Part shown: in pieces, positions 1 through 64,000 of the stretch
Numbering within the stretch: the stretch's first letter is position 1
How the letters are laid out: every line of letters starts with the position of its first letter
Source of the DNA: a virus
Length of the DNA: 64,000 nt
IMG/VR virus record: IMGVR_UViG_3300044716_000883
Location: 62,001 to 126,000 of that record
Strand: one strand, 5' to 3'
Notes under the pieces: model-generated
What the model was told of the DNA's origin: nothing
The model's input: only the letters and a program-made list of their open reading frames with translations
Database searches by the model: none
Program-made: the position numbers and the translations under genes

Positions 1-121
1 TTATGCTATTACACGCGATATGGCATTTCTTTACTGCTAAACGTGCGTATATACGTATCTAAAGATTGGTGTTGGTAGCCACAAGACTATAATAGGGAGC
101 GATGGCTTATTGCTGTTTGAT
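1..121. other. Left edge, no supportable gene
   Basis: Short open stretches reach stop codons at about 38-40, 60-62 and 76-78. Any of them could be the 3' end of a gene beginning outside the window, but none is long enough to recognise. No RNA gene or clear hairpin is seen here. Confidence 0.4.
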
Positions 122-129
122 ATATTTAT
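122..129 (+). promoter_or_regulatory. ATATTTAT motif, 8 nt before the gene at 138
   Basis: This is the first copy of an octamer repeated upstream of about 20 genes in the window. Its end is 8 nt from the ATG and no Shine-Dalgarno sequence lies between. It is a candidate promoter element of this phage. Confidence 0.45.
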
Positions 130-137
130 TGTAAACA

Positions 138-851
138 ATGGCTACATTCAAAATAAAACTAGAAGACAAAGCTGCTTTTCTTAATCAAATGGAAAAAGCA
201 GATGTTGAATTAAATACCAATCAAATGGTAGATAATGAGTTTAAGGGATATTTTGAAGTGACTATTGACGAACCAAAACAATTACAAATAGCTAAAGGTA
301 TTTTAAAACAATCTCCAAAAATTAACACCATAAAAGAAATGGAAAATAACAAGAAAAAAATGACTAAAGACGAATTAAAAGAAATGGTTCGTCAAGAATT
401 ACAAGCTGTATTAGCTGAAAAGAAAAAAGTTAAAGACGAAGACAAAGAAAAATTAGACGAGAACGAAGAAATTCTAGAAGAATCTCCTGCAGTTGAAATT
501 TTATCTATCTTAGCTGGTGTTGCTGGTTTAGGTTTAGGTAGTGCGGCTATTATGAAAGCACAAGATGTTTTAAAAGCTAAAAAGCCAGAATTATTTAAGA
601 AATTACAAGGTATCAGCGGTGCAATTGGTAAAGCAGATCCTTCTAAAAACTTAGAAGAAACTGAAGTAATTGAAGAATCTCCAGTAATGGATATCTTAGG
701 TGTTTTAGCAGGTGTAGGTGGTTTAGGGTTAGGCAGTGCTGCTATCATGAAGTTACAAGATAAAATCAAACAAAAGAATCCAGAATTATACGCAAAATTA
801 CAAAAGGCAAGTAGCGCTATTGGTGCAGCTGATCCTTCTAAGAAATTGTAA
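138..851 (+). CDS. Protein with a tandem C-terminal duplication, function unknown
   Basis: This 237-residue protein is not recognised. Residues 1-70 form a small charged domain. Residues 75-94 (TKDELKEMVRQELQAVLAE) look like the amphipathic capsid-targeting-type peptides found at the N-termini of many other proteins here, but this one is internal. Residues 112-171 and 178-237 are two copies of a 60-residue unit: an acidic ESP lead, a glycine-rich hydrophobic stretch (AGVxGLGLGSAAIMK) and an amphipathic helix ending in ADPSK. The hydrophobic stretches could be membrane-active or packing helices. A terminator hairpin follows directly, so the gene probably ends its transcript. A packaged or membrane-interacting protein is possible but unproven. 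Confidence 0.75.
   Translation: MATFKIKLEDKAAFLNQMEKADVELNTNQMVDNEFKGYFEVTIDEPKQLQIAKGILKQSPKINTIKEMENNKKKMTKDELKEMVRQELQAVLAEKKKVKDEDKEKLDENEEILEESPAVEILSILAGVAGLGLGSAAIMKAQDVLKAKKPELFKKLQGISGAIGKADPSKNLEETEVIEESPVMDILGVLAGVGGLGLGSAAIMKLQDKIKQKNPELYAKLQKASSAIGAADPSKKL
471..848 (+). repeat. Tandem duplication inside the first gene (two 60-residue units)
   Basis: Unit 1 covers 471-650 and unit 2 covers 669-848, joined by a short acidic linker. The protein copies are clearly alike (hydrophobic AGVxGLGLGSAAIMK core, ADPSK end), while the DNA has diverged at many third positions. This is an old duplication kept under selection. Confidence 0.85.
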
Positions 852-876
852 TAATTCACACATAATATAGAAAAGT

Positions 877-904
877 AGGGTATCTTGAAAAAGATGCCCT
901 TTTT
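877..904 (+). terminator. Rho-independent terminator
   Basis: The arms 877-886 and 891-900 form a 10-bp stem with one T-G wobble and a GAAA tetraloop, followed by a T-rich run. It closes the transcript of the gene at 138. Confidence 0.85.
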
Positions 905-945
905 CTTTGGAGGTATAAAATCCCCTTCGTAACTTCCACCTACGC

Positions 946-1003
946 GGGTTGGGAAAAAGGGAATGGGGGAAATGGGAAAAACGGCGAGGGGTTGGGGAAC
1001 GGG
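946..1003 (+). other. G-run cluster, candidate G-quadruplex
   Basis: Eight runs of three or more G (946-948, 951-953, 959-961, 965-969, 974-976, 988-991, 994-997, 1001-1003) lie on the + strand within 58 nt, between a terminator and the next gene. The surrounding genome is AT-rich, so this intergenic patch is compositionally out of place. The spacing would allow one or two quadruplexes in the DNA or in a transcript. Confidence 0.6.
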
Positions 1004-1012
1004 AAAGCACAT

Positions 1013-1020
1013 ATATTTAT
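1013..1020 (+). promoter_or_regulatory. ATATTTAT motif, 15 nt before the gene at 1036
   Basis: A copy of the recurrent octamer lies just after the G-run cluster and before the two-gene unit 1036-1508. Confidence 0.45.
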
Positions 1021-1035
1021 ATATAAACATATATT

Positions 1036-1233
1036 ATGAGATACAAAAATAACGTATTAGATAAATTAACACAATTAGAATCTACTATTACTAAAATTCA
1101 ATTCCAAGTAAATAGAGGAATGGATCAAGATCAAATTTTAGAGTCTATTGAAGATTTAAAAGAACAAGTAGAAAAAACACGTGAAATGATTTCTTTAGAA
1201 GGAGATGATTTTGCACAACAATTCGCTAGATAA
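1036..1233 (+). CDS. Small helical protein, unknown function
   Basis: This 65-residue, highly charged protein is predicted by eye to be almost entirely alpha-helical. Hydrophobic residues fall at heptad-like spacing (LDKLTQLESTITKIQFQV, then IEDLKEQVEKTREMI), which suggests a coiled coil. It has no Cys and no catalytic motif. The gene lies 2 nt before the next small gene and is probably co-transcribed with it. The function is not recognised. Confidence 0.7.
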   Translation: MRYKNNVLDKLTQLESTITKIQFQVNRGMDQDQILESIEDLKEQVEKTREMISLEGDDFAQQFAR

Positions 1234-1235
1234 TT

Positions 1236-1508
1236 ATGTGGTTAACATTATTAATTGTACATATTGTTGAGTTAGCTGTAGTTGGTGGTATATTACTAAT
1301 TAGACGTAATGCTGCGCTTGAAAAAGCAGTTGTTGAACAACGTCAATATATTGATGCTATTAGTATTATAATTGCTAATTCGGATGCTAAATTAAAGGAA
1401 TTAGATATTCAAGGTGCATTTGAAGCAGATGATGAAGTAGGAACATTCTTTAATAATTTAAAGGAAATCCAAACCATCATAAGTGATTTTAATAATTCTA
1501 GAAACTAG
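1236..1508 (+). CDS. Small membrane-anchored protein
   Basis: This 90-residue protein begins with one strongly hydrophobic segment (about residues 2-22, LTLLIVHIVELAVVGGILLI) followed by RR. A single N-terminal membrane anchor with a cytoplasmic tail is likely. The remainder is a charged, helical tail. It is paired with the preceding coiled-coil gene. A holin or spanin role cannot be excluded, but no family signature is visible. Confidence 0.7.
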   Translation: MWLTLLIVHIVELAVVGGILLIRRNAALEKAVVEQRQYIDAISIIIANSDAKLKELDIQGAFEADDEVGTFFNNLKEIQTIISDFNNSRN

Positions 1509-1512
1509 TTTG

Positions 1513-1522
1513 GTTACGTAAC
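1513..1522. promoter_or_regulatory. Perfect palindrome GTTACGTAAC upstream of the sigma gene
   Basis: This 10-bp inverted repeat lies in the 53-nt gap 40 nt before the sigma-factor start. It could be an operator or a DNA-methylation or restriction site. The evidence is position and symmetry only. Confidence 0.3.
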
Positions 1523-1561
1523 TTTCCTTCCATATATTGGGAGTAAAATTAGGAAATCACT

Positions 1562-2338
1562 ATGTCATATTATGATAATTACGGTGCTGATATTTTCGCC
1601 GATGATGATAAATTAGCACTTACTAAACGAGGTAAACCGCGTAAGCGTAAACCAAAAGAACCTCGTATTTATTTCACTCAAGATACTGAAGACGCTATTG
1701 TAGAATATTTAGCTTGTATTGATCAAGCTGAACGTAATCGCATTTATAACGACCGTATTGAATATGGTTTTTATAAACTGTCCGAAAACATTATCCATAC
1801 ATTTAAGTTCTACTACACTGATACTGATACTATTGAGGAATTAAAGCACGAGGTAATTACATTCCTACTCGAAAAACTCCACTTATATAAACCTGAGAAG
1901 GGTAAAGCATTCTCTTATTTTGGTACTATTGCCAAACGCTATCTTATTGTATATAATGAAAATAACTACAAGAAACTTCAAGAAAAAGTTGATGTAGATG
2001 AATCTGATGAGGAACAAATGTCATTATATGAAAATGATAAGAATATTGAGAGTATGCTGGATGGTAATACATTCATGGATCAATATATTAGGTATATAGA
2101 CAAATATCTGTTTAAACTGTTCCCTAAAAAACAAGATGCTCAAACAGCAGATGCTATTGTTGAATTATTCCGCAAACGCGAAACATTAGAAATATTCAAT
2201 AAAAAAGCATTATACATTTATATACGCGAAATCACCGACGTATCTACTCCTCAGATTACTAAAATAATTAAAAAACTTAAATTAATATACGTTCAGCTAT
2301 ATAATGAATATTACGAGCACGGACATATAAAGATTTAG
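1562..2338 (+). CDS. gp55-like late-transcription sigma factor
   Basis: This is a candidate phage sigma factor that redirects host RNA polymerase to late genes. The 258-residue protein has a basic, low-complexity N-terminus (RGKPRKRKPKEPR). A helical core at about residues 70-140 follows the sigma-70 region 2 pattern seen in T4 gp55 relatives: a core-binding helix ending LLEKLHLYKPEKGKAF, then SYFGTIAKRYLI. The C-terminal 60 residues are helical and could bind the flap or clamp. It is longer than T4 gp55 (185 residues). The gene precedes the baseplate operon it would be expected to activate. The recurrent ATATTTAT motif is a plausible target. Confidence 0.75.
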   Translation: MSYYDNYGADIFADDDKLALTKRGKPRKRKPKEPRIYFTQDTEDAIVEYLACIDQAERNRIYNDRIEYGFYKLSENIIHTFKFYYTDTDTIEELKHEVITFLLEKLHLYKPEKGKAFSYFGTIAKRYLIVYNENNYKKLQEKVDVDESDEEQMSLYENDKNIESMLDGNTFMDQYIRYIDKYLFKLFPKKQDAQTADAIVELFRKRETLEIFNKKALYIYIREITDVSTPQITKIIKKLKLIYVQLYNEYYEHGHIKI

Positions 2339-2344
2339 TTATTT

Positions 2345-2352
2345 ATATTTAT
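2345..2352 (+). promoter_or_regulatory. ATATTTAT motif, 14 nt before the gene at 2367
   Basis: A recurrent octamer starts the presumed baseplate transcription unit, just downstream of the sigma gene's stop. Confidence 0.45.
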
Positions 2353-2366
2353 TGATAAACGCATTT

Positions 2367-2750
2367 ATGGCAAATTTTGATGACGTGACAGTATTCGGTA
2401 GCACGTCTCTATCGGATCTGTTCAAACAAATACACAAGAATAATAAAGACATCGACAAACAAATCGGTGATTTTATTGATACTATGAAACCAATGGCGAC
2501 AGCTAACGCGGGTTCTGCAACAATGTTAATGCCTACTGTCAAGGATTTAATTGATGTTAACGTAAAAAATAACGAACAGCTAATTAAAATGGCAGCTATT
2601 GCGCAACGTGCAGCAACTGTTAGTAATAATTCGAATAACGAGCTTATTGATATGAGTGAGATTGAAGCTTTGTTGGCTGAACAGAAAGAAGTTCAAGAAC
2701 AAGGAAAAAAACTATTAGAACAAGCACCTGTTGTTGCAATAAATAACTAA
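2367..2750 (+). CDS. Small helical protein at the head of the baseplate operon
   Basis: I chose the ATG at 2367 rather than an upstream TTG at 2352, because the TTG overlaps the ATATTTAT motif. The 127-residue product starts MANFDDVTV and is mostly helical, with a Glu/Gln-rich C-terminus (EALLAEQKEVQEQGKKLLEQ). It lies 1 nt before the spike gene. Position suggests a small baseplate or tail-assembly protein, but no family is recognised. Confidence 0.65.
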   Translation: MANFDDVTVFGSTSLSDLFKQIHKNNKDIDKQIGDFIDTMKPMATANAGSATMLMPTVKDLIDVNVKNNEQLIKMAAIAQRAATVSNNSNNELIDMSEIEALLAEQKEVQEQGKKLLEQAPVVAINN

Positions 2751-2751
2751 T

Positions 2752-3921
2752 ATGAAGTATACTATTGGATCAGCAAACTCTTTTAAAGGATTTGGAAATA
2801 ATAATTTCTCAAATATTCCACCTCCAACTACTGGTAGAGTATATGGTGTTGTTACAACTAAAGATACACCTACAAAAGCAATGTTTGAAAAAGTAGGTGG
2901 ATTTAATGCTATTGGTACTGTTTTTTATCTTAGTTACAATGAATCAATTGGTATTGCTGGACGTACAGATGATGCTTTTTTAGATGATTGTAATATTGCT
3001 AAACCATTATCATCTCAAATAGCAAATTATCCTGTATTAGGTGAATTAGTTAATATTTTAAACTTACCATCCTCAGATACTCAACAATCACCTTCTTCTA
3101 CTTTTCCATACTATACTCTTATAAATTTATGGAATAGTGTTCAACAAAATGCCCAACCAGCAAACTATGATGCTAATTTAGGAGTTACATTTGTTGAAAA
3201 CTCAAACATTAGATCACTACTACCTTTTGAAGGTGATTATATAATACAAGGTAGACAAGGTGGATCTATAAGATTTAGTTCTACAACAAAATTACATAGT
3301 GATTCGAATGAATGGAGTAGCATAGGAAATGAAGATAGCCCTATTACAATAGTAACAAACGGACTTAAATTTGATCCTAAGAAAAATTATTATGTTGAAC
3401 AAATAAATAAAGATGACTCTTCACTTTATCTAACATCAACACAACAATTACCATTACAAACAGATAAAACAGGAGTATTAAATCCACTTACTAATCCTAT
3501 TGATCCATCAAAATACTTTAATTCTCAAGCTATTTTAAATAGTGATAGAATTGTTTTAAATTCTAAGAAGGATGAAGTAATGTTGTTTGCTAAAACAAAT
3601 ATTGAGATAAGTACTAAAAATATTATTAACTTAAATGCTGATGATAGAGTACATCTTAATGGAGGGAAAGTTTTTTTAGGTACTGTAAATAATCAATTGC
3701 CAACTGAAAATATAGTATTGGGTGGTAAATTACACGATTTATTACTTAATCTGATGGATTCACTACATGAATTCGGAACTGGCCTTTCAAGTGTTGTTGG
3801 TAGTCCTGAAGGAACACCAGCTACCGATATAATAACTGCTGCTAGGGGTTTATGTACTTCAATTGATAGAATTGAAAAGGATTTAGAAGGAATTTTATCA
3901 CAACAAAACTTTACAGCGTAA
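2752..3921 (+). CDS. gp5-like baseplate central spike or hub protein
   Basis: This 389-residue protein is probably the membrane-puncturing spike at the centre of the baseplate. Residues 25-40 (TGRVYGVVTTKDTPT) begin an OB-like domain, with FEGDYIIQGRQGGSIRF near residues 160-175 as in gp5 and gpV relatives. Residues about 265-325 form short beta repeats (LNSDRIVLNSKKDEVMLFAK, then NIEISTKNIINLNADDRVHL) of the kind that builds a triple-stranded beta helix. No lysozyme domain is fused, unlike T4 gp5. A separate GH19 enzyme lies downstream in the same operon. The C-terminus is helical. The gene overlaps the next start by one base (TAATG). Confidence 0.7.
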   Translation: MKYTIGSANSFKGFGNNNFSNIPPPTTGRVYGVVTTKDTPTKAMFEKVGGFNAIGTVFYLSYNESIGIAGRTDDAFLDDCNIAKPLSSQIANYPVLGELVNILNLPSSDTQQSPSSTFPYYTLINLWNSVQQNAQPANYDANLGVTFVENSNIRSLLPFEGDYIIQGRQGGSIRFSSTTKLHSDSNEWSSIGNEDSPITIVTNGLKFDPKKNYYVEQINKDDSSLYLTSTQQLPLQTDKTGVLNPLTNPIDPSKYFNSQAILNSDRIVLNSKKDEVMLFAKTNIEISTKNIINLNADDRVHLNGGKVFLGTVNNQLPTENIVLGGKLHDLLLNLMDSLHEFGTGLSSVVGSPEGTPATDIITAARGLCTSIDRIEKDLEGILSQQNFTA

Positions 3922-5168
3922 TGGCAAATAATTTAAATGTAGGATCTGTAGTTTCTCCTGATGTTTTAAAAACAATATCTGCATCAACAGCAATTAAAAC
4001 TTTTGGTGATCAGTTAAAGGATAAAGCTAAAGAAAAAGTTGTAGCTGTTATTAGAGATAAAGCTGGAGAATTAGCATCTAATCTTGAACAAGTAATTAAA
4101 GATGAATACCAAGCTGGAATTGATCATAATAATGAATTAAAAAGACTAGAAACATTATATCAGCAAGGACAAATTCCTACTAAAGAAGAATATGATAAAG
4201 CTGTTTTAGCAGAAAATGAGGCTTATAAAAAACAACAAGAATCTTTTGATCTTCAAAAGAAAAAAATAAACAAGGATATAAATGATATTAATCTAGATCC
4301 AGAAAAAAAAATAAAAGAAGATAGAAAAAAAAGAAAAGCACAAAGGCAAGAAAAACGAGCAAAAAATAAAGCTAGAGATACTCAAGCAAAAAGAGATCTT
4401 AATAAAAAAGTAATAAAAAATGCTAAAAAAACTTTAGCCCCTATTATAGGATTACAAATCGCTAATCAACTTTCTTCTATTATATCTCAAAGATCAAAAT
4501 TAGAAGAATTAGTAGATCAAGTAAATACTTATATTGATACAGCTAATACTCCTGAAACCACCACTATTGCTACTAATTTAAGAAATAATACTATTACTTT
4601 GATTAATAGCAGTATAGATAAATTACAAAATCTACAAACTATATTAAATCAGATAAATACATATCTAGCTATATTTAATGCTATTGTAACAGTATTATCT
4701 GCCATCCCAATACCAACCTCAGTACCTCCTGGTGTTGGTATTCCCGTTAATATAATTACTAGGATTGTTAATACTATTGAAAAAGCTAATAAATTAGTAT
4801 CTGCATTAAATGTGGTATTGGCTGTTGCTACAATAGCATTGGAAAATGAGGTAAATAAACTAAATGAATTAATACTAAAATTAAAAAATATTAATTTAGA
4901 TGGATTAAATAGTCAACAATTATCTGATCTTACTTCATCTATATATAATAATGTGGATCAATTTCCACCATATAAAGGATTTAAATTTAAAATTAAAGAA
5001 GAACAAAATCAAGCATTTGTTGTTAAAGGCAATAAACGCCGCTACGCAGTTGCGACTAATCGTGACGGTGTAGAGGTTTTAAAAAGCGATTTTTCATTTA
5101 CGCTAGATCCCAATGATCTAGTAGACCAATTGAAACTAATTATTGATCAACGAAATTTACAAGGATAA
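3921..5168 (+). CDS. Baseplate- or tail-associated structural protein, lysine-rich
   Basis: This 415-residue protein has long charged helices (residues 25-165, with many KK/EK pairs). A hydrophobic, Pro/Gly-containing helical stretch follows at about residues 235-305 (LAIFNAIVTVLSAIPIPTSV). It ends in a compact domain with FKIKEEQNQAFVVKGNKRRY and a DRDG-like strand pair. It sits between the spike and wedge genes, so a hub, tape-measure or baseplate role is likely. The start overlaps the previous stop (TAATG), which suggests translational coupling. No enzymatic motif is seen. Confidence 0.55.
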   Translation: MANNLNVGSVVSPDVLKTISASTAIKTFGDQLKDKAKEKVVAVIRDKAGELASNLEQVIKDEYQAGIDHNNELKRLETLYQQGQIPTKEEYDKAVLAENEAYKKQQESFDLQKKKINKDINDINLDPEKKIKEDRKKRKAQRQEKRAKNKARDTQAKRDLNKKVIKNAKKTLAPIIGLQIANQLSSIISQRSKLEELVDQVNTYIDTANTPETTTIATNLRNNTITLINSSIDKLQNLQTILNQINTYLAIFNAIVTVLSAIPIPTSVPPGVGIPVNIITRIVNTIEKANKLVSALNVVLAVATIALENEVNKLNELILKLKNINLDGLNSQQLSDLTSSIYNNVDQFPPYKGFKFKIKEEQNQAFVVKGNKRRYAVATNRDGVEVLKSDFSFTLDPNDLVDQLKLIIDQRNLQG

Positions 5169-5169
5169 A

Positions 5170-5177
5170 ATATTTAT
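5170..5177 (+). promoter_or_regulatory. ATATTTAT motif, 4 nt before the gene at 5182
   Basis: The octamer begins 2 nt after the preceding stop codon and ends 4 nt before the ATG. If it is a promoter element, the transcript would be nearly leaderless. Confidence 0.45.
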
Positions 5178-5181
5178 AATT

Positions 5182-5547
5182 ATGAACACTAAAGCATTTA
5201 AAAGACTAATTAAAGAAGCCGTAATCGATGCTATTCATGAAGAGTTACCATACATTCTTGAAGAGCACATGGCTAAACAAGAGAAAAAATCATTGCGTGA
5301 AAACAGAACAATGAGTTTTACTAGCGCCGATGTAATGACAGGAGCAGGCAACCCAGACGTTAGATCGTCACTTCGTAGTAAAATGGGTGAAGCATTTGGG
5401 TTTCAACAACCACAACAACAGTTAAAAGTAATTGATGCTGTTGATGAAGCTACAGGTGAAAGGGTAAATCCATTCGCTGCGTTTATTGCTGATGCTGCTG
5501 CTAACATGACATCAATGGATAAATCAGGATTAAGAAATTTAGATTAA
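5182..5547 (+). CDS. Small protein with an amphipathic N-terminal peptide
   Basis: This 121-residue protein starts at the ATG after the ATATTTAT motif. An upstream in-frame start at 5143 would overlap the previous gene. The N-terminus (MNTKAFKRLIKEAVIDAIHE) is an amphipathic helix of the type shared by many proteins here and could be a capsid-targeting peptide. The rest is polar and has no recognised domain. It sits between baseplate genes, so a baseplate-assembly role is also possible. Confidence 0.7.
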   Translation: MNTKAFKRLIKEAVIDAIHEELPYILEEHMAKQEKKSLRENRTMSFTSADVMTGAGNPDVRSSLRSKMGEAFGFQQPQQQLKVIDAVDEATGERVNPFAAFIADAAANMTSMDKSGLRNLD

Positions 5548-5548
5548 T

Positions 5549-5962
5549 ATGCCACTACCTCAAACAATACGTGTAAATCCGTTAGATTTACGTAAAAATA
5601 TTGCTATTGGGGTATCGCTACCTTTTAAAGGACCTTTTACAAGTACTTTTACTACTAAGGATCAAATTAAATCTAATTTAATCAATCTTTTACTTACTAA
5701 TAAAGGTGAAAGAATAATGAATCCTACTTTTGGATGTGATATAAAAAAACAATTATTTCAAAATATTACTACTGAATTACAACAAAAAATTATAGATATT
5801 ATTGTAGAAGCTGTTAGTATATTCATGCCTGAAATACAAGTTGGATTAATAGAAGTAGTTCCAAATACTGATTATAATCAAATAAATATAACAATATACT
5901 ATAAAATTATAATATCTAACACCCCAGGCCAAGTAACAATTCAATTTGAAACACTTAGATAA
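5549..5962 (+). CDS. gp25-like baseplate wedge protein
   Basis: This 137-residue protein belongs to the GPW/gp25 family that joins the sheath to the baseplate wedge. The family signature is visible: a beta-rich N-terminus, a helix ending in LINLLLTNKGERIMNPTFG (about residues 42-60), then a long helix and a C-terminal beta sheet. Length and position, directly before the gp6-like gene, match T4-like and contractile-tail operons. Confidence 0.88.
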   Translation: MPLPQTIRVNPLDLRKNIAIGVSLPFKGPFTSTFTTKDQIKSNLINLLLTNKGERIMNPTFGCDIKKQLFQNITTELQQKIIDIIVEAVSIFMPEIQVGLIEVVPNTDYNQINITIYYKIIISNTPGQVTIQFETLR

Positions 5963-5964
5963 AA

Positions 5965-7788
5965 ATGACAAACGAAGATAAAAATATATCATATTTAAAT
6001 AAAGATTTTGGTTCCTTTAAAGCAGAATTACAACAATACGCCAAAACTTATTTTCCAACAACTTATAATGACTTTACAGAAGCCACACCAGGTAATATGT
6101 TTATTGAAATGGCATCTTACGTTGGTGATGTTATGTCATTTTATTTAGATACTCAAGTACAAGAAAATTTCTTATTATACGCTAAAGAAAAAGAAAATTT
6201 ATATGCACAAGCATATGTAATGGGTTATCGCCCTAAAGCATCTTATGCTTCAAATACTACTGTTGATATATATCAATTGGTTCCTTCTATTACTAATGGT
6301 GGTGTTACAACTCCGGATTATGCTACTTATGGAATTATAGTCCCAACAAATACATCACTCACCTCAACAACAAACGGAACTAAATTTTTAACTACACAAC
6401 AAGTTGATTTTACAGACACTGGTAGTACTGAAATTACTTTTGTAGACTCTAACTATTATCTACTCAAAAAATCAGTTCCTGCTATATCAGCAGAAATAAA
6501 AGAAACTACAATTAATGTAGGTACAAATCAAAAATTTGCTACTACAACTATTACTGACGATAATATATTACAAATATTAAATGTTACTGGTAGTATGGGT
6601 AATCAGTGGTATGAAGTTCCTTATTTAGCACAATCATCTATTTTTCAACAAATAGCTAATCCATCATACAATACCGATCAGGTTCCCTATTTATTGCAAT
6701 TACAAAGAGCCCCTAGACGTTTTGTTTCTAGAATATTATCAGACAATACCTTACAATTAGAATTTGGAGCTGGTTTATCTATAAATAAAACTGATACTCA
6801 AATAATTCCAACTCCATCTAATATTCAAGCGGGTATTGTACCTGGTATTTCATTATTAACAAATAATTACAATGAAGCTGGTACTTTCTTTACTCAAGAA
6901 TATGGTTTAGTACCTAATGGTGATTTAATAGTAAAGTATTTAGTTGGTGGTGGTATTACATCAAATGTACCTGCTAATGATTTAACTACTATAGATACAA
7001 CAGGTGTAACATTTCCTGGTGGTGGTGGGGCTTTAAATGCTACTGTATTGCAAAGTATAGTATCATCAAATCCAAATCCATCTTCGGGTGGGAGAAATGG
7101 AGATACAGTTGATGAAATTAGACAAAACGCTTTATATGCTTATTCAACTCAATTAAGAGCTGTAACTAAAGATGATTATATAGTAAGAGCAATGTCAATG
7201 CCTGCTGATTATGGTACTGTAGCTAAAGCATATATTTCACAAGATTTAAATACAAATCCTCAAGAAACGGTAGCCTACACAAGTCCCTTTAATCCACTAG
7301 CTTTAGATCTATATATTTTATCATATAATAGTGATAAACAATTAACTACAGCAGTACCAACATTAAAACAAAATTTAGTAACTTATCTTAATCAATATAG
7401 AATGGTTACTGATGCTATTAATATTAAAGATGCATATTATATCAATATTGGACTTAACTTTGATATTATTATATTGAGTGGATATTCTAATAAAGATGTA
7501 ATAACTAATTGTATAACTACATTAAAAGACCATTTTAATACAGATAAATGGCAAATTAACCAACCAATTATCATTTCAGATATTACTTCTAAATTATTAC
7601 AAGTTAAAGGCGTTCAATCTGTAGTTAAGTTAGAAATAACAAACAAACAAGGAGGAAATTATTCTCAATACGGATATGATATTGCTGGGGCTACTAAAAG
7701 TGGAAATATTTACCCTTCATTAGATCCAGCTATATTTGAAATTAGATTCCCTGATGTTGATATACAAGGTAGAGTAGTAGTAAGTTAA
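5965..7788 (+). CDS. gp6-like (baseplate J family) wedge protein
   Basis: This 607-residue wedge protein would form the iris of the baseplate. The N-terminus carries the gp6/J hallmark: a short helix, then FTEATPGNMFIEMASYVGDV and an FYLDTQVQENFL helix (residues 37-70). The middle domain is beta-rich. Near residues 375-420, GRNGDTVDEIRQNALYAYST followed by RAVTKDDYIVRA is the conserved J-type core. It follows the gp25-like gene by 2 nt, the usual order. T4 gp6 is 660 residues. Confidence 0.88.
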   Translation: MTNEDKNISYLNKDFGSFKAELQQYAKTYFPTTYNDFTEATPGNMFIEMASYVGDVMSFYLDTQVQENFLLYAKEKENLYAQAYVMGYRPKASYASNTTVDIYQLVPSITNGGVTTPDYATYGIIVPTNTSLTSTTNGTKFLTTQQVDFTDTGSTEITFVDSNYYLLKKSVPAISAEIKETTINVGTNQKFATTTITDDNILQILNVTGSMGNQWYEVPYLAQSSIFQQIANPSYNTDQVPYLLQLQRAPRRFVSRILSDNTLQLEFGAGLSINKTDTQIIPTPSNIQAGIVPGISLLTNNYNEAGTFFTQEYGLVPNGDLIVKYLVGGGITSNVPANDLTTIDTTGVTFPGGGGALNATVLQSIVSSNPNPSSGGRNGDTVDEIRQNALYAYSTQLRAVTKDDYIVRAMSMPADYGTVAKAYISQDLNTNPQETVAYTSPFNPLALDLYILSYNSDKQLTTAVPTLKQNLVTYLNQYRMVTDAINIKDAYYINIGLNFDIIILSGYSNKDVITNCITTLKDHFNTDKWQINQPIIISDITSKLLQVKGVQSVVKLEITNKQGGNYSQYGYDIAGATKSGNIYPSLDPAIFEIRFPDVDIQGRVVVS

Positions 7789-7807
7789 AAATTAAAAATA
7801 ATAAAGT

Positions 7808-8407
7808 ATGAATTTAGACAAATTAAAAGGACATATTCCTGACAAAGTAATTGAACAAATCCCTGGTGTTATAGAAAAATTCCAAATTAACACTCCACTA
7901 CGCTTAGCTCACTTTTTAGCTCAATGTGGTCATGAATCAGGTGGTTTTCGTTTAACAAAAGAAAATTTAAATTACTCAGCTAAAGGTTTAATGGGTATTT
8001 TTAAAAAATATTTCCCAAATGAAGCATTAGCAAATCAATACGCTCGTAAGCCTGAAAAGATTGCTAATAAAGTATATGGTAATAGAATGGGTAATGGCCC
8101 TGAAACATCTGGTGATGGTGCTAAGTACTGCGGCCGTGGTTATATCCAGTTAACTGGTAAAGACAATTATACCGCATTTGGTAAATCAATCAACGAAGAT
8201 ATTGCATCTAACCCAACAGTAGTAGCAGAGAAATATGCTCTATTATCAGCTGCTTGGTTTTTTAGTAAAAATGGTTTACATAAATTAGCTGATGGTGGTG
8301 CAACTGACGCAGTTGTTACACAAATTACTAAACGTGTTAATGGTGGTACTATTGGTTTAGCTGATAGAATCAAACATTTTAAAGAATATCACGCATTGTT
8401 AGCATAA
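7808..8407 (+). CDS. GH19 family endolysin or virion lysozyme
   Basis: This 199-residue enzyme should cut the glycan of peptidoglycan. The glycoside hydrolase 19 signature is clear: HESGGF with the probable catalytic Glu43, a second acid in GPETSGDGAKYCGRGYIQLT (Glu99), and the C-terminal ITKRVNGGTIGLADR. There is no signal peptide or membrane segment. The gene lies inside the baseplate operon between the gp6-like gene and a tail protein. It may therefore be a baseplate lysozyme replacing the domain missing from the spike, rather than, or in addition to, the lysis enzyme. Confidence 0.88.
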   Translation: MNLDKLKGHIPDKVIEQIPGVIEKFQINTPLRLAHFLAQCGHESGGFRLTKENLNYSAKGLMGIFKKYFPNEALANQYARKPEKIANKVYGNRMGNGPETSGDGAKYCGRGYIQLTGKDNYTAFGKSINEDIASNPTVVAEKYALLSAAWFFSKNGLHKLADGGATDAVVTQITKRVNGGTIGLADRIKHFKEYHALLA

Positions 8408-8424
8408 CAAAATTATATACTGCC

Positions 8425-8432
8425 ATATTTAT
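8425..8432 (+). promoter_or_regulatory. ATATTTAT motif, 18 nt before the gene at 8451
   Basis: A recurrent octamer lies in the 43-nt gap after the lysin gene. Confidence 0.45.
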
Positions 8433-8450
8433 ATGTAGTAATTACTAATT

Positions 8451-9548
8451 ATGGCGGTATATAAAATTTTTCCTGAAAAAAGTGCTACTATATATTCATT
8501 CTACCCAACATTAAACACGGGTATTGATGAAATATTGGAAATTAGTACTTTCGAATCTATAAATGGTACTAATGAAGTATCACGGGTATTAATTAAATTC
8601 CCAACAGATCAAATAAACGATACAATCCAGAATAAAGTATCTGGTAAGACTTATGATGCTTATCTTAAAGGATACTTAGCTAATGCTTCTGAAATTCCTT
8701 TAAATTATACTCTATTTTCCCATCCTGTAGCTGCTAATTGGAATCAAGGCACTGGGAGGTTAAGCAATGTTCCAACAACAACAGACGGAGTAGGTTGGAA
8801 ATACACAGATCAATCAGGAAGTATAGTATGGACTAATGGTACATTTTCTAGTGGCATAACAGGATCTTATACTGGGTCTGATATAGGTGGTGGTACTTGG
8901 TATACCGCTTCATCTTATCAATCAACTCAATCGTTTACTAACATTTCAACTAAAGACATTGAAATGAAAGTAACAAATACTGTAGCTGCATGGTATGGTA
9001 TTGCAATACCTAATCATGGTTTTATTTTAAAACATAGCAGCTCATTAGAATTTACTACTACTTCTAAATTTGAAACTAAATACTTCTCAGCAAATACACA
9101 TACTATTTATCCTCCGTGTCTGGAAATTAGATGGGATGATTTTTCATATAGTACAGGTTCATTAACAGTAGTAACGTCTAGTTATTTTGCCGCTGTTATA
9201 AACAACAACAAAGCAGAATATCAACAAGACTCAATTCAACGTTTTAGAGTTGCTGTTAGGGGATTATATGTTCCAACAGCATTTAGAACTATATTAAGTT
9301 ATGGCAATACACATGCTTTACCTACTTCTTCATATTGGGCAATAAAAGATTTGGATACTGAAGAAATGGTCGTAGATTACGATACATCATATACTAAGAT
9401 CAGTTGTGATAGTGTTAGTAATTATTTTGATGTATACATGAATGGTTTAGAACCAGAACGTTACTATAAATTACTTATTAAAACAATCCTCCCAACTAAG
9501 GAAGTAATAGTAGCTGATAAAGATTATATTTTTAAAGTTGTAAGATAA
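8451..9548 (+). CDS. Tail structural protein with a DNRLRE-like domain
   Basis: This 365-residue protein starts with a jelly-roll-like region, residues 4-230 (KSATIYSFYPTLNTGIDEIL, then VSRVLIKFP). The pattern resembles the DNRLRE domain found in secreted and surface proteins. The C-terminal 120 residues form a separate beta domain ending in YYKLLIKT and DYIFKVVR. It is placed between wedge genes, so it is probably an exposed baseplate or short-fibre protein. Carbohydrate binding is possible but inferred. The gene ends in a TAATG overlap with the next. Confidence 0.6.
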   Translation: MAVYKIFPEKSATIYSFYPTLNTGIDEILEISTFESINGTNEVSRVLIKFPTDQINDTIQNKVSGKTYDAYLKGYLANASEIPLNYTLFSHPVAANWNQGTGRLSNVPTTTDGVGWKYTDQSGSIVWTNGTFSSGITGSYTGSDIGGGTWYTASSYQSTQSFTNISTKDIEMKVTNTVAAWYGIAIPNHGFILKHSSSLEFTTTSKFETKYFSANTHTIYPPCLEIRWDDFSYSTGSLTVVTSSYFAAVINNNKAEYQQDSIQRFRVAVRGLYVPTAFRTILSYGNTHALPTSSYWAIKDLDTEEMVVDYDTSYTKISCDSVSNYFDVYMNGLEPERYYKLLIKTILPTKEVIVADKDYIFKVVR

Positions 9549-9880
9549 TGTCTCAAATACCAGTACAGAAAACTGTATTTAATAAGGATAGTTATGGCAG
9601 AGTAATTGACACTCAATTTAGTCAATTATTAAACCAAACTGTAGAAGAAACTGATACTTTTACAGTGGATGATTTCTTTCAACTGTATGAAGATTTATTT
9701 TATCAAATTCCTAAAGAAGGAGATACTAATTCTCATAGATATATTTTACAACGTGAGGCTGATTATTTAGGTGTTAGTATTAGTCAAGATGATATTCAAG
9801 CATTATTAAATGAAATTACATCATTAAGACAACAAGTACTTGAATCACAACAAACAATAAACGAATTGACTAAGAGATAA
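9548..9880 (+). CDS. Small baseplate-operon protein
   Basis: This 110-residue protein has an acidic, aromatic N-terminal half (VDDFFQLYEDLFYQIPKEG) and a C-terminal helix (LNEITSLRQQVLESQQTINE) that looks like a short coiled coil. It overlaps both neighbours by one base and is translationally coupled to the 1469-residue protein. It could be a chaperone or accessory subunit of that protein. No family is recognised. Confidence 0.7.
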   Translation: MSQIPVQKTVFNKDSYGRVIDTQFSQLLNQTVEETDTFTVDDFFQLYEDLFYQIPKEGDTNSHRYILQREADYLGVSISQDDIQALLNEITSLRQQVLESQQTINELTKR

Positions 9881-12800
9881 TGGCAGATAATATTAAAATA
9901 GTAGGAAACATATTAAGCGAACAGCAGGTACCTCGTTATGATGCTGCTGATGTTAATTTACTTGCTACTCAAACAATCCAAGAAGATTTTGGTTTAACTA
10001 ATGATTATATTGAATATTTTGTTTATGATGCTGGTGAGAATTTATTAAATACAAATTATACTTATAGAGATTTTAAAGCACCATCTACATCATATGTTAA
10101 TCCAAAAAATAATGGATTACCTATTATTGAGATTGATCCCGTTAAAGATTTACAAAATTTAGGTTATAGATCTGGGGAATTTAGAGTTCAATATAATTTA
10201 TTTACTAATAAAATTTCAAATTCTGATGCTGAATTATTCTTAAAAGAAATATCAGCAGACAGAACTGAATTAAGAGTAGGATCTACTATTTTAACTAATG
10301 AACAAATTGAAAGTGGATCTTTAGAACTTATAAATGAATATACTAATTCTCCTTATTTTGTAGATTATCTTTTAAATTTTAGTAATAATACTCAAGTAGT
10401 AGTAGTAAACGTTGCTCTTAATAAGGTAGAAAGTGGATATGAAATACTATTTAAATTATACCACCCACTCCCAGACAATATTCAAGAAAAAAGTACATTG
10501 TGGGTAGTACAGGAAAAATCAAATCCTTACTCTTTTGATATTAATTTAGATACACTAATAATTCAGGCTCCCGGTCCTAAACTAAGAGGTCCTAATTTTA
10601 ATATTGATATTCCAAACCAAAACAACATTGCTACATCATATCAAAATTATACTAGTTTAGTTAATAGTATTCAAAATGTATCTACATCTTCATATCAACA
10701 ATTATTAAGTCTAATTACATCACAAAGTATTGATATAAATGTAGACTATACTAACTTTACAAATTTTTCATTTTTTGGTTCTGCTAAACAGAGAGTTATT
10801 AATTTTTATGGTAAAGTAAAACAAATAGAAGATTATAATAACCTTATAGTTAGTTACATACCTAATGTTTCTACTATTGGTAATTTAGCTTTAGAAATAT
10901 CATCATCTAAAAACGCAATTAACACCATTATATCTCAGTTTGATGGATATGAACAATACTTATATTTTGAATCAAGTTCATACGCATGGCCCAAAACTAC
11001 TACTACTACTCCTTATGCTTTAGCAACAACAGCATCTGCTCAAACATGGTATAGTGCTCTTACAGGTAGTGCTGAGGTTTATGATGAAAATAACCAAAAT
11101 AATTTATCATTTACTTTACCTTCATTTATTAAAGATGATGAAGATAATGATCCATATATTACATTCCTTAATATGGTTGGTCATTATTTTGATAATATTT
11201 GGATTTTCTTACAAGCAATAACTGATATTAATCTAGCAAATAACAACCTAGAAAAAGGCGTTTCTAAGGATTTAGTATACAATGTACTACAATCATTGGG
11301 AGTAAAATTATACAACCAATACGGCGATTCAAACAATATTAATTTTTTAGTTGGTGTGAGTGGTAGTTCTAATTGGGATAATAACTTTACCTCAACTGGT
11401 TCTTATTTAAATGCAATACCACGTAAGGATTTACTTGCTGAATCTTATAAAAGAATTTATCATAACTTACCTCTATTATTAAAAACAAAAGGTACAGCTT
11501 ATGGTTTACAAACATTAGTTTCTACTTTTGGTATTACTGGTAGTGTATTACAAATAAAAGAATATGGTGGGGATATTAAATCAGGGTTATTAGATGAATT
11601 TAACAATGATAAAATTAGAATTGTATCTAATACCGTTACTGGTAGTGTGTTATCTCCATTTATTAGTTTACAACAGCAACCTACATCATCAACCCAATTT
11701 AGAACAAATGATTTACATTATGTAGATATATCATTTTCACCACAAGATAAAATTGATATATTTACTTCTGCTTCTATAGCTGTAGCATCACCAACTTGGA
11801 GTTTAGATGATTTTATTGGTGACCCTAGATTTCAATATAACCAGATTTATCCTACATTAGAAACTGAGCGTACAATTTATTTATCTCCACTAACGGCCTC
11901 TATAGTACCCTATACTGGTTCTTTAGCTAGTGGATCAATTGGGGCTACTGACTATAATAGCTTTATTCGTTTAATTCAGTTTTTTGATAATTCATTATTT
12001 AAAATGTTGAAAGATTATGTTCCCGCAAGAACAAGTCTATCAACAGGTATTACTATTAGTTCTCCTATTTTAGAGAGAAACAAATGGGTTTTCGCAAATC
12101 CATCTTCTACCTCTGAAATTGAGGTAGAGGATGGTACTATCAATGGTCCTTCTATTCAAACAGAATATACTGATCTTTATCAAGGTATTAATTATGATAA
12201 TAAGGTAGCTTATTATGATGGTAATTTAACTGGAAGTGGAATTAATGTTCATAGTTATTTTGTTAGTGGAAATATAAATCCTTATTTATCCAATATAGCT
12301 GTTTGGAATGCTCAAAATCCAATATCTGAAAGTATTGATTTAAATAAATTTGCTCATTCTGATTATAATGTAATGTTAAATAATGTTTCTAAAAGTTTAA
12401 CATCACGTAATAGACAAGATATTGAATATATTTTTGGTACAACACAAAGCATCATATCACCAGTTGAATTACAAGACTCATACGAATCTTTAAAAACCCA
12501 CCAACTATCAAGATATGATGGTGTTAAAATATCTAGTTTAAAATATAATACTTACACTAGTGCTTCATCAACTTATGAAGGTGATACTTCATTTGGTAAA
12601 ACAGCTACAATAGATAAAAACGTAGTTAAATTAGGTCTATTTTCTGAAATAACAGAAAATGTATATTTACCAAAACGTAACAATGCTATATTAAAATATT
12701 TAGTGGATATTGATGGTAATTTAACTGAACTTAACCTTCGCAATACACATTGGGAAGAAATTCAAAATACCTTTATAGCAGGAGATACAGGAAGTATATC

Positions 12801-14289
12801 CCAATTCAACAACCAGCTATATTCTAATCAAAAGACTACGGATGGTGAAAAAATAATTTATAGCAGTGGATATAGTTATTCTCCACTATTATATTTTTCT
12901 ACATGTTCATCTGATCCTAAATTATCTTTCCAAAATCAAGGAAACCAATCAGCTTACTTAGCTACAGCTCAAAACTTAAGCTCATCTTTCTTTGTAAGCG
13001 GAAGTCCAATACTAGGATTCCCAGTAACAATGAGTGCAGGTATTGGAGGAACTAATGCTGTTGTTAATATATTTAACAATGCAATCAATACACCTTCTAC
13101 ACCAGTACAGTATTACTACCCAGGAGCTTTAAATCATGTACCTACATACTCAGCTCAAGAAACAGGACAATATAGAGTAAATGCTTCTGTGGGTATGAAT
13201 ATTACTATGGCTGATGGTGCTCATGCTACTTGGAGTTTAGAAATGTATAAAAATGGCACTTTAGCAGCTAGTTCAACTCAACAAATGTATTTTGGGAATG
13301 TAATAGGGGATTGTTTCGGGTATGATGTTACAAACAATACTCCATCTACCAACTTTGTTATTAGTTATCCCTTATGTGCTGATGGAACAACACAAAACAT
13401 AAGCCTACCCCCAGGCACTACTGTTCCTATATGCTCTAGGTCATACCCTATAGTAAGAAGAAGTTCTGGAGACCCAGCAAGTCCTGCAGAAGTTACTGTA
13501 TTAAATGTTCTTACACCATGTGATACTTACACAGTTTCTGTGGGAACTACTCAAAATGTAAACTTTAATATTGATAAAGGAACTAATAATACTGATTATA
13601 TTTCTCTTACAGGTGGAACAGGATTAACTGGGGATAAATTATATTTCCAATTAAGACTATTAGGTATAAGTAGCGACAACTATACTGCTTCTCTTACTCC
13701 TAGTAATTTATCTGTTGGATCTTTAGCACTAAGTACTGGATATTCTGTTACAAACTGCCCTTATATAACCGGTTCAACTTCTACTTCAATTACATTTACT
13801 AATTCATTATCTAATTTTTACAATGGTGGGTACTTATTCACACCAAACCCAGTATCCGGTTCTAAAAACAGTTTATATGGAACTTATTTCGATGTAGATT
13901 ATACATTTGATCCTAAAGAAAACGATATAGTTGTTTTACATTTATCTGATAGTAGTGTTTTAGAATATGTTATTAGTAAATTAAGTGTAAATCCAACAAC
14001 AAATGAATTAACATTGCATTTTAATGAAGAGTTATCATTATCAACTATATATGATTTAACAAATAATAATTATAGAAGATTTTTATTACTATCAAGAAGA
14101 AAAGATGAAACTAACGTTGTATTAAACTTTGTTAGACGTAATGGTAAATCATCAAATGGGTTCTTAATACCTGAAAATATTAGTCAAACCGTATTGAACA
14201 ATATTGATGTAATAACTAAAGAAGTAAAGCAAAAAATACTTGGAGATCAACCAATAATTAATGACCTTAATGGTGGAACTTTTCCTTAA
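9880..14289 (+). CDS. Giant baseplate wedge-like structural protein
   Basis: This 1469-residue protein is the largest of the baseplate operon. Residues about 515-560 (RKDLLAESYKRIYHNLPLLL, then KTKGTAYGLQTLVSTFGI) match the helical core of P2 gpI and gp7-type wedge proteins, where a KGT...G..FG motif follows the helix. The N-terminal third is mixed alpha/beta. Residues about 1000-1290 are a Ser/Thr/Gly-rich beta region containing most of its Cys residues and look like an inserted exposed domain. The C-terminus returns to a conserved-looking core (FVRRNGKSSNGFLIP). A gp7-like wedge role is my inference. Confidence 0.6.
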   Translation: MADNIKIVGNILSEQQVPRYDAADVNLLATQTIQEDFGLTNDYIEYFVYDAGENLLNTNYTYRDFKAPSTSYVNPKNNGLPIIEIDPVKDLQNLGYRSGEFRVQYNLFTNKISNSDAELFLKEISADRTELRVGSTILTNEQIESGSLELINEYTNSPYFVDYLLNFSNNTQVVVVNVALNKVESGYEILFKLYHPLPDNIQEKSTLWVVQEKSNPYSFDINLDTLIIQAPGPKLRGPNFNIDIPNQNNIATSYQNYTSLVNSIQNVSTSSYQQLLSLITSQSIDINVDYTNFTNFSFFGSAKQRVINFYGKVKQIEDYNNLIVSYIPNVSTIGNLALEISSSKNAINTIISQFDGYEQYLYFESSSYAWPKTTTTTPYALATTASAQTWYSALTGSAEVYDENNQNNLSFTLPSFIKDDEDNDPYITFLNMVGHYFDNIWIFLQAITDINLANNNLEKGVSKDLVYNVLQSLGVKLYNQYGDSNNINFLVGVSGSSNWDNNFTSTGSYLNAIPRKDLLAESYKRIYHNLPLLLKTKGTAYGLQTLVSTFGITGSVLQIKEYGGDIKSGLLDEFNNDKIRIVSNTVTGSVLSPFISLQQQPTSSTQFRTNDLHYVDISFSPQDKIDIFTSASIAVASPTWSLDDFIGDPRFQYNQIYPTLETERTIYLSPLTASIVPYTGSLASGSIGATDYNSFIRLIQFFDNSLFKMLKDYVPARTSLSTGITISSPILERNKWVFANPSSTSEIEVEDGTINGPSIQTEYTDLYQGINYDNKVAYYDGNLTGSGINVHSYFVSGNINPYLSNIAVWNAQNPISESIDLNKFAHSDYNVMLNNVSKSLTSRNRQDIEYIFGTTQSIISPVELQDSYESLKTHQLSRYDGVKISSLKYNTYTSASSTYEGDTSFGKTATIDKNVVKLGLFSEITENVYLPKRNNAILKYLVDIDGNLTELNLRNTHWEEIQNTFIAGDTGSISQFNNQLYSNQKTTDGEKIIYSSGYSYSPLLYFSTCSSDPKLSFQNQGNQSAYLATAQNLSSSFFVSGSPILGFPVTMSAGIGGTNAVVNIFNNAINTPSTPVQYYYPGALNHVPTYSAQETGQYRVNASVGMNITMADGAHATWSLEMYKNGTLAASSTQQMYFGNVIGDCFGYDVTNNTPSTNFVISYPLCADGTTQNISLPPGTTVPICSRSYPIVRRSSGDPASPAEVTVLNVLTPCDTYTVSVGTTQNVNFNIDKGTNNTDYISLTGGTGLTGDKLYFQLRLLGISSDNYTASLTPSNLSVGSLALSTGYSVTNCPYITGSTSTSITFTNSLSNFYNGGYLFTPNPVSGSKNSLYGTYFDVDYTFDPKENDIVVLHLSDSSVLEYVISKLSVNPTTNELTLHFNEELSLSTIYDLTNNNYRRFLLLSRRKDETNVVLNFVRRNGKSSNGFLIPENISQTVLNNIDVITKEVKQKILGDQPIINDLNGGTFP

Positions 14290-14319
14290 TAGTCCCTAAT
14301 AATAAAATTTTAATTTAAC

Positions 14320-14327
14320 ATATTTAT
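14320..14327 (+). promoter_or_regulatory. ATATTTAT motif, 23 nt before the gene at 14351
   Basis: This octamer in the 61-nt gap after the giant wedge gene starts a new unit of tail or fibre genes. Confidence 0.45.
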
Positions 14328-14350
14328 TAGTATATACAACATAAAGAATT

Positions 14351-15013
14351 ATGGCAATTTTAAATCCTACGACAGTAACTGTAGATGCAATATTAACCAC
14401 GAAGGGCCGCGAATTATTGGCTCGTAACGACGGTTCATTCCAAATTACTCAATTCGCATTAGCTGATGATGAGATTGATTATACTTTGTATAACCCAAAT
14501 CACCCATCAGGATCTGCGTTCTATGGTGAAGCAATTGAAAACACTCCTGTGTTAGAAGCTTTCCCTAACGAATCACAAATTATGCGTTACAAATTAGTAA
14601 CTTTACCTCGTGGTACATCTAAATTACCAGTTATTAACTTAGGTTATAACAGTATTATATTACGTCAAGGTGCTTCATTAACAATTACTCCACAAACCTT
14701 AAATTATTTAGGTTCTACAAGTACATTTGAAGCAAATGGTTACACAGCTACAATTGCTGATTCTCGTTTAGTATCTTCATTTACAGGTACAGGTATTACT
14801 TCAACAACACCACCTGCAGGATTAAACACAACTACAGGAACTGTATTATCAGTAACTCAAATTGGTACTTCATTCACGTTAACAGGTACAACAATTAATA
14901 CATTATTTGGTTCTACTTTAACTTCATTAGCTACTACAATCACTGTGATTGGTAGAGATAGTGGTGCAAGAGTTACTATTCCTCTTAATATTCAAAAAGT
15001 ATCATCAATCTAA
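14351..15013 (+). CDS. Tail or fibre structural protein
   Basis: This 220-residue protein starts MAILNPTTVTVDAILTTKGR, followed by LLARNDGSFQITQFALADDE, a compact N-terminal domain. The C-terminal half is Ser/Thr/Gly-rich beta sequence with two imperfect repeats (TGITSTTPPAG, GTSFTLTGTT). The gene context (wedge before, fibre-like proteins after) points to a virion component. No enzymatic motif is seen and the exact T4 counterpart is unclear. Confidence 0.6.
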   Translation: MAILNPTTVTVDAILTTKGRELLARNDGSFQITQFALADDEIDYTLYNPNHPSGSAFYGEAIENTPVLEAFPNESQIMRYKLVTLPRGTSKLPVINLGYNSIILRQGASLTITPQTLNYLGSTSTFEANGYTATIADSRLVSSFTGTGITSTTPPAGLNTTTGTVLSVTQIGTSFTLTGTTINTLFGSTLTSLATTITVIGRDSGARVTIPLNIQKVSSI

Positions 15014-15021
15014 TTTAACAT

Positions 15022-16023
15022 ATGTCATTTTCAAGATATAACACCGAAGATTCAGTAATCAGTTCAGAAACCGTAGTTAGAGGTTTATGGGGTGGAGATA
15101 ATAATTCTCTATCTACATTTTTTACCCAAAGTGGATACACTGAATATTATCTAGATGTATACAATGGAGATCCTTCAATATCAGGTTCTTCAGTACAGTT
15201 TTCAATTCAATATGGTAACCTAAATGGATCTGGATCTAATTTAATTAATCCTAATATCCCATTAGGTGGATATACTCCATCTCGTGTAGTATATGGTGAA
15301 TATAGAAATTTAGTTTACGGAACTGAAACCACAAACTTTAGCTTTGATAATGGTGCAACAACCGCAAATGATATATTTGTAATTAATGTTGCTCGTTCTC
15401 GTTATAAAGAATCTTTATTACCTAGTTCATTTAATTTAACCTTAGGAAGTGGTAGTAATACAGTTAGATTAACTGATGATAGCGGAACTACAAGTTTAAC
15501 TCGTTTTATTGGTGAAAATAAAGTATATTATGTTATTAGCGGAAGTAATGGTAATGCATATACCCCAGCTGCTTCATCTTCATATTACGGAATGGTATTT
15601 CCTGATTTAGATATTATTGTATTAAATGCTTCTGCATCATCAACAGTATCTTTAACTAATGTATTTGCTCCATTAGCTCAAACTACATCTTCAGCTAATT
15701 ATAATGCCATTAAATTATATAATTCGATTGTTAGTGGATCTTCAACATTCCCTTTTCAATTAAAATCATCTGAAACTGTTTCTTCAAGATATTTCTTTAC
15801 AAGAGTAAAAAATAGTGAGTTTAACTATACTTCAAATCCATCTATTATAGATGCAAATGGCAACTTATTATACACAACTTTAATTAACAATCCTCAAACA
15901 TACGTTACAACAGTAGGTATGTATAATGATAATAATGAGTTGTTAGCAGTAGCTAAATTAAGTAAACCATTAACTAAAGACTTTACTAAAGAAGCTCTAA
16001 TTAGAATCAAACTAGACTATTAA
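15022..16023 (+). CDS. Tail or fibre structural protein, paralogue of the gene at 19776
   Basis: This 333-residue, beta-rich, Ser/Gly/Tyr-rich protein is likely part of the tail. The last 90 residues (SEFNYTSNPSI, then TVGMYNDNNELLAVAKLSKP) are clearly related to the whole of the 102-residue protein encoded at 19776-20084 (SDYNLSYNPTL, TIGLYDDDNQLLAVAKLGKP). This shared domain probably attaches both proteins to the same virion site. The glycosyltransferase genes lie between the two copies. Confidence 0.65.
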   Translation: MSFSRYNTEDSVISSETVVRGLWGGDNNSLSTFFTQSGYTEYYLDVYNGDPSISGSSVQFSIQYGNLNGSGSNLINPNIPLGGYTPSRVVYGEYRNLVYGTETTNFSFDNGATTANDIFVINVARSRYKESLLPSSFNLTLGSGSNTVRLTDDSGTTSLTRFIGENKVYYVISGSNGNAYTPAASSSYYGMVFPDLDIIVLNASASSTVSLTNVFAPLAQTTSSANYNAIKLYNSIVSGSSTFPFQLKSSETVSSRYFFTRVKNSEFNYTSNPSIIDANGNLLYTTLINNPQTYVTTVGMYNDNNELLAVAKLSKPLTKDFTKEALIRIKLDY

Positions 16024-16026
16024 TGC

Positions 16027-17541
16027 ATGTCTTCATTCAAAAAGTTAAGCAAATCAGACGTTACAGTAGTACCTTACCATGCTAATAAGCAATGGATACT
16101 GGATTATTGCCCATACCCTACATCATCTGACTATTTAACTATTTATAAAGGCACAAACCTTACTGGGAGTTTTTCTTTAGATGACGATCCCGTTACTGAA
16201 AATCAATATGAAAGACTAGTCTATAATCAAATCAACCAGTTATTCTATCAAGATTATACTACTTCTTTAGATACTAGTTCGTTAATGCTTTCACTTAACA
16301 ACTACGAATCTGCATCGCAGCAAAGACCAACTTCATCTTATTTTGTATATAACGACAATAAGAATTTAATTACCCTCTTCCCTACAGGTACTATGGAAGG
16401 AATCCGTGTGTTAGCTGTTAATCAAGACATTTATGGTAATAAAGTATTACCAAACCACTTTATCTTATCTTCATCTGCATATTATGTAACTGATGATGGT
16501 TTTGGTAATTTATATGATACAAAATCTACAAAAAAGCATATTGGAAATATGTTTTATGCTCATGGAATAGGAATTATAACTGACCCAGATTATCAATTAA
16601 TGTTTCCTTTACCTCCATTAGCTAAAAATGATATTGCTTATTTTCTAAATACTGATTTTCCTAAAACTATCTCTCCATTAATTAATGACGATCCTAGAGG
16701 AGGAACATTAGTACCTAGTACTTTAACTTTATCTGGTAGTGCAGCTGATTTAGTATTTTGGACTAATAACGGTGATGGAACTGTTACTCTAAATTCATCA
16801 GTTGTCGGGACATATGTAATTTATTATACTGTGGAATCTAGTTATGATTGTGGTAATATTCCAAGTAATAAAGCTAAAATAGCAGTAAATGTAAGTATAA
16901 CATTAACACCAACCACAACAACTAGTACTTCTACATCTACATCAACAAGTACTTCGACGAGTACATCTACTTCAACATCGACATCAACAAGTACATCGAC
17001 ATCAACAAGTACATCTACTTCTACAAGTACTTCAACATCGACAAGTACTTCAACATCGACAAGTACTTCAACGAGTACTTCAACATCAACATCAACAAGT
17101 ACATCGACATCAACAAGTACTAGTACAACAACTAGTACAACAACTGCTCCTCCAATAATATTATCTATAGCTTATGTTGATGCAGCAGGAAATATAAGAT
17201 TAGAAGGAAATTCAGCAACTACTTTAACTGAAAATATTGAATTTCAAGTAATTAGAAGTGTTAGTCATGCTTATACATCACTAAATTGTGGAGCAGGGGA
17301 AATATCACAAAGTAATTTCTTTACAGCACAAACAACAACAATATTTTCTGGTAATACTACAGGACAAAGTGTTGATATATTCTCTACAGGAACTGTTCAA
17401 ACAACTAAAATAGATTCAGTAACAATACTTTGGTCAGATTCATCATCAACTGCCGTACCAAATAATAACACTACTGTCACATCACCAGTAACAGGAAAGA
17501 ATTATAAAATAACTAATATTGATACTTGTACTCCTATTTAA
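16027..17541 (+). CDS. Fibre-like protein with Ig-like domain and long Ser-Thr linker
   Basis: This 504-residue protein has three visible parts. Residues 1-205 are a mixed domain following the preceding tail gene. Residues about 206-290 are Ig/cadherin-like (PLINDDPRGGTLVPSTLTL, then VVGTYVIYYTVESSYDC). About 78 residues of almost pure alternating Ser-Thr follow. A C-terminal beta domain of about 130 residues carries Cys pairs. The Ser-Thr tract resembles mucin-type stalks that receive O-glycans. Two glycosyltransferase genes follow immediately, which makes glycosylation of this protein a testable idea. It is probably a tail fibre or decoration protein. Confidence 0.65.
   Translation: MSSFKKLSKSDVTVVPYHANKQWILDYCPYPTSSDYLTIYKGTNLTGSFSLDDDPVTENQYERLVYNQINQLFYQDYTTSLDTSSLMLSLNNYESASQQRPTSSYFVYNDNKNLITLFPTGTMEGIRVLAVNQDIYGNKVLPNHFILSSSAYYVTDDGFGNLYDTKSTKKHIGNMFYAHGIGIITDPDYQLMFPLPPLAKNDIAYFLNTDFPKTISPLINDDPRGGTLVPSTLTLSGSAADLVFWTNNGDGTVTLNSSVVGTYVIYYTVESSYDCGNIPSNKAKIAVNVSITLTPTTTTSTSTSTSTSTSTSTSTSTSTSTSTSTSTSTSTSTSTSTSTSTSTSTSTSTSTSTSTSTSTSTSTSTSTTTSTTTAPPIILSIAYVDAAGNIRLEGNSATTLTENIEFQVIRSVSHAYTSLNCGAGEISQSNFFTAQTTTIFSGNTTGQSVDIFSTGTVQTTKIDSVTILWSDSSSTAVPNNNTTVTSPVTGKNYKITNIDTCTPI
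16912..17147 (+). repeat. Ser-Thr dipeptide tract
   Basis: About 78 codons alternate Ser and Thr (roughly residues 296-373 of the protein). Codon choice varies widely (TCT, TCA, TCG, AGT with ACA, ACT, ACG). The protein pattern is therefore kept while the DNA is not a simple microsatellite, although short DNA units such as ACATCGACATCAACAAGT recur. It probably grows and shrinks by slippage under selection for a flexible linker. Confidence 0.9.
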
Positions 17542-17584
17542 TAAAAAATTTGGAGTCATAAATTAGGATAATTATATTATAGTT

Positions 17585-18526
17585 ATGAAAAATTTACGTT
17601 ATATTTGCGTTCAACCTCGTCTGATATATTATGCCTGGCAAGTAGAAGTTATGATTAATAACTTTATTAAAAATGGAATCAGTGGTAATAATATTGATAT
17701 TCTAGTTGCTTGGAACTCCAATGACGATACTAATACCCCAGAAGTAATAGAAGCTTGGAATAAATTAGCTAATACATACAATTATGTTAGATTCTTCTTC
17801 TATGAAGATACTAGAGAAGATATGAATTATATTCCTTCTATTTACTTTAATATATTAAAACAACACATTAAGGCCCACCCAGAACTAATAGACCAACCTC
17901 TATTTTTACACGATTCTGATATCTTATTTACAAAACCAGTTGATTTTAGCAGTATGCTAAATGATAAAATTTGGTATTTAAGTGATACTGTTGGTTATAT
18001 TGGAACTCAATATGTTTTAACAAAAGGTGAAGATGTTTATAAAGGAATGTGTAATATAATAGGAATTGATCCTTTAATACCTAAACTATTAAATTCAAAT
18101 TCTGGGGGTGCTCAACATATTGTTAAAGGTTCTACTTATGAATATTGGGATAAAGTAGAAAAAGATTCAATTAGATTATATAGATGGTTTTGTGAACAAG
18201 AACCTTTATGGAAGGGTGAAGGATATCCAATTCAAAAGTGGACTGCAGGTATGTGGTCACTATTATGGAATGCTTGGTTATTTGGTAATGAAACTAAAGT
18301 AGATAAAAGATTAGATTTTTGTTGGGCAACTGACCCTATTAATGGATGGAATAATGTATCAATATTCCATAATGCTGGTGTGACAGAACATGGTAAGTTA
18401 TTTATGAAGGGTAATTATATTAATTCATATCCATATGGCATAGAAAACACGTTTGATTCTAATTTTTGTTCATATAACTATGTTAATGAAATTATAGAAA
18501 CTTCTAAAAAAACATGTTTAATATGA
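17585..18526 (+). CDS. Glycosyltransferase, GT-A-like
   Basis: This 313-residue protein probably transfers a sugar from a nucleotide donor. The metal-binding DxD motif is seen as FLHDSDILF (Asp110, Asp112), after an alpha/beta N-terminal half typical of a GT-A fold. The C-terminal half holds many Trp residues (RLYRWFCEQEPLW, then WTAGMWSLLWNAWLFG) that could bind acceptor sugars, and a late SIFHNAGVTEH segment. No signal peptide or membrane segment is seen, so it acts in the cytoplasm. It overlaps the next glycosyltransferase gene by 4 nt (ATGA). Confidence 0.8.
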   Translation: MKNLRYICVQPRLIYYAWQVEVMINNFIKNGISGNNIDILVAWNSNDDTNTPEVIEAWNKLANTYNYVRFFFYEDTREDMNYIPSIYFNILKQHIKAHPELIDQPLFLHDSDILFTKPVDFSSMLNDKIWYLSDTVGYIGTQYVLTKGEDVYKGMCNIIGIDPLIPKLLNSNSGGAQHIVKGSTYEYWDKVEKDSIRLYRWFCEQEPLWKGEGYPIQKWTAGMWSLLWNAWLFGNETKVDKRLDFCWATDPINGWNNVSIFHNAGVTEHGKLFMKGNYINSYPYGIENTFDSNFCSYNYVNEIIETSKKTCLI

Positions 18527-19263
18527 TTTTACCAAAAATATCTTGTATATGTCCTACCTTTTCCAGGGCATATCTGTTGGAAGAAGCTCTTGAATCTTTC
18601 TTAAAACAAGATTACCAAGGAGAAAAAGAATTAATAATATATAATGATTTCTCCCAACAAGAATTTATATTTGAACACCCAGAAGTAAAAATAATTAACT
18701 CATTAGAAAGATCCCCTAATTTAGGACACAAATGGAATGTAACTTATAGTTATGCTACTGGAGAATATTTACTAACATGGGGGGATGATGATATTTACTT
18801 ACCAGGCAGAATAAGTAGAATGGTTAACAATTTAAATCAGTCTGATTTTTTATATGAAGGTCCATTTTATATACTCTACGGAGATGTTCTTTACAAAAAA
18901 CCAAATCAAACACAAGGAGCAAATATAGTTTCAAGAAAATTATTTGATGCAGTAGGAGGAGTACCAGAAAAAAATACAGGAGAAGATGCCGCTTTTAATA
19001 ATAGAATAGCAGAGTATTTAGGTAAACCCCTTGATGTTTGTAAAGATGAACCACAATTTCTATATAGGTGGTCATCACCAAGAAATCATATATCTCAATT
19101 TGGAGAAGATAAAGAAGGTGAAATCACCAGTTATCAAAGAATGTTAGAAGCAGCAAATATATACATTGAATCCGGTAAAGAGCCTAAAGGTACTTATCAT
19201 TTAAATCCTCATTGGAAATTAAATTGGGTAGAAGAGGTAAAAACTGCTACTTTAGAACCCTAA
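18523..19263 (+). CDS. Family 2 glycosyltransferase
   Basis: This 246-residue enzyme has a classic GT2 N-terminus (ISCICPTFSRAYLLEEALES), then ELIIYNDFS and a DDD metal site in LTWGDDDIYLPGR (Asp88-90). GEDAAFNNRI (an ED motif) lies downstream. I start it at 18523, in the ATGA overlap with the previous stop, rather than at 18514. Together with the preceding transferase and the following hexapeptide protein, it forms a three-gene sugar-modification cassette placed between tail-fibre genes. Possible targets are the virion's Ser-Thr stalk or host surface glycans. Confidence 0.85.
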   Translation: MILPKISCICPTFSRAYLLEEALESFLKQDYQGEKELIIYNDFSQQEFIFEHPEVKIINSLERSPNLGHKWNVTYSYATGEYLLTWGDDDIYLPGRISRMVNNLNQSDFLYEGPFYILYGDVLYKKPNQTQGANIVSRKLFDAVGGVPEKNTGEDAAFNNRIAEYLGKPLDVCKDEPQFLYRWSSPRNHISQFGEDKEGEITSYQRMLEAANIYIESGKEPKGTYHLNPHWKLNWVEEVKTATLEP

Positions 19264-19272
19264 CTAAAAAAT

Positions 19273-19755
19273 ATGAACTACATTCACCCTACAGCTCTGG
19301 TTGAATCTAATGTAATAATTGAAGAAGATGTTTATATTGGACCTTATTGTATAATCGGATTTCCACCTGAATGGAAAAAAAGAGAAGACGAAGGTAAGGG
19401 TGTATTGATTAAAAAAGGAACTAGATTAACTGGATTTGTAACAGTAGATGCAGGTGCAGAAAGAAGAACTGAAATAGGTGAAAATTGCTATATAATGAAA
19501 TATGGTTATGTTGCTCATGATTGTATACTAGGAAATAATGTAACAATGAGTGCTGGCTCAAAATTAGCAGGCTTCTGCTATATTTCTGAAAATGTAAATC
19601 TAGGAATGGGAGTTGCTATCCATCAAAAATCAACAATACCCCCAGGAGTGATGATAGGAATGAATGGAGTAGTAACTAAACAAAGTAAATTATTACCTAA
19701 TCAAAAATATGTGGGTATACCTGTTAAACATATAGGAAGTAATGAAAGACATTAA
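19273..19755 (+). CDS. Hexapeptide-repeat (LpxA-like) transferase
   Basis: This 160-residue protein is built almost entirely of left-handed beta-helix hexapeptides ([LIV]-G-x4), from IHPTALVESNVIIEEDVYIG to ISENVNLGMGVAIHQKS. It ends in the usual PPGVMIGMNGVVTK and YVGIPVKHIG. Related proteins acetylate or acylate amino sugars. The likely catalytic His is in KYGYVAHDC. It presumably completes a modified sugar used by the two adjacent glycosyltransferases. The exact substrate cannot be read from sequence. Confidence 0.8.
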   Translation: MNYIHPTALVESNVIIEEDVYIGPYCIIGFPPEWKKREDEGKGVLIKKGTRLTGFVTVDAGAERRTEIGENCYIMKYGYVAHDCILGNNVTMSAGSKLAGFCYISENVNLGMGVAIHQKSTIPPGVMIGMNGVVTKQSKLLPNQKYVGIPVKHIGSNERH

Positions 19756-19763
19756 AATTATAG

Positions 19764-19771
19764 ATATTTAT
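19764..19771 (+). promoter_or_regulatory. ATATTTAT motif, 4 nt before the gene at 19776
   Basis: The octamer is 8 nt after the previous stop and ends 4 nt before the ATG, the same tight spacing as at 5182, 29715, 38205 and 38565. Confidence 0.45.
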
Positions 19772-19775
19772 AACC

Positions 19776-20084
19776 ATGCCAGTAACACACACAGGACCAT
19801 TCACCATACTATTTAAAAATGAACATACCATCTACGAAAATGAAATTCGTTGTTTGGTAAAGGAAAGTGATTACAACTTATCATACAACCCAACATTAGT
19901 GTCAGGTAGCTATGAAAGTGGATCCTTAAAGAATTTTGCTACTGCTTCTACTTTCTATACTTACGCTACAACAATAGGTTTGTATGATGATGACAATCAA
20001 CTATTAGCTGTTGCTAAATTGGGTAAACCAATTATGATGTCACCTGATACAGATATGACGTTCGTAGTTAAGTATGATGAATAA
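19776..20084 (+). CDS. Small tail protein, paralogue of the C-terminus of the gene at 15022
   Basis: This 102-residue protein has EIRCLVKESDYNLSYNPTL followed by TIGLYDDDNQLLAVAKLGKP. It is a stand-alone copy of the C-terminal domain of the 333-residue protein upstream. It is likely a small virion protein sharing the same attachment site. Its separation from the other tail genes by the sugar cassette suggests that the cassette was inserted into a once continuous tail operon. Confidence 0.7.
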   Translation: MPVTHTGPFTILFKNEHTIYENEIRCLVKESDYNLSYNPTLVSGSYESGSLKNFATASTFYTYATTIGLYDDDNQLLAVAKLGKPIMMSPDTDMTFVVKYDE

Positions 20085-20098
20085 AATAAATTTTAGTT

Positions 20099-20542
20099 AT
20101 GTTACAAACATCTAATCCTCTTTATGTTGAGGATTTAATAAATGATCCCAATTTTAATATTGATGACTACTGTGGTTATGTCTATATGACTTGTCATGAT
20201 TTAACAGGTCGTAGATACATTGGTAAAAAAGTATTTCATCACACCACTACTAAAAAATTAGGCAAGAAAGAACTAACTGAAATTCCAGTTACCAGAGGTA
20301 AACGCCCATCTAAAAAAACAGTAGTTAAGGAAAGTGATTGGAAAACATATTATGGTTCCAATACTGAAGTAAAGTCATTACCTAAAGACGAAATGACTCG
20401 TATCGTATTGCGTTTATGCAAAACAAAAAAAGAACTAACATACTACGAAACAAAATTCCTATTTGATTATAACGTGTTGGAAAATGACACTTATATGAAC
20501 GATAATATATTAGGTAAATTCTATCGAAAAGACTTGTTATAG
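20099..20542 (+). CDS. GIY-YIG endonuclease, SegE-like
   Basis: This 147-residue nuclease candidate carries the GIY-YIG module as GYVYM (residues 26-30) and RRYIGKK (38-44). SDWKTYYGSNTEV (with the conserved YYGS) follows, then YYETKFLFDYNVL, whose Glu fits the metal-binding residue. N-terminal placement and length match phage SegE-type homing or processing nucleases. It stands before the primase gene, with no intron or intein boundary seen nearby. It may be a free-standing homing gene. Confidence 0.75.
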   Translation: MLQTSNPLYVEDLINDPNFNIDDYCGYVYMTCHDLTGRRYIGKKVFHHTTTKKLGKKELTEIPVTRGKRPSKKTVVKESDWKTYYGSNTEVKSLPKDEMTRIVLRLCKTKKELTYYETKFLFDYNVLENDTYMNDNILGKFYRKDLL

Positions 20543-20569
20543 GCAAAATAGAGTCGTACATTCGAGGTT

Positions 20570-21520
20570 ATGGATAATACAGCTTTACTATTTCTAACTG
20601 AATCGGTGCTAGGCAAGGGACAATCTACAAGCAAAGGTAACTATGCTTTTAAGTGTCCATTCTGTACTCACCACAAAAATAAGATGGAAATTAGCATGCG
20701 CACAACGGAAAAGAAAGAAAATTTCTGGCATTGTTGGGTGTGTGGGGCTAAAGGCAAAACATTACTATCCTTATTCAAGAAAATCAAAGCACCAGCTGCT
20801 AAAATAGCAGAATTGAACATATTAGTAGTACCTAATAAAGCACATCAGCAAACTGAAAAAGGTGCTCTTGAACTACCTAAAGAGTTTATTGCGTTTGATG
20901 ATCACGAAAAATTTATAACTGATAGAGTTGCTCAAATCGAATCAAAACACGCTCTTAGATTTTTAAGAAGAAGAGGTATTACTGTAGACGATATTACAAA
21001 ATACAATATAGGCTTTTGTAAGGACGGAAAATACGGCGGTAGAGTAATTATACCATCATTTGATGAATTAGGAAAACTTAATTATTTTATAGCTAGAGAT
21101 TACAAAGACGAAGCTAGTCAAAAATATAAAAATCCTCCTGTTGCCTCTAAAGAGATTATAGGCTGGGAGTTATTCATAAATTGGGATGCACCAATTATAC
21201 TTGTTGAAGGTATTTTTGATGCTCTAACTATCAAACGAAACGTCATTCCTTTGTTTGGTAAGGTATTGCACGATAAACTAATGCAAAAGTTAGTTATGTC
21301 TTCTGTTAATAGAATTTATATTGCTTTAGACCAAGACGCAAGACGAGATGCTTTAAAACAAGCAGAAAAACTTATGTCATATGGTAAAGAAGTATACATG
21401 GTAGAATTAGAAGGTAAAGACGCTAATGAAATTGGTTTTGAAGCATTTTTAAACACAATTGAGCAAACACAACCACTGACATTTCAGAGTTTGCTTGAGA
21501 AAAAATTACAATTAATATGA
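20570..21520 (+). CDS. DNA primase (DnaG/T4 gp61 type)
   Basis: This 316-residue enzyme makes RNA primers for replication. An N-terminal zinc ribbon is visible: CPFC (Cys29, Cys32) and HCWVC (Cys55, Cys58). The core then holds the TOPRIM elements IILVEGIFDALTI (metal-binding Glu, about residue 215) and IYIALDQDARRDA (DxD). It is shorter than bacterial DnaG and lacks a helicase-binding domain, as in T4-like phages. It overlaps the exonuclease gene by 4 nt (ATGA). Confidence 0.88.
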   Translation: MDNTALLFLTESVLGKGQSTSKGNYAFKCPFCTHHKNKMEISMRTTEKKENFWHCWVCGAKGKTLLSLFKKIKAPAAKIAELNILVVPNKAHQQTEKGALELPKEFIAFDDHEKFITDRVAQIESKHALRFLRRRGITVDDITKYNIGFCKDGKYGGRVIIPSFDELGKLNYFIARDYKDEASQKYKNPPVASKEIIGWELFINWDAPIILVEGIFDALTIKRNVIPLFGKVLHDKLMQKLVMSSVNRIYIALDQDARRDALKQAEKLMSYGKEVYMVELEGKDANEIGFEAFLNTIEQTQPLTFQSLLEKKLQLI

Positions 21521-22299
21521 TTGACAAAAATTCAAACATTATAAAAGATCCTAAAATCAAGCGTATTGTAGAATACAAAGAAGGGGATAAACAAGTAAAT
21601 GTTTTAGATTCTAGATTTTACAGACGTAAAGAAGAATATTACCCATCAGTAACATCTGTTTTAAATTATTTTCCTAAAAATCAATTCTTCCATTCTTGGT
21701 TGAAAGATGTAGGACATAACAGTGATATTATTGCTGCTAAAGCAGCTGGTGAAGGTACTCAAGTACATAATGCTGTAGATGCTTTCTTAAACGGACAAGA
21801 AATTACTTGGATTGATGAACACGGAAATGCTAAGTACAATTTAGATGTTTGGAGAATGATTTTACGTTTTGCTGATTTCTGGAATACACATAAACCAGAA
21901 TTAATTGCAACTGAATATCATTTATTCTCAGACGAACACAAATATGCTGGTACAGCGGATTTAGTTGTTAGATTATTTGATAACATTTGGTTATTAGATC
22001 TTAAGACATCAAATTCACTTCATACGAGCTATGATTTGCAATTAGCTGCTTATGCTCAAGCATGGAATGAAACACATGATGAGAAAGTAACTCACACAGG
22101 TATCTTATGGGTTAAAGCAAATACTCGTGGAGAAGGAAAGAATGGAAAGATACAGGGTAAAGGATGGGAATTAAAGTTCGTAAATGAAATTGATAAGAAC
22201 TTTGACATGTTTAAGAAAATATATGACATATACAAGTTAGAAAACCCTGATTTCAAGCCTATGACTGAATTATTACCCACATCAGTCAAAATTTCTTAA
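21517..22299 (+). CDS. PD-(D/E)XK exonuclease, RecB/Cas4-like
   Basis: This 260-residue nuclease shows the full active-site order: His84 in GTQVHNAVDAFL, Glu133, Asp148 in YAGTADLVVR and Asp161-Lys163 in LLDLKTS. The QLAAY box (residues 175-179) typical of RecB- and Cas4-like enzymes follows. It is co-transcribed with the primase, which suggests a role in replication, recombination or host DNA breakdown. No iron-sulfur cysteines are seen, so it is not a standard Cas4. Confidence 0.88.
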   Translation: MIDKNSNIIKDPKIKRIVEYKEGDKQVNVLDSRFYRRKEEYYPSVTSVLNYFPKNQFFHSWLKDVGHNSDIIAAKAAGEGTQVHNAVDAFLNGQEITWIDEHGNAKYNLDVWRMILRFADFWNTHKPELIATEYHLFSDEHKYAGTADLVVRLFDNIWLLDLKTSNSLHTSYDLQLAAYAQAWNETHDEKVTHTGILWVKANTRGEGKNGKIQGKGWELKFVNEIDKNFDMFKKIYDIYKLENPDFKPMTELLPTSVKIS

Positions 22300-22300
22300 T

Positions 22301-22308
22301 ATATTTAT
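22301..22308 (+). promoter_or_regulatory. ATATTTAT motif between exonuclease and receptor genes
   Basis: The octamer starts 1 nt after the exonuclease stop and lies 112 nt before the receptor ATG. A strong hairpin-plus-T-run stands between it and the receptor gene. Confidence 0.4.
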
Positions 22309-22370
22309 GCTTGAAAACCAAAAGTTTTTATATTGTTACACAAATATTACAAGATTGTAAATAACGATTT

Positions 22371-22402
22371 GAGCGGGGATATTGTCTCCGCTCTTTTTTT
22401 TT
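22371..22402 (+). terminator. Strong terminator or leader hairpin before the receptor gene
   Basis: The arms 22371-22379 and 22385-22393 pair over 9 bp with one G-T wobble and a TATTG loop, then nine T residues. Only 18 nt of A-rich sequence separate it from the receptor ATG, which leaves no room for a promoter. The hairpin must either end the replication transcript or sit in the receptor mRNA leader as an attenuator. Confidence 0.85.
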
Positions 22403-22420
22403 AACCAAAACAAAACACAA

Positions 22421-25400
22421 ATGAAAAAAGCGATTTTATCGTTACTTCTTTCTGCACTATTTTTAGTGGGATTTGGTCAGGTTACCACATCCTCTATCTC
22501 TGGTGTTGTTAAGAATGAAAAGCAAGAAGTACTAGCAGGTACCGTTGTAGAAGCAATTCACGTTCCTACAGGTACAAAGTACAAGACCGTTGCAAACAAG
22601 AATGGTGTTTATGTGTTACCTGCTGTTAGAGTAGGTGGTCCATATGTAATCCATGCTTCGTTTGTAGGATTTAAAAAGAGTGAAGAAACAGATGTAAACG
22701 CTCAATTGGGTGTTACTACAAACGTTGACTTTGCTTTAGTGGATGAGAAATCAACTCTTAAAGAAGTAGTTGTGACTGGAACAAAATCTGTTTTATTTTC
22801 TAAAGAAAAAACAGGTGCTGCTCAACAATTTGGAAGAAGAGAATTAACTACTATTCCAATTACAGGTGCTAGAACAATTGATGGTATTACCAAGTACAAC
22901 CCATTTGGTAATGGTAACTCATTTGGCGCACAAGACTCTCGTTTGAACAACTTCACAATCGATGGTTCTCAATTTAACAACAACTTCGGTTTAGGTTCTT
23001 CAGCAGCAGCAGGTGGCCGTACAGGCGCTTCAGCAATTTCACTTGACGCGATTGATCAATTACAAGTTAACGTAGCACCATTTGACATTCGTCAATCTGG
23101 ATTTACAGGTGCTGGTATTAACGCTGTAACAAGATCAGGTACAAATGAAATTGAAGGATCCGTTTATCAAACACAACGTGATAATTCATCTCGTTATGTA
23201 GGTGATAACGCTAGAGGAACAAAAGTAACTGCATCTAAATTTGATGAAAAAGTACAAGGTTTTAGATTAGGTTTACCTGTTATTAAAAACAAATTATTTT
23301 TGTTTGGTAACTATGAAGGTATTACAAGAACTGAACCTGGTACAACTTGGATTTCAGCAGGATCACCACTTACAGGTACTCAAGTATCTCGTGTGAAATA
23401 TTCTGACATGGATGCTTTATCTAAATTCATGAAAGAAAAATTTGATTATACAACTGGTCCTTGGGAAGGTTACTCAAATCAGAATTCATCAAATAAATTT
23501 TTGATTCGTGCTGACTGGAATATTAACGACAAAAATAAATTAACTGCTCGTTATGTTCACCATAATTCATCTGCTGAAATTAACGTTTCAAACTCTCAAT
23601 CAGCAGGTGCTGGTAATAGAACAACTCAATTCAATGCTATGAGTTTCCAAAATAGTGGTTACATTATTATGGATAACACTCGTTCAGCAGTATTAGAATT
23701 GAACTCTAAAATCTCTAACACTTTACACAATAGTTTAATCGTTTCTTACGATAAGCAAATTGAAGATAGAGCTTATATGAGTAACATATTCCCAACTATT
23801 GATATCAGAGACGGTTCAGCAACTTACACTTCTGTAGGTTTCGATCCATTTACTCCAGATAACAAATTAGATTATTGGACACTTAATGTTACTAACAACT
23901 TAACTAAGTATTTAGGTAAACATACAGTAGTTGGTGGTTTTAACTTCCAACAATACCAATCTAATAACTTATTCTTCCCAGCATCTAATGGTGTTTATAT
24001 CTTCAATAGTTTGAATGACTTCTACACTGCCGCTAACCAATCATTAGCTAATGGTGGTCGTCCATCAACATTTGCTCCTGCTCGTTTCCAATTTAGATAC
24101 TCAGCATTACCTAGTGGAGCTGCACCAATGCAAACTTTAGAATCTTATAGAACCGATTTATATTTACAAGATGAATATAACGTAAATAAGAATTTAAAGT
24201 TAACTGCTGGTATTAGAGCAAATATTATTTCAATTAACAACACAGCATTAGAAAATAAAGCAGTAACTGCTATGACTTTTGCTAATGGTGAAAAATGGAA
24301 TACAGGTGTAATGCCTGAAACACAGTTATTATTCGAACCTCGTTTCGGATTTAACTGGGATGTAAAAGGTGAAAAGAAAACACAAGTTAGAGGTGGTACT
24401 GGTATTTTTACTGGTCGTCCTCCTTATGTATTCTTATCTAACCAAATTGGTAATACAGGTGTATTATCAGGATTTATTGATGTATCAGGTGCAGCAGCTG
24501 CTAATTATGGCTTTACTGCTAACCCAAATCAATACTTTATTCCTTCAACACCAACTTTACCATCTACATTTGATTTAGCTTTAACAGATGCTAATTATAA
24601 GTTTCCTCAAGTTTGGAAAAATAACTTAGCTGTTGATCAAAAATTACCTTGGTTAGGTTTAATTGCTAGTGTTGAATTATTATACAATAGAACTTTAAAT
24701 GCAGTTCATTATTACAACGCTAACTTAGATGCTCCTGTTGGTAAATTAGGTGGTGTTGATCAAAGACCACTTTATGCAGGTAATGATAACGGTGTTCGTG
24801 TAAACGATAACGTTTCAATGGCTGCAGTATTAACTAATAGAAATGGTGCCTTTAACAAATCAGCAACATTTAAATTAGAAAAACCAGCATCTAAAGGTAT
24901 TTGGGGTTATGTAGCTTATACAGCTGCAGACGCACAAGACTTTATGGACGCAGGTTCAATTGCTAGTGGTTCTTGGCAATCAGCATTATCAGTTAATGGT
25001 AATAATGATTTAGGTTTAACAACTTCATCATTTGTAGTTAGAAATCGTATCGTAGGTTTATTAGGATACCGTTTAGACTATGGTAAGAAATATGGTGGTG
25101 CTACTACATTCACATTAGGATATGTAGGTTCACAAAACAATCCATTCTCTTATATCGTAGCAGGTGACTTAAATGGTGACAGAGTAAATAATAATGATTT
25201 AGTATTTGTACCAAATAAAGCATCAGACATTCGTTTTGCATCTTTAACAGTAGGTACAACAGTTTATACTGAAGCTCAACAACAAGAAGCTTTTGATAAA
25301 TTCATTGATCAAGATCCTTACTTATCAACTCGCAGAGGTCAATATGCTGAAAGAAATGCAATTGCATTACCTTTCCTACATAGATTTGACTTATCAGTTG

Positions 25401-25693
25401 CTCAAGATTTCTTTGTAAAGATTAAAGGTAAGCGCAATGCTTTCCAAATTAGAGCTGATATCTTGAACTTTGGTAATATGTTAAATAATAATTGGGGTGT
25501 ATCTCAACGTGCAGGTGCTCCACAATTGTTGAACTTTGTAAGCCGCGACGCTGCAGGTGTTCCAACATACAGATTATCAACACAGAGAGATGCTACAAGT
25601 ACTTTCTTAGCAAGAGACACATATCAATTCAACTCATCAGTATTTGATGTATGGACTGCTCAATTAGGTATTCGTTACACTTTCGGTAAGTAA
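22421..25693 (+). CDS. TonB-dependent outer-membrane receptor of Bacteroidota type
   Basis: This 1090-residue, apparently intact receptor belongs in the host outer membrane. It has a signal peptide (residues 1-19, MKKAILSLLLSALFLVGFG). A carboxypeptidase-regulatory-like beta sandwich follows (about 24-105, ISGVVKNEKQEVLAGT). Then come a TonB-box-like LKEVVVTGT (113-121), a plug with NNFTIDGSQFNNNFG and VTRSGTNEIEGS, and a long beta-barrel ending in AQLGIRYTFGK. The layout fits Oar- or SusC-like receptors. The start is the ATG after the A-rich leader. It may serve nutrient uptake, superinfection exclusion or receptor swapping during infection. A metagenomic chimera should be excluded, although the gene has phage sequence on both sides. 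Confidence 0.9.
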   Translation: MKKAILSLLLSALFLVGFGQVTTSSISGVVKNEKQEVLAGTVVEAIHVPTGTKYKTVANKNGVYVLPAVRVGGPYVIHASFVGFKKSEETDVNAQLGVTTNVDFALVDEKSTLKEVVVTGTKSVLFSKEKTGAAQQFGRRELTTIPITGARTIDGITKYNPFGNGNSFGAQDSRLNNFTIDGSQFNNNFGLGSSAAAGGRTGASAISLDAIDQLQVNVAPFDIRQSGFTGAGINAVTRSGTNEIEGSVYQTQRDNSSRYVGDNARGTKVTASKFDEKVQGFRLGLPVIKNKLFLFGNYEGITRTEPGTTWISAGSPLTGTQVSRVKYSDMDALSKFMKEKFDYTTGPWEGYSNQNSSNKFLIRADWNINDKNKLTARYVHHNSSAEINVSNSQSAGAGNRTTQFNAMSFQNSGYIIMDNTRSAVLELNSKISNTLHNSLIVSYDKQIEDRAYMSNIFPTIDIRDGSATYTSVGFDPFTPDNKLDYWTLNVTNNLTKYLGKHTVVGGFNFQQYQSNNLFFPASNGVYIFNSLNDFYTAANQSLANGGRPSTFAPARFQFRYSALPSGAAPMQTLESYRTDLYLQDEYNVNKNLKLTAGIRANIISINNTALENKAVTAMTFANGEKWNTGVMPETQLLFEPRFGFNWDVKGEKKTQVRGGTGIFTGRPPYVFLSNQIGNTGVLSGFIDVSGAAAANYGFTANPNQYFIPSTPTLPSTFDLALTDANYKFPQVWKNNLAVDQKLPWLGLIASVELLYNRTLNAVHYYNANLDAPVGKLGGVDQRPLYAGNDNGVRVNDNVSMAAVLTNRNGAFNKSATFKLEKPASKGIWGYVAYTAADAQDFMDAGSIASGSWQSALSVNGNNDLGLTTSSFVVRNRIVGLLGYRLDYGKKYGGATTFTLGYVGSQNNPFSYIVAGDLNGDRVNNNDLVFVPNKASDIRFASLTVGTTVYTEAQQQEAFDKFIDQDPYLSTRRGQYAERNAIALPFLHRFDLSVAQDFFVKIKGKRNAFQIRADILNFGNMLNNNWGVSQRAGAPQLLNFVSRDAAGVPTYRLSTQRDATSTFLARDTYQFNSSVFDVWTAQLGIRYTFGK

Positions 25694-25707
25694 CATTATA
25701 TTCCTGA

Positions 25708-25715
25708 ATATTTAT
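25708..25715 (+). promoter_or_regulatory. ATATTTAT motif after the receptor gene
   Basis: The octamer directly abuts the hairpin at 25716. A related TATTTAT follows the hairpin at 25742-25748, 8 nt before the next ATG. Confidence 0.4.
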
Positions 25716-25751
25716 AGGTGGCTTGGCTCGTCCAGGTCACCTATTTATATT
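25716..25751 (+). terminator. Hairpin after the receptor gene
   Basis: An 11-bp stem (25716-25726 with 25732-25742, two wobbles, CTCGT loop) is followed by a weak T/A-rich tail. It is probably a terminator of the receptor transcript or a processed leader of the next gene. Confidence 0.6.
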
Positions 25752-25756
25752 CACGT

Positions 25757-26512
25757 ATGATCAAGTTATTAGATTTAATTAAGGAAATACAAGGTAAACC
25801 AAAAGCCATATTCCTAGCGGGTCCCGCTGGTTCTGGTAAAACGTTTACTTCTGCTCAAATAATACCGAAAAAACTAACGGTAGTTAATGTCGATGACACT
25901 TACGAAGAATTATTGAAAGCAGCAGGTTTAGGCACTAAAATCGCAGATTTCACGCAGGATCAATTGTCGCAAGCGGCTAAATTAATGGGTCAAGCTCAAA
26001 AGCAAACTAAGGAAAAATATGCACAATTAACTGGGGATAAACAAGACATTATTGTTGATGGTACAGGTGCAGCTAGTAAGCCTTTATTAAAGAAAAAACA
26101 AGAATTAGAAGCGTTAGGATACGATACAATGATGGTCATGATTTGGGTTTCACCTTACACATCATTAGAACGTAATGCTAGTCGCGATCGTGCATTGCAA
26201 CCATCTATTGTTTTAAGAACATGGGTTGGTGTAAATCAAAATATTGATACATACAGACAAGTATTTGGTGATAATTTTATTTTAATTAACAATGATCCAA
26301 ATGGTAAATTAGAATATGATCCTGCTTACGCTAAAGAGAAATTCTTTAAAACAGTTAAAGGTAGCGGTAAAGTTTATACACCAGATGAGAAAGCTAAACG
26401 TGATAAAGAAATAGCAGACTTAAATGCTAATCTACAACAACTAATACAATCAACACCAGAATTTACATCTATGGGTGATGCTAAATCTAAAATAAATAAT
26501 TTTATAAAGTAA
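25757..26512 (+). CDS. P-loop kinase, zeta-toxin/AAA-like, with a targeting-like N-terminus
   Basis: This 251-residue protein starts at the ATG after TATTTAT. The longer frame from 25718 overlaps the hairpin. MIKLLDLIKE resembles a capsid-targeting peptide. Residues 17-32 carry the Walker A motif GPAGSGKT (22-29). NVDDTYEELL and IIVDGTGAASK follow, then an arginine-rich lid (ERNASRDRAL), as in zeta-toxin and polynucleotide-kinase-like enzymes. The substrate is unknown: a nucleotide, nucleic acid end or amino sugar. The C-terminus is a charged helix. It is coupled to the next gene by TAATG. Confidence 0.75.
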   Translation: MIKLLDLIKEIQGKPKAIFLAGPAGSGKTFTSAQIIPKKLTVVNVDDTYEELLKAAGLGTKIADFTQDQLSQAAKLMGQAQKQTKEKYAQLTGDKQDIIVDGTGAASKPLLKKKQELEALGYDTMMVMIWVSPYTSLERNASRDRALQPSIVLRTWVGVNQNIDTYRQVFGDNFILINNDPNGKLEYDPAYAKEKFFKTVKGSGKVYTPDEKAKRDKEIADLNANLQQLIQSTPEFTSMGDAKSKINNFIK

Positions 26513-27450
26513 TGAATTTAGGACAATATCTAGTACAACAACTGTTAGAAGCAGAACAAACAACAATTGCTTTGTTTCCTGGTGCTTTTAAACCACCACA
26601 TAAAGGTCACTTTGCTGTAGTTAAAAAATTATTAGAAAATGCTGATCAAGTAACTGTACTAATATCACCTAAAACACGTGAAGGTATTACTGCAGATGAA
26701 AGTGTTGCTGTATGGGAATTATATAAAACATTATTAGATGGTTCTGTTGAAATAAGAGTTGCAGCAGAAAATCCAGTTAGAGAAACATACGACGTAATTA
26801 AAAACAATCCTGATACTAATTTTATAGTAGCATTCGGTAAAAACGATGCTGACAGATTTAAACAAATGGGTAAAAACCCAAATGCAAAAGTATTTGATGC
26901 TGGTAATTTTGATGGTGCAAACGCAACTGGATTAAGAGCAGCATTATTAGCTAATAATGAAGACGCAATTAAAGAATACCTCCCAGAAGGTATTGATATA
27001 GCTGATTTCTTAATGGCTTTAAGTAAAACTAAAAAAGAGGAACCGCCAGTAGAAGAACCTGAAGCTGCTCCTTTAAAAGAAAGTAAGTTAAACGAAAGCG
27101 AAACTGCAACCATTGAAGAATTTATAAAATATGCTATTAAAAACTTGGGAATTCAAAATCCCCCCCGTAACTTATCCTTATCATACGATACAAATAAAGC
27201 AAAGGAAATGAGGAGTTTTGGATATTTTAGCCCAAATGATAATAAAATATGGGTTTATTGCGGAAATAGAAACATGGCTGACATTTTGAGAACGCTAGCG
27301 CATGAACTAGTACACCGCAAGCAAGATGAGGATGGAAGAATAAGCTACGAAAGTGGCAAAACTGGAAGCGACATTGAAAATGAAGCAAACGCTAAAGCGG
27401 GAGTATTACTACGCGACTTTGGCAAACAACATGAGGAAATTTATCAATAG
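26512..27450 (+). CDS. Nucleotidyltransferase fused to an HExxH metallopeptidase
   Basis: This 312-residue fusion starts with a targeting-like peptide (MNLGQYLVQQLLEAE). Residues 18-165 form a cytidylyltransferase/NMNAT-like domain with the nucleotide-binding GAFKPPHKGH (24-33) and FGKNDADRF. A Pro/Glu-rich linker with LKESKLNES follows. Residues about 200-312 form a zinc-peptidase domain with HELVH (264-268) and a downstream ENEANA that could supply the third ligand, as in ImmA/IrrE-type proteins. Substrates are unknown. The two activities could be separated by prohead-protease cleavage in the linker. Confidence 0.75.
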   Translation: MNLGQYLVQQLLEAEQTTIALFPGAFKPPHKGHFAVVKKLLENADQVTVLISPKTREGITADESVAVWELYKTLLDGSVEIRVAAENPVRETYDVIKNNPDTNFIVAFGKNDADRFKQMGKNPNAKVFDAGNFDGANATGLRAALLANNEDAIKEYLPEGIDIADFLMALSKTKKEEPPVEEPEAAPLKESKLNESETATIEEFIKYAIKNLGIQNPPRNLSLSYDTNKAKEMRSFGYFSPNDNKIWVYCGNRNMADILRTLAHELVHRKQDEDGRISYESGKTGSDIENEANAKAGVLLRDFGKQHEEIYQ

Positions 27451-27452
27451 TT

Positions 27453-27920
27453 ATGTATACAATTTACTGTGACATGGACGGTGTCCTTGTCGATTTTGAA
27501 AAAGGTTATTATGACGCCACAGGCGCTCATACAAAACAATTTGCTAAAGGCGATAACAATTTTTGGGAGCCTATAGACGCTAAAGGTCCATCTTTTTGGG
27601 CTAATTTACCCTGGATGCCTGATGGGCAAGAATTATGGCGTTATATTAAAAAATATAAGCCAAATATTTTATCCTCTCCATCACGTAGTTCAACATCTAA
27701 AGTAGGTAAAGAAGCATGGTTAAAAATGCATCTACAAAACAGCTACAAAAAAGCATATTTCTACCCAAGAAATCAAAAACAATTATTCTCAGATGTAAAT
27801 AGAATATTGATTGATGATTTACCAAATACCATTGAAGAATGGAATGCTAAAGGAGGTACAGGTATATTACACACCTCAGCAGCCAATACAATAAAGGAAC
27901 TTAAAAAATTAGGGTTATAA
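27453..27920 (+). CDS. HAD-family 5'(3')-deoxyribonucleotidase-like phosphatase
   Basis: This 155-residue enzyme has the HAD nucleophile motif CDMDGVLVDF (Asp7, Asp9), a short cap with WANLPWMPDG, and motif IV as ILIDDLPNTI. Length and motifs fit the nucleotidase branch that removes phosphate from dNMPs. It probably helps balance the nucleotide pool or recycle host DNA. It overlaps the next gene by one base (TAATG). Confidence 0.82.
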   Translation: MYTIYCDMDGVLVDFEKGYYDATGAHTKQFAKGDNNFWEPIDAKGPSFWANLPWMPDGQELWRYIKKYKPNILSSPSRSSTSKVGKEAWLKMHLQNSYKKAYFYPRNQKQLFSDVNRILIDDLPNTIEEWNAKGGTGILHTSAANTIKELKKLGL

Positions 27921-28504
27921 TGGAAGAATCAAAACTACAACGGGAGTTTAATCAACGCGACGTTCAACGTATGCGTAATATCATTACTAAAGATTATAAC
28001 GCTAAAACCACTACTCAAATTGGTTATTCTAAATCTCAAACAGAACATAAAGAAGGTGATGTTTGGGAAGAAGGTGGTAAACAATGGACTTTAAAAAATG
28101 GTATTAAACAAACCATAACTCGTTTTGATGAATTAAAAAAAGTAATATCGTTACCATTAGCATGTCCTAAATGCAGTAAGGCTATGCAGTCAACTACGTT
28201 GAATAAAAAGATGTGGCCTATACATAAAATGTGTTTTGATTGCGTTGTTAAAATGGAAACTGACCTAAAACGTACAGGGAAATATGAAGAATATGCACGT
28301 AATATAGTTAATCGTGGCGCTACAACATACATTAAAGATTTAGAAGACGCTTTACTAGAATTAGCATTATACGAAGACAACGAAAGTTTTGTAACTGAAG
28401 CGGGAGATGTTGAAAAATGGACTGGTAAAGGTATAAATAAAGAGAAACTCACCCAAGATATACAGGAACACATACAAGAAATCAAGGATCAAATTAAAGA
28501 TTAA
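27920..28504 (+). CDS. Zinc-ribbon protein of unknown function
   Basis: This 194-residue protein starts with a charged helix (DVQRMRNIITKDYNAKTTTQ). It then has a beta-hairpin region (GDVWEEGGKQWTLKNGIKQT) and a putative zinc site made of CPKC (about residues 81-84) and CFDC (about 109-112). The C-terminal half is helical and acidic. It gives an impression of a conserved phage protein, but no function is known to me. DNA or RNA binding through the zinc ribbon is possible. Confidence 0.7.
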   Translation: MEESKLQREFNQRDVQRMRNIITKDYNAKTTTQIGYSKSQTEHKEGDVWEEGGKQWTLKNGIKQTITRFDELKKVISLPLACPKCSKAMQSTTLNKKMWPIHKMCFDCVVKMETDLKRTGKYEEYARNIVNRGATTYIKDLEDALLELALYEDNESFVTEAGDVEKWTGKGINKEKLTQDIQEHIQEIKDQIKD

Positions 28505-28511
28505 TATTTAT
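28504..28511 (+). promoter_or_regulatory. ATATTTAT motif, 27 nt before the gene at 28539
   Basis: The octamer overlaps the end of the previous gene's stop codon region (TAA at 28502-28504). Confidence 0.4.
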
Positions 28512-28538
28512 AGCCATAAACTACTATAAATTTCTTTA

Positions 28539-28817
28539 ATGGAGAATATATATTCCGTTGTTATTACAGCAATTACCGTATTAGGAGGCACAACAGCGTT
28601 TCGTTTTTATGAAAAACGCGCTATGCGTAAAGAACGTGATGATGAATTTATCCGTCATGACTGCAAAGACCGCATCACAAAATTAGAAGCATTATTAGAA
28701 AGATCATCTCGAGAAAAAGATGAGATGCGCCAACAGATTTTAGATTTAGTATCTGAGGTTGCTTCATTACGTACCGAAATTAAATACCTAACCGATAGAC
28801 GCACTGGAGGCATATGA
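28539..28817 (+). CDS. Membrane-anchored coiled-coil protein (i-spanin-like candidate)
   Basis: This 92-residue protein has an N-terminal hydrophobic segment (about residues 4-20, IYSVVITAITVLGGTTAF). A highly charged coiled coil (ITKLEALLERSSREKDEMRQ onward) follows. A single membrane anchor followed by a coiled coil is the layout of inner-membrane spanins, but no partner o-spanin with a lipobox is seen next to it. It overlaps the following gene by 4 nt (ATGA). Confidence 0.65.
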   Translation: MENIYSVVITAITVLGGTTAFRFYEKRAMRKERDDEFIRHDCKDRITKLEALLERSSREKDEMRQQILDLVSEVASLRTEIKYLTDRRTGGI

Positions 28818-29044
28818 TAAAGCTATCAGAACTTATCCTTAAAGAAGGACCAGCCGAATACCCATCAAATCACAAACCAGGAATGCGCGTAACTAAAGGC
28901 GGTTCAATGTGTGCTAATTGTGAATATCATGAAGATGAAGGTAATTTATGTAATAACAAATATTGGTTAAAATGGCACGATGGTGATGCAAATATTCCTT
29001 ACCCTGCTAATGAATATTGTTGCAACTGGTGGCATGAAGAATAA
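28814..29044 (+). CDS. Small cysteine-rich protein, HiPIP-like pattern
   Basis: This 76-residue protein starts with a targeting-like peptide (MIKLSELILKEG). It carries five Cys: CANC (33, 36), Cys46, and CC at 69-70 in NEYCCNWW. The spacing with aromatic residues after the last Cys recalls high-potential iron-sulfur proteins, but zinc binding is equally possible. No redox partner is evident. It could be a packaged virion protein. Confidence 0.65.
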   Translation: MIKLSELILKEGPAEYPSNHKPGMRVTKGGSMCANCEYHEDEGNLCNNKYWLKWHDGDANIPYPANEYCCNWWHEE

Positions 29045-29047
29045 ATT

Positions 29048-29698
29048 ATGATATACTACTCAGAATATGATTTAGTCTTTATTACTATTCTTAAGAATGG
29101 TACTAATGCCTTTGAAAAACTATTTACATATGTTATGGGTAAAGAGCCTGAACCATTATTTTTTACAAGGCAACCAACAATTCATATGACTGTTGTTAGA
29201 AATCCATATGAAAGATTATTAACACAGTTTTATCACGCAAATAGACAACAACTTTGGAAAGAATTTAAGTATACGGTACACCACCCTTTTTTTAGAAAGT
29301 GGGTTAAAGAAACCTATAGTAATGGTTATAATGGAGAGGATGGCCATTTATATACTCAATCCCAATTTTTACAATTTGCTGAAATTCAAATGGAATATAA
29401 AGTATTTAAAACAGAAGAATTTTCTGCACATGAATTATTCTTTTTTTTAAATTTAACAGAAGAACGTAAGGCTGAAATAGATAACGAATATTCAAAAATA
29501 ATAATTGAGTTAGAAACAAGCGCTCATCATGCTACTAATAGTATAAAACAAGGAGTCTGGCAGAGTTTTTATGATGCTGAAACTATTAAGATATGTAACA
29601 ATCATTATGCAGACGATTTTAAAGCATTTAACTACGAAATTATTAAACCTGAGGAATTTAAACCTATATATTTTGAATATAAAACTACCCTGATTTAG
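29048..29698 (+). CDS. Sulfotransferase-like protein
   Basis: This 216-residue protein has the two nucleotide-sulfate binding elements of sulfotransferases. The 5'-phosphosulfate loop is ILKNGTNAFEKLF (residues 14-26) and the 3'-phosphate site is TVVRNPYERLLTQFY (48-62). A C-terminal CNNHYADDFKAFNYE is typical of family 2 enzymes. It would transfer sulfate from PAPS to a sugar or protein. It is cytoplasmic, with no signal peptide. A virion glycan or the host surface is a possible target. Confidence 0.75.
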   Translation: MIYYSEYDLVFITILKNGTNAFEKLFTYVMGKEPEPLFFTRQPTIHMTVVRNPYERLLTQFYHANRQQLWKEFKYTVHHPFFRKWVKETYSNGYNGEDGHLYTQSQFLQFAEIQMEYKVFKTEEFSAHELFFFLNLTEERKAEIDNEYSKIIIELETSAHHATNSIKQGVWQSFYDAETIKICNNHYADDFKAFNYEIIKPEEFKPIYFEYKTTLI

Positions 29699-29702
29699 TT
29701 AA

Positions 29703-29710
29703 ATATTTAT
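29703..29710 (+). promoter_or_regulatory. ATATTTAT motif, 4 nt before the gene at 29715
   Basis: The octamer starts 4 nt after the sulfotransferase stop and ends 4 nt before the ATG. Confidence 0.45.
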
Positions 29711-29714
29711 TATT

Positions 29715-30125
29715 ATGATCAAATTAACAGAAATATTAGACGAAATACTAACCGAAAAACTTTGCAAAAAGGGTAGGGCTTACTATAATCGTCGTAGAGC
29801 TGCTGGTGAAAAACCATCAGCTTACCTTTCTGGTCGTGCTGTTAAAGTGTGTAAGGGTTTAATGGAAGAAGATGATTTAGATATGCACGAATCGCTTCGT
29901 GATTGGTTTAAAAAAGAAGATTGGGTTCGTATTGATACAGCAGGCAACATAACTGGACCTTGTGGTACAATGAAAAAAGGTAATAAAACGACTCGTTGTT
30001 TACCTCGTGCTAAAGCAAACAGCTTATCTAAAGCTGAACGCGCTGCTACATCAAAGAAAAAAGCAGCATCTGATAAGCAATTTGTACCTAATACTAAAAA
30101 AGCAAAAGTAAAACTTAATAAGTAA
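29715..30125 (+). CDS. Basic DUF5872-like protein with a targeting-like N-terminus
   Basis: This 136-residue, Lys-rich protein begins MIKLTEILDEILTEK, a capsid-targeting-type peptide. It continues with CKKGRAYYNRRRAAGEKPSA and a C-terminal module (LRDWFKKEDWVRIDTAGNIT, then GPCGTMKKGNKTTRCLPRAK) that I associate with the DUF5872 family of unknown function. Strong positive charge suggests DNA binding, for example inside the head. A cut after the first Glu-rich peptide would release the basic core. Confidence 0.75.
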   Translation: MIKLTEILDEILTEKLCKKGRAYYNRRRAAGEKPSAYLSGRAVKVCKGLMEEDDLDMHESLRDWFKKEDWVRIDTAGNITGPCGTMKKGNKTTRCLPRAKANSLSKAERAATSKKKAASDKQFVPNTKKAKVKLNK

Positions 30126-30129
30126 ACTA

Positions 30130-30666
30130 ATGAAAATATCAGAATTAAGACAATTAATTAAAGAAACCGTTGAAGAAGCATTCTTCATTGGTGAAGATGA
30201 TATCGATAATGTAGAGTGTAAAAAGTGTGGATGGAAATGGAAATTATCAAATGGTGGTGAAAATCCATATCTTTGCCACAAATGCGATTATGATAATAGT
30301 TATGCTTACAACGATAGTATAGACGAATACGACGTAGAAAATGCAGACGATATAAAAGAATTTGTTGAATTCATGCGTGAATATACACAGCAACTAAACG
30401 AAGCTGATTGTGACTGCCTATTAGAAGCTAAATATCAGGGCCGTACAGTGCCATTAGGTAAACCAATGCGCGGTGATTCTAAAAAATTCAAAGTATACGT
30501 TAAAAACCCTAAAACTGGCAAAGTAGTTAAAGTTAACTTCGGTGCTAAGGGAATGAATATTAAGAAAAACAACCCAGTAAGACGTAGAGCATTCAGGGCA
30601 AGACATAACTGCTCAAATCCAGGACCACGTACTAAAGCTAGATACTGGTCATGTAGAAAATGGTAG
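30130..30666 (+). CDS. Zinc-ribbon protein with basic C-terminal domain
   Basis: This 178-residue protein has a targeting-like start (MKISELRQLIKETVEEAF), then a zinc ribbon (Cys30, Cys33, Cys49, Cys52). An acidic stretch ends in QLNEADCDCLLEAKYQGRTV, which holds two sites resembling prohead-protease cuts (LNEA, LLEA). The C-terminal 60 residues are very basic (NPVRRRAFRARHNCSNPGPR, then TKARYWSCRKW). It is probably a packaged DNA-binding protein. The function is not known. Confidence 0.72.
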   Translation: MKISELRQLIKETVEEAFFIGEDDIDNVECKKCGWKWKLSNGGENPYLCHKCDYDNSYAYNDSIDEYDVENADDIKEFVEFMREYTQQLNEADCDCLLEAKYQGRTVPLGKPMRGDSKKFKVYVKNPKTGKVVKVNFGAKGMNIKKNNPVRRRAFRARHNCSNPGPRTKARYWSCRKW

Positions 30667-30679
30667 TTCAAATTTTAAC

Positions 30680-30687
30680 ATATTTAT
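30680..30687 (+). promoter_or_regulatory. ATATTTAT motif, 18 nt before the gene at 30706
   Basis: The octamer is followed by an A-rich leader (ATAAACACAACAAA) with no Shine-Dalgarno sequence. Confidence 0.45.
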
Positions 30688-30705
30688 ACATATAAACACA
30701 ACAAA

Positions 30706-31548
30706 ATGAATATTACAGAAGTACGTAACGTCATCAAACAAGTTATTGCTGAAGCAATGAGTAAAGAAGGTGGCTTACCTAAAAGCGGTGGAAAATTAGT
30801 ACACCTTAAGAAAGAATTAGCTAGCTTAAAGAACATGAGAGAATCTTTAGGTCAATTACAAATCGCTGAAGGCGGTGAGCAATCATTCGTAGCTGAATAT
30901 GCACATATGCAAAAATTCGTTAACGAATTAGAAAAAATCAAAACTGCTCATGCTAAATTAGCTGAAATGTTAGACAATCAAATTTCTGAAGTTGAAGGTA
31001 AAGTTTCATCTGAGACTGAAAAGATCAAAGAAATGGTTGGTTTAATCGAAAAAGCACCTAAAGCTCCTAAGAAAGACGCTAAGAAAGCTCCTGCTAAAAA
31101 AGACGATAAAAAAGCAGAACCTAAAAAAGCTGAAAAGAAAGAAGAGCCTAAGGCTGACGACTCAAAAAAAAAAGCTAAAAAATTAGACGAAGCATCTTTC
31201 TCAAGTACTGATGTTAATGCTATTTTAAAAGCTGCTAGAGCTGCTGTTGAAGCAGGTAAAGAGGTAACTGTTGATGGTATTAAAATAGGAAAGGTAGTAT
31301 CTGGATTAGGAAGATTTATTCCTGCTGATGGTAGTCAATCTTTAAAAATTATGGATTACGTTGGTGAACCGGAAAAAATTGTAATTGATGGAGTACCTGC
31401 AGAATTAAAACCTTACGAACCAAAAAGCGAACCTCGAGTTGACACAAGGACTCCAGAAGAAAAAGCAAAAGCACAAGCTGCGTTTGATGACAGATATGGA
31501 CCAGGTGGAGGATACGATACAGCATTTGGAAGATACACAGGCGATTAA
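30706..31548 (+). CDS. Lys/Ala-rich helical protein, internal-head-protein candidate
   Basis: This 280-residue protein starts MNITEVRNVIKQVIAEAMS, a targeting-like peptide. Residues 30-125 are helical and coiled-coil-like. Residues about 126-160 are a Lys/Ala/Pro low-complexity segment. KKLDEASFSSTD follows, which looks like a protease site, and then a small folded domain (AVEAGKEVTVDGIKIGKVV). The tail is Gly/Tyr-rich. Composition and layout recall packaged T4 internal proteins. No enzyme motif is seen. Confidence 0.7.
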   Translation: MNITEVRNVIKQVIAEAMSKEGGLPKSGGKLVHLKKELASLKNMRESLGQLQIAEGGEQSFVAEYAHMQKFVNELEKIKTAHAKLAEMLDNQISEVEGKVSSETEKIKEMVGLIEKAPKAPKKDAKKAPAKKDDKKAEPKKAEKKEEPKADDSKKKAKKLDEASFSSTDVNAILKAARAAVEAGKEVTVDGIKIGKVVSGLGRFIPADGSQSLKIMDYVGEPEKIVIDGVPAELKPYEPKSEPRVDTRTPEEKAKAQAAFDDRYGPGGGYDTAFGRYTGD

Positions 31549-31556
31549 TATAAATA
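31549..31556 (+). promoter_or_regulatory. TATAAATA (exact T4 late-promoter octamer), 3 nt before the gene at 31560
   Basis: This copy has the T4 late promoter sequence in the direction of the genes, unlike the ATATTTAT copies. It overlaps the previous stop region and lies almost on the ATG. Confidence 0.3.
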
Positions 31557-31559
31557 AAA

Positions 31560-32000
31560 ATGATTAAATTACTTGACATATTAGCCGAACGCGATTTATC
31601 CGCTAAGGAAGAAAAAATAGTTAAAGCATTAAAGAAAACAGGGAAGTTTAAAAAGAACGACCCTGCTCTTTATGCTATTGCTGCTTCAAAAGCTGAAGGA
31701 TTAGATCCAGTAGGCAAAGAAGATGACGACATCAACAACGATGGTAAGGTAGATAAGACAGATAAATACTTAGCTAATCGTCGTAAAGCAGTAGCTGCTA
31801 ATATTAAAGAAGGTGATCATGAAGTATCTATGGCTGTATCTAGTCTAGAAGCAATTGCAGAAGCAATTATCGAATTAAGACAAAAACTTGGCAATACTGA
31901 ACGTAATATTCCAGGATGGATTCAAGACCACATTGCTAAAGCAGAAAACTACATTGAGCAAGCAGCTCAAGGTTTTCACGAACTAAAACATAATGGATAA
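31560..32000 (+). CDS. Targeting-like protein with a dockerin/EF-hand-like calcium loop
   Basis: This 146-residue protein starts MIKLLDILAERDLS. Residues 57-68 (DINNDGKVDKTD) form a near-perfect dockerin/EF-hand calcium loop: DxNxDGxxDxxD. A helical C-terminal half (ERNIPGWIQDHIAKAENYIE) follows. The cut site expected of the peptide is after LAE (residue 10). It is possibly a packaged protein stabilised by calcium. The function is unknown. It overlaps the next gene by 8 nt. Confidence 0.72.
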   Translation: MIKLLDILAERDLSAKEEKIVKALKKTGKFKKNDPALYAIAASKAEGLDPVGKEDDDINNDGKVDKTDKYLANRRKAVAANIKEGDHEVSMAVSSLEAIAEAIIELRQKLGNTERNIPGWIQDHIAKAENYIEQAAQGFHELKHNG

Positions 32001-32514
32001 AAAATTAATATTAGAAAAATACATTAAAGTAGCTGTTCGTAAAGCACTTCAAGAAGAAGAAGCTAGACAACAGAAAGCTACTAAAGCGATGTATCTAGTA
32101 TATCGTTTTCCTGGTTTAAAAAAAATAATGGAAGACTTAATGTCTCCATCTTTTGGTCGCTTCATCACAGATGTTGCTGTTGTAGCTCCAAAACCAACAA
32201 CATTCTCAGCTAAATTAATTAACGAACAAGATTTCGGAATTATATACAATGGTAAAGGTAAATTTACCGTTAAAGTAGCAGGTAAAAAATACAACGTCCA
32301 AAATTTAGGTGAATTAGAAAGAGCTCAACAAGCAATAGCTGATTTATTAGAATTAAACTACGCTATTGATGAAAAAGTAGCAGGCGGAGCTGAAGCTCCA
32401 GCTGCAGATGCAGGTGCTGAAGCATTTAGTGCAGCCGCAGCCGCTCCAGCAGGTGAAACACCAGCAGAAACTCCAGCAGAAGAAGAAACTCCTGAAGAAA
32501 CCCCAGCAGCATAA
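31993..32514 (+). CDS. Structural-like protein with Ala/Pro/Glu tail
   Basis: This 173-residue protein has a targeting-like N-terminal helix (YIKVAVRKALQEEEARQQK). A compact alpha/beta middle (residues 35-125, with YNGKGKFTVKVAGKKYNV) follows. The last 45 residues are almost only Ala, Pro, Glu, Gly and Thr. Such tails are flexible and often exposed. It overlaps both neighbours (8 nt and TAATG). No family name is recognised. Confidence 0.68.
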   Translation: MDKKLILEKYIKVAVRKALQEEEARQQKATKAMYLVYRFPGLKKIMEDLMSPSFGRFITDVAVVAPKPTTFSAKLINEQDFGIIYNGKGKFTVKVAGKKYNVQNLGELERAQQAIADLLELNYAIDEKVAGGAEAPAADAGAEAFSAAAAAPAGETPAETPAEEETPEETPAA

Positions 32515-33650
32515 TGACAGTTATAGATAAAATATTACGTGAATGGTCATTTAGATGCCATGATGGGATTGTTGATATCAACGATCCTATTAAACTGTCT
32601 ATATTAAATGAAATACTTGGTTTTAATTTAGATGAAGTGAGACAACCATATGAATCTTTAACAGGAGCAGCTAAAGAAGAAGCTGATAAGTTAATTGAAT
32701 TATTTAACTTAACTAAAGACAATATTCAAAAACAGACCTCTAAAAGAATAATAATTTTATCTGATATACCTAGAAATGAAGTTTTTAAGAAATTACAAGA
32801 TTTAGGATATAAACAAGATAGAACTATTTCTGGCTCATCAGCAGGTGGATTTATAACACCAGAAGGTATAGAAATTATAGTTAAATCTGAGACATCTTCT
32901 AAAATAGGTGGCGCTGGAGTAGGTAATGAAAGATTTTTTGTAGATGCAATAAATAACCTTATTCAAGAAAGTGATGGTTCTGTTACTGTTACTATCAACG
33001 GTGGTGGTAAAACTTTAAAATATGCTAACATAACTGAAGCCAAACATGTTGGTAAAGAAGGTGAGAAAAAAGGATGGAAAGCAGATGCTTTATTAATAGC
33101 AGGAAATGAAACATATCCAATTTCTTTAAAAGAAGATGGTCCATTCCGTTGGGCTAGTGCTATGGGAGATCTTAAAGATCTTTACACAACACTACTTACT
33201 AAAGCTAGTAAAGATGAAATACCAAATCTTCAATTAAAAACAGACCCTGAAAATCCTAGGGTACTTCAGATGTATAATCCTAGAACAAATTCACCTTATG
33301 GTAGAATATTTGTAACAGATGTACCTCAATTAACTCAAGCAGAAAATATAAATAAAATTATTTTTGGAGCTGATAATGCTATTGTTGTACAGCGAACCTT
33401 TACTGAATCTGATTTTGCACTGACTGGAAATACTATAAATGTAACTGCTACTAAAATTATTACATCAATTGAAGATTTAAGTCCTGAAGATTATCCTATA
33501 GTAGAATTTGAACGTAATGCTTCAAAAGCAACTCAAACAAGTGGATTAACAGGTAGGGGTATTATAATAAGAATATCACCTAAAGGAAGAATGGATAAAG
33601 CAGGATCTAAAGCTAATAATTTAATATTAAACTATAACGATATAATGTAA
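32514..33650 (+). CDS. Possible PD-(D/E)XK-like nuclease, unknown role
   Basis: This 378-residue protein has an N-terminal helical part (IDKILREWSFRCHDGIVDIN). The core may be a restriction-endonuclease-like fold: GVGNERFFVDAINNLI, then ITEAKHVGKEG, then KADALLIAGNETYPISLKED, where Asp, Glu or Ser, and Lys could form the metal site. The C-terminal part is beta-rich with GRGIIIRISPKG. The assignment is tentative. It is coupled to its upstream neighbour by TAATG. Packaging and injection, as for its neighbours, is possible. Confidence 0.5.
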   Translation: MTVIDKILREWSFRCHDGIVDINDPIKLSILNEILGFNLDEVRQPYESLTGAAKEEADKLIELFNLTKDNIQKQTSKRIIILSDIPRNEVFKKLQDLGYKQDRTISGSSAGGFITPEGIEIIVKSETSSKIGGAGVGNERFFVDAINNLIQESDGSVTVTINGGGKTLKYANITEAKHVGKEGEKKGWKADALLIAGNETYPISLKEDGPFRWASAMGDLKDLYTTLLTKASKDEIPNLQLKTDPENPRVLQMYNPRTNSPYGRIFVTDVPQLTQAENINKIIFGADNAIVVQRTFTESDFALTGNTINVTATKIITSIEDLSPEDYPIVEFERNASKATQTSGLTGRGIIIRISPKGRMDKAGSKANNLILNYNDIM

Positions 33651-33653
33651 AAT

Positions 33654-33914
33654 ATGGAACAATTTAACCCATCAGACAAAATAACACTAGACGTACCTTT
33701 ATTTATCCGTCTATTAGAATATGCTCGCGAAGACGCTAAAACCGATATGGATTTACACAATGTAGCTGAAAAAGCAATCGTAGCAAGTGAAACTGGAAAG
33801 ACATTAACTATGGCTGACTATGATGGTTTAGTAGCGGGTAATAGTGAAGATCAAGAAATGAACGAAATAAAAAGAATGATTGAGTTAGCTAACATCAAGT
33901 CTTTCTTTAACTAA
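33654..33914 (+). CDS. Small helical acidic protein
   Basis: This 86-residue protein has DVPLFIRLLEYAREDAKTDM and then a helical, acidic remainder ending ELANIKSFFN. It is the last gene before a hairpin and the FAD oxidoreductase gene. The sequence gives an impression of a conserved small phage protein, but no function is recognised. Confidence 0.68.
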   Translation: MEQFNPSDKITLDVPLFIRLLEYAREDAKTDMDLHNVAEKAIVASETGKTLTMADYDGLVAGNSEDQEMNEIKRMIELANIKSFFN

Positions 33915-33962
33915 CATATAGACAGATTCACATTCTGTCGCATTAAATGATATTATATAGTT

Positions 33963-33997
33963 GTGGTGCACCTAAAAAGTGTGCCACCTTCTATTTT
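33963..33997 (+). terminator. Probable terminator
   Basis: A 9-bp stem (33963-33971 with 33979-33987, two wobbles) has a 7-nt loop and the tail CTTCTATTTT. It closes the small-protein operon before the oxidoreductase gene. Confidence 0.55.
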
Positions 33998-34018
33998 GAA
34001 AGGGCAAAATTTTTTATT

Positions 34019-34026
34019 ATATTTAC
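34019..34026 (+). promoter_or_regulatory. ATATTTAC, near-match to the recurrent motif
   Basis: This 7 of 8 match lies 21 nt before the oxidoreductase ATG and just after the hairpin, the same order (hairpin, motif, gene) as at 38162 and 38522. Confidence 0.35.
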
Positions 34027-34047
34027 ATGTTTAATTTAATTTAATTT

Positions 34048-35352
34048 ATGAATAAGAAAATCGTAATTGTAGGAGCAGGTGTAGCAGGTATTAATGCCGC
34101 TACCAAATTAGTAGATAATGGCTATCCTGGTGAGCTAATCACTATTATAGACAAAGGTAATGACCCAATTAACCGCTTACCTGAAGAGGTAATGACGGGG
34201 ATGCTTGGTGCTGGTGGATGGAGTGATGGAAAATTAACATACCATACCTCAATTGGTGGCCAGCTAGCTAAGTACTGTGGTGAAGAAAAAGCCATGGAGT
34301 TAATGAAACAAGTAGTAGATAACTTTACTCGTTTCCACCCCACCCCAGAAGAAATATTCATGTCTGATCCTCAAGAGGAACCTGAATTTATTAAACCATA
34401 CTTTGGTTTGAGAATGTTTCCTGTATGGCATATTGGATCTAATTTCTTGCATGAAATTGCTAAAAACTGGTATCAATATTTAGTTGATAAAGGTGTTGAT
34501 TTCAAATGGAATTTTGAGGTTTATAGTATTGATTTTGAAAATAATAGTATAAATGCTATTAAACGTAGCGAAGAAGCAGATCCATTAGAAGCATTCATTT
34601 CATATGATGAACTAATATTTGCAGTAGGTAAATCGGGTATTAACTTTGCTCAATCATTATCAGACAAATATGAATTTCCAACTGAACCCAAATCAGTACA
34701 AATTGGAGTTCGATTTGAAGCACCACAGAAGTACTTCCAAAAATTAATAGATGTATCGTACGACTTTAAACTATACCAGAAATTTGATAACGTATCTTTA
34801 CGTTCGTTCTGTACTAATAATAATGCAGCTTATGTTGCTGTGGAAGAGACTTATGGGGATGTAAGTTACAATGGTCACGCTAAAAAAGGTGAAGAATTTA
34901 GAAACGATATGACTAACTTTGGTATTCTGATGGAAATTAAGGGTATTGAAGATCCATTTGCTTGGAGTAGAGATGTAGTACAAAAACTACAAATTGACAA
35001 TACAGGATTATATTACTCACCATCTCGTAAACCAGCTCTTACATCTGAAGGAGTAACAGTAAGTGCTACCCAAATTGACTCATTAGAATTATTTAAGGAA
35101 GTAATGGGTGAATATGCTGATTATGTTATTAATTTTATTGATGATATGAATAAAGTGTTTGAATTTAATGATGATTGGGGAATGTATATTCCTGAAGTAA
35201 AATACTTATCACCTGAACCCTTAGTAAACTACGAAGATTTATCATTAACAGGATACTCAAATGCACACTTTGCTGGTGATGCTCTATCAGCTAGAGGTAT
35301 TACAGTATCAGGTGCACACGGAATTTATATTGCAGAAAATTTAATAAAATAA
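34048..35352 (+). CDS. FAD-dependent oxidoreductase, COG2509-like
   Basis: This 434-residue flavoprotein has an N-terminal FAD Rossmann motif (VGAGVAGINAA, residues 8-18) and GAGGWSDGKLTYHTSIGGQL (52-75). The latter matches the SDGKL box of the COG2509 dehydrogenases. RSFCTNNNAAYVAVE lies mid-protein. A C-terminal FAD-binding end (AHFAGDALSARGITVSGAHG, then IYIAENLIK) completes the fold. No membrane segment is seen. It is an accessory metabolic gene with unknown substrate, possibly redox repair or cofactor metabolism during infection. It stands in its own unit after a hairpin. Confidence 0.82.
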   Translation: MNKKIVIVGAGVAGINAATKLVDNGYPGELITIIDKGNDPINRLPEEVMTGMLGAGGWSDGKLTYHTSIGGQLAKYCGEEKAMELMKQVVDNFTRFHPTPEEIFMSDPQEEPEFIKPYFGLRMFPVWHIGSNFLHEIAKNWYQYLVDKGVDFKWNFEVYSIDFENNSINAIKRSEEADPLEAFISYDELIFAVGKSGINFAQSLSDKYEFPTEPKSVQIGVRFEAPQKYFQKLIDVSYDFKLYQKFDNVSLRSFCTNNNAAYVAVEETYGDVSYNGHAKKGEEFRNDMTNFGILMEIKGIEDPFAWSRDVVQKLQIDNTGLYYSPSRKPALTSEGVTVSATQIDSLELFKEVMGEYADYVINFIDDMNKVFEFNDDWGMYIPEVKYLSPEPLVNYEDLSLTGYSNAHFAGDALSARGITVSGAHGIYIAENLIK

Positions 35353-35353
35353 T

Positions 35354-35590
35354 ATGTCAGAAACAAAAAAATTAAAAACACAAGACGGATCAATAGTATA
35401 TTATTGGGAAGGTAAAATGCATAATTGGGATGGACCAGCATATATCCCCCAGGGTAACAAACGTGCATCTGAATATTGGTTATTCGGAATAAAATATTCT
35501 AAAGACCAATGGGAAGATAGAAAGAAAGATGTTAATGGACAACCATTTTACAAAACAGCAGCTGGTAAAGCAGCAGGTGCTAGAGTTTAA
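35354..35590 (+). CDS. Small protein with a WEGKxHxxDGPAY motif
   Basis: This 78-residue protein contains YYWEGKMHNWDGPAYIPQGN and SEYWLFGIKYSKDQWEDR. The motif recalls short phage proteins with repeated H.xDGPA...W.xxG units, here in a single copy. It lies 1 nt after the oxidoreductase stop, probably in the same transcript. The function is unknown. Confidence 0.68.
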   Translation: MSETKKLKTQDGSIVYYWEGKMHNWDGPAYIPQGNKRASEYWLFGIKYSKDQWEDRKKDVNGQPFYKTAAGKAAGARV

Positions 35591-35617
35591 GCAAAATAAA
35601 GGTTATAAATTCAATAC

Positions 35618-35863
35618 ATGAGTAGAGGAAGACCAGCAGTAATAGAAACAGTAGAGCCACCACGTAAATATACTCGTGTATTTGAAGATGAATTTACCGT
35701 TGAAACATGGACATACGATTTAAATAAATTTCATGGTCCTATTAACGTTGATATTAAATATAAGGCGGGTGCTGAAAAGGCTATTAAACAACAAATAAAG
35801 CAAGCTAAGCAGGAGAAAAAGACAGCACGTCAAATGAAAAAAATAAACGAACGAAACAAATGA
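35618..35863 (+). CDS. Small basic protein
   Basis: This 81-residue protein has an N-terminal half with a beta pattern (KYTRVFEDEFTVETWTYDLN) and a strongly basic helical tail (KQQIKQAKQEKKTARQMKKI). It may bind nucleic acid. The start overlaps nothing upstream, and the stop overlaps the kinase ATG by 4 nt (ATGA). Confidence 0.68.
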   Translation: MSRGRPAVIETVEPPRKYTRVFEDEFTVETWTYDLNKFHGPINVDIKYKAGAEKAIKQQIKQAKQEKKTARQMKKINERNK

Positions 35864-36378
35864 GAATAGGATTAGCAGGTACAATGTCTGTAGGTAAAAC
35901 TACATTAGCAAAAGCATTAGGTGAATTAGATCAATTTAAAGATCATAATGTACAAACTGAGCGTAGTAAATACTTACGTGATTTAGGCATTCCATTAAAT
36001 ACAGATTCTACATTAAATGGTCAATTTGTATTTTTAGCAGAACGTGCTACTGAATTATTATATCCAAATATAATTACAGACAGAACAATATGGGATGTTT
36101 GTGCATTTACATTCTCAGCTAAATCAATTGATTGGTTTGCTAAACGTTCATTTGTTGAAGCTGCTATGATGCTTCGTGAACAATATGATGTAGTATTTTA
36201 TGTATCGCCTGAAGGCGTACCTATTGAAGATAATGGTGTACGTACTATTGATGCTGAATATCGTAATAAAATCGATTGGGCTATTCGTGAGTCATTAGAA
36301 GAATATAAACCTAATAAATTAGTATATATCAAAGGTACAACAGAGGAACGTATTGCTACAATTTTACAAAACCTATAA
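35860..36378 (+). CDS. AAA_28/NadR-RNK-like nucleoside kinase
   Basis: This 172-residue P-loop protein has Walker A GTMSVGKT (residues 7-14), a possible substrate Glu in QTERSKYLRDLG, and IITDRTIWDVCAF as the DR motif of deoxynucleoside and ribosylnicotinamide kinases. The length fits the stand-alone kinase domain of NadR and related enzymes. It probably phosphorylates a nucleoside or nicotinamide riboside. The distant NMNAT-like domain at 26512 could be its partner, but they are not in one operon. Confidence 0.78.
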   Translation: MRIGLAGTMSVGKTTLAKALGELDQFKDHNVQTERSKYLRDLGIPLNTDSTLNGQFVFLAERATELLYPNIITDRTIWDVCAFTFSAKSIDWFAKRSFVEAAMMLREQYDVVFYVSPEGVPIEDNGVRTIDAEYRNKIDWAIRESLEEYKPNKLVYIKGTTEERIATILQNL

Positions 36379-36385
36379 TATTTAT
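36378..36385 (+). promoter_or_regulatory. ATATTTAT motif, 18 nt before the gene at 36404
   Basis: The octamer begins at the last base of the kinase stop codon. An ATG lies directly after it at 36386, but 36404 is favoured as the start. Confidence 0.45.
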
Positions 36386-36403
36386 ATGCACAACAATAAC
36401 AAA

Positions 36404-37441
36404 ATGAAAGTAACAGAACTACAAGAAATTATTCGTAACGTTATTAAAGAGGCGTTAAATGAAGATCAAGCTGCTGACAAAGCAGCACAGGACGCTGAAA
36501 AAGCATCTGTACAGAAGCAAATAGCTGCCCTTAATAAAAAGAAATCAGAACTAAATACAAACAAACCATCTGCAGAAGATAAACCAGCGCACGATGCTGA
36601 AAGACTTGCTGTGGATAAAAAACTTCAAGCTTTAAATAAAAAAACACAAAAATTAAATAAACCAGGCATTTCAGCACTTGAATTAGATGAAATGGCAAAC
36701 GTATCAGTACGTTATCAATTAGCTGGTGATATTAATGCTGATGATTTTAAAGGTAAGAAAAATAGAATTATTACTGCTATGAAAGCCACAGGCGAACCTA
36801 TGGCAAAAATCGACGTAGCTGGTGAATTAGGATACGACAAACAAAATCCAATCAACTCTGATTTCATGGAACTTGTAGCTTCAGGTGTTATTGAACCAGC
36901 AGGTGAACAAAAAGCTCCACGTTTAACTCGTCCTGCATCTGATAAACCAAAGGGTGGTGAAGGTGAAGAAGATTTTGTTACTGGTGATTTAAGCGATGAA
37001 GAAGTAGATGCTATGTTTGCTAAAGCAAAAGCATCAGGTGATGATGAACCAGAAATTGGTGATATTGAAAAAGCAGATGTATCTGCTGCTAAAATGTCAG
37101 ATGCTGATTACGAAGCATTTATGAAAGTTTCTGATTTAGAAAATCGTTTAGCTTCTACAAAATCAAACATTTTAAAGTTAAAGAAAAGTAAAGGTGCTGC
37201 TGGTGATATTAGTGATAAACCATCAACTGAATTAGTACGTTTACGTGATTTAAAAGCATCATTAGAAAAACGTATTGATGATTTAGTAGCTGGATCTGAA
37301 TATTTACAAAAACGTCAAACCAAACTTACTGGTAAAGAATATACAAAACAACCACCAGAAGAAATTAACATTGCAGACGAAGAACCATTAGACGAGTGGA
37401 CTATGAATAGAATGCAATACTATGCAGGTATTAAAAAATAA
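36404..37441 (+). CDS. Internal-head-protein candidate ending in RMQYYAGIKK
   Basis: This 345-residue, Ala/Lys/Asp-rich helical protein was started at 36404 because MKVTELQEIIRNVIKEALNE matches the shared targeting-like peptide and follows an A-rich leader. A winged-helix-like stretch (NRIITAMKATGEPMAKIDVA) lies near residues 120-165, and coiled coil follows. The C-terminus NRMQYYAGIKK matches the end of the scaffold protein (SRWQMLAGIK). It may therefore bind the same head component. No enzymatic motif is seen. Confidence 0.7.
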   Translation: MKVTELQEIIRNVIKEALNEDQAADKAAQDAEKASVQKQIAALNKKKSELNTNKPSAEDKPAHDAERLAVDKKLQALNKKTQKLNKPGISALELDEMANVSVRYQLAGDINADDFKGKKNRIITAMKATGEPMAKIDVAGELGYDKQNPINSDFMELVASGVIEPAGEQKAPRLTRPASDKPKGGEGEEDFVTGDLSDEEVDAMFAKAKASGDDEPEIGDIEKADVSAAKMSDADYEAFMKVSDLENRLASTKSNILKLKKSKGAAGDISDKPSTELVRLRDLKASLEKRIDDLVAGSEYLQKRQTKLTGKEYTKQPPEEINIADEEPLDEWTMNRMQYYAGIKK

Positions 37442-37445
37442 AAAT

Positions 37446-38138
37446 ATGTCAAAATTAAAAAAAGCATTACCTATTATTTTATTTGCTGTAATAGCAATAT
37501 TAATCGGTAGTGTATTATTTGAAAAGTGTAATAACAATGTTGAGCATAAAGCATTTTTATCTCAAATGGATAGTCTACACAAGGTAAATGATTCATTATT
37601 TGCTGAAATTGCTAAAGATGATGCTGAAATTGATTCTTTAGATTTAGTAGCTGTTGAATTACAATATAAAGTAGATCATCAAAAAGCTAAAGTTAAAACT
37701 ATTGTTGAGTATATTGAAGTAGAAAAAAACAACATTGATGGTTTTTCTAATCCTGAACTAGTAAGCTCATTTAACAATCGTTACCCAGCAGATACAATTA
37801 CTAACCCATTATTAGTAGCACAACCAGTATTAGTTAGCGCTGCTAAGGATTTAGTAGAATTAGATGGTGCTAAACAAATCATTGTACTTAAAGATAGCTC
37901 TATCAATACACTGGAAGCAAAAGTAACTGTTAAAGATAGTGTTATTGGAAAATATGCTAATAAAGAACTTAACTACAAAAATATTATCCTGAATAAAGAT
38001 AAAGAAATTACAGGATGGGAAGGACAATATCAAAAACTAGAATTACAATACAACAAGTTAAAAGTAAAATCTAAATTCCAACGCATAGGAAGCTATGTAG
38101 TAATTGGTGGATTAGCTTACTTGATGTTAGTAAAATAA
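37446..38138 (+). CDS. Membrane protein with central coiled coil
   Basis: This 230-residue protein was started at 37446 (MSKLKKALP). A longer frame would overlap the previous gene. There is a hydrophobic segment at about residues 8-27 (LPIILFAVIAILIGSVLF), then a long charged coiled-coil region. A shorter hydrophobic C-terminus (SYVVIGGLAYLMLVK) follows. Anchors at both ends with a coiled coil between suggest a bridge or hairpin in the cell envelope. A unimolecular spanin is conceivable, but no lipobox is present. Confidence 0.7.
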   Translation: MSKLKKALPIILFAVIAILIGSVLFEKCNNNVEHKAFLSQMDSLHKVNDSLFAEIAKDDAEIDSLDLVAVELQYKVDHQKAKVKTIVEYIEVEKNNIDGFSNPELVSSFNNRYPADTITNPLLVAQPVLVSAAKDLVELDGAKQIIVLKDSSINTLEAKVTVKDSVIGKYANKELNYKNIILNKDKEITGWEGQYQKLELQYNKLKVKSKFQRIGSYVVIGGLAYLMLVK

Positions 38139-38161
38139 CGACCCCACGCCCCCACATAATT

Positions 38162-38190
38162 AGGCCTATTCGCAAGAATGGGCCTTCTTT
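38162..38190 (+). terminator. Terminator with GCAA tetraloop
   Basis: A 10-bp stem (38162-38171 with 38176-38185, one T-G wobble) and a GCAA loop precede TCTTT. It ends the transcript of the membrane-protein gene. Confidence 0.85.
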
Positions 38191-38192
38191 AT

Positions 38193-38200
38193 ATATTTAT
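38193..38200 (+). promoter_or_regulatory. ATATTTAT motif, 4 nt before the gene at 38205
   Basis: The motif is directly downstream of a terminator, so new transcription must start here or the gene would be silent. Confidence 0.55.
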
Positions 38201-38204
38201 TATC

Positions 38205-38498
38205 ATGAAACAGCAAATCAACGAAACTACAAGAATGCAGCAATTAGCTGGTATTCTTACTGAAGCGGCACCAGCAATGCCACCAGTACCTGGCCAAAAA
38301 CCTCAAATGCCTCCTGTTCCTGGTAAGTCATCCTCTGCCCCTTTAGATGATAAAAGAAAAGAAAAAGCAGCAGAAGCCTTTTTCCAAGCTAACGTAGAAT
38401 TGACAACATTAAAAAATAATAAACTTCTTAGTGATAGTGAAATTAAAACCTTAGAAGATCTTCTAGGTAAAGCTATAAATGCAATAAATAGTAAATAA
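38205..38498 (+). CDS. Small protein with N-terminal RMQQLAGILTEA and Pro-rich segment
   Basis: This 97-residue protein starts MKQQINETTRMQQLAGILTE, combining the RMQxLAGI motif (seen at the C-termini of the scaffold and of the protein at 36404) with a likely protease site (LTEA). Two PPVPG repeats follow, then a helical C-terminus. An upstream start at 38178 would lie inside the terminator. It is an isolated unit framed by two near-identical terminator-motif cassettes. It is possibly a head-core or packaged protein. Confidence 0.72.
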   Translation: MKQQINETTRMQQLAGILTEAAPAMPPVPGQKPQMPPVPGKSSSAPLDDKRKEKAAEAFFQANVELTTLKNNKLLSDSEIKTLEDLLGKAINAINSK

Positions 38499-38521
38499 AT
38501 CTTCACTACCCATACATAACT

Positions 38522-38550
38522 AGGCCTGTCCGCAAGGACGGGCCTTTTTT
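38522..38550 (+). terminator. Terminator with GCAA tetraloop, second copy
   Basis: A 10-bp stem (38522-38531 with 38536-38545) has the same T-G wobble position as the copy at 38162 and a longer T run. Confidence 0.88.
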
Positions 38551-38552
38551 AT

Positions 38553-38560
38553 ATATTTAT
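38553..38560 (+). promoter_or_regulatory. ATATTTAT motif, 4 nt before the terminase gene
   Basis: The motif lies between a strong terminator and the terminase ATG. This is among the best positional evidence that it promotes transcription. Confidence 0.55.
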
Positions 38561-38564
38561 ATAC

Positions 38565-40148
38565 ATGAGTCAAGCGAATATTAAAGAAATAATCAAACAG
38601 GAATACATTAAATGTGCCACAGATCCTGTCCATTTTTTCCGCAAATACTGCTACATTACTCACCCAATCAAAGGTAGAGTTCTATTTCATCTATATCCAT
38701 TCCAAGAGGATGTTTTAAATGATTTTAGAAGTAACAGGTTTTGTATTATCAATAAATCAAGACAGTTAGGTATCTCAACACTATCAGCTGGATTTGCTTT
38801 ATGGACAATGCTATTTAATAAGGATAAAACCGTGTTATGTATTGCAACAAAGCAAGAAACAGCTAAAGGAATGGTGGATAAGGTACAATTTATGTACAAC
38901 AACTTACCTTCTTGGTTAAGAGGTAATCAAAAACCACTATCTGATAACAAATTATCACTAAAATTAGCCAATAACTCTCAGATTGTTGCTACATCAGCCG
39001 CATCAGATGCAGGTAGATCTTACGCAGTTTCGTTACTGCTTATAGATGAGGCCGCGTTCATTGAAGGAATTGATAAAATCTATACGAGTATCAAACCTAC
39101 TATTGCAACAGGTGGAGGAATCATTTCATTATCATCTCCAAATGGTGTTGGTAACTGGTTTCACAAAATGTATACTGAAGCTGAAATAGGAAGAAATGAT
39201 TTCAAAGCAATCAAACTAAAATGGGATTTACACCCTGATAGAACTGGTGATTGGGAAGCAACAGAAAGAACAAACATGTCACCTCGTGAGTTTGCTCAAG
39301 AGTATGACTGTGACTTCTTAGGTTCTGGTAATTCAGTAATTGAACCTGATTTATTATCATTTTATGAAGAAACTTTTATACAAGAGCCTGTTGAACGCCG
39401 TTTTATGGGTGGTGATTTTTGGATCTGGGCTTACCCTGATTATACTAAGCAGTATTTGGTCTGTGCCGACGTTGCTCGTGGGGATGGTTCGGACTACTCG
39501 GCGTTCCATATCATCGATGCTACAACGTGTGAACAAGTGGCAGAATACAAATCCCAAGTTGATACTCGTACTTTTGGGAACATGCTTGTGTCTGTTGCTA
39601 CTGAGTATAATAATGCTCTACTTGTGGTTGAAAATGCTAATATCGGTTGGGATGTCGTTAATACGATTATAGAAAAAGGATATCCTAAATTATATTACTC
39701 ACCTCGTGCTTATGGTGAAATGCAGATGGATAAATGGATGGATAAAATGGATAAAGATCAAACCGTCCCTGGATTCACCACATCAGCAAAAACAAGACCA
39801 CTTGTTATCTCAAAGATGGAGTCGTATATTCGAGAGAAAGTATTCATCTTTCACTCAAAACGTTTACTAGAAGAGCTACGTGTGTTTATATGGCAACATG
39901 GTAAAGCACAAGCTCAAAACGGATATAATGATGACTTGGTAATGGCATTAGGAATGGGATTATTTACTCGTGATACTGCAATGAAATTCTATGAACAGGG
40001 AATGGATTTGAATAGAGCAATGGTTTCAAACATTACCAGAACAACATATGGTTATACAGGACCTGTACTACCTGGTGGCACTCAAAACCCATATATGGTT
40101 GATAATGGTCATGGACAATTCGAAGATATAACATGGGTGTTAGGTTGA
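38565..40148 (+). CDS. Terminase large subunit (gp17-like)
   Basis: This 527-residue packaging motor has an ATPase half with a Walker-A-like KSRQLGIST (residues 64-72), Walker B LLLIDEAAFIE (Asp161, Glu162) and the coupling motif ISLSSPNG. The RNase-H-like nuclease half has VCADVARGDGSD (Asp302 as first acid), LVVENANIGWDV and NGYNDDLVMALG as the last acid. It would cut and pump phage DNA into the prohead at the portal. T4 gp17 is 610 residues. The next gene is the portal, 31 nt away. Confidence 0.93.
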   Translation: MSQANIKEIIKQEYIKCATDPVHFFRKYCYITHPIKGRVLFHLYPFQEDVLNDFRSNRFCIINKSRQLGISTLSAGFALWTMLFNKDKTVLCIATKQETAKGMVDKVQFMYNNLPSWLRGNQKPLSDNKLSLKLANNSQIVATSAASDAGRSYAVSLLLIDEAAFIEGIDKIYTSIKPTIATGGGIISLSSPNGVGNWFHKMYTEAEIGRNDFKAIKLKWDLHPDRTGDWEATERTNMSPREFAQEYDCDFLGSGNSVIEPDLLSFYEETFIQEPVERRFMGGDFWIWAYPDYTKQYLVCADVARGDGSDYSAFHIIDATTCEQVAEYKSQVDTRTFGNMLVSVATEYNNALLVVENANIGWDVVNTIIEKGYPKLYYSPRAYGEMQMDKWMDKMDKDQTVPGFTTSAKTRPLVISKMESYIREKVFIFHSKRLLEELRVFIWQHGKAQAQNGYNDDLVMALGMGLFTRDTAMKFYEQGMDLNRAMVSNITRTTYGYTGPVLPGGTQNPYMVDNGHGQFEDITWVLG

Positions 40149-40151
40149 TAA

Positions 40152-40159
40152 ATATTTAT
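40152..40159 (+). promoter_or_regulatory. ATATTTAT motif, 20 nt before the portal gene
   Basis: The octamer starts 3 nt after the terminase stop and is followed by an A-rich leader. Confidence 0.45.
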
Positions 40160-40179
40160 TGATACAATAAAACAAAATA

Positions 40180-42054
40180 ATGGCAGAACAACAACCAGGT
40201 TTGTTTGGTAGGCTTACACGTTTATTCAGTACAGATGTCATCATCAGAAATGTTGGTGGTAATCAATTAAAAACTATAGACGTTGATAGAATCCAAGCCT
40301 ACGGTAACGTAAAGACAAACGCATTAATAGATAGATTTACTAAGTTGCATAGATACGGAGCTAACATGCCGTACAACCCAACAATGAACTATCAAACATT
40401 GCGTATTCAGTTATATACTGACTACGAAGCAATGGATACAGAATCAATTATCGCTTCAGCATTAGATATTATTGCTGATGAATCTACATTAAAAAATGAG
40501 GCTGGAGAGGTATTACAAATTAGAAGCGCTGACGAAAACGTTCAACGTATTCTTTATAATTTATTTTACGACGTATTAAATATTGAATTTAATTTATGGT
40601 TGTGGATTAGAAATATGTGTAAATATGGTGATTTTTATTTACATATGGAAGTAGCTGAAAAATTTGGTATTTACAATGTAACACCACTTTCAGTTTACGA
40701 TATGGTTCGCGAAGAAGGACAAGATCCTGAAAACCCATCTTACGTATGCTTCCGAATTGATCCAATGGTGATCGCGGCTGGGGGTATGAATAGTCGTGTT
40801 AAAGATAGAGATGGTAAGATCAAATTTGAAAACTATGAAATAGCGCATTTTAGGCTATTAACTGATGCTAACTATCTTCCTTACGGACGCTCGTTTATTG
40901 AGCCTGCCCGCAAAACTTACAAACAATATGTGCTGATGAAGGATGCAATGTTATTGCACCGCATCACACGCGCCCCCGAAAAACGCGTATTCACTGTAAA
41001 TGTTGGTAACATCCCACCTGCTGAAGTTGATAACTACATGCAGAAGATCATGCAAAAGATGAAGAAAACACCTTTTGTTGATCAACAAACAGGCGATTAC
41101 AATTTAAGATTTAACTTACAAAACATGATGGAGGATTTCTATCTTCCAACTCGTGGTAATGATACAGCAACTAAGATTGATACAATCAAAGGTTTAGAAT
41201 ACAACGCGATTGATGACGTGAATTTCTTAAGAGATGAAATGTTAGCTGCGCTTAAGGTACCTAAAGCATTCTTCGGATTTGAAAAAGATTTACAAGGTAA
41301 AGCTACATTAGCTGCTGAAGATATTCGCTTCGCTCGCACAGTTGAACGCATCCAACGTATTATCCTATCTGAGCTATACAAAATGGCATTAGTACATTTA
41401 TATGTACAAGGCTATGATGGTGAAGCATTATCAAATTTTGAATTATCACTTACTACCCCATCAGTAATCTACGAACAAGAAAAAGTAGCATTATGGAAGG
41501 AAAAGATTGATTTAGCTAAATCTATTCAAGATACAAATTTAATACCTTCAGATTGGATTTACGATTATATATTCCAGTTTAGTGAAGATCAATTTGATGA
41601 AATGCGTGATTTAGTACTTGAAGATAAAAAACGTGTCTTCAGATTAGCTCAAGTAGAGAACGAAGGTAACGACCCAGCTAAAACTGGTAAATCATTTGGT
41701 ACACCACACGATTTAGCATCAATGTATGGTAAAGGTAGATCAGGAATGAATGTAGATGGCACTGTACCTCCAGGCTATGACGAGAAACGTCCAGTTGGTC
41801 GTCCTCAAGAAAAAGCATCTATGATCAATACACAAAATGATCCATTAGGTAAAGATAGATTAGGTAGAAAAGATAACAACACCTTGTATACCGCTAATAT
41901 ACCTTCTGAAGAGGGTACACCAAAAGCTATGTTTGAATTTAAAAAGAACAAAAGCTTACTTGAAGGTATCAATATAGCTCGTAAAGAACTAGTAGTAGGA
42001 CCTGATCAGGAACCATCATTACTAGATGAAAAAAATATCAAGGACATACAATAA
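40180..42054 (+). CDS. Portal protein (gp20-like)
   Basis: This 624-residue protein should form the dodecameric DNA gate. The N-terminus (QQPGLFGRLTRLF) is followed by PYNPTMNYQTLRIQLYTDYE and the portal core ESIIASALDIIADESTL. MCKYGDFYLHMEV and ITRAPEKRVFTVNVGNIPPA come mid-protein, and LRDEMLAALKVPKAFFGFEK marks the conserved wing-stem region. A variable, Gly/Lys-rich C-terminus ends with FKKNKSLLEGINIARKEL. Order after the terminase is as expected, except that no sheath or tube genes intervene as they do in T4. Confidence 0.92.
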   Translation: MAEQQPGLFGRLTRLFSTDVIIRNVGGNQLKTIDVDRIQAYGNVKTNALIDRFTKLHRYGANMPYNPTMNYQTLRIQLYTDYEAMDTESIIASALDIIADESTLKNEAGEVLQIRSADENVQRILYNLFYDVLNIEFNLWLWIRNMCKYGDFYLHMEVAEKFGIYNVTPLSVYDMVREEGQDPENPSYVCFRIDPMVIAAGGMNSRVKDRDGKIKFENYEIAHFRLLTDANYLPYGRSFIEPARKTYKQYVLMKDAMLLHRITRAPEKRVFTVNVGNIPPAEVDNYMQKIMQKMKKTPFVDQQTGDYNLRFNLQNMMEDFYLPTRGNDTATKIDTIKGLEYNAIDDVNFLRDEMLAALKVPKAFFGFEKDLQGKATLAAEDIRFARTVERIQRIILSELYKMALVHLYVQGYDGEALSNFELSLTTPSVIYEQEKVALWKEKIDLAKSIQDTNLIPSDWIYDYIFQFSEDQFDEMRDLVLEDKKRVFRLAQVENEGNDPAKTGKSFGTPHDLASMYGKGRSGMNVDGTVPPGYDEKRPVGRPQEKASMINTQNDPLGKDRLGRKDNNTLYTANIPSEEGTPKAMFEFKKNKSLLEGINIARKELVVGPDQEPSLLDEKNIKDIQ

Positions 42055-42058
42055 TCAC

Positions 42059-42066
42059 ATATTTAT
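42059..42066 (+). promoter_or_regulatory. ATATTTAT motif, 21 nt before the gene at 42088
   Basis: The octamer begins 4 nt after the portal stop. Confidence 0.45.
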
Positions 42067-42087
42067 AGGTAGTGCACACTATTCATT

Positions 42088-42942
42088 ATGAAAATTAAAC
42101 ACAGCAAATTCAAAAATACAGGAATATTATTCGAGCTATTGGTACGCCAAATTGCATCGGACACTGTATCTAATAAAGATTCAGCTGCTATTGGATTAGT
42201 TAAAAAATATTTTAGCAAATCAGAATTAGCTAAAGAATATAAATTGTATCAAGCGTTAATTACGCCGAAAAACTTAAGTGAAGCTAAAGCCGAGACGTTT
42301 ATCAACGCAACGCTTGAAGCTTCTTCTCGTTTAAACAAAACGAATTTACGTAAGGAAAAATACAATATTATTAAAGAAATTCGTGAATCTTATGATTTAG
42401 AAGAATTCTTTAAAGCAAAAATTAGCCATTACAAGCAATACGCTGCTGCATTCAATTTAATTGAAGCACATAATTCTCAAGAATTCACTGCTCCTCAGCA
42501 AATTATCGATAACAAAATTACATTACTTGAACATATCACTCGTAAAGAAGTTGATAAAGAAGGTGTTAAAGACCGTGTAATGGAAGAATATGGTGGTATG
42601 GACAAAGGTACTCGTATCTTAGCTTACCGTATGTTATTAGAAAAATTCAATAGCAAATACGCTACATTATCTGATACTCAGAAAACTGTATTAAAAGAAT
42701 TCATCAACAATATCACTAACACAACTAAATTACGTGATTTTGTTAATAAGAACTTTACAACTATTGCTGAAGAACTTACTCAAATCATTCCTACTGTAAC
42801 AGATAAAACAACTCAAATTAAATTATCTGAAGTAGTTACTTTATTGAAACCTTTAGACAAGACTCAAAACGTAAAAGACGAAAATATTATTTCGTTATTA
42901 CAATATCATCAATTAATTGAAGAATTAAAAGCTGTCAAATAA
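42088..42942 (+). CDS. Conserved helical protein of the head cluster
   Basis: This 284-residue, almost entirely helical protein starts MKIKHSKFKNTGILFELLVR. It has no Cys and many Lys/Glu pairs. It sits between the portal and the prohead-core genes. A role in prohead assembly or as a core component is likely by position. I recognise no T4 counterpart. It is coupled to the next gene by TAATG. Confidence 0.7.
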   Translation: MKIKHSKFKNTGILFELLVRQIASDTVSNKDSAAIGLVKKYFSKSELAKEYKLYQALITPKNLSEAKAETFINATLEASSRLNKTNLRKEKYNIIKEIRESYDLEEFFKAKISHYKQYAAAFNLIEAHNSQEFTAPQQIIDNKITLLEHITRKEVDKEGVKDRVMEEYGGMDKGTRILAYRMLLEKFNSKYATLSDTQKTVLKEFINNITNTTKLRDFVNKNFTTIAEELTQIIPTVTDKTTQIKLSEVVTLLKPLDKTQNVKDENIISLLQYHQLIEELKAVK

Positions 42943-43535
42943 TGGATCTACAGGAGTATATCAAACAGTTAGTACAGCAAGAATTAGACGAAATGTCTGT
43001 TTCTGGTGATGCTGGTGGTTATTTAGCTCCAAACGCATTTTCTAAAAAAGGCCAAGGTAAAAATGCAGCGACTAAATATGCTGAAAAAATGGGCTTTAAA
43101 TTAGTTAAAAATCCTTCAATGAATAATGAAAGTAACTACGATAAAGCTTCTCAAAAAGGTCAAGCAAGTGGTTATACAGCAGCTAGTCCTTATACCGCTG
43201 GTGGAATTAAAGGAGATGATTATTATAAAAAAGAAAGTATGAAAGAATCATTAATAGACATTATTGAGCAAGAATTACTTAACGAAGTAACATACGGTAA
43301 ATTTAAAAAAGATGTTAAGTTCAGAACTAAATCTGAACAATTACATAAGGCTATTCGTGAAGTAAAACGCAAATTACAAGAAATTGATCGTATTGTTGAA
43401 TATACGTCTCGCATGAAGCAAGAATTAAGTGAAGAAGGTGGTGTTAATTATTGGAAAGCAACACAAAAGAATGTTGCTACTATCTCAGAAATGGTAAATC
43501 AACTTAACAATAAAATTAAAAACTTGAACCAATAA
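42942..43535 (+). CDS. Prohead-core-like protein with targeting-like N-terminus
   Basis: This 197-residue protein starts MDLQEYIKQLVQQELDEMSV, the shared amphipathic peptide with a Glu-rich cut-like site. A Gly/Ser/Lys-rich loop region follows. SLIDIIEQELLNEVTYGKF forms a second copy of the same peptide type, and a coiled coil (KAIREVKRKLQEIDRIVEYT) completes the protein. Two targeting-like peptides in one protein suggest processing into pieces by the gp21-like protease encoded 2 kb downstream. Confidence 0.7.
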   Translation: MDLQEYIKQLVQQELDEMSVSGDAGGYLAPNAFSKKGQGKNAATKYAEKMGFKLVKNPSMNNESNYDKASQKGQASGYTAASPYTAGGIKGDDYYKKESMKESLIDIIEQELLNEVTYGKFKKDVKFRTKSEQLHKAIREVKRKLQEIDRIVEYTSRMKQELSEEGGVNYWKATQKNVATISEMVNQLNNKIKNLNQ

Positions 43536-43657
43536 TGGCAAAAGCGGTAGGCAACAGCAACAAATTATCATTTGGTAAACGCAAAAACGGATCAGCAAAA
43601 AAATCATATAACAAACATACACCACGTCCAAAATCATATAGAGGTCAAGGTAGATAA
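43535..43657 (+). CDS. Tiny basic protein (40 residues)
   Basis: This small gene starts in a TAATG overlap with the previous stop and encodes MAKAVGNSNKLSFGKRKNGS followed by a Lys/Arg-rich tail ending YRGQGR. It carries about a dozen basic and no acidic residues, which suggests DNA or RNA binding or a packaged polycation. It fills an otherwise empty 130-nt gap in a gene-dense head operon, and the coupling supports translation. Confidence 0.7.
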   Translation: MAKAVGNSNKLSFGKRKNGSAKKSYNKHTPRPKSYRGQGR

Positions 43658-43668
43658 AACATATATAA

Positions 43669-45429
43669 ATGAAAAGTATAGCAAATCAATATCGTGATTT
43701 AACAGAAGGTAAAATGTCACAACAAAATTTCATGAGAAATTTACGTATGACTATGCCTCAATATGTAACTAACGTAACATCATTTGGTGATGCAGTTAAA
43801 ATACTTAAAAACAAAAGTATTATTGTTGAATCAGCAATTAAAGAAAATTTTGACTTTAATAAAGCAGCTATTGAATCTGCTACTGGCGATAAAATTAGTC
43901 ACACAGAAGAAGACGATTATGGTCAACCTATTTACTGGAGTACAAAAAATCCTAACGTAAATTACTATATTGGTAGTGACGAACAGATCATAAAATACGA
44001 TGGCGAAACTGGTGAAAGATATATAATTGGTGATTTAAGAAATTATGATGAACCATCAAATGATGATTACGAACCAGATACTGATGCTGATTACGAAGAA
44101 CCAAGAGATGATTTCGATATGGCTGGTGGTTATAACGACGGTGAATTTTGGGAAGGTCAAGGTGAAGGTGATGAAGATGCTATGTATGATGAAATGATCA
44201 AGAAAATTGAAGATGAATTAGCAGCAAGAGAAGCAGCTAATGCTCAATACGATTTAGGCGAAGAATTAAACGAAGCTGTTGGTAATTTTGAACTTAAAAA
44301 ATTAGCAAGAGAATTATATAGTGTTGCTAAAAGAGTAAATGGAGTAACAAGTGTAAAAATAGTTACATCTGATGTTAAAAATGCTGCCAGTGCTTTCCAA
44401 GCTGCCTCAAAGAAAGGAAATACTTATGCTGAAGATGCTGTGATGGTTGAATTATTTGTAAATGAAGCAGATTCATTTATTAGTATTATACTTAGTGGTT
44501 CAGCAAGATTTTTAAATCCTGTAGCTGGTGAAGTAAATAAACAAATACAAGCATTTATAAATAAAGACTACGCTAATCAATTAGAAACTCAATATGTTAA
44601 ACCTCCTAAAGACAATACTATGTTAGGAATTAACATTAGATTTATTAATAAGCCTTCAGGTGATGTAAAAGAAAGTGAAGAATTAAATGAAGCTAAAAAA
44701 CCAAATGTAGAAAAAATTGAAGATGAAAATCTTGAAGAAGTAACATTAGGTATCTTCATGGAACATGCTTGTTTCCCTGAAAAATCATACGAAGAAATTG
44801 AAAAAATCGTAAAGAAAAATGTTAAGAAAAATCCTAACTACTATACTAACTACAAGTTAACTGGTATTAGAGATTACGAATTAGAAACCATGGATTCTTC
44901 TAAGCCTGAAGATCATCAAATGAAGTTCTATACAGAAAAGACTGCAGTTGATACAGCTAGAGGAATGCAGAAAGTTAAAATGCCTAAAAAAGACGAAAAA
45001 AAAAAGTTAAAAGAAGCTAGATTTAATGTATTTGGTGAACCAAATGAGGTTGCTAAACAAGTAATGCAATTTGTAGATGGTAACGCTACATTAAAAGCTT
45101 TATCTGATGATATTCAAATTCAACAAACTAGTGACCCAAATGAAGCTCTTTTAAGATTTCAATATTGGGATGCCTTACCTGGTGAAGCAATTGAAAAATT
45201 AAAACTTCAATTTAATGTACAGCCAGATAATGATTTTGATGAAGATACTGGTGAAATTATATTTTATCGTTTAACACCATTACGTAGAGACTATGGTAAT
45301 AAAGATTTAGGTGCTTCATTTGAAAAAATGAAAAAAGAATTAGAAGAAATAGTGAATGAAGTAATAAATGAATATTACGATGGACGTGACAATTTAATTG
45401 ACCCATTAGCAGCAGAAGAAAATAACTAA
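43669..45429 (+). CDS. Prohead-core-like protein with several protease-type sites
   Basis: This 586-residue protein starts MKSIANQYRDLTEGKMSQQN, then FMRNLRMTMPQYVTNVTSFG. An Asp/Glu/Tyr-rich segment lies at about residues 125-190. Several sites look like gp21 cuts: EELNEAVG (about 200), EELNEAKK (about 340) and KKLKEARF (about 448). Between them are compact domains (LARELYSVAKRVNGVTSVKI; EVTLGIFMEHACFPEKSYEE). It precedes the protease gene by 1 nt. A polyprotein-like core protein cut into several packaged domains is my inference. Confidence 0.65.
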   Translation: MKSIANQYRDLTEGKMSQQNFMRNLRMTMPQYVTNVTSFGDAVKILKNKSIIVESAIKENFDFNKAAIESATGDKISHTEEDDYGQPIYWSTKNPNVNYYIGSDEQIIKYDGETGERYIIGDLRNYDEPSNDDYEPDTDADYEEPRDDFDMAGGYNDGEFWEGQGEGDEDAMYDEMIKKIEDELAAREAANAQYDLGEELNEAVGNFELKKLARELYSVAKRVNGVTSVKIVTSDVKNAASAFQAASKKGNTYAEDAVMVELFVNEADSFISIILSGSARFLNPVAGEVNKQIQAFINKDYANQLETQYVKPPKDNTMLGINIRFINKPSGDVKESEELNEAKKPNVEKIEDENLEEVTLGIFMEHACFPEKSYEEIEKIVKKNVKKNPNYYTNYKLTGIRDYELETMDSSKPEDHQMKFYTEKTAVDTARGMQKVKMPKKDEKKKLKEARFNVFGEPNEVAKQVMQFVDGNATLKALSDDIQIQQTSDPNEALLRFQYWDALPGEAIEKLKLQFNVQPDNDFDEDTGEIIFYRLTPLRRDYGNKDLGASFEKMKKELEEIVNEVINEYYDGRDNLIDPLAAEENN

Positions 45430-45430
45430 T

Positions 45431-46039
45431 ATGAAAGCATTATTAATAGACCACACACCATTCCATATAGCTAAATTAACGCTATCAGAAGGTAAAAATG
45501 TACCTGGTGGAAGAATGCGTGTTAAAGGCAAATTACAAGAATCTGAAGTTAAAAATGGTAATGGTCGTGTTTATCCTAAAGAAGTATTACAACGTGAAGT
45601 TGAAAAATACATGGAAGGACCAATCAAAACCAATACTGCATTAGGTGAATTAGACCACCCAGAATCTACAATCGTTAACTTAAATAACGTATCACACAAC
45701 ATTAAAAAAGTTTGGTGGGAAGGTAATGATTTAATGGGTGAATTAGAATTATTAAATACACCAGCAGGTAAAATTGCACAAGAAATTATATCAGCAGGTA
45801 TTCCATTAGGTATTTCATCTCGTGGTATGGGTTCAGTACGTCAAATTGGCGAAACTGTAGAAGTACAAGACGATTTTGAATTATTATGTTGGGATCTTGT
45901 ATCAGTACCATCAACTCCTGGCGCTTATATGTCATTAGCTGAAGGTAAAAAAGCACAATCTGGTAAAGATTATAGTAAAGTAAATGGTTTAATTACCGAA
46001 ATTATCTGTAACGCAACAGGAGTTTGTCCTCTTTGCTAG
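45431..46039 (+). CDS. Prohead core protease (gp21-like)
   Basis: This 202-residue serine protease is of the herpesvirus-assemblin/T4 gp21 type that matures the prohead. It has the N-terminal GRMRVKGKLQESEVKNGNGR, the catalytic His76 in GELDHPEST and the nucleophile Ser129 or Ser130 in LGISSRGMGSV. FELLCWDLVSVPSTPGAYM is the conserved late strand. The C-terminus ends in Cys-containing ATGVCPLC. It would cut scaffold, major capsid protein and targeted internal proteins after Glu. Adjacency to the scaffold and capsid genes matches T4. Confidence 0.92.
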   Translation: MKALLIDHTPFHIAKLTLSEGKNVPGGRMRVKGKLQESEVKNGNGRVYPKEVLQREVEKYMEGPIKTNTALGELDHPESTIVNLNNVSHNIKKVWWEGNDLMGELELLNTPAGKIAQEIISAGIPLGISSRGMGSVRQIGETVEVQDDFELLCWDLVSVPSTPGAYMSLAEGKKAQSGKDYSKVNGLITEIICNATGVCPLC

Positions 46040-46065
46040 CAGTTCACGGTTTTCAATATCTACAT

Positions 46066-46073
46066 ATATTTAT
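46066..46073 (+). promoter_or_regulatory. ATATTTAT motif overlapping a terminator
   Basis: The octamer overlaps the first two bases of the hairpin at 46072. It lies 111 nt before the scaffold ATG, so its relation to that gene is less clear than elsewhere. Confidence 0.35.
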
Positions 46074-46104
46074 GGGTAACCTAGAATGGGTTGCCCATCT
46101 TTTT
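46072..46104 (+). terminator. Terminator between protease and scaffold
   Basis: A 10-bp stem (46072-46081 with 46089-46098, one T-G wobble) has a 7-nt loop and a T run. It separates the core-protein operon from the abundant scaffold and capsid genes. Confidence 0.8.
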
Positions 46105-46168
46105 GCAACTCGGGTATTACTAAACCCCACATTAAGATTCCTAATAATCTTATTTCCGTAATCAAATT

Positions 46169-46176
46169 TAAGGAGA
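46169..46176 (+). promoter_or_regulatory. Strong Shine-Dalgarno (TAAGGAGA) before the scaffold gene
   Basis: This good ribosome-binding site lies 8 nt before ATG 46185 and fixes that start over an upstream in-frame codon at 46086. Most other genes here lack one, so it may serve high expression. Confidence 0.7.
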
Positions 46177-46184
46177 AAAAACAA

Positions 46185-47291
46185 ATGAGTAACAAAGACT
46201 TATTCAAAGAGGCTATCGCCGACGCTAAAGCCGTTCGCGAAGCAGCGTTAGCAAACGCAAAGGTCGCTCTTGAAGAAGCTTTAGCTCCAAAACTTCAATC
46301 TATGTTAGCTGCAAAGTTACAAGAAATGGAGTCTGAAGAAGCTGAAGATCTTGACGAAGTAGACCACAGCTCTGACAGTCACTCAACAGATGACATCTGG
46401 CATACCCGCGCTCACGCTGCAGGTCAAGCTGATGCAATTGGTGAAGCTGAAGATGCTGAGTTAGAAGAAGATTTCGATTTATCTGAAATCTTAGCTGAAT
46501 TAAGTGATGAAAAAGAACTTGACGAAGCAAAAGATGAAGATGAAATGAATGAAGCTAAAGACGAAGAAAAAATGGATGAAGCTAAAGAAGAATCTGAAGA
46601 AGAAGAAGAAGACGAAGAGTCTGAAGAAGAATCTGAAGAAGAAGAAGCTGAAGGCGACAAAATCACTGACTTAACTGTTGATGAACTAAAAGACATTATC
46701 AAAGACATCATCTCTGCTGAATTAGAAGCTGAAGAAATGGAAACACCAGAAGACGAAGCTGGCGAAGAAGGTGGCGAAGAAATGGATATGGGCATGGACA
46801 TGGGCGGTGAAGAAGTTGATGGTGAAGAAGAAATCGCTATTGACGAAGAAATCGATTTAGAAGAATTATTAGCTGAATTAGATTCTTTAGAAGAAGCTGA
46901 CGACGACAAAGACGACATGTATGAAGCTAAAGAAGACAAAGAAGAAATGGAAGAAGCATTAGCTACTATCCAAACTCTAAGAAACGAGTTAAACGAAGTA
47001 AACTTATTAAACGCTAAGTTACTTTATGTTAACAAAGTATTCAAAGCTAAAAACTTAACTGAATCACAAAAATTAAAAGTAATTGCTCAATTCGATAAAG
47101 CAACTACTGCACAAGAAGCAAAAACTATTTTTGAATCAATGAATAATGCTATTGCACAATCTGCAAAGAAAAGCACAATCAAAGAATCATTAGGATTCGC
47201 TTCAAAAGCTGCTGGTATGGCTCCACAAAAACAAATCGTACAAGTTGACGAAACTGTTTCTAGATGGCAAATGTTAGCAGGTATTAAATAA
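46185..47291 (+). CDS. Prohead scaffold protein (gp22-like)
   Basis: This 368-residue, extremely acidic helical protein has Glu/Asp-rich tracts in residues about 50-250 and repeated DEAK/NEAK units that resemble protease sites. The N-terminus MSNKDLFKEAIADAKAVREA is a targeting-like helix. The C-terminal third is a normal helical domain (LRNELNEVNLLNAKLLYVNK, then VFKAKNLTESQKLKVIAQFD). It ends SRWQMLAGIK, shared with the protein at 36404. It should form the core around which the gp23-like capsid assembles and then be degraded. It precedes the capsid gene. Confidence 0.88.
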   Translation: MSNKDLFKEAIADAKAVREAALANAKVALEEALAPKLQSMLAAKLQEMESEEAEDLDEVDHSSDSHSTDDIWHTRAHAAGQADAIGEAEDAELEEDFDLSEILAELSDEKELDEAKDEDEMNEAKDEEKMDEAKEESEEEEEDEESEEESEEEEAEGDKITDLTVDELKDIIKDIISAELEAEEMETPEDEAGEEGGEEMDMGMDMGGEEVDGEEEIAIDEEIDLEELLAELDSLEEADDDKDDMYEAKEDKEEMEEALATIQTLRNELNEVNLLNAKLLYVNKVFKAKNLTESQKLKVIAQFDKATTAQEAKTIFESMNNAIAQSAKKSTIKESLGFASKAAGMAPQKQIVQVDETVSRWQMLAGIK

Positions 47292-47325
47292 ACAAATATT
47301 TTTTAAAAACAAATCTCGTTTAAAA

Positions 47326-48912
47326 ATGAACGTACAACAATTATTAGAGAGCTCTAACCAATACAAGAGTATTATGGAAGACTCTAAAAAATTGTCTGCT
47401 AAGTGGGAAAAATCAGGCCTTTTAGAAGGTATGAAATCTACTTCAGACAAGAACACAATGGCTATGCTATTGGAAAACCAAGCTAAGCAGTTAGTAACTG
47501 AAGCTTCTCAAACTGGTACTCAATCAGCTGGTGCTGGTGCATATTCTGGTGAAAGCTGGAATGGTGTTGCATTACCATTAGTTCGCCGCGTATTCGGTGA
47601 AATCGCTGCTAAAGAATTCGTTAGCGTACAACCAATGAACTTACCTTCAGGTCTTGTATTCTATCTTGATTTCAAATACGGTACAACTAACCAACCTTTA
47701 ACTGCTGGTGGTTCTTTATATGGTGCTAATGCATCTTCAAACGTAACTGATATTGCTTCAGCTTCATTATATGGTGCTGGTAAGTTCGGTTACTCAATCA
47801 ACCAATACACTGCATCTGTTACTGCAACTACATCTTCAGCTACTTGGGCTGACTTTAACTTAGATTCAGCTTACTCAGCTTCTGCTGCTGCTGGTCAGTT
47901 CGTTAAAGTAAACGTTGCTTTACCTAGTAACCATGATTCTAAAGGTGTTCGCGCTTTCGTTATCACTTCAGGTTCATTCATTACTGTAGGTAACAACTTA
48001 CAAGCTTTCACAACTGTATCTAACAATACAGCTTCTTTCGTAATTACAGGTTCATCTGTAGGTGTTGCTGCTCCAGCTGTAACATTATTCTACGATGTAC
48101 AACCTACAGATATCTCTCGTGGTGATTTCGAAGACGGCTCTACTAAAGTAGGTGCTCCTACAACTATCGCTATCCCAGAAATTAACGTACAGTTAAAATC
48201 TGAAGCAATCGTTGCTAAGACTCGTAAGTTAAAAGCACAATGGACTCCAGAATTCGCTCAAGATTTAAACGCTTACCATAGTGTTGATGCTGAAGCTGAA
48301 TTAACTGGTATCTTATCTCAGTACATTTCTATGGAAATTGATCTTGAGATCTTAGATATGTTAATCCAAAACGCTTTCACAGTTGACCAATGGTCAGCAG
48401 TTAACAACCAAGCTTTATCAGCTGCAGGTGTTGCTACTAACTTAGGTTACTACAATACTCAAGGTGGTTGGTTCCAAACTTTAGGTACAAAATTACAAAA
48501 AGTATCTAACACAATCCATCAGTTAACTTTAAGAGGTGGTGCTAATTTCTTAGTTACTTCTCCTACAGTTGCTACTATCTTAGAATCTATCCCTGGATTC
48601 GCTGCAGATGGTGATGGTGAGAAAATGGAATTCAACTTTGGTATCCAAAAGGTTGGTTCTTTAAACAGTCGTTATAAGGTTTACAAAAACCCTTACATGA
48701 CTGAGAACGTAATCTTAATGGGTTACAAAGGTGCTCAATTCTTAGAATGTGGTGCTGTATTTGCTCCTTACGTTCCATTGATCATGACTCCATTATTATA
48801 CGATCCGGCTACATTTACTCCACGTAAAGGTCTTATGACTCGTTACGCGAAGAAAATGATCCGTCCTGACTACTATGGTAAGATCAATGTTGCTGGTTTA
48901 AATACTCTTTAA
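47326..48912 (+). CDS. Major capsid protein (gp23-like)
   Basis: This 528-residue protein has an N-terminal propeptide of about 59 residues (MNVQQLLESSNQYKSIMEDS onward) ending KQLVTEASQTG. The expected gp21 cut is after Glu59, as in T4 gp23 (LTE|A). The mature part shows LPLVRRVFGEIAAKEFVSVQ and PMNLPSGLVFYLDFKYG, then an inserted Ser/Ala-rich domain (about 120-270). ELTGILSQYISMEIDLEILD and the conserved end FTPRKGLMTRYAKKMIRPDY follow. Codon choice looks more uniform than in its neighbours, as expected for high expression. A strong terminator follows. Confidence 0.94.
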   Translation: MNVQQLLESSNQYKSIMEDSKKLSAKWEKSGLLEGMKSTSDKNTMAMLLENQAKQLVTEASQTGTQSAGAGAYSGESWNGVALPLVRRVFGEIAAKEFVSVQPMNLPSGLVFYLDFKYGTTNQPLTAGGSLYGANASSNVTDIASASLYGAGKFGYSINQYTASVTATTSSATWADFNLDSAYSASAAAGQFVKVNVALPSNHDSKGVRAFVITSGSFITVGNNLQAFTTVSNNTASFVITGSSVGVAAPAVTLFYDVQPTDISRGDFEDGSTKVGAPTTIAIPEINVQLKSEAIVAKTRKLKAQWTPEFAQDLNAYHSVDAEAELTGILSQYISMEIDLEILDMLIQNAFTVDQWSAVNNQALSAAGVATNLGYYNTQGGWFQTLGTKLQKVSNTIHQLTLRGGANFLVTSPTVATILESIPGFAADGDGEKMEFNFGIQKVGSLNSRYKVYKNPYMTENVILMGYKGAQFLECGAVFAPYVPLIMTPLLYDPATFTPRKGLMTRYAKKMIRPDYYGKINVAGLNTL

Positions 48913-48953
48913 TCCAATAACTTCCCCCCTATAGTCTCAGTATTATAGGTCTG

Positions 48954-48985
48954 GTGCCTAACCCCGTAAGGTTAGGCACTTTTTT
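48954..48985 (+). terminator. Strong terminator after the capsid gene
   Basis: A perfect 10-bp stem (48954-48963 with 48970-48979), a CCGTAA loop and a run of six T. A weaker 6-bp inverted repeat (48928-48933 with 48944-48949) lies just upstream. Confidence 0.92.
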
Positions 48986-49052
48986 GCATATGTATACACG
49001 GTACCAACCAAATGCGCGTTTTGCATTTTTTCACCAAAACCCCATTTGAAAC
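48986..49052. other. Intergenic stretch after the capsid terminator
   Basis: This 67-nt stretch of mixed sequence lies between the terminator and a tiny gene. It contains TTTTTTCACC and two CCAAA boxes. No motif of the ATATTTAT type and no hairpin of note were seen. Confidence 0.4.
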
Positions 49053-49160
49053 ATGGAGCATTTAGCATTCATGCTACACTGGCACTTTTTGTTAGGCGTA
49101 GTAGTTGGTGTAGTGGCAGGCCCACACATCAAAAAATTGGTTTCTAAATTTAAAAAATAA
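49053..49160 (+). CDS. Tiny single-span membrane protein (35 residues)
   Basis: The reading frame encodes MEHLAFMLHWHFLLGVVVGV followed by VAGPHIKKLVSKFKK. It has one hydrophobic segment (about residues 11-23) and a short basic tail, so the tail should stay in the cytoplasm. It lies alone between the capsid terminator and another terminator. That isolation, plus a sensible membrane topology, supports it as a gene. A small holin-like or membrane-modulating peptide is possible. Confidence 0.55.
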   Translation: MEHLAFMLHWHFLLGVVVGVVAGPHIKKLVSKFKK

Positions 49161-49168
49161 ACCAAATG

Positions 49169-49194
49169 GCCCTCAAGAAATTGAGGGTCTTTTT
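49169..49194 (+). terminator. Terminator before phoH
   Basis: An 8-bp stem including one G-T pair (49169-49176 with 49181-49188), a GAAA loop and a TCTTTTT tail. It is followed at once by the ATATTTAT motif. Confidence 0.85.
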
Positions 49195-49197
49195 GTT

Positions 49198-49205
49198 ATA
49201 TTTAT
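49198..49205 (+). promoter_or_regulatory. ATATTTAT motif, 20 nt before phoH
   Basis: Terminator, octamer and gene follow in the same order as at 38162 and 38522. Confidence 0.5.
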
Positions 49206-49225
49206 ATATAACCAAATATAGTTAC

Positions 49226-49894
49226 ATGAAGGAGCCTAATCGCGAGAGAAAAACTGAAATTAAGTCTATAAACGCTCTACAATTAAACGAAGAGCAAAAA
49301 GAGGCAAAAAGATTAATAATTGAAAACCAAGTAGTGGTTATAACGGGTAGAGCAGGAAGTGGTAAGTCATTAGTATGTGCTCAAGCAGCCCTAGATTTTC
49401 TTAAGAAAAAACAAGTTGAGTGTATTTACAATACACGTGCCGCTGTGGAAGTTGGTAAGTCATTAGGATTCTTACCTGGTGATATCAATGGTAAATTTGA
49501 CCCATACATGGAGGCATTACTAGAAAACCTAAACAAATGCTGCTCAGATAAAAAAGAAGTAACTAAACTAGTAGAGGATGGTAAAGTAAAAGCACTACCA
49601 GTCCAGTTCATCCGTGGTAAAACAATTGACGATATTCTGATAGTCGAGGAGGCACAAAACCTAACTAAAGGTGAGATGCTAGCCATATTGACCCGTCTGG
49701 GGAAAACTGGTAAGATTGTTATTAACGGCGACAATGAACAAACCGATATCAACTCCAAAACAGGCGAAATCAACGGCTTAAGTTACGTTATCGAATTATC
49801 CAAAAAACTTGAGGAAATCAAGTGGATTAAGCTGAAGGAGAACCACCGTTCCGATTTAGTAGGTAAGATACTCGAATTTGAATATGGAAAGTAA
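49226..49894 (+). CDS. phoH: PhoH-like ATPase
   Basis: This 222-residue P-loop ATPase was started at 49226, since the longer frame begins inside the terminator. It has Walker A ITGRAGSGKS (residues 39-48), AAVEVGKSLGFLPGD, Walker B DDILIVEEAQNL and sensor residues in VINGDNEQTDIN. The C-terminus KLKENHRSDLVGKILEFEY is typical. PhoH proteins are very common in T4-like phages. Their role is unclear, with RNA helicase or RNA-binding activity proposed. Confidence 0.92.
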   Translation: MKEPNRERKTEIKSINALQLNEEQKEAKRLIIENQVVVITGRAGSGKSLVCAQAALDFLKKKQVECIYNTRAAVEVGKSLGFLPGDINGKFDPYMEALLENLNKCCSDKKEVTKLVEDGKVKALPVQFIRGKTIDDILIVEEAQNLTKGEMLAILTRLGKTGKIVINGDNEQTDINSKTGEINGLSYVIELSKKLEEIKWIKLKENHRSDLVGKILEFEYGK

Positions 49895-49904
49895 TAACTA
49901 GCCA

Positions 49905-49912
49905 ATATTTAT
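49905..49912 (+). promoter_or_regulatory. ATATTTAT motif, 39 nt before the neck gene at 49952
   Basis: The octamer is followed by an A-rich leader that contains AAGGAA (49938-49943), a modest Shine-Dalgarno 8 nt before the ATG. Confidence 0.4.
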
Positions 49913-49951
49913 ACGTGTTAAATACTACTTAAACAATAAGGAACTCACAAT

Positions 49952-51946
49952 ATGGCAAAAATTGCTCAAAACATTAAAAATCTATATGACGTATATAGTG
50001 GTGATTCTTTTAGATTTTTACCAATCATTGCTGGCAACACTCCATTTGGATATTACGACAATGATACAGAATTTGTAAGAGATGCCAGAAGTGTATGTGG
50101 TTTTGTTGCTATCCATTTAGGAATTGGTGGATTAAAAAAAACACCTATAAACGCTGTCAGTGACATGACAGTACTTGCTACTTTTGAAGAAGCAGTTACC
50201 ACTTATGGTAACATGGTTTACCAATACAAAATTAGAGATAACTATATTAATATGGAAGGTGGTGATACATTACCTTTCATGAATAATACTACCACATTTG
50301 TTGTTAGTGATGATATTAATTCTCCTGTAAGTTGGTCTGCAGCTAGAAATGCAACCTGGAAAGAAATTGAATATGATGTTGCATATTCTCAATCAATTGT
50401 AGATAGTGAAATTTTTGTTATATCATCATCAGTATCTGATTACATTGCTCCTGATTTTGATTATATTAAATCATTTGGTTTTACATCTCCTTATTCTAGT
50501 TCATTATATGGTTTTTTAGATTTAAACCAATATAATAATAACCAATTTAATAGAATTGGTGGACCAACTGTCAGAACTCCTTATTATAATGTTAATAGTG
50601 GATCTTATGATTTTAGTAGCTACACAGCTGCTAATAGTGTGTTTTCAATCACAGGTAGTAATACAGTTAAAATACAATTTAAAATAACAGCATCAACTGA
50701 AACAGATACTGCAACTATATTTTATATTCCAACGGGTAGTACATCAGCTCTTACAGCACAAAATATTGCTAATAAAATAACAAATGTTTCTCTTGGAACT
50801 TTTGGTACAGCAGTAGCAGTAACAACCGGATCTACACCTACAACATTATCATTTACTTCATCCTTATCTCTTAATTACAATATTGCTAATTATAAAGTAA
50901 ATAATACAACAATATTTTCAAATGTAACATCAGGGTCTAATTTTGAAATAACAGAAGGTAATACCTATGTTTATTATTTTCCAACCGATCCTTTAATACA
51001 AGGTGGATCTAATGTATTTGGCACTGACCCAATCCCTACAACATACATCCAATCAAACCTAAACCCAGCATTAAACGATAAAATAATAAGTAATAACTTT
51101 ACTACTATAACATCCGTTATTGCTGATGGTTATGGTGCTGAAGCTGAAGTTGGTGGTAGTTATGATGTTAAAAAAGGGAAATTAGATGTAAAAGCTGGTA
51201 CTCAAGATTATGATTTAAATGCTTGGGCTGCTGTTTCTGCATCATTAAGCGGAAGTGGAGATAGAATTGAAATTAGAAGAATATTTCACGAACAATCACC
51301 TGCAATTGCTCGTTATTTTGATCCATATGCGGGTACAGGTACTGGTATTCAATCATTACTTGAAACATTTGGGTTTGGTCAATTTTCTCCTGGTATTAAT
51401 TTCTTACTAATGCCTATATCGTTTGATGCTATGAAGCTTCAAGCAATTGAATTAAATGATCAAATCAGAAAATCAGGATATTCATTTGATTTAGTAAATA
51501 ATCAATTAAAAATATTCCCTATCCCCGATAGAGATATGAATTATTACTTTGAATATGTTACTATAAGTCAAAAGAATGAAATCATTAGAGACACCAGACC
51601 TAATATTATTGCTGATGTAATGAGTGTTCCTTATAGAAATCCAATCTATATGAACATTAATACTGTTGGTAGAATGTGGATTTTTAAATACACAGCTGCA
51701 TTATGCAAAGAAATAGAAGGTGAATCAGTTTCAAAAATTGATGCTGGTACACCACCACAAACACCTTACTATAAAGGTGGTGAACTAATAGCATCTGCTA
51801 GAACAGAAAAAGAAAATCTAATTAACGAATTAAAGGAAATGTTGAATGAAACATCTCGTAGAAATCAACTAGAAAGAAAACAACTAGAATCACAATATCT
51901 ACGTGATACATTACAACAAGTACCTTTACCAATCTATATATTGTAA
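49952..51946 (+). CDS. Neck or head-completion protein (gp13-like candidate)
   Basis: This 664-residue structural protein has an N-terminal part (SFRFLPIIAGNTPFGYYDND) and a long Ser/Thr-rich middle. The conserved-looking C-terminal core is RRIFHEQSPAIARYFDPYAG, then FGFGQFSPGINFLLMPISFD, then IELNDQIRKSGYSFDLVNNQ and FPIPDRDMNYYFEYV, which I associate with neck proteins of marine T4-like phages. The tail is helical (ENLINELKEMLNETSRRNQL). It is much longer than T4 gp13 (309 residues) because of the middle insertion. It is coupled to the next gene by TAATG. Confidence 0.6.
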   Translation: MAKIAQNIKNLYDVYSGDSFRFLPIIAGNTPFGYYDNDTEFVRDARSVCGFVAIHLGIGGLKKTPINAVSDMTVLATFEEAVTTYGNMVYQYKIRDNYINMEGGDTLPFMNNTTTFVVSDDINSPVSWSAARNATWKEIEYDVAYSQSIVDSEIFVISSSVSDYIAPDFDYIKSFGFTSPYSSSLYGFLDLNQYNNNQFNRIGGPTVRTPYYNVNSGSYDFSSYTAANSVFSITGSNTVKIQFKITASTETDTATIFYIPTGSTSALTAQNIANKITNVSLGTFGTAVAVTTGSTPTTLSFTSSLSLNYNIANYKVNNTTIFSNVTSGSNFEITEGNTYVYYFPTDPLIQGGSNVFGTDPIPTTYIQSNLNPALNDKIISNNFTTITSVIADGYGAEAEVGGSYDVKKGKLDVKAGTQDYDLNAWAAVSASLSGSGDRIEIRRIFHEQSPAIARYFDPYAGTGTGIQSLLETFGFGQFSPGINFLLMPISFDAMKLQAIELNDQIRKSGYSFDLVNNQLKIFPIPDRDMNYYFEYVTISQKNEIIRDTRPNIIADVMSVPYRNPIYMNINTVGRMWIFKYTAALCKEIEGESVSKIDAGTPPQTPYYKGGELIASARTEKENLINELKEMLNETSRRNQLERKQLESQYLRDTLQQVPLPIYIL

Positions 51947-52572
51947 TGAGATTATCATATTACCCTATATTACAATATGGACCTAATGATAAAAGGAAAA
52001 TTGGTCAAGGCCAAACCACAAAAATAGATGATGATATTGTTTTAGATCCCCCAGATCTGGGAGGAACTGGAACCGGAGCCCTAGACCCACCAATTTTATC
52101 CTCATCCTATGACCCAGGCCCTGGAAGTTCAGGCACTGTGCCTACACCACAAGCTGATAGAATATTACTTGGAGTAGTTCAGTATTATAAAATTGATTTG
52201 TATAACACTAAATCAAATCTTTATGGTGAATCAACTGAAAAGTGGTATTACCCCCCATATACTATAAACTGTAACATTGAAAGAAGTGATATTACTTTTA
52301 CAGACACTGAATATGGAGTTGATGAAAATCAAACAATAAATGTATTTGTTACAACAGATGAACTATATAAAAATAACATTACACCAGAAGTTGGAGATAT
52401 ATTTGTAGATGCAGGAAGATACTTTGAAGTAAATGGAGTAAATAAAATACTTACTCCTGATCAGCTTGGAGGATTCCAAACAAACGGATCACCAGTATAT
52501 GTTATAGACTATGTTATAACTGGATATTTAACAAGAACAAGCAAATTAAACTTAGTAAAATATAGCTCATAA
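51946..52572 (+). CDS. Neck protein (gp14-like)
   Basis: This 208-residue protein has a Gly/Pro-rich loop (residues 30-65). LLGVVQYYKIDLYNTKSNLY, then GESTEKWYYPPYTINCNIER, then EYGVDENQTINVFVTTDEL and VGDIFVDAGRYFEVNGV follow, a pattern matching gp14 neck proteins. It should join the portal vertex to the tail. One-base overlaps on both sides place it in a coupled neck operon. Confidence 0.72.
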   Translation: MRLSYYPILQYGPNDKRKIGQGQTTKIDDDIVLDPPDLGGTGTGALDPPILSSSYDPGPGSSGTVPTPQADRILLGVVQYYKIDLYNTKSNLYGESTEKWYYPPYTINCNIERSDITFTDTEYGVDENQTINVFVTTDELYKNNITPEVGDIFVDAGRYFEVNGVNKILTPDQLGGFQTNGSPVYVIDYVITGYLTRTSKLNLVKYSS

Positions 52573-52913
52573 TGGGATTATTAGGTAAAATATTATTAAA
52601 CGAAGGTATAACCATTTTTAAATGTGATATTCTTGTAAAAACAGCTGCCGATCAAAACAAGGTAGAAATTTACAATGAAATTAGAGCATTAGAAAATGTT
52701 GTGGTTGTTACTATTGAGCAAAGTGATTTCTTAAATAGAAAAGCAACTCCACAACACGAATATTCTTTATTAAAATTAAAGTATATTGGTAGAGGTGATG
52801 CTAAAACATCAATTAAACAAATTGGTATTGATGCTGTAACTAAAAATAGAATACCGGGATTATTGCAATTTATTCCTCGTTATGACACAATTGTTAAAGT
52901 AGGATCTTATTAA
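52572..52913 (+). CDS. Small ACT-like protein in the neck operon
   Basis: This 113-residue alpha/beta protein begins with a targeting-like stretch (MGLLGKILLNEG). FKCDILVKTAADQNKVEIYN, then EIRALENVVVVTIEQ follows the strand-helix-strand order of ACT-type folds, although ligand residues are not evident. KLKYIGRGDAKTSIKQIGID comes later. Its place between the gp14- and gp15-like genes is constant-looking for this group, but the function is unknown to me. Confidence 0.65.
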   Translation: MGLLGKILLNEGITIFKCDILVKTAADQNKVEIYNEIRALENVVVVTIEQSDFLNRKATPQHEYSLLKLKYIGRGDAKTSIKQIGIDAVTKNRIPGLLQFIPRYDTIVKVGSY

Positions 52914-52922
52914 AAATAGTAA

Positions 52923-54176
52923 ATGAGAGATAGAAAACCCATACCTAAAAACCAATCTGAAATCACTCAGGCTGCCTTAAATGATGCTTATCTTACTTCA
53001 CGAGGTAAACCAACTATTGACTCTGCTACTCAAAGACACGAGAATAGAGCGTTACAAACTACTCGTAAAACTGATAAGGTAAAAGATATTTCTATTGGTT
53101 TAAAGGATATTGATTACGCTATCAAGTATTATTTTGATAATATCATTAAACCAACAGTAGTACAGGACGGACAAAAAATGGATGTTCCCATTAAATATGC
53201 TTCTCCTGAACGTTGGAAATCAGTACAACAAGATGGATACTATAGAGATACTAATGGTAAATTAGTACTGCCCATTATTATATATAAAAGAGATAATGTT
53301 GAAAAAAACCGTAGTTTAGGTAATAAAATAGATGGTAATGCCGCATCACTATTTCAAGTATTTGAAACTAGATACAACCAAAGAAACCAATACGATAAAT
53401 TTTCTATTTTAAATAATAGAATTCCATCAAAACAATACTATGTTTCTGTTGTACCTGATTATGTAACAATTACTTATTCTGTTTCTATATTTACAAACTA
53501 TGTAGAACAAAACAATAAAATTATTGAAGCAATAGAATTTGCTTCTGATTCATATTGGGGTGATGAAAATAAATGGCATTTTAGAACAACATTAGATAGT
53601 TTCTCTACTACAAACATTATTAACAGCGGTGAAGATAAAGCAGCAGTAACTACTGTTACTTTAAAAGTAAACGGATATTTAATTGCTGATAGTGTTAATA
53701 GTGCTTTAGCAAATACTAATATGCATTATTCACCAGCTCAAGTTGTATTTGGTTTAGAAACTACCCCAGATCTAAAGACTATTTCTCCTAAAACTCAAAT
53801 GCCTGAGAGTAATAGTGCTAGATCAACTTCATTTATTGGAGATGGAGTTAGTATAAGAAATACTATTGTTACTGGTGCCGCTCTTGCTGACTTAACATAT
53901 CTTAACACTAATAAAGCATTACTAGCTACATCAATTACGGCCCCTAATATTATTAATATCGCTGGAGCTAGTATCCTAGACCCCGCTCTTTCATCATCAT
54001 TACCAGCAACAACCATAAATAATTTTATTATTTACGCAAACGGAGTATTAATACCTTCTAGTTTAGCAACACTTGTTCCTTATAGTGGTGGTGTATCTAT
54101 TCAAATCAATATAGCAGCATTAGGATATCCACTACAACCTGATTATCAAGTAATAGTAATAGGTAAATTTCAATAA
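52923..54176 (+). CDS. gp15-like tail-sheath terminator with extra C-terminal domain
   Basis: This 417-residue protein has a core with DIDYAIKYYFDNIIKPTVVQ, VPIKYASPERWKSVQQDGYY and LVLPIIIYKRDNVEKN, then VVPDYVTITYSVSIFTNYVE. These features resemble proximal tail-sheath stabilisers (T4 gp15, 272 residues). From about residue 330 an additional domain ends PDYQVIVIGKFQ. The next gene encodes a related copy of that domain on its own. Confidence 0.68.
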   Translation: MRDRKPIPKNQSEITQAALNDAYLTSRGKPTIDSATQRHENRALQTTRKTDKVKDISIGLKDIDYAIKYYFDNIIKPTVVQDGQKMDVPIKYASPERWKSVQQDGYYRDTNGKLVLPIIIYKRDNVEKNRSLGNKIDGNAASLFQVFETRYNQRNQYDKFSILNNRIPSKQYYVSVVPDYVTITYSVSIFTNYVEQNNKIIEAIEFASDSYWGDENKWHFRTTLDSFSTTNIINSGEDKAAVTTVTLKVNGYLIADSVNSALANTNMHYSPAQVVFGLETTPDLKTISPKTQMPESNSARSTSFIGDGVSIRNTIVTGAALADLTYLNTNKALLATSITAPNIINIAGASILDPALSSSLPATTINNFIIYANGVLIPSSLATLVPYSGGVSIQINIAALGYPLQPDYQVIVIGKFQ

Positions 54177-54177
54177 A

Positions 54178-54507
54178 ATGGTAAGTAATAATGTATTAAA
54201 TTTTAATAGCTTCTTTGATACTGATATTCTTTCTTATGTGAATACTAACATAACTAAGACAGCAGATATTGTAACAGCACCAAACAAAGCTATTTTTACT
54301 GGCGCTAGTATACTTTTAGCACCTTCTATTTTACCACCAACATCTATTAGCAATTTTAATTTTTTTATTAACACTCAACATATTCCTTCATCCCAAGTTA
54401 CATTAGCATCTTATGTAGATCGTATAGAAATTACATTTGATACAAATCAAGTAGGTTTTACATTACTACCTAGCGATGAAGTAATAGCAATTGGTAAATT
54501 TCAATAA
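54178..54507 (+). CDS. Stand-alone copy of the gp15-like protein's C-terminal domain
   Basis: This 109-residue protein aligns over its last 70 residues with the end of the preceding protein: ASILLAPSILPPTSISNFNF against ASILDPALSSSLPATTINNF, and EVIAIGKFQ against QVIVIGKFQ. Both end in the same IGKFQ. It is probably a small virion protein formed by domain duplication. It lies 1 nt after its relative. Confidence 0.75.
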   Translation: MVSNNVLNFNSFFDTDILSYVNTNITKTADIVTAPNKAIFTGASILLAPSILPPTSISNFNFFINTQHIPSSQVTLASYVDRIEITFDTNQVGFTLLPSDEVIAIGKFQ

Positions 54508-54509
54508 CA

Positions 54510-54713
54510 ATGGCATTAATTAGATTAGAACAAATATTATTACCTTTGCGCTACGATAGTGGAAGTGGTGTACTAGAACTTAAAGCGGATGCTGCTAAAA
54601 CTGCTAGCTTTACTGAATTTAGAGTAAGCGGCTCCATTGTATCTTCAGGCTCAGTTTATATTGTACAATCAGGCTCACTAGAAGGTAATCCAGTGGACGG
54701 GGGGTCATTCTAG
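54510..54713 (+). CDS. Small Ser/Gly-rich structural protein
   Basis: This 67-residue protein starts MALIRLEQILLPLRYDSGSG and continues with beta-type sequence (FRVSGSIVSSGSVYIVQSGS) resembling the repeats of the giant fibre encoded next. It may cap or connect that fibre. Gene spacing (2 nt) ties it to the neck operon. Confidence 0.65.
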   Translation: MALIRLEQILLPLRYDSGSGVLELKADAAKTASFTEFRVSGSIVSSGSVYIVQSGSLEGNPVDGGSF

Positions 54714-54716
54714 GTC

Positions 54717-54724
54717 ATATTTAT
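54717..54724 (+). promoter_or_regulatory. ATATTTAT motif, 58 nt before the giant fibre gene
   Basis: The octamer is followed by two perfect palindromes in the leader, at 54728-54743 and 54753-54762. Confidence 0.4.
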
Positions 54725-54727
54725 ATG

Positions 54728-54743
54728 CGACTTATATAAGTCG
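54728..54743. promoter_or_regulatory. 16-bp perfect palindrome CGACTTATATAAGTCG
   Basis: This perfect inverted repeat lies in the leader of the fibre gene, just after ATATTTAT. A second palindrome, GGTATATACC, lies at 54753-54762. They could be an operator, an RNA hairpin in the leader, or a processing site. There is no T run. Confidence 0.4.
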
Positions 54744-54782
54744 TAGAATCCCGGTATATACCATTAAATAGGATCCATAGAT

Positions 54783-57700
54783 ATGGCAGTAAACATTAAA
54801 TTAAAACGCAGTGCCGTTCCTGGCAACGTTCCTGACACCTCTCAGTTAGAGTTAGGTGAAATAGCTCTTAATACCCACGACGGTAAAGCTTTCTTTAAAC
54901 AAGACGTTAATGGACTACAATCCATTGTAGAATTAGCTTCTTTTACTAGTGGCTCATCAGTCGCTTCAGCATCTTACGCTGCTTACGCTGATTATGCTGC
55001 TAATGCGGGGACCGCCAATACTGCTTCTTATGTTAATAACGCCATATCTTCTTCATTTGCCACAACAGCATCGTATGCTCCTGGATCAGATACAGCCACA
55101 AGTGCTTCTTATGCTGCAACAGCATCATCTGCTAACAATTTTTTAGTAAGAGGTACATTAACTGCTCAAACTATTGTTGCTCAATACATTACCTCTTCAA
55201 CAAGTTTTATTACAGGTTCTACTAAGTTTGGATCAATAATTTCAAATACTCATGAATTTACGGGTAGCATTAGTGTTAGTGGATCATTAGGAATAAATGG
55301 GATTGATTACGGAACAACATCAGCCTCTTTTGATACTCGTATTAATAATAATAGTTCAAGTATAGCAATACTTAGTGCTTCTCTTTTAGGAGAAACCGCA
55401 GCTATTTTTACTATTCTTTCTGGTCAAAGTAGTAGCATAAGTTCTTTAAGTTCTTCATTTTTAGCTTTTAGCAGTTCATATAATACAGGATCATTTAGTG
55501 GTTCCTTTAGTGGTTCCTTGTTTGGAAGTGCTAGTTGGGCTCTAGATGCTGTTGATACTATAAATGCTCCTAGATATACTTTAACATCTTCATTTCAAAA
55601 CTTTACACAATCTTATTATAGTGACAGTGCTTCTGTTAGTACAAGAGTAACAAATTTAGAACAATTTAGCTCTAGCTTAGATGCAACATTCGCAACGGAT
55701 GCTCAATTAAACGATGCTACTGCTTCATTAAGTGGATCTATATCATATCTAAGCGCTAGTTTCTTAATTGATAGTGCCTCATTCAATACTCGTATTAATA
55801 ATAACAGTTCAAGCATTGATTTATTAAGTGGAAGCTATTTGGCTTCAAGTTCATCGTTTGACACTCGCATTATCAATAATAGTTCAAGCATTGGTTTGTT
55901 GAGCGGTAGTTACTTAGCATCCTCCTCTTCATTTGACACTCGCATTATCAACAATAGCTCAAGTATTGCTTTATTAAGTGGTAGTTATTTAGCTGATTCT
56001 TCGTCATTTGATACCCGTATCTTAAACAATAGTTCAAGCATCGGTTTACTAAGCGGAAGTTACTTAGCTTCAAGTGCATCGTTTGACACTCGTATTATTA
56101 ATAACAGTTCTAGCATCGGTTTATTGAGTGGTAGCTATTTGGCTTCAAGTGCATCATTTGACACTCGTATTATTAATAATAGTTCAAGCATTGCTTTATT
56201 AAGTGGCTCTTACTTATCAGATAGTGCCTCTTTCAACACTCGTATTAACAATAATAGCTCTAGTATTGGGTTGTTAAGCGGTAGCTATTTAGCTTCAAGT
56301 GCTTCATTCGATACAAGAATACTTAACAACAGCAGCTCCATTGGATCTCTATCAGGCAGTTTCTTAAGTGTTAGTTCTTCTAACTCAACTAGAATATCTA
56401 ATCTAGAACAATTTAGCTCATCATTAGATACAATATTTGCTACTGATGCTGATTTAAATGCCTTAAGTTCTAGTTTCAATACATTCTCTAGCTCAATTAA
56501 TAGTTGGACTGGTTCTTCAACTTCACAATTTGGAGGTACAGCATCTTATTCTAACACTTCTATAAGTGCTTCTTATGCTGCAACAGCATCCTCAGCAGAT
56601 AACTTTTTAGTAAGAGGAACTCTTACAGCACAAACAATTATAGCCCAATATATTACTTCATCAGTTGAATTTGTAACTGGATCTACACATTTTGGAACAA
56701 CAATTGATAACACACATCAATTTACAGGTAGTGTTAGTATTAGTGGTTCATTAGGAATAAATGGTATTGACTATGCTTCAACATCAGCTTCATTTGATAC
56801 AAGAATATTAAACAATAGTAGTTCTATTGGTTTACTAAGCGGAAGCTACTTGGCTTCTTCTTCATCATTCGATACTCGTATTATCAATAATAGTAGCAGT
56901 ATCGGTCTTTTAAGTGGTAGTTATTTGGCTAGTTCTGCGTCATTTGACACTAGAATTTTAAATAACAGCTCTAGCATTGGTTTGCTAAGCGGCAGTTACT
57001 TAGCTTCAAGCGCATCCTTTGACACTCGTATCTTGAACAATAGTTCAAGTATTGGTTTGCTAAGCGGCAGTTACTTAGCTGATAGTGCTTCATTCGATAC
57101 AAGAATACTTAATAATAGTTCAAGTATAGGGTCTCTATCAGGTAGTTTCTTAAGCGTTAGTTCTTCTAACTCAATAAGAATAACAGACTTAGAAGCATTT
57201 AGTTCATCATTAGATGCAACGTATGCAACTGATGCTCAATTAAATGCAGCTACTGCTTCATTAAGTAGCTCAATAGCAATATTATCTTCTTCATATACTT
57301 CTTTTAGCAGTTCATTCTCTACAGGTTCCTTTACTGGTTCTTTCAATGGAGATTTTACAGGATCATTAAATAATCTACAAGGTACAGCTAGACATATTCC
57401 ATTCTTTAGTTCATCTCAAGTATTGGATGATAGTTCAATATATCAAGTTGGTAATGAAAGTGTTGCTATTAATCAAAATGCTGTTACGTCAGCAGCTCCT
57501 GAAGCATTATATGTTTGGCAACCAAATACATCTTCATTCAATGTAATTAGTGGTAAAGGTAATCTAGATAACTACCTACAATTAAACATCCAGAATACCA
57601 ATCAAGGATCTACAGCATCATCTGACATTGTAGCTACAGCAAATAACGGTAACGAATTTAGTAACTACATTAATATGGGTATCAACAGTGAAAACTTTAG

Positions 57701-60700
57701 TGGTTTTCTTGGTGGGCCTAATGATGCTTATTTATTTTCTACTGGTAGTGAGTTTCATATTGGTAATATCACCCCAGGTAAACACTTAGGTTTCTTTGTA
57801 GGTGGTGGAGATGTAGATACAGGTAATAAATTTGCTTTATATCCTACAAACCAACACCAAATGACTGGTTCATTAGATGTAAGTGGTAGTGTAAAAGCAT
57901 TTTCATTTACTGGTTCTTTATTTGGAACTGCTAGTTGGGCTAATAATGCTATAACAGCATCTTATGCTTTAAATGCTATAAGTGCTTCATTTGCATCAAG
58001 TGGTTTAGGAGTATTTAGTGGATCATTTAGTGGATCATTCTTCGGTAATGGAGGTGGTTTAACAAATATACCTGCTTCAAGCGTTGTAGGATTAAATTTA
58101 TCTCAAATTTCTTCTGGTAGTGTAACTGCTTCTGTAGACCCAGCTTATGGATTTAAAGTAAACAGCAACACAACTATTTCAGGTTCAACCCAAATAACTG
58201 GATCTTTAGGTGTAACAGGATCTGTTAGTATAGCAGGAACAGGTACAGTATTATCCGCTAATGTAGATACAATCGTATTTACAGGTTCATTTGCTCAATC
58301 AGGATCAGTAACAGTAAACGGTAATATTACTTCTACTGGTACTATTACAGCTCAAACATTAAATGTTCAAACTATAACATCATCTGTTAGTTTTATAACA
58401 GGATCATCTAAGTTTGGATCAATAATTTCAAATACACATCAATTTACGGGTAGTATTTTAGTGAGTGGATCTTTAGCTGTTAATGATTCTAACGTTATTT
58501 TAACTAACCAGACATCATCAATGTCTGTGCTAAGTGCTTCATTTGCATCAACCGCATCATATGTTACTTTAGCTCAAACTGCATCATATATTACTTTAGC
58601 TCAAACATCATCTTATGTAACATTAGCTCAAACAGCTTCATACGTAGCAAATGCTCAAACTGCATCTTATGTATTAAATGCTGTAAGTGCTTCATATGCA
58701 TCAAATGCAGATTTACTAGATGGTAAAGACAGTACTATATTTGCAACTACAGGTTCAAATACATTTATAGGCACTCAAATAGTAACTGGAAGTTTATTTA
58801 CTAGTGGATCAAATTCATTAGTAGGAAACACTATATTAGATGGTACTATTGGAATTAACGGAAACTCAACTTTAACAGGTTCATTCCTAGTATCAGGTTC
58901 TACTACTCAAATAGGAAATAATACCCTAATAGGTAATACCTCATTAACAGGCTCATTTAAAATATCAGGTAGCGAGACTGTTACAGGATATATTCAATTT
59001 GAACCTGTAACAACAAACATTGATACATCAATATCTGCTTCATATATTTTTGTAAGTGGATCTACAAAGGACTTATATTTTAGCCAAAATAGTGCTGGAT
59101 ATAGTAATGTAACTCGTTTACGTTGGTTAGAAGGTAATTTATATACTGGTCTATTAAATGGTGGTTTAATTACTACTCAATCTTCTACTGTTTATCAAAT
59201 TGGTAGTGGTAGTGGTATTATTGTAGATTTAAACGCATCATTAAATGATAATCCATACCCAACAATCCAATACTTAAGTTGGGGAAATCTATCAGCTAGT
59301 ATTGCTCCTTTAACAGCATCATATCAACAAGCATTTGTTGGTATTGATTCATCAAACAACATTTACGCTCAAGGAATACCTTTTAGTAATGGTCAGTTTG
59401 ATACTATAATAAACATTGGTAACGTATTATTCCAAAACCAATCTACAATTAATGGTGTTAAAACTCAACCTTCTGTAGCTTATGGTTTTGAACAACAACA
59501 AAATGTATTTAATAGAGCATTCGGACCATTAAAATTATCAGGATATACTTTAGCACCTAGTGGATCTAGTACACGCGGTTTATTAGTAGGAAGTGGTACA
59601 GCTTATTCTCCAGGATCTAACTACGTTATAGATCCAAATGAACCTTATTACACAACTGATTCTGGTACTAGTGTATCAAAAATATTTAGATATTACCAAT
59701 CAGGATCTAGTTGGGTTTATTTAACAAACGCAGGTGCTGGATATACAGCAATTGATCCAACTCAATATTCTAATAATGGTACTTTATCAGGTGTAGCTAA
59801 TGGTGAATGGTCAATCCAACGTGTATTTTGGTTCCCTAACTCCGTTACAAAAGCTATAGTAGTTTATTATGGTAATACAGTATTTGCAACTGAAGCAGAA
59901 GCTATTGCTAATATCAACATAGAATCATTTGTTGAAGCACCTAATACCGCAGCTAACGCTATATATTTAGGTAGTATTGTAATTAAAGGAAATGGTGTGT
60001 TTACTGCACCTACCGAATTTACAATAGTACCTGGAGGCTTATTTAGACAAGTAGGAGGAACTGGTGGTGGTGGTTCGGTAATCACACAAACTCTATCAGG
60101 TTTATCTGATGTATTAATATCAGGCCCTACAAGTGGTCAAGCTTTAGTGTATGATTCTACAGCGGCTAAATGGGAAAATAAATCATTTATTAGTGCTTCT
60201 ATCTCAGGAAATGCTGCAACCGCAACAACTGCATCATACGCAGCAAACGTTCCTGAAACAGCATCTTATGCACTATCTGCCAACTCAGCTTCATACGCTA
60301 TAACGGCTTCATATGTTAGTCCTTACACCGAGATACTTTCAGCATCGTTTGCAACAACAGCGTCATATGTTAGTCCTTATACGACGATAATTTCATCTTC
60401 GTTTGCAACAACAGCATCATTTGCTTCAACTGTTAATTACGATAACCTTATAAGATCAGCTTCATTTGCTGAAACCGCTTCATACGTTAGTCCGTATACA
60501 ACAATAATTTCATCGTCATTCGCAACTACCGCCTCATACGTTAGTCCGTATACAGAAATATTTTCAGCATCGTTTGCAACAACAGCATCATATGCTTCAA
60601 CTGTTAACTATGACAATCTTATAAGATCGGCTTCGTTTGCTGAAACAGCGTCATATGTTAGTCCTTATACAATAATACTATCATCTTCGTTTGCTGAAAC

Positions 60701-61892
60701 AGCGTCATATGTTAGTCCTTACACAGAAATAATATCGTCATCATTTGCTACTACAGCATCATATGCTTCAAATATCAATTATGATAATCTTATAAGATCG
60801 GCTTCATTTGCTGAAACAGCTTCATTTGCCTCAACATCTTCATATTCAAATAATATAGTAGGCGCTGCAAATTACATTCCTAAATTTACTGGAGGTAATA
60901 CTTTAAGTAGCAGTATAATGTATGAAAATGCTAGTGGTATTGGTATTAATAATATTTCTCCATCCCATAAATTACAAGTAAGTGGAGATGCTGCTGTAGC
61001 CAACACCAACAGTACTTTAAATACAACTAAATATGCTTTATTATCTGGACTTCAATTAACATCCACGGGTACAGAATCAAACCAATATGCTAATGTTGGT
61101 GTGTATGGAGCATTAGGATTTTCAGCAACATCATCAACTTTTACTCCATCAGATAAATCGTTTACAAGTGCAGTCTTAGGTCAATTTGGTAAAAGTGGAA
61201 ATGGAAATATTTCTGGTAAAGTATCTTCATTTGCTTCTGCATTTGATCTTGCAGGTGGTGGTAACGTAACAACAATGGCTGGATTTAGAGCTTATGCTCC
61301 TCTTCAATCATTTGCTTTACCATCATTTACAGGTACTATAACAAACTACATTGGTTTATTAGTAGATGATATTACAGGAACTACGGATGTAGATTCTCAA
61401 ATCACTAACAAATATGGTATTTTCCAATCAGGATCTCTTGATAAAAACTACTTTGCAGGTTCAACAACATTCGCAGGTGGTGTTACCGGATCTTTACTTG
61501 GAACTGCAACCACTGCTTCATACGCAGCAACTGCATCATTTTCACAAAACCTAACAGTAGGAAGTTCATTAACTATTGATCAAACATTAACTGATTATGC
61601 TACAGTAGCATCATCAACTGTTGGATCAAATAACCTATTTACTCAAACTGTTGGTTCTTATACATCAGCATTCTTTAAATACACCGTATCAAATGGTGGT
61701 AACACAAGAGCTGGTGAAGTAATAGCAGCTTGGAATGGTACTACAGCAGAATTTACAGATTTCTCAACAGTAGATATAGGTAATACTACAGCAGTAACTG
61801 CTTCAATATCAATAGTATCAGGACAAGTACAATTCAACGTTCAAACTAACAGTTCAGGATGGAGAATTAAATCATTAGCAACATTCATGTAA
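54783..61892 (+). CDS. Giant repeat tail fibre (2369 residues)
   Basis: This long adhesin-type fibre starts with a phage-fibre head domain (IKLKRSAVPGNVPDTSQLEL, then GEIALNTHDGKAFFKQDV). A Ser/Gly/Ala-rich shaft follows with two blocks of 25-residue repeats (8 and 5 units). Two copies of a larger module (NFLVRGTLTAQTI, QYITSS, FTGS) appear, each leading into a repeat block. Later come a globular-looking domain (about 905-1035), ASFATTASYVSPYT repeats and a terminal domain (GINNISPSHKLQVSGD, ending SSGWRIKSLATFM). There is no S74 chaperone at the end. It probably makes the long host-binding fibre. Confidence 0.88.
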   Translation: MAVNIKLKRSAVPGNVPDTSQLELGEIALNTHDGKAFFKQDVNGLQSIVELASFTSGSSVASASYAAYADYAANAGTANTASYVNNAISSSFATTASYAPGSDTATSASYAATASSANNFLVRGTLTAQTIVAQYITSSTSFITGSTKFGSIISNTHEFTGSISVSGSLGINGIDYGTTSASFDTRINNNSSSIAILSASLLGETAAIFTILSGQSSSISSLSSSFLAFSSSYNTGSFSGSFSGSLFGSASWALDAVDTINAPRYTLTSSFQNFTQSYYSDSASVSTRVTNLEQFSSSLDATFATDAQLNDATASLSGSISYLSASFLIDSASFNTRINNNSSSIDLLSGSYLASSSSFDTRIINNSSSIGLLSGSYLASSSSFDTRIINNSSSIALLSGSYLADSSSFDTRILNNSSSIGLLSGSYLASSASFDTRIINNSSSIGLLSGSYLASSASFDTRIINNSSSIALLSGSYLSDSASFNTRINNNSSSIGLLSGSYLASSASFDTRILNNSSSIGSLSGSFLSVSSSNSTRISNLEQFSSSLDTIFATDADLNALSSSFNTFSSSINSWTGSSTSQFGGTASYSNTSISASYAATASSADNFLVRGTLTAQTIIAQYITSSVEFVTGSTHFGTTIDNTHQFTGSVSISGSLGINGIDYASTSASFDTRILNNSSSIGLLSGSYLASSSSFDTRIINNSSSIGLLSGSYLASSASFDTRILNNSSSIGLLSGSYLASSASFDTRILNNSSSIGLLSGSYLADSASFDTRILNNSSSIGSLSGSFLSVSSSNSIRITDLEAFSSSLDATYATDAQLNAATASLSSSIAILSSSYTSFSSSFSTGSFTGSFNGDFTGSLNNLQGTARHIPFFSSSQVLDDSSIYQVGNESVAINQNAVTSAAPEALYVWQPNTSSFNVISGKGNLDNYLQLNIQNTNQGSTASSDIVATANNGNEFSNYINMGINSENFSGFLGGPNDAYLFSTGSEFHIGNITPGKHLGFFVGGGDVDTGNKFALYPTNQHQMTGSLDVSGSVKAFSFTGSLFGTASWANNAITASYALNAISASFASSGLGVFSGSFSGSFFGNGGGLTNIPASSVVGLNLSQISSGSVTASVDPAYGFKVNSNTTISGSTQITGSLGVTGSVSIAGTGTVLSANVDTIVFTGSFAQSGSVTVNGNITSTGTITAQTLNVQTITSSVSFITGSSKFGSIISNTHQFTGSILVSGSLAVNDSNVILTNQTSSMSVLSASFASTASYVTLAQTASYITLAQTSSYVTLAQTASYVANAQTASYVLNAVSASYASNADLLDGKDSTIFATTGSNTFIGTQIVTGSLFTSGSNSLVGNTILDGTIGINGNSTLTGSFLVSGSTTQIGNNTLIGNTSLTGSFKISGSETVTGYIQFEPVTTNIDTSISASYIFVSGSTKDLYFSQNSAGYSNVTRLRWLEGNLYTGLLNGGLITTQSSTVYQIGSGSGIIVDLNASLNDNPYPTIQYLSWGNLSASIAPLTASYQQAFVGIDSSNNIYAQGIPFSNGQFDTIINIGNVLFQNQSTINGVKTQPSVAYGFEQQQNVFNRAFGPLKLSGYTLAPSGSSTRGLLVGSGTAYSPGSNYVIDPNEPYYTTDSGTSVSKIFRYYQSGSSWVYLTNAGAGYTAIDPTQYSNNGTLSGVANGEWSIQRVFWFPNSVTKAIVVYYGNTVFATEAEAIANINIESFVEAPNTAANAIYLGSIVIKGNGVFTAPTEFTIVPGGLFRQVGGTGGGGSVITQTLSGLSDVLISGPTSGQALVYDSTAAKWENKSFISASISGNAATATTASYAANVPETASYALSANSASYAITASYVSPYTEILSASFATTASYVSPYTTIISSSFATTASFASTVNYDNLIRSASFAETASYVSPYTTIISSSFATTASYVSPYTEIFSASFATTASYASTVNYDNLIRSASFAETASYVSPYTIILSSSFAETASYVSPYTEIISSSFATTASYASNINYDNLIRSASFAETASFASTSSYSNNIVGAANYIPKFTGGNTLSSSIMYENASGIGINNISPSHKLQVSGDAAVANTNSTLNTTKYALLSGLQLTSTGTESNQYANVGVYGALGFSATSSTFTPSDKSFTSAVLGQFGKSGNGNISGKVSSFASAFDLAGGGNVTTMAGFRAYAPLQSFALPSFTGTITNYIGLLVDDITGTTDVDSQITNKYGIFQSGSLDKNYFAGSTTFAGGVTGSLLGTATTASYAATASFSQNLTVGSSLTIDQTLTDYATVASSTVGSNNLFTQTVGSYTSAFFKYTVSNGGNTRAGEVIAAWNGTTAEFTDFSTVDIGNTTAVTASISIVSGQVQFNVQTNSSGWRIKSLATFM
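55779..56378 (+). repeat. First fibre repeat block: eight 75-bp units
   Basis: Eight tandem 25-residue units follow the pattern SF[DN]TRI-xNNSSSIxLLSGSYLAxSx. Positions F, TRI, NNSSSI and LSGS(Y/F)L are fixed. The DNA copies differ by many synonymous changes, so the repeats are maintained at the protein level. Confidence 0.92.
56790..57164 (+). repeat. Second fibre repeat block: five 75-bp units
   Basis: Five units of the same 25-residue pattern follow a second copy of the NFLVRGTLTAQTI module. Both blocks end in the variant unit GSLSGSFLSVSS. Confidence 0.92.
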
Positions 61893-61906
61893 TAAAAATA
61901 AAAATT

Positions 61907-62083
61907 ATGTATATAGTACAAATGCAATTCATCCCAGGAAACGATCAAATTTGGGTAGAAAAATTAAACCCAACTGATCCTATCTATCAGTATGATAATG
62001 AAGCTGAAGCACAAGCTAAAGCAACTGAATTACAAAATGCGGATGAAACTGGTAGAAAATATCGTGTTGTCCAATTAAACTAA
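61907..62083 (+). CDS. Small protein between fibre genes (58 residues)
   Basis: The frame encodes MYIVQMQFIPGNDQIWVEKL, a mixed helix (YDNEAEAQAKATELQNADE) and the end GRKYRVVQLN. The alternating strand-helix-strand pattern looks like a small folded domain. The A-rich leader and tight fit between two fibre genes (14 and 12 nt) support it. It could be a fibre-assembly chaperone, as small proteins beside T4 fibre genes are, but this is inference. Confidence 0.75.
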   Translation: MYIVQMQFIPGNDQIWVEKLNPTDPIYQYDNEAEAQAKATELQNADETGRKYRVVQLN

Positions 62084-62095
62084 ATTAATTAAGTT

Positions 62096-63760
62096 ATGGC
62101 TCAAAAACACAGTCCTAGTATTGTTAAAGATGGTTTAATATTAAACCTAGATGCCGCTGACATATCATCATACAACGTTCCTTCTTTTGTTGAAGTATTA
62201 GTTGTAGCTGGTGGTGGTGGGGGAGGTATGGATATGGGAGGTGGTGGAGGTGGTGGTGGTGTTGTCTACACCCCCAAATATAATGTATCTAGAGGTGACT
62301 CAATCTCAGTAACAGTAGGAGCTGGAGGTTGGGGTGCTCCTGCGGGTGGAACAAATAGAGGAGATGGGGTCGGACCACAACCTGGTAGCCACCAATTTAC
62401 AGTCCCTGCAACTAATGGAGGTAACTCTGTTTTTGGAAATATAACAGCTGTTGGAGGTGGATATGGAGCAAGCTCTTATTATGGGTATCTTCCTGATTAT
62501 GGCTATGGAGCTTCTGGAGGATCAGGAGGTGGATGCTCAGCATATACCCACGGAGGCGAACGATACGTAGATACTAATGGAACACCAGGACAAGGATATC
62601 CTGGAGGTAATTCAGGTAATCCTTCTTCGGGAGGTGATGATCACTACTCTGGTGGTGGTGGTGGTGCTGGTGGTAGAGGAACTAGTGGTCCTAACCACTC
62701 CGGACCTAATGGCACTAGAGCAGATGGTGGGCCTGGGATAAGATATCCTCAAATGAGCCCTTTTTACTTTGCTGGTGGTGGTGGTGGATCCGGTTACTCT
62801 AGTACTCAAGGAGGTAATGGAGGTTTAGGTGGTGGTGGTGGTGGAGCTGCTGGTGGAAATGGCAACACTGTAGGGGCTGGGGATACTAACGGCATAAACG
62901 CAGGAGTTAATGGAGGTTTAGGTAATAACCAGCCAGGTGGAAATGCAGGTGCTAATACTGGAGGTGGAGGTGGTGGTGGATCACATTACAATTCAGGTAA
63001 TAAGGGTGGAAATGGAGGATCAGGTATAGTAATAGTACGTTATCCCGGAATTCAAGCCGCTACTGGTGGTACTATTGAAACTAAAGGTGGATATACTTAC
63101 CATACTTTTACAAGTAGTGGAACTTTTGCTGTTGTAGCAGGTGGCACTACTTGGACTAATATTAATAATCCATCATTAAATGCTTCTTTAGCTAATGGAA
63201 CTTCTTATAATTCTTCTAATAAAGGTAATATAATATTAGACGGAACAGATGACACTATATTAGCACCATCAATTAATTCTTTAGGAGCTATACCTAACCA
63301 TGCTTGGGAAATATGGGTAAAAAGTTCTGGTTTAGGTTCAGGCAAAAGTATTGGAGGTTTAATATGCCCTGATTACGGAATGATATCATACATTTCTGGA
63401 GATGGAAATGTAGCTTATTATTTATATAATACAGATGGCACATTTGGTTACCTAATGAGTTTAGGAACATCCGGAGTAAACTGTTTTGACAACAACTGGC
63501 ACCATATAGTATGTACAAGAAACATTAGTACAGCAGCAATTTATGTTGATGGTACCCTTAGAAATTCTACCTCAGGAGGAGGAACTTGGTCTGGATCAAC
63601 AGTTTGGAGTGGTATGAATACTCAAATAGGAAACAACCCAAACGATGCTTATTACAATCTAAAAGGAAATATTGGTTTAGCAAGAATATATAATAGATAT
63701 TTTACAGCACAAGACGTATTACAAAATTTTAACGCAAACAAAAAAAGATTCGGATTATAA
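62096..63760 (+). CDS. Adhesin: LamG-like domain split by a glycine-rich module
   Basis: This 554-residue tail adhesin candidate has residues 8-27 (SIVKDGLILNLDAADISSY) as the first strand of a LamG/concanavalin-like domain. The domain resumes at residue 349 with GGTTWTNINNPS, NIILDGTDDTIL, WHHIVCTRNISTAAIYVDGT and IGLARIYNRYFTAQDVLQNF. Between them lies about 320 residues of glycine-rich sequence (many runs of 4-8 Gly) that ends YTYHTFTSSGTFAV. It resembles polyglycine-helix modules such as the receptor-binding part of T-even gp38-type adhesins. It likely contacts the host surface. Confidence 0.82.
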   Translation: MAQKHSPSIVKDGLILNLDAADISSYNVPSFVEVLVVAGGGGGGMDMGGGGGGGGVVYTPKYNVSRGDSISVTVGAGGWGAPAGGTNRGDGVGPQPGSHQFTVPATNGGNSVFGNITAVGGGYGASSYYGYLPDYGYGASGGSGGGCSAYTHGGERYVDTNGTPGQGYPGGNSGNPSSGGDDHYSGGGGGAGGRGTSGPNHSGPNGTRADGGPGIRYPQMSPFYFAGGGGGSGYSSTQGGNGGLGGGGGGAAGGNGNTVGAGDTNGINAGVNGGLGNNQPGGNAGANTGGGGGGGSHYNSGNKGGNGGSGIVIVRYPGIQAATGGTIETKGGYTYHTFTSSGTFAVVAGGTTWTNINNPSLNASLANGTSYNSSNKGNIILDGTDDTILAPSINSLGAIPNHAWEIWVKSSGLGSGKSIGGLICPDYGMISYISGDGNVAYYLYNTDGTFGYLMSLGTSGVNCFDNNWHHIVCTRNISTAAIYVDGTLRNSTSGGGTWSGSTVWSGMNTQIGNNPNDAYYNLKGNIGLARIYNRYFTAQDVLQNFNANKKRFGL

Positions 63761-63761
63761 C

Positions 63762-64000
63762 ATGCCATCATCATCAGGATTTAGAAATACAGCTAAAGAT
63801 TCATTAGTATATGCAATGGATACTTACGATACTGGTAACTGTGTCACTCCATTAGGATGTGGAGGATTTAATAACAGTACCCAAGGTATTAAAAACATAT
63901 TAACAGGAGTTACAGCATTATTTCAAAATGGATTAAAAATATCAAATAGAACCTTCTACACCGCTTTTGGAATATCATACCCTGAAGGATCTTATGGTGG
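63762..64000 (+). CDS. Fibre-like protein, truncated by the window end
   Basis: The start MPSSSGFRNTAKDSLVYAMD is followed by TYDTGNCVTPLGCGGF and an open frame to the end of the window (79 codons). FRNTAKDSLVYAMDTYD resembles the N-terminus of LamG-type phage fibre proteins. It is thus probably another adhesin in the same operon, 1 nt after the previous stop. The 3' part is not in the window. Confidence 0.7.
   Translation, partial: MPSSSGFRNTAKDSLVYAMDTYDTGNCVTPLGCGGFNNSTQGIKNILTGVTALFQNGLKISNRTFYTAFGISYPEGSYG

Follow-up and report, generated by a model that had tools for sequence, protein, structure and literature searches.

Serine-rich repeat proteins of streptococci are O-glycosylated, and the enzymes that act on PsrP include GlyE, which is of the GT8 type. 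The acceptor in that system is a cell-surface adhesin exported by accessory Sec, and its glycosylation is primed by GtfA/GtfB rather than by a GT8 enzyme. Among phages, virion glycosylation has been described in the mycobacteriophages Che8, Corndog and Myrna (Freeman et al. 2023, as cited in PMC12363180 and PMC12619734), and these two papers report that mycobacteriophage-encoded glycosyltransferases modify capsid and tail-tube proteins at their C-termini, with antibody shielding as a reported effect.

The locus described here lies in a window of 64,000 nucleotides, the whole stretch of DNA that was analysed (G000:C1:62001-126000 of a 179-kb virus record), and comprises a stalk protein with a long Ser/Thr tract, three enzyme genes and their neighbours in a tail gene module:

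5549..5962, + strand: baseplate wedge subunit (phrog_261, E 8.8e-23), which indicates that the cassette belongs among the tail genes
5965..7788, + strand: baseplate wedge subunit (phrog_10646, E 4.9e-17)
14351..15013, + strand: conserved tail-module neighbour protein, kept in relatives
15022..16023, + strand: conserved tail-module neighbour protein, kept in relatives
16027..17541, + strand: stalk protein, 504 aa, with an N-terminal domain (1-193), an Ig/cadherin-like domain (194-292), the tract (296-373) and a C-terminal domain
16606..16902, + strand: Ig/cadherin-like domain of the stalk protein (model pLDDT about 80-92; fold search)
16912..17145, + strand: Ser/Thr tract of 78 residues, candidate O-glycan acceptor (from translation; predicted disordered, pLDDT 35-44)
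17585..18526, + strand: PHROG 4417 GT-A enzyme, 313 aa, candidate priming protein O-glycosyltransferase (PHROG profile E 2.5e-67; structure model)
18514..19263, + strand: GT2 glycosyltransferase, candidate extending enzyme (Pfam E 1.4e-12), replaced in relatives
19273..19755, + strand: LpxA-like left-handed beta-helix acyltransferase, candidate for sugar acylation (hexapeptide Pfam E 2.2e-19; PDB LpxA-type E 3.7e-43)
19776..20084, + strand: small conserved neighbour at the end of the variable cassette; in L086 it forms a fusion with the N-terminal domain of the stalk

This arrangement resembles the streptococcal system in that dedicated cytoplasmic glycosyltransferases are encoded beside a Ser-rich acceptor and in the fold match to GlyE, but the streptococcal acceptor is an exported adhesin and not a virion protein. 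The differences from Che8 concern both enzymes and acceptors. Che8 gp108 is a fusion of a GT2 and a methyltransferase, a type that also follows the PHROG 4417 gene in L005, and gp110 is a GT25-type enzyme with no detectable similarity to PHROG 4417; the Che8 capsid and tail proteins lack a Thr tract, and the Che8 glycosyltransferases are encoded far from the structural genes, whereas PHROG 4417 is tightly paired with the tract gene. The different enzyme family, the dedicated Thr/Ser acceptor tract, the tight gene pairing and the wide range of phages make this a case distinct from mycobacteriophage virion glycosylation. Our literature search returned nothing relevant on poly-Thr tracts with phage glycosyltransferases or on the function of 'prophage pi2 protein 34', and no paper that ties PHROG 4417 or poly-Thr tracts to virion glycosylation.

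The baseplate wedge genes upstream identify the region as a tail module, within which the variable cassette is the stretch between the stalk gene and 19776; relatives conserve the N-terminal domain of the stalk and the genes at 14351, 15022 and 19776. An earlier note on this DNA had described a fibre-like protein with about 78 alternating Ser and Thr residues, followed directly by GT-A-like, GT2 and LpxA-like genes. Both the tract and the gene order hold: stalk residues 296-373 are 78 consecutive Ser/Thr residues (35 S and 43 T), strictly alternating over 68 of them, and the three downstream ORFs lie on the same strand with profile or fold matches, the hexapeptide protein retaining the AHD segment of LpxA-type acyltransferases. 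The description as fibre-like stands in part. Residues 194-292 are modelled as an Ig/cadherin-like sandwich (best Z 9.7, 91 aligned, 2.2 A) followed by the tract, which is disordered in the model, but the stalk protein had no match in a Pfam search and matched no fibre family. As the model of the whole stalk is poor (pLDDT 55.9), we restrict the fold interpretation to residues 194-292; by sequence comparison, the N-terminal part is kept in 20 relatives. No nearly identical DNA was found among cultured phages.

Eight different Ser/Thr codons encode the tract, with TCN and AGT serines both present, and codons six apart in the alternating 68-residue core show 53 nucleotide differences, every one of them synonymous, whereas random substitutions would be synonymous in about 29% of cases, a comparison that yields no exact P since the repeat copies are not independent. 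A simple DNA microsatellite or chance DNA repeat alone is ruled out by the eight codons and the all-synonymous differences. Judged from the DNA, the synonymous-only differences between copies show the tract to be under constraint at the protein level. Its tandem repeats have periods of 18 and 36, and the tract probably grew by duplication with its protein sequence kept.

The enzyme encoded directly after the stalk belongs to PHROG 4417, a family annotated as 'unknown function', with residues 5-306 aligned to positions 2-291 of the 293-position profile. Its AlphaFold (AF2) model (pLDDT 94.7, pTM 0.92) has a GT-A fold, and the closest solved folds are glycogenin (the best match, Z 15.6, 226 aligned, 3.2 A), LgtC, UGGT, GlyE (Z 13.8, 216 aligned, 3.5 A) and LARGE1, a group with several protein-glycosylating members. 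D110-x-D112, Q217, H262-x-x-G265 and K275 are invariant in all 53 sequences of a set that covers metagenomic phages as well as phages infecting Gram-positive bacteria. This is what a GT8-like, metal-dependent enzyme would be expected to show, the DxD and the C-terminal His-x-x-Gly...Lys being assigned by sequence position and not by superposed coordinates. The common GT-A fold and these two motifs are shared with GT8/GT24 enzymes (glycogenin, LgtC, UGGT), but identity is only about 7-10%; a Pfam search with the enzyme gave no match, nor did a PHROG 4417 profile search of PDB sequences, solved GT8 enzymes included. As sequence searches recovered no GT8 relative, we call the enzyme GT8-like in fold rather than a member of CAZy GT8. 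One PHROG 4417 enzyme (L097:2-1117) carries a C-terminal extension that matches a phage methyltransferase family.

The pairing of tract and enzyme extends well beyond the window. Around the enzyme at 80 IMG/VR loci, a Thr-rich tract of at least 10 residues occurred in 58/78 genes immediately upstream, in 21/74 at the second position and 16/68 at the third, and in none of the 495 genes at positions +1 to +8 downstream. When the enzymes were clustered at 80% identity (35 clusters, 33 with a visible upstream gene), 23 of the 33 had a tract in the adjacent upstream gene and 27 had one within three genes upstream. The reverse search, in which loci were picked by a poly-Thr DNA pattern without reference to the enzyme, returned PHROG 4417 as the commonest downstream neighbour family (10/66 tract genes) and never as the immediate upstream neighbour (0/60; Fisher 0.0015 versus downstream). 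The remaining 56 of these 66 tract genes had no PHROG 4417 gene next door, which indicates that such tracts serve other purposes or are paired with different enzymes. About a quarter of enzyme loci lack a tract in the adjacent upstream gene; at L021, L035, L036, L038 and L039 the enzyme lies beside a short, tract-less stalk homologue. A Thr run was present elsewhere in 2 of 10 records whose adjacent upstream gene is tract-less, and the remaining records may be fragments.

Cultured phages display the same association. A tblastn search with the enzyme recovered 74 cultured-phage records, almost all of them Bacillota phages, and a Thr-rich tail was found near the enzyme in 15/15 enzyme-bearing phages examined (in 13 of them with a run of 6 or more Thr/Ser residues), a hand-picked set in which related genera recur. 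Their hosts are Enterococcus, Lactobacillus, Lactococcus, Staphylococcus, Arcanobacterium and Chryseobacterium. The tail is carried by the major tail protein in phiFL1A, 1706, bIL285, nattely, PMBT8, TPWB06, R3.3, R9.1 and RQ1, by a capsid protein in iLp84, R3.3, R9.1 and 4995_1 (in R3.3 and R9.1 the role is judged from position), and by a small Ig-like or other virion-type protein in Semele, iLp84, MA9V-3, 521B and LP65. In LP65, orf51, two genes upstream of the enzyme, ends in a Thr/Gln-rich tail, and its annotation records a structural protein detected by mass spectrometry. None of eight homologous major tail proteins that lack an enzyme gene within the surrounding 3.5 kb had a tract (0/8; Fisher 9e-5). 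Absence of the enzyme from the rest of these genomes is judged from the 60 records listed among the 74 matches, and two of the eight, from Lactobacillus phages Bassarid and phiJL-1, may have it elsewhere in the genome. On bacterial genome contigs, 10 of 11 PHROG 4417 relatives had no nearby tract, so the link between tract and enzyme is a rule of phage loci rather than of the family at large; at four Bacteroidota loci of this kind (L224, L226, L228 and L229, from Chitinophaga, Spirosoma and Chitinophagaceae), a PHROG 4417-like domain is fused to a GT7-type domain, again with no nearby Thr tract.

Relatives at the same locus separate the conserved pair from its accessory genes. L083 and L084, whose stalks are 78% and 60% identical to that of the window, keep both the tract and PHROG 4417 and differ in accessory enzymes, L083 encoding a GT6 and one further protein and L084 a GT2 and one further protein. 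L085 has a Pro-rich stalk of PTPS repeats and no PHROG 4417 gene, and L086 has neither tract nor enzyme. The GT2 and hexapeptide genes of the window are exchanged in relatives for other glycan-tailoring genes, types that often follow PHROG 4417 and include an acyltransferase: 16 of 86 genes at the first two downstream positions encode methyltransferases and 13 encode GT2 enzymes, with GT6, GT7, GT11, Fringe-like and FkbM proteins also present. Outside the window, the same phage carries a 13-kb glycan island (G000:C1:15620-28876, L253) with two GT4-like and two GT2-type enzymes, a DegT aminotransferase, two epimerase/dehydratases, an LpxA-like acyltransferase and a methyltransferase. With sugar dehydratase/epimerases and a DegT aminotransferase among its genes, the phage may itself make an unusual amino sugar. 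Elsewhere in this genome (L252:101-2246; G000:C1:4100-6245), a second Thr-tract protein (TTTSTTTTTTTT) is encoded two genes after an enzyme of GT25 type, a Pfam family to which Che8 gp110 also belongs.

The earlier note had read the neighbourhood as glycosylation by the phage of its own virion and had proposed co-occurrence of tract and cassette as a check. The association between the tract and the first glycosyltransferase is present in IMG/VR loci, in the tract-first sample and in cultured phages from other phyla, and supports that reading; the pairing of PHROG 4417 with threonine tracts across many unrelated phages suggests that the particles are probably sugar-coated by the phage. We therefore consider it likely that the virus particle receives O-glycans from the phage itself, by action of the PHROG 4417 enzyme on the Thr/Ser tract of the neighbouring virion protein. 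We propose that this enzyme would attach a nucleotide-activated sugar to Thr and Ser hydroxyls of the tract in the cytoplasm of the infected cell, and that the general role of PHROG 4417 is most likely to start O-glycosylation at the Thr/Ser tracts of virion proteins. The GT2 enzyme would probably then add a second sugar and the LpxA-like enzyme would probably acylate a sugar, either in the glycan or in the donor, though both could act on the donor sugar rather than on the attached glycan. What the data establish is the gene order, the tract, a GT-A fold with an invariant metal-binding motif and, in three data sets, the association of tract and enzyme; we infer catalysis on the tract, the order of these steps, the presence of the stalk protein in the virion and the identity of the sugar. 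Our guess at the purpose is a hydrated glycan brush that guards the tail or head against proteases, antibodies, receptor decoys and sticking, or else one that binds host surface sugars.

Three other explanations deserve weighing. The tract could be a flexible spacer lengthened by repeat slippage, with the enzyme directed at another part of the virion protein such as the Ig-like domain, an explanation to which the repeat periods of the tract DNA and the short tract-less stalk homologues at enzyme loci such as L021 and L036 lend some support. We judge it unlikely: tract presence follows the enzyme among homologous tail proteins, the repeat copies differ only synonymously, and the relative without the enzyme has a PTPS spacer in place of the tract. 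Alternatively, the enzymes might modify the host surface (LPS or capsule) in the manner of seroconverting phages, with adjacency to tail genes arising by chance, as would fit the resemblance of the GT-A fold to the LPS enzyme LgtC and the relatives without tracts in bacterial genomes. This is quite unlikely given that the enzyme trails tract-bearing virion genes in unrelated phages, some of which infect Gram-positive hosts that lack LPS, that homologous tail proteins without the enzyme carry no tract, and that a GtrA-type flippase (PF04138) was not found in the record, possibly a fragment. Glycosylation of phage DNA is very improbable: phage glycosyltransferases that hypermodify DNA exist (literature cited in PMC12619734), but the immediate neighbours here are tail genes, the association with Thr tracts would go unexplained, and a thymidylate synthase/hydroxymethylase (PF00303) was not found in the record, which is perhaps incomplete, other routes to such modification also existing.

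Glycosylation of the virion by its own phage, primed by PHROG 4417, would have consequences beyond this locus. It seems fairly likely that PHROG 4417 is a widespread, previously unrecognised family of phage protein O-glycosyltransferases and part of a transferable module for glycan coats on virions, in which portable Thr/Ser acceptor tails on tail-tube, capsid and Ig-like proteins are combined with exchangeable glycan-tailoring genes in phages of Bacteroidota, Bacillota and Actinomycetota. A function and a substrate can thereby be proposed for an unannotated phage protein family, one carried by growable phages such as Lactococcus phages 1706 and bIL285 and Lactobacillus phage iLp84. Virion glycosylation, reported for a few mycobacteriophages in the literature searched, may be common, and a Thr tail with one enzyme may serve as a portable tag with which proteins can be given a sugar coat in bacteria.

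Two further genes in the window merit mention. A full-length TonB-dependent-receptor/Oar-like outer membrane protein (22382-25693; CarboxypepD_reg and OMP_b-brl_4) is encoded among the phage genes and also in the close relatives L002, L082 and L084; in the phage collection a relative occurs in only one record, itself without annotation, and the protein is possibly a receptor decoy or superinfection factor. Further downstream, 54783-61892 encodes a protein of 2369 aa with long internal repeats of 75, 150 and 171 bp.

Follow-up and report, generated by a model that had tools for sequence, protein, structure and literature searches.

Why do proteins encoded next to the head genes of a phage, with bodies that differ from one another, begin with the same few short peptides? 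The question is raised by positions 25,757 to 38,498 of the window, by which we mean the whole analysed stretch of 64,000 nucleotides (positions 62,001 to 126,000 of IMG/VR record IMGVR_UViG_3300044716_000883). An earlier note had listed a set of genes, all of whose starts exist, as sharing a T4-type, capsid-targeting-like N-terminal peptide and as forming an arsenal of proteins delivered with the DNA.

Genomic context

The window comes from a Far-T4-type myovirus, a T4-like phage of the lake type. The order of terL, portal, protease, scaffold and major capsid protein (MCP) genes is T4-like, and the tag-rich block lies immediately 5' of them. The closest isolate is the Flavobacterium phage immuto (Immutovirus), whose terminase is 54% identical to that of the window; its head gene order and tag types are the same, and its scaffold ends in SRWQKLAGIIK. 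It differs in having several block genes fused into immuto_191 and immuto_182, and in using an additional leader, FDLKKFLVENKLT. According to the available part of the description of Far-T4 phages (Roux 2015; PMC4360716), these phages of freshwater metagenomes also have a T4-like MCP, and their head genes are collinear. The gp21-like protease announced in the earlier note is indeed encoded here. The MCP pro-region ends in IVSE/A in immuto and LISE/A in Mel-JY01. A PADLOC run gave no useful result. Table 1 compiles the features discussed below.

Table 1. Tags, tag-like motifs and head genes of the window. A slash marks a predicted cut; ranks are among the 222 proteins of this genome.
Position	Strand	Feature	Gene	Evidence
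360..422	+	internal long-type tag MTKDELKEMVRQELQAVLAEK	ORF 138-851	25.4-25.5 bits, top internal match
5182..5217	+	long-type tag-like N-terminus MNTKAFKRLIKE/A	outside the block	15.4 bits, rank 3
25757..25786	+	short-type tag MIKLLDLIKE/	25757-26512, zeta-toxin-like kinase	22.6 bits, rank 2; IKE site
26512..26550	+	putative tag MNLGQYLVQQLLE/AE	26512-27450, nucleotidyltransferase + metallopeptidase-like	weaker; no PSSM fit
28814..28846	+	short-type tag MIKLSELILKE/	28814-29044, Cys-rich, 76 aa	15.0 bits, rank 4
29715..29756	+	short-type tag MIKLTEILDEILTE/	29715-30125	23.5 bits, rank 1
30130..30177	+	long-type tag MKISELRQLIKETVEE/	30130-30666	34.6 bits, rank 1
30427..30663	+	predicted mature basic domain	30130-30666	after internal cuts QLNE/ADCDCLLE/AKYQGR
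30706..30753	+	long-type tag MNITEVRNVIKQVIAE/A	30706-31548	14.0 bits, rank 4
31560..31589	+	short-type tag MIKLLDILAE/	31560-32000, EF-hand-like loop protein	22.5 bits, rank 3
31993..32055	+	tag-like N-terminus MDKKLILEKYIKVAVRKALQE/	31993-32514	weaker; 9.8 bits
36404..36451	+	long-type tag MKVTELQEIIRNVIKE/A	36404-37441, conserved core-like protein	25.0 bits, rank 2
37406..37438	+	C-terminus NRMQYYAGIKK (stop)	36404-37441	motif of scaffold tail type
38205..38264	+	third tag type MKQQINETTRMQQLAGILTE/A	38205-38498	RMQQLAG motif
45325..45387	+	C-terminal long-type motif KMKKELEEIVNEVINEYYDGR	43669-45429, core-like protein	alignment A4
45431..46039	+	S77 (gp21-type) prohead protease		PF03420 E=4.9e-34; PHROG_207 head maturation protease E=2.7e-55
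46185..47291	+	gp22-like scaffold		between protease and MCP; conserved family (A2)
47259..47288	+	scaffold C-terminal tail SRWQMLAGIK (stop)	46185-47291	R, L, A, I invariant in ten homologues incl. immuto, Mel-JY01
47326..47502	+	MCP pro-region, end LVTE/ASQTG		PHROG_138 major head protein E=9.1e-73; cut site inferred

Shared N-terminal peptides

Profiles (PSSMs) were built only from relatives' N-termini whose bodies are non-homologous to the window genes, and were used to rank the 222 proteins of this genome. The top four for the short type are 29715, 25757, 31560 and 28814, against a best score of 13.1 bits among 824 internal Met windows. For the long type they are 30130, 36404, 5182 and 30706; among internal windows the 99.5th percentile is 6.0 bits and the maximum falls in ORF 138, in a stretch that looks like a member of the tag family itself and precedes two tandem hydrophobic repeats. 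Neither this internal tag nor the tag of 38205 was in the earlier list. Peptide-bearing N-termini cluster in the block (9 of 21 genes versus 11 of 201 elsewhere, the latter count including signal peptides; hypergeometric 9e-6). The peptide codons differ from gene to gene, the window's four MIKL tags being coded differently and identical peptides within one contig using different codons in 5/5 pairs, so conservation is at the protein level. A tblastn search of consensus tags, which are too short for such a search, against 50,697 phages found RMQQLAG only in immuto; for the long tag it gave no meaningful match.

Most of the listed genes do share N-terminal peptides, beyond chance and more strongly than the earlier note had claimed. 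This sharing is not convincing for 52572, which the profiles do not support, and 26512, 31993 and 42942 are weaker members; 31993 and 42942 appear as tag carriers by conservation within their families. In 26512, an LLE/A cut is predicted at 13 and a PHROG_395 cytidyltransferase match begins at residue 14; the same nucleotidyltransferase domain in immuto_182 is preceded by an internal TLAE/A. AlphaFold models of 26512 and 32514 were of low confidence (mean pLDDT 57 and 51, respectively); a nuclease fold is suspected for 32514.

The gp21 motif L/I-x-E occurs within residues 6-26 in 10/10 peptide genes and in 43/212 others (Fisher 3e-7), a test that is partly circular and supportive only, because the ten genes were chosen for their peptide; the profiles from non-homologous genes were used instead. 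As in a capsid-targeting sequence (CTS), a short N-terminal sequence is common to otherwise unrelated proteins, the leader ends, judged from sequence only, in a gp21-type L/I-x-E site, and the same genome encodes a cognate S77 prohead protease.

The attached domains differ, as had been noted, with recognisable enzyme domains only in 25757 (zeta-type kinase; Zeta_toxin from residue 12, E=8.8e-10) and 26512 (nucleotidyltransferase plus metallopeptidase-like); the DUF5872-like match of 29715 lies below the cut-off. So does a weak Tox-ART-HYD1 match in an IMG/VR protein (L102). Short-tagged ADP-ribosyltransferase-like proteins, suspected in a 484-kb phage from 'YRGT', were not confirmed by Pfam.

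A third tag and the scaffold tail

Gene 46185, previously counted among the cargo, encodes the scaffold protein itself: it lies between protease and MCP, its acidic product is conserved across relatives, and hhalign gives a weak match to T4 gp22 (probability 28%, E=6e-4 over 63 columns). A third tag type, new here, with the motif RMQQLAG[IL][IL]xE, heads 38205. An unbiased scan of IMG/VR for RMQQLAG-coding DNA, whose counts are a sample, placed 60 of the 84 matches listed close to the N-terminus, 20 at the very C-terminus and 4 elsewhere. Two of these 20 are 14-aa ORFs; the genuine C-terminal cases among the matches listed all fall in the ORF immediately 5' of the MCP gene (18/18). Among the N-terminal copies listed, 58/60 are followed by [ILVMF]xE, with the E exactly four residues past LAG in 53/60, and none of the listed C-terminal tails has this continuation. 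The reversed-peptide control gave 18 stretches across the whole IMG/VR collection versus at least 120 for RMQQLAG. The pattern occurred in 94 stretches of 257 Gb of bacterial and archaeal genomes; 80 were inspected, of which 49 were internal and 23 in short ORFs, and the N-/C-terminal position pattern was not found in bacterial genomes. Within one genome, the tag differs in some details from the scaffold tail (KRMQQLAGI vs SRWQMLAGI). Mel-JY01 has the scaffold tail, and no RMQQLAG cargo was seen in the stretch of it examined.

The scaffold-tail-type motif also closes 52 of the 62 members of the 36404 family. The PSSM from long-type N-termini finds the C-terminus of 43669 relatives at 13-23 bits in most of those shown, and the long tag, MKxSELRxxIRExIxE, resembles the C-terminus of this core protein. 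No core-protein tail matching the short MIKLLDIL type was found. The C-terminal motifs of 36404, 43669 and the scaffold are additions to the earlier list.

Exchange of tags and domains

Homologous bodies carry different leaders. The C-terminal domain of 30706, after KLDE/A, has a homologue in a relative (L051) with the RMQQLAG tag instead of the long type (E=3e-24), and another pair of homologous domains carries RMQQLAG in L078 and FDLKKFLVEN in immuto_178 (5e-11). The leader of NT5C is absent in 27453 and present in immuto_183. In L073_216, the tag MIKLLDILNE/ abuts the domain SLRDWFKKED, which in 29715 follows MHE/, and in 30130 a cut at 99 is followed by a PHROG_7595 match from residue 100. 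The polyprotein immuto_191 fuses block genes, homologues of 31560 and 31993, the 31993 family aligning to an internal stretch of it. Homology junctions coincide with cut sites in 32/61 cases versus 19 expected (p=5e-4, indicative only, as the random-position control includes non-head genes). These comparisons indicate that domains are exchanged between tags at E/ sites.

Comparison with known systems

In T4, cleavage occurs at L/I-X-E, the CTS docks proteins on the core and is then cut off, and the internal proteins co-purify with gp22 (PMC9026906). The T4 CTS (MKTYQEFIAEA in IPII/IPIII; also IPI, Alt and gp21 processing) is likewise a short leader at the N-terminus of proteins that are not related to one another; it ends in L/I-x-E/, and T4 too has an S77 prohead protease. 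The T4-type sequence claimed earlier holds as a function-like leader with a cut site and not as sequence homology: by inspection, none to KTYQEFIAEA was seen, T4 leaders matching 30706 only in the IAE/A end. By the comparison made here, the tags appear to be functional analogues of the T4 CTS, not homologues. The phage group of the window also differs in having several distinct tags, one of them common to the scaffold C-terminus, and many more tagged families, with some tagged domains fused as polyproteins. A comparison of the T4 CTS with T4 gp67, gp68, gp21, gp22 and gp23 showed no tail mimicry; the best matches of the CTS are cut-site ends (LIAEA at the gp22 N-terminus, FLTEA in gp23). The other T4 core proteins are reported to lack this CTS, and the way in which proteins reach the core was called 'mysterious' (PMC9958956, 2023).

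In the available part of the phiKZ/SPN3US account (PMC5694885), internal head proteins also have N-terminal propeptides, cut after S/A-x-E at redundant sites, and the paralogues gp53 and gp54 have an identical leader. These propeptides differ in being mostly around 80-130 residues long, and that part of the account shows no scaffold-tail motif in common. The literature consulted offered no virion proteomics of a phage of this kind.

Proposed mechanism and alternatives

We consider it probable that the peptides are prohead-targeting tags that mimic core-protein tails and are later removed by the protease. Shared peptide, gp21-type site, cognate S77 protease, head-gene location and peptide swapping between homologues give good sequence support to the earlier suggestion of removable, capsid-targeting-like peptides on unrelated proteins. 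The tags would act as addresses by which proteins with nothing else in common enter the prohead core during its assembly. Of the three tag types, at least two would copy the tails that resident core proteins carry at their C-termini, RMQQLAG[IL] that of the gp22-like scaffold and the long type that of 43669, and because of this copying a tagged protein would dock at the site of the scaffold or core protein. On maturation, the S77 protease would cut after the L/I-x-E site and the severed protein would stay free inside the head and might later be delivered to the host; the scaffold tail would need no cut site because the entire scaffold protein is disposable. A fuller version stands at about an even chance: a natural cargo-loading code, in which scaffold and core docking tails were copied to the front of any protein wanted in the head, together with a protease site, and tagged domains are freely shuffled and fused at such sites.

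Part of the tagged set may belong to the core and not be cargo. That they are all scaffold or core parts, like T4 gp67 and gp68, whose helices pack the core and which are cut and lost with nothing delivered, seems unlikely. It would suit 36404, which is tagged at both ends and whose body cluster counts 62 members in entries from 80 relative loci, as well as the related helices on 43669, 42942 and the scaffold and the many possible cut sites in 30706 and 43669. A fixed core, however, is unlike some 100 unrelated bodies of patchy distribution that include a kinase, a nucleotidyltransferase and a weak ADP-ribosyltransferase match, and since cut sites fall at domain borders the domains could survive cutting. 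The delivered arsenal may not extend to every listed protein; at least 36404, and perhaps 30706, 31560 and 31993, look like standing prohead-core components.

Short amphipathic helices, and a tagged gene (5182) away from the head cluster, might also point to a destination elsewhere, such as the tail, the host membrane or a phage compartment, with an incidental likeness to the scaffold tail; we hold this to be quite improbable, given that the C-terminal copies among the matches listed are scaffolds adjoining MCP and that the attached cut site fits the prohead protease rule. Recombination linkers at the DNA level, marking gene-exchange hot spots and not protein signals, would account for the swapped leaders; the codon differences contradict this reading, which leaves the scaffold C-terminal copies unexplained and is very improbable. 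Hardly credible is chance, that is, ordinary charged amphipathic N-termini selected by eye: about 20% of other N-termini carry L/I-x-E by chance, and 52572 and 26512 are without profile support, but profiles from non-homologous genes place block genes first and the motif position is bimodal in IMG/VR, not in bacterial genomes.

Under the tail-mimicry reading, one short motif that occurs both at the end of the scaffold and at dozens of unrelated N-termini names a candidate binding site, and tail mimicry plus a cut site offers a simple model for the core localisation called mysterious in T4. It would also allow head-packaged proteins to be recognised by a sequence rule in uncultured Far-T4 phages, where the tagged proteins are mostly of unknown function, and the tag would be a compact natural means of loading proteins into phage heads. 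The match between a widespread tag and the scaffold tail suggests how proteins are loaded into the heads of such phages.

The phage and its head genes

The window (G000:C1:62001-126000) belongs to a linear IMG/VR virus record of 179,381 bp whose nearest isolate is Flavobacterium phage immuto (terminases 54% identical) and whose wider group fits the lake Far-T4 phages (PMC4360716). The terminase gene lies immediately downstream of the block of genes at 25757-38498. The gp21-like protease announced in the earlier note was recovered as an S77 protease, and gene 46185, listed there as a tagged gene, is assigned as the scaffold. Some immuto labels are likely misannotations: "DNA polymerase phi-like" for its scaffold, "hypothetical" for an 841-aa fusion, "NadR" for a 907-aa multi-domain protein and "TiaS" for a small tagged protein. 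Relatives L043, L049 and L079 carry extra small ORFs between the block and the head genes, by eye apparently of GIY-YIG- and zinc-finger-like homing-endonuclease types.

Block neighbours, head genes and octamer sites in the window
Feature	Position	Basis or remark
Outer-membrane beta-barrel with CarboxypepD_reg domain, 1103 aa, Oar/TonB-receptor-like	22382-25693	OMP_b-brl_4, E=2.7e-46
Sulfotransferase-like, untagged, in block	29048-29698	E=1.3e-7
FAD/NAD oxidoreductase, untagged, in block	34048-35352	Also in many relatives
Conserved AAA_28 kinase, untagged, in block	35860-36378	Also in many relatives
Terminase	38565	Clear assignment
Portal	40180	Position matches gene annotated gp20 portal in immuto
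S77 protease	45431	PF03420, E=4.9e-34
Scaffold	46185	Occupies place of gp22 scaffold in T4
T4-type major capsid protein	47326	PHROG_138, E=9e-73
TATTTATA (examples)	25742, 30681, 36379, 38554	

The phage-encoded beta-barrel gene immediately precedes the block, and is possibly a receptor change or a carried-along host gene.

N-terminal tags

The N-termini of the whole genome (222 proteins) were re-derived and scored with two profiles built solely from relatives' N-termini whose bodies are non-homologous to window genes, homologous bodies being left out to avoid circularity. Among the 222 proteins, the short profile (MIKLLDILxE) ranked 29715, 25757, 31560 and 28814 at the top, and the long profile (MKKSELRQIIREAIxE) 30130, 36404, 5182 and 30706. 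A score threshold was passed by 9 of 21 block genes vs 11 of 201 others (p=9e-6), several of the 11 being signal peptides; conservation of the tags is at the protein level, not the DNA level. The shared peptide proposed earlier holds for these top-ranked genes; the profiles gave weak support to 31993 and 42942 and none that convinced for 26512 and 52572.

Tags resembling the tails of core proteins

The small gene 38205 begins with a third tag, MKQQINETTRMQQLAGILTE/A (slashes mark predicted cuts after Glu), whose RMQQLAG-like motif also forms the extreme scaffold C-terminus in the window (SRWQMLAGIK), immuto (SRWQKLAGIIK) and Mel-JY01 (ERMKKLAGIVK), and likewise ends 36404 (NRMQYYAGIKK). IMG/VR was searched for any RMQQLAG-coding DNA, ignoring gene calls; among the 84 matches listed, a sample, 60 sat close behind an ATG (at most 45 residues away, in most cases exactly nine), 20 formed the extreme C-terminus and the other 4 lay at neither place. 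Among these listed matches, [ILVMF]xE continues 58 of the 60 N-terminal copies, with Glu exactly four residues past LAG in 53, and occurs in none of the scaffold tails; two of the 20 C-terminal matches are 14-aa ORFs, and all 18 others are ORFs directly before a capsid gene that match the window or immuto scaffold. As controls, the reversed peptide gave 18 stretches across the whole IMG/VR collection, and the RMQQLAG pattern itself gave 94 in bacterial and archaeal genomes totalling 257 Gb, where the 80 inspected were internal (49), in short ORFs (23), loosely N-terminal (7) or C-terminal (1). The string RMQQLAG was found in none of the papers searched, a set that covers only a minority of subscription journals and preprints.

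When the long profile was run on internal stretches, its best conserved family-wide head-gene match was the C-terminus of 43669, a core-like protein encoded just before the protease (KMKKELEEIVNEVINEYYDGR; KFKSQLEEVVREVLAEMES in relatives; 13-23 bits in most members shown). The 42942 family and an inner stretch of the scaffold (LTVDELKDIIKDIISAE) gave weaker matches. Given the scaffold and 43669 tails, two of the three tag types are therefore similar to the C-terminus of a core protein resident in the head; for the short tag, no matching core-protein tail was found.

In the 484-kb uncultured phage LR756508 (L228), the scaffold ends in SRMQKLADIS, several long-type N-termini follow one another in the head cluster, and short-type leaders precede a set of paralogues that share a "YRGT" motif and that Pfam models did not recognise.

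Cut sites and modularity

T4 gp21 cleaves after L/I-X-E (PMC9026906). Such a site lies within residues 6-26 in all ten block peptide genes, and a predicted site falls just ahead of the domain-model start in 26512 (LLE/A at 13, PHROG_395 from 14) and 30130 (LLE/A at 99, PHROG_7595 from 100). Judged by sequence, the capsid pro-region would be cut at LVTE/A in the window, IVSE/A in immuto and LISE/A in Mel-JY01. The ORF at 138-851 has an internal long-type tag and then two tandem hydrophobic Gly-rich repeats, each preceded by LEE/SP or IEE/SP, and is a possible polyprotein of membrane-active peptides.

The same domains occur behind different tags in homologues. The C-terminal domain of 30706 follows KLDE/A in the window and an RMQQLAG tag in L051 (E=3e-24); L078, tagged with RMQQLAG, matches immuto_178 (FDLKKFLVENKLT); and the 27453 nucleotidase has a leader in immuto and none in the window. 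A middle domain separates the tag from SLRDWFKKED in 29715, the two being directly joined in L073, with xE/S at both junctions. In immuto_191 (841 aa), counterparts of 31560 and 31993 are fused into one protein, and an RMQ-type tag lies internally in both L043_17299 and L068_9439. Cut-site motifs mark 32 of 61 independent junctions vs 19 expected (indicative p=5e-4).

About 100 tagged families were found among the loci examined, mostly of unassigned function; the recognisable ones include zeta-toxin-type kinases (window, L156), DUF5872, DUF5824 and DUF5661, and a weak ADP-ribosyltransferase match. The packaged arsenal of the earlier note is at most suggested, by these few enzyme domains. Gene 36404 may encode a core component rather than cargo, as perhaps do 30706, 31560 and 31993. 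The product of 32514-33650 and its counterparts in relatives hardly vary at the N-terminus (VIDKILxEWSFRCHDGIVDxN), whole proteins being just 22-35% identical, and this stretch is perhaps another address module; the AlphaFold model was too poor for reading the fold.

Timing

The T4 late promoter is TATAAATA. In this genome, the octamer TATTTATA has 41 copies, 25 of them preceding a called start by no more than 25 bases vs 1.4 expected (~18-fold), among others before 25757, 30706, 36404, the terminase and 42088. It may be the late promoter of this phage, and the block genes carrying it would therefore be expressed in the head-assembly phase.

A proposed route into the head

In T4, a leader that is later removed docks internal proteins on the core, and these co-purify with gp22 (PMC9026906); how proteins localise to the core has been termed mysterious (PMC9958956). 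We infer that tagged proteins of the window phage would dock in the forming prohead at the site taken by the tail of the scaffold or of 43669, and would become enclosed in the head. The S77 protease would then cut them free, and they may be delivered to the host.
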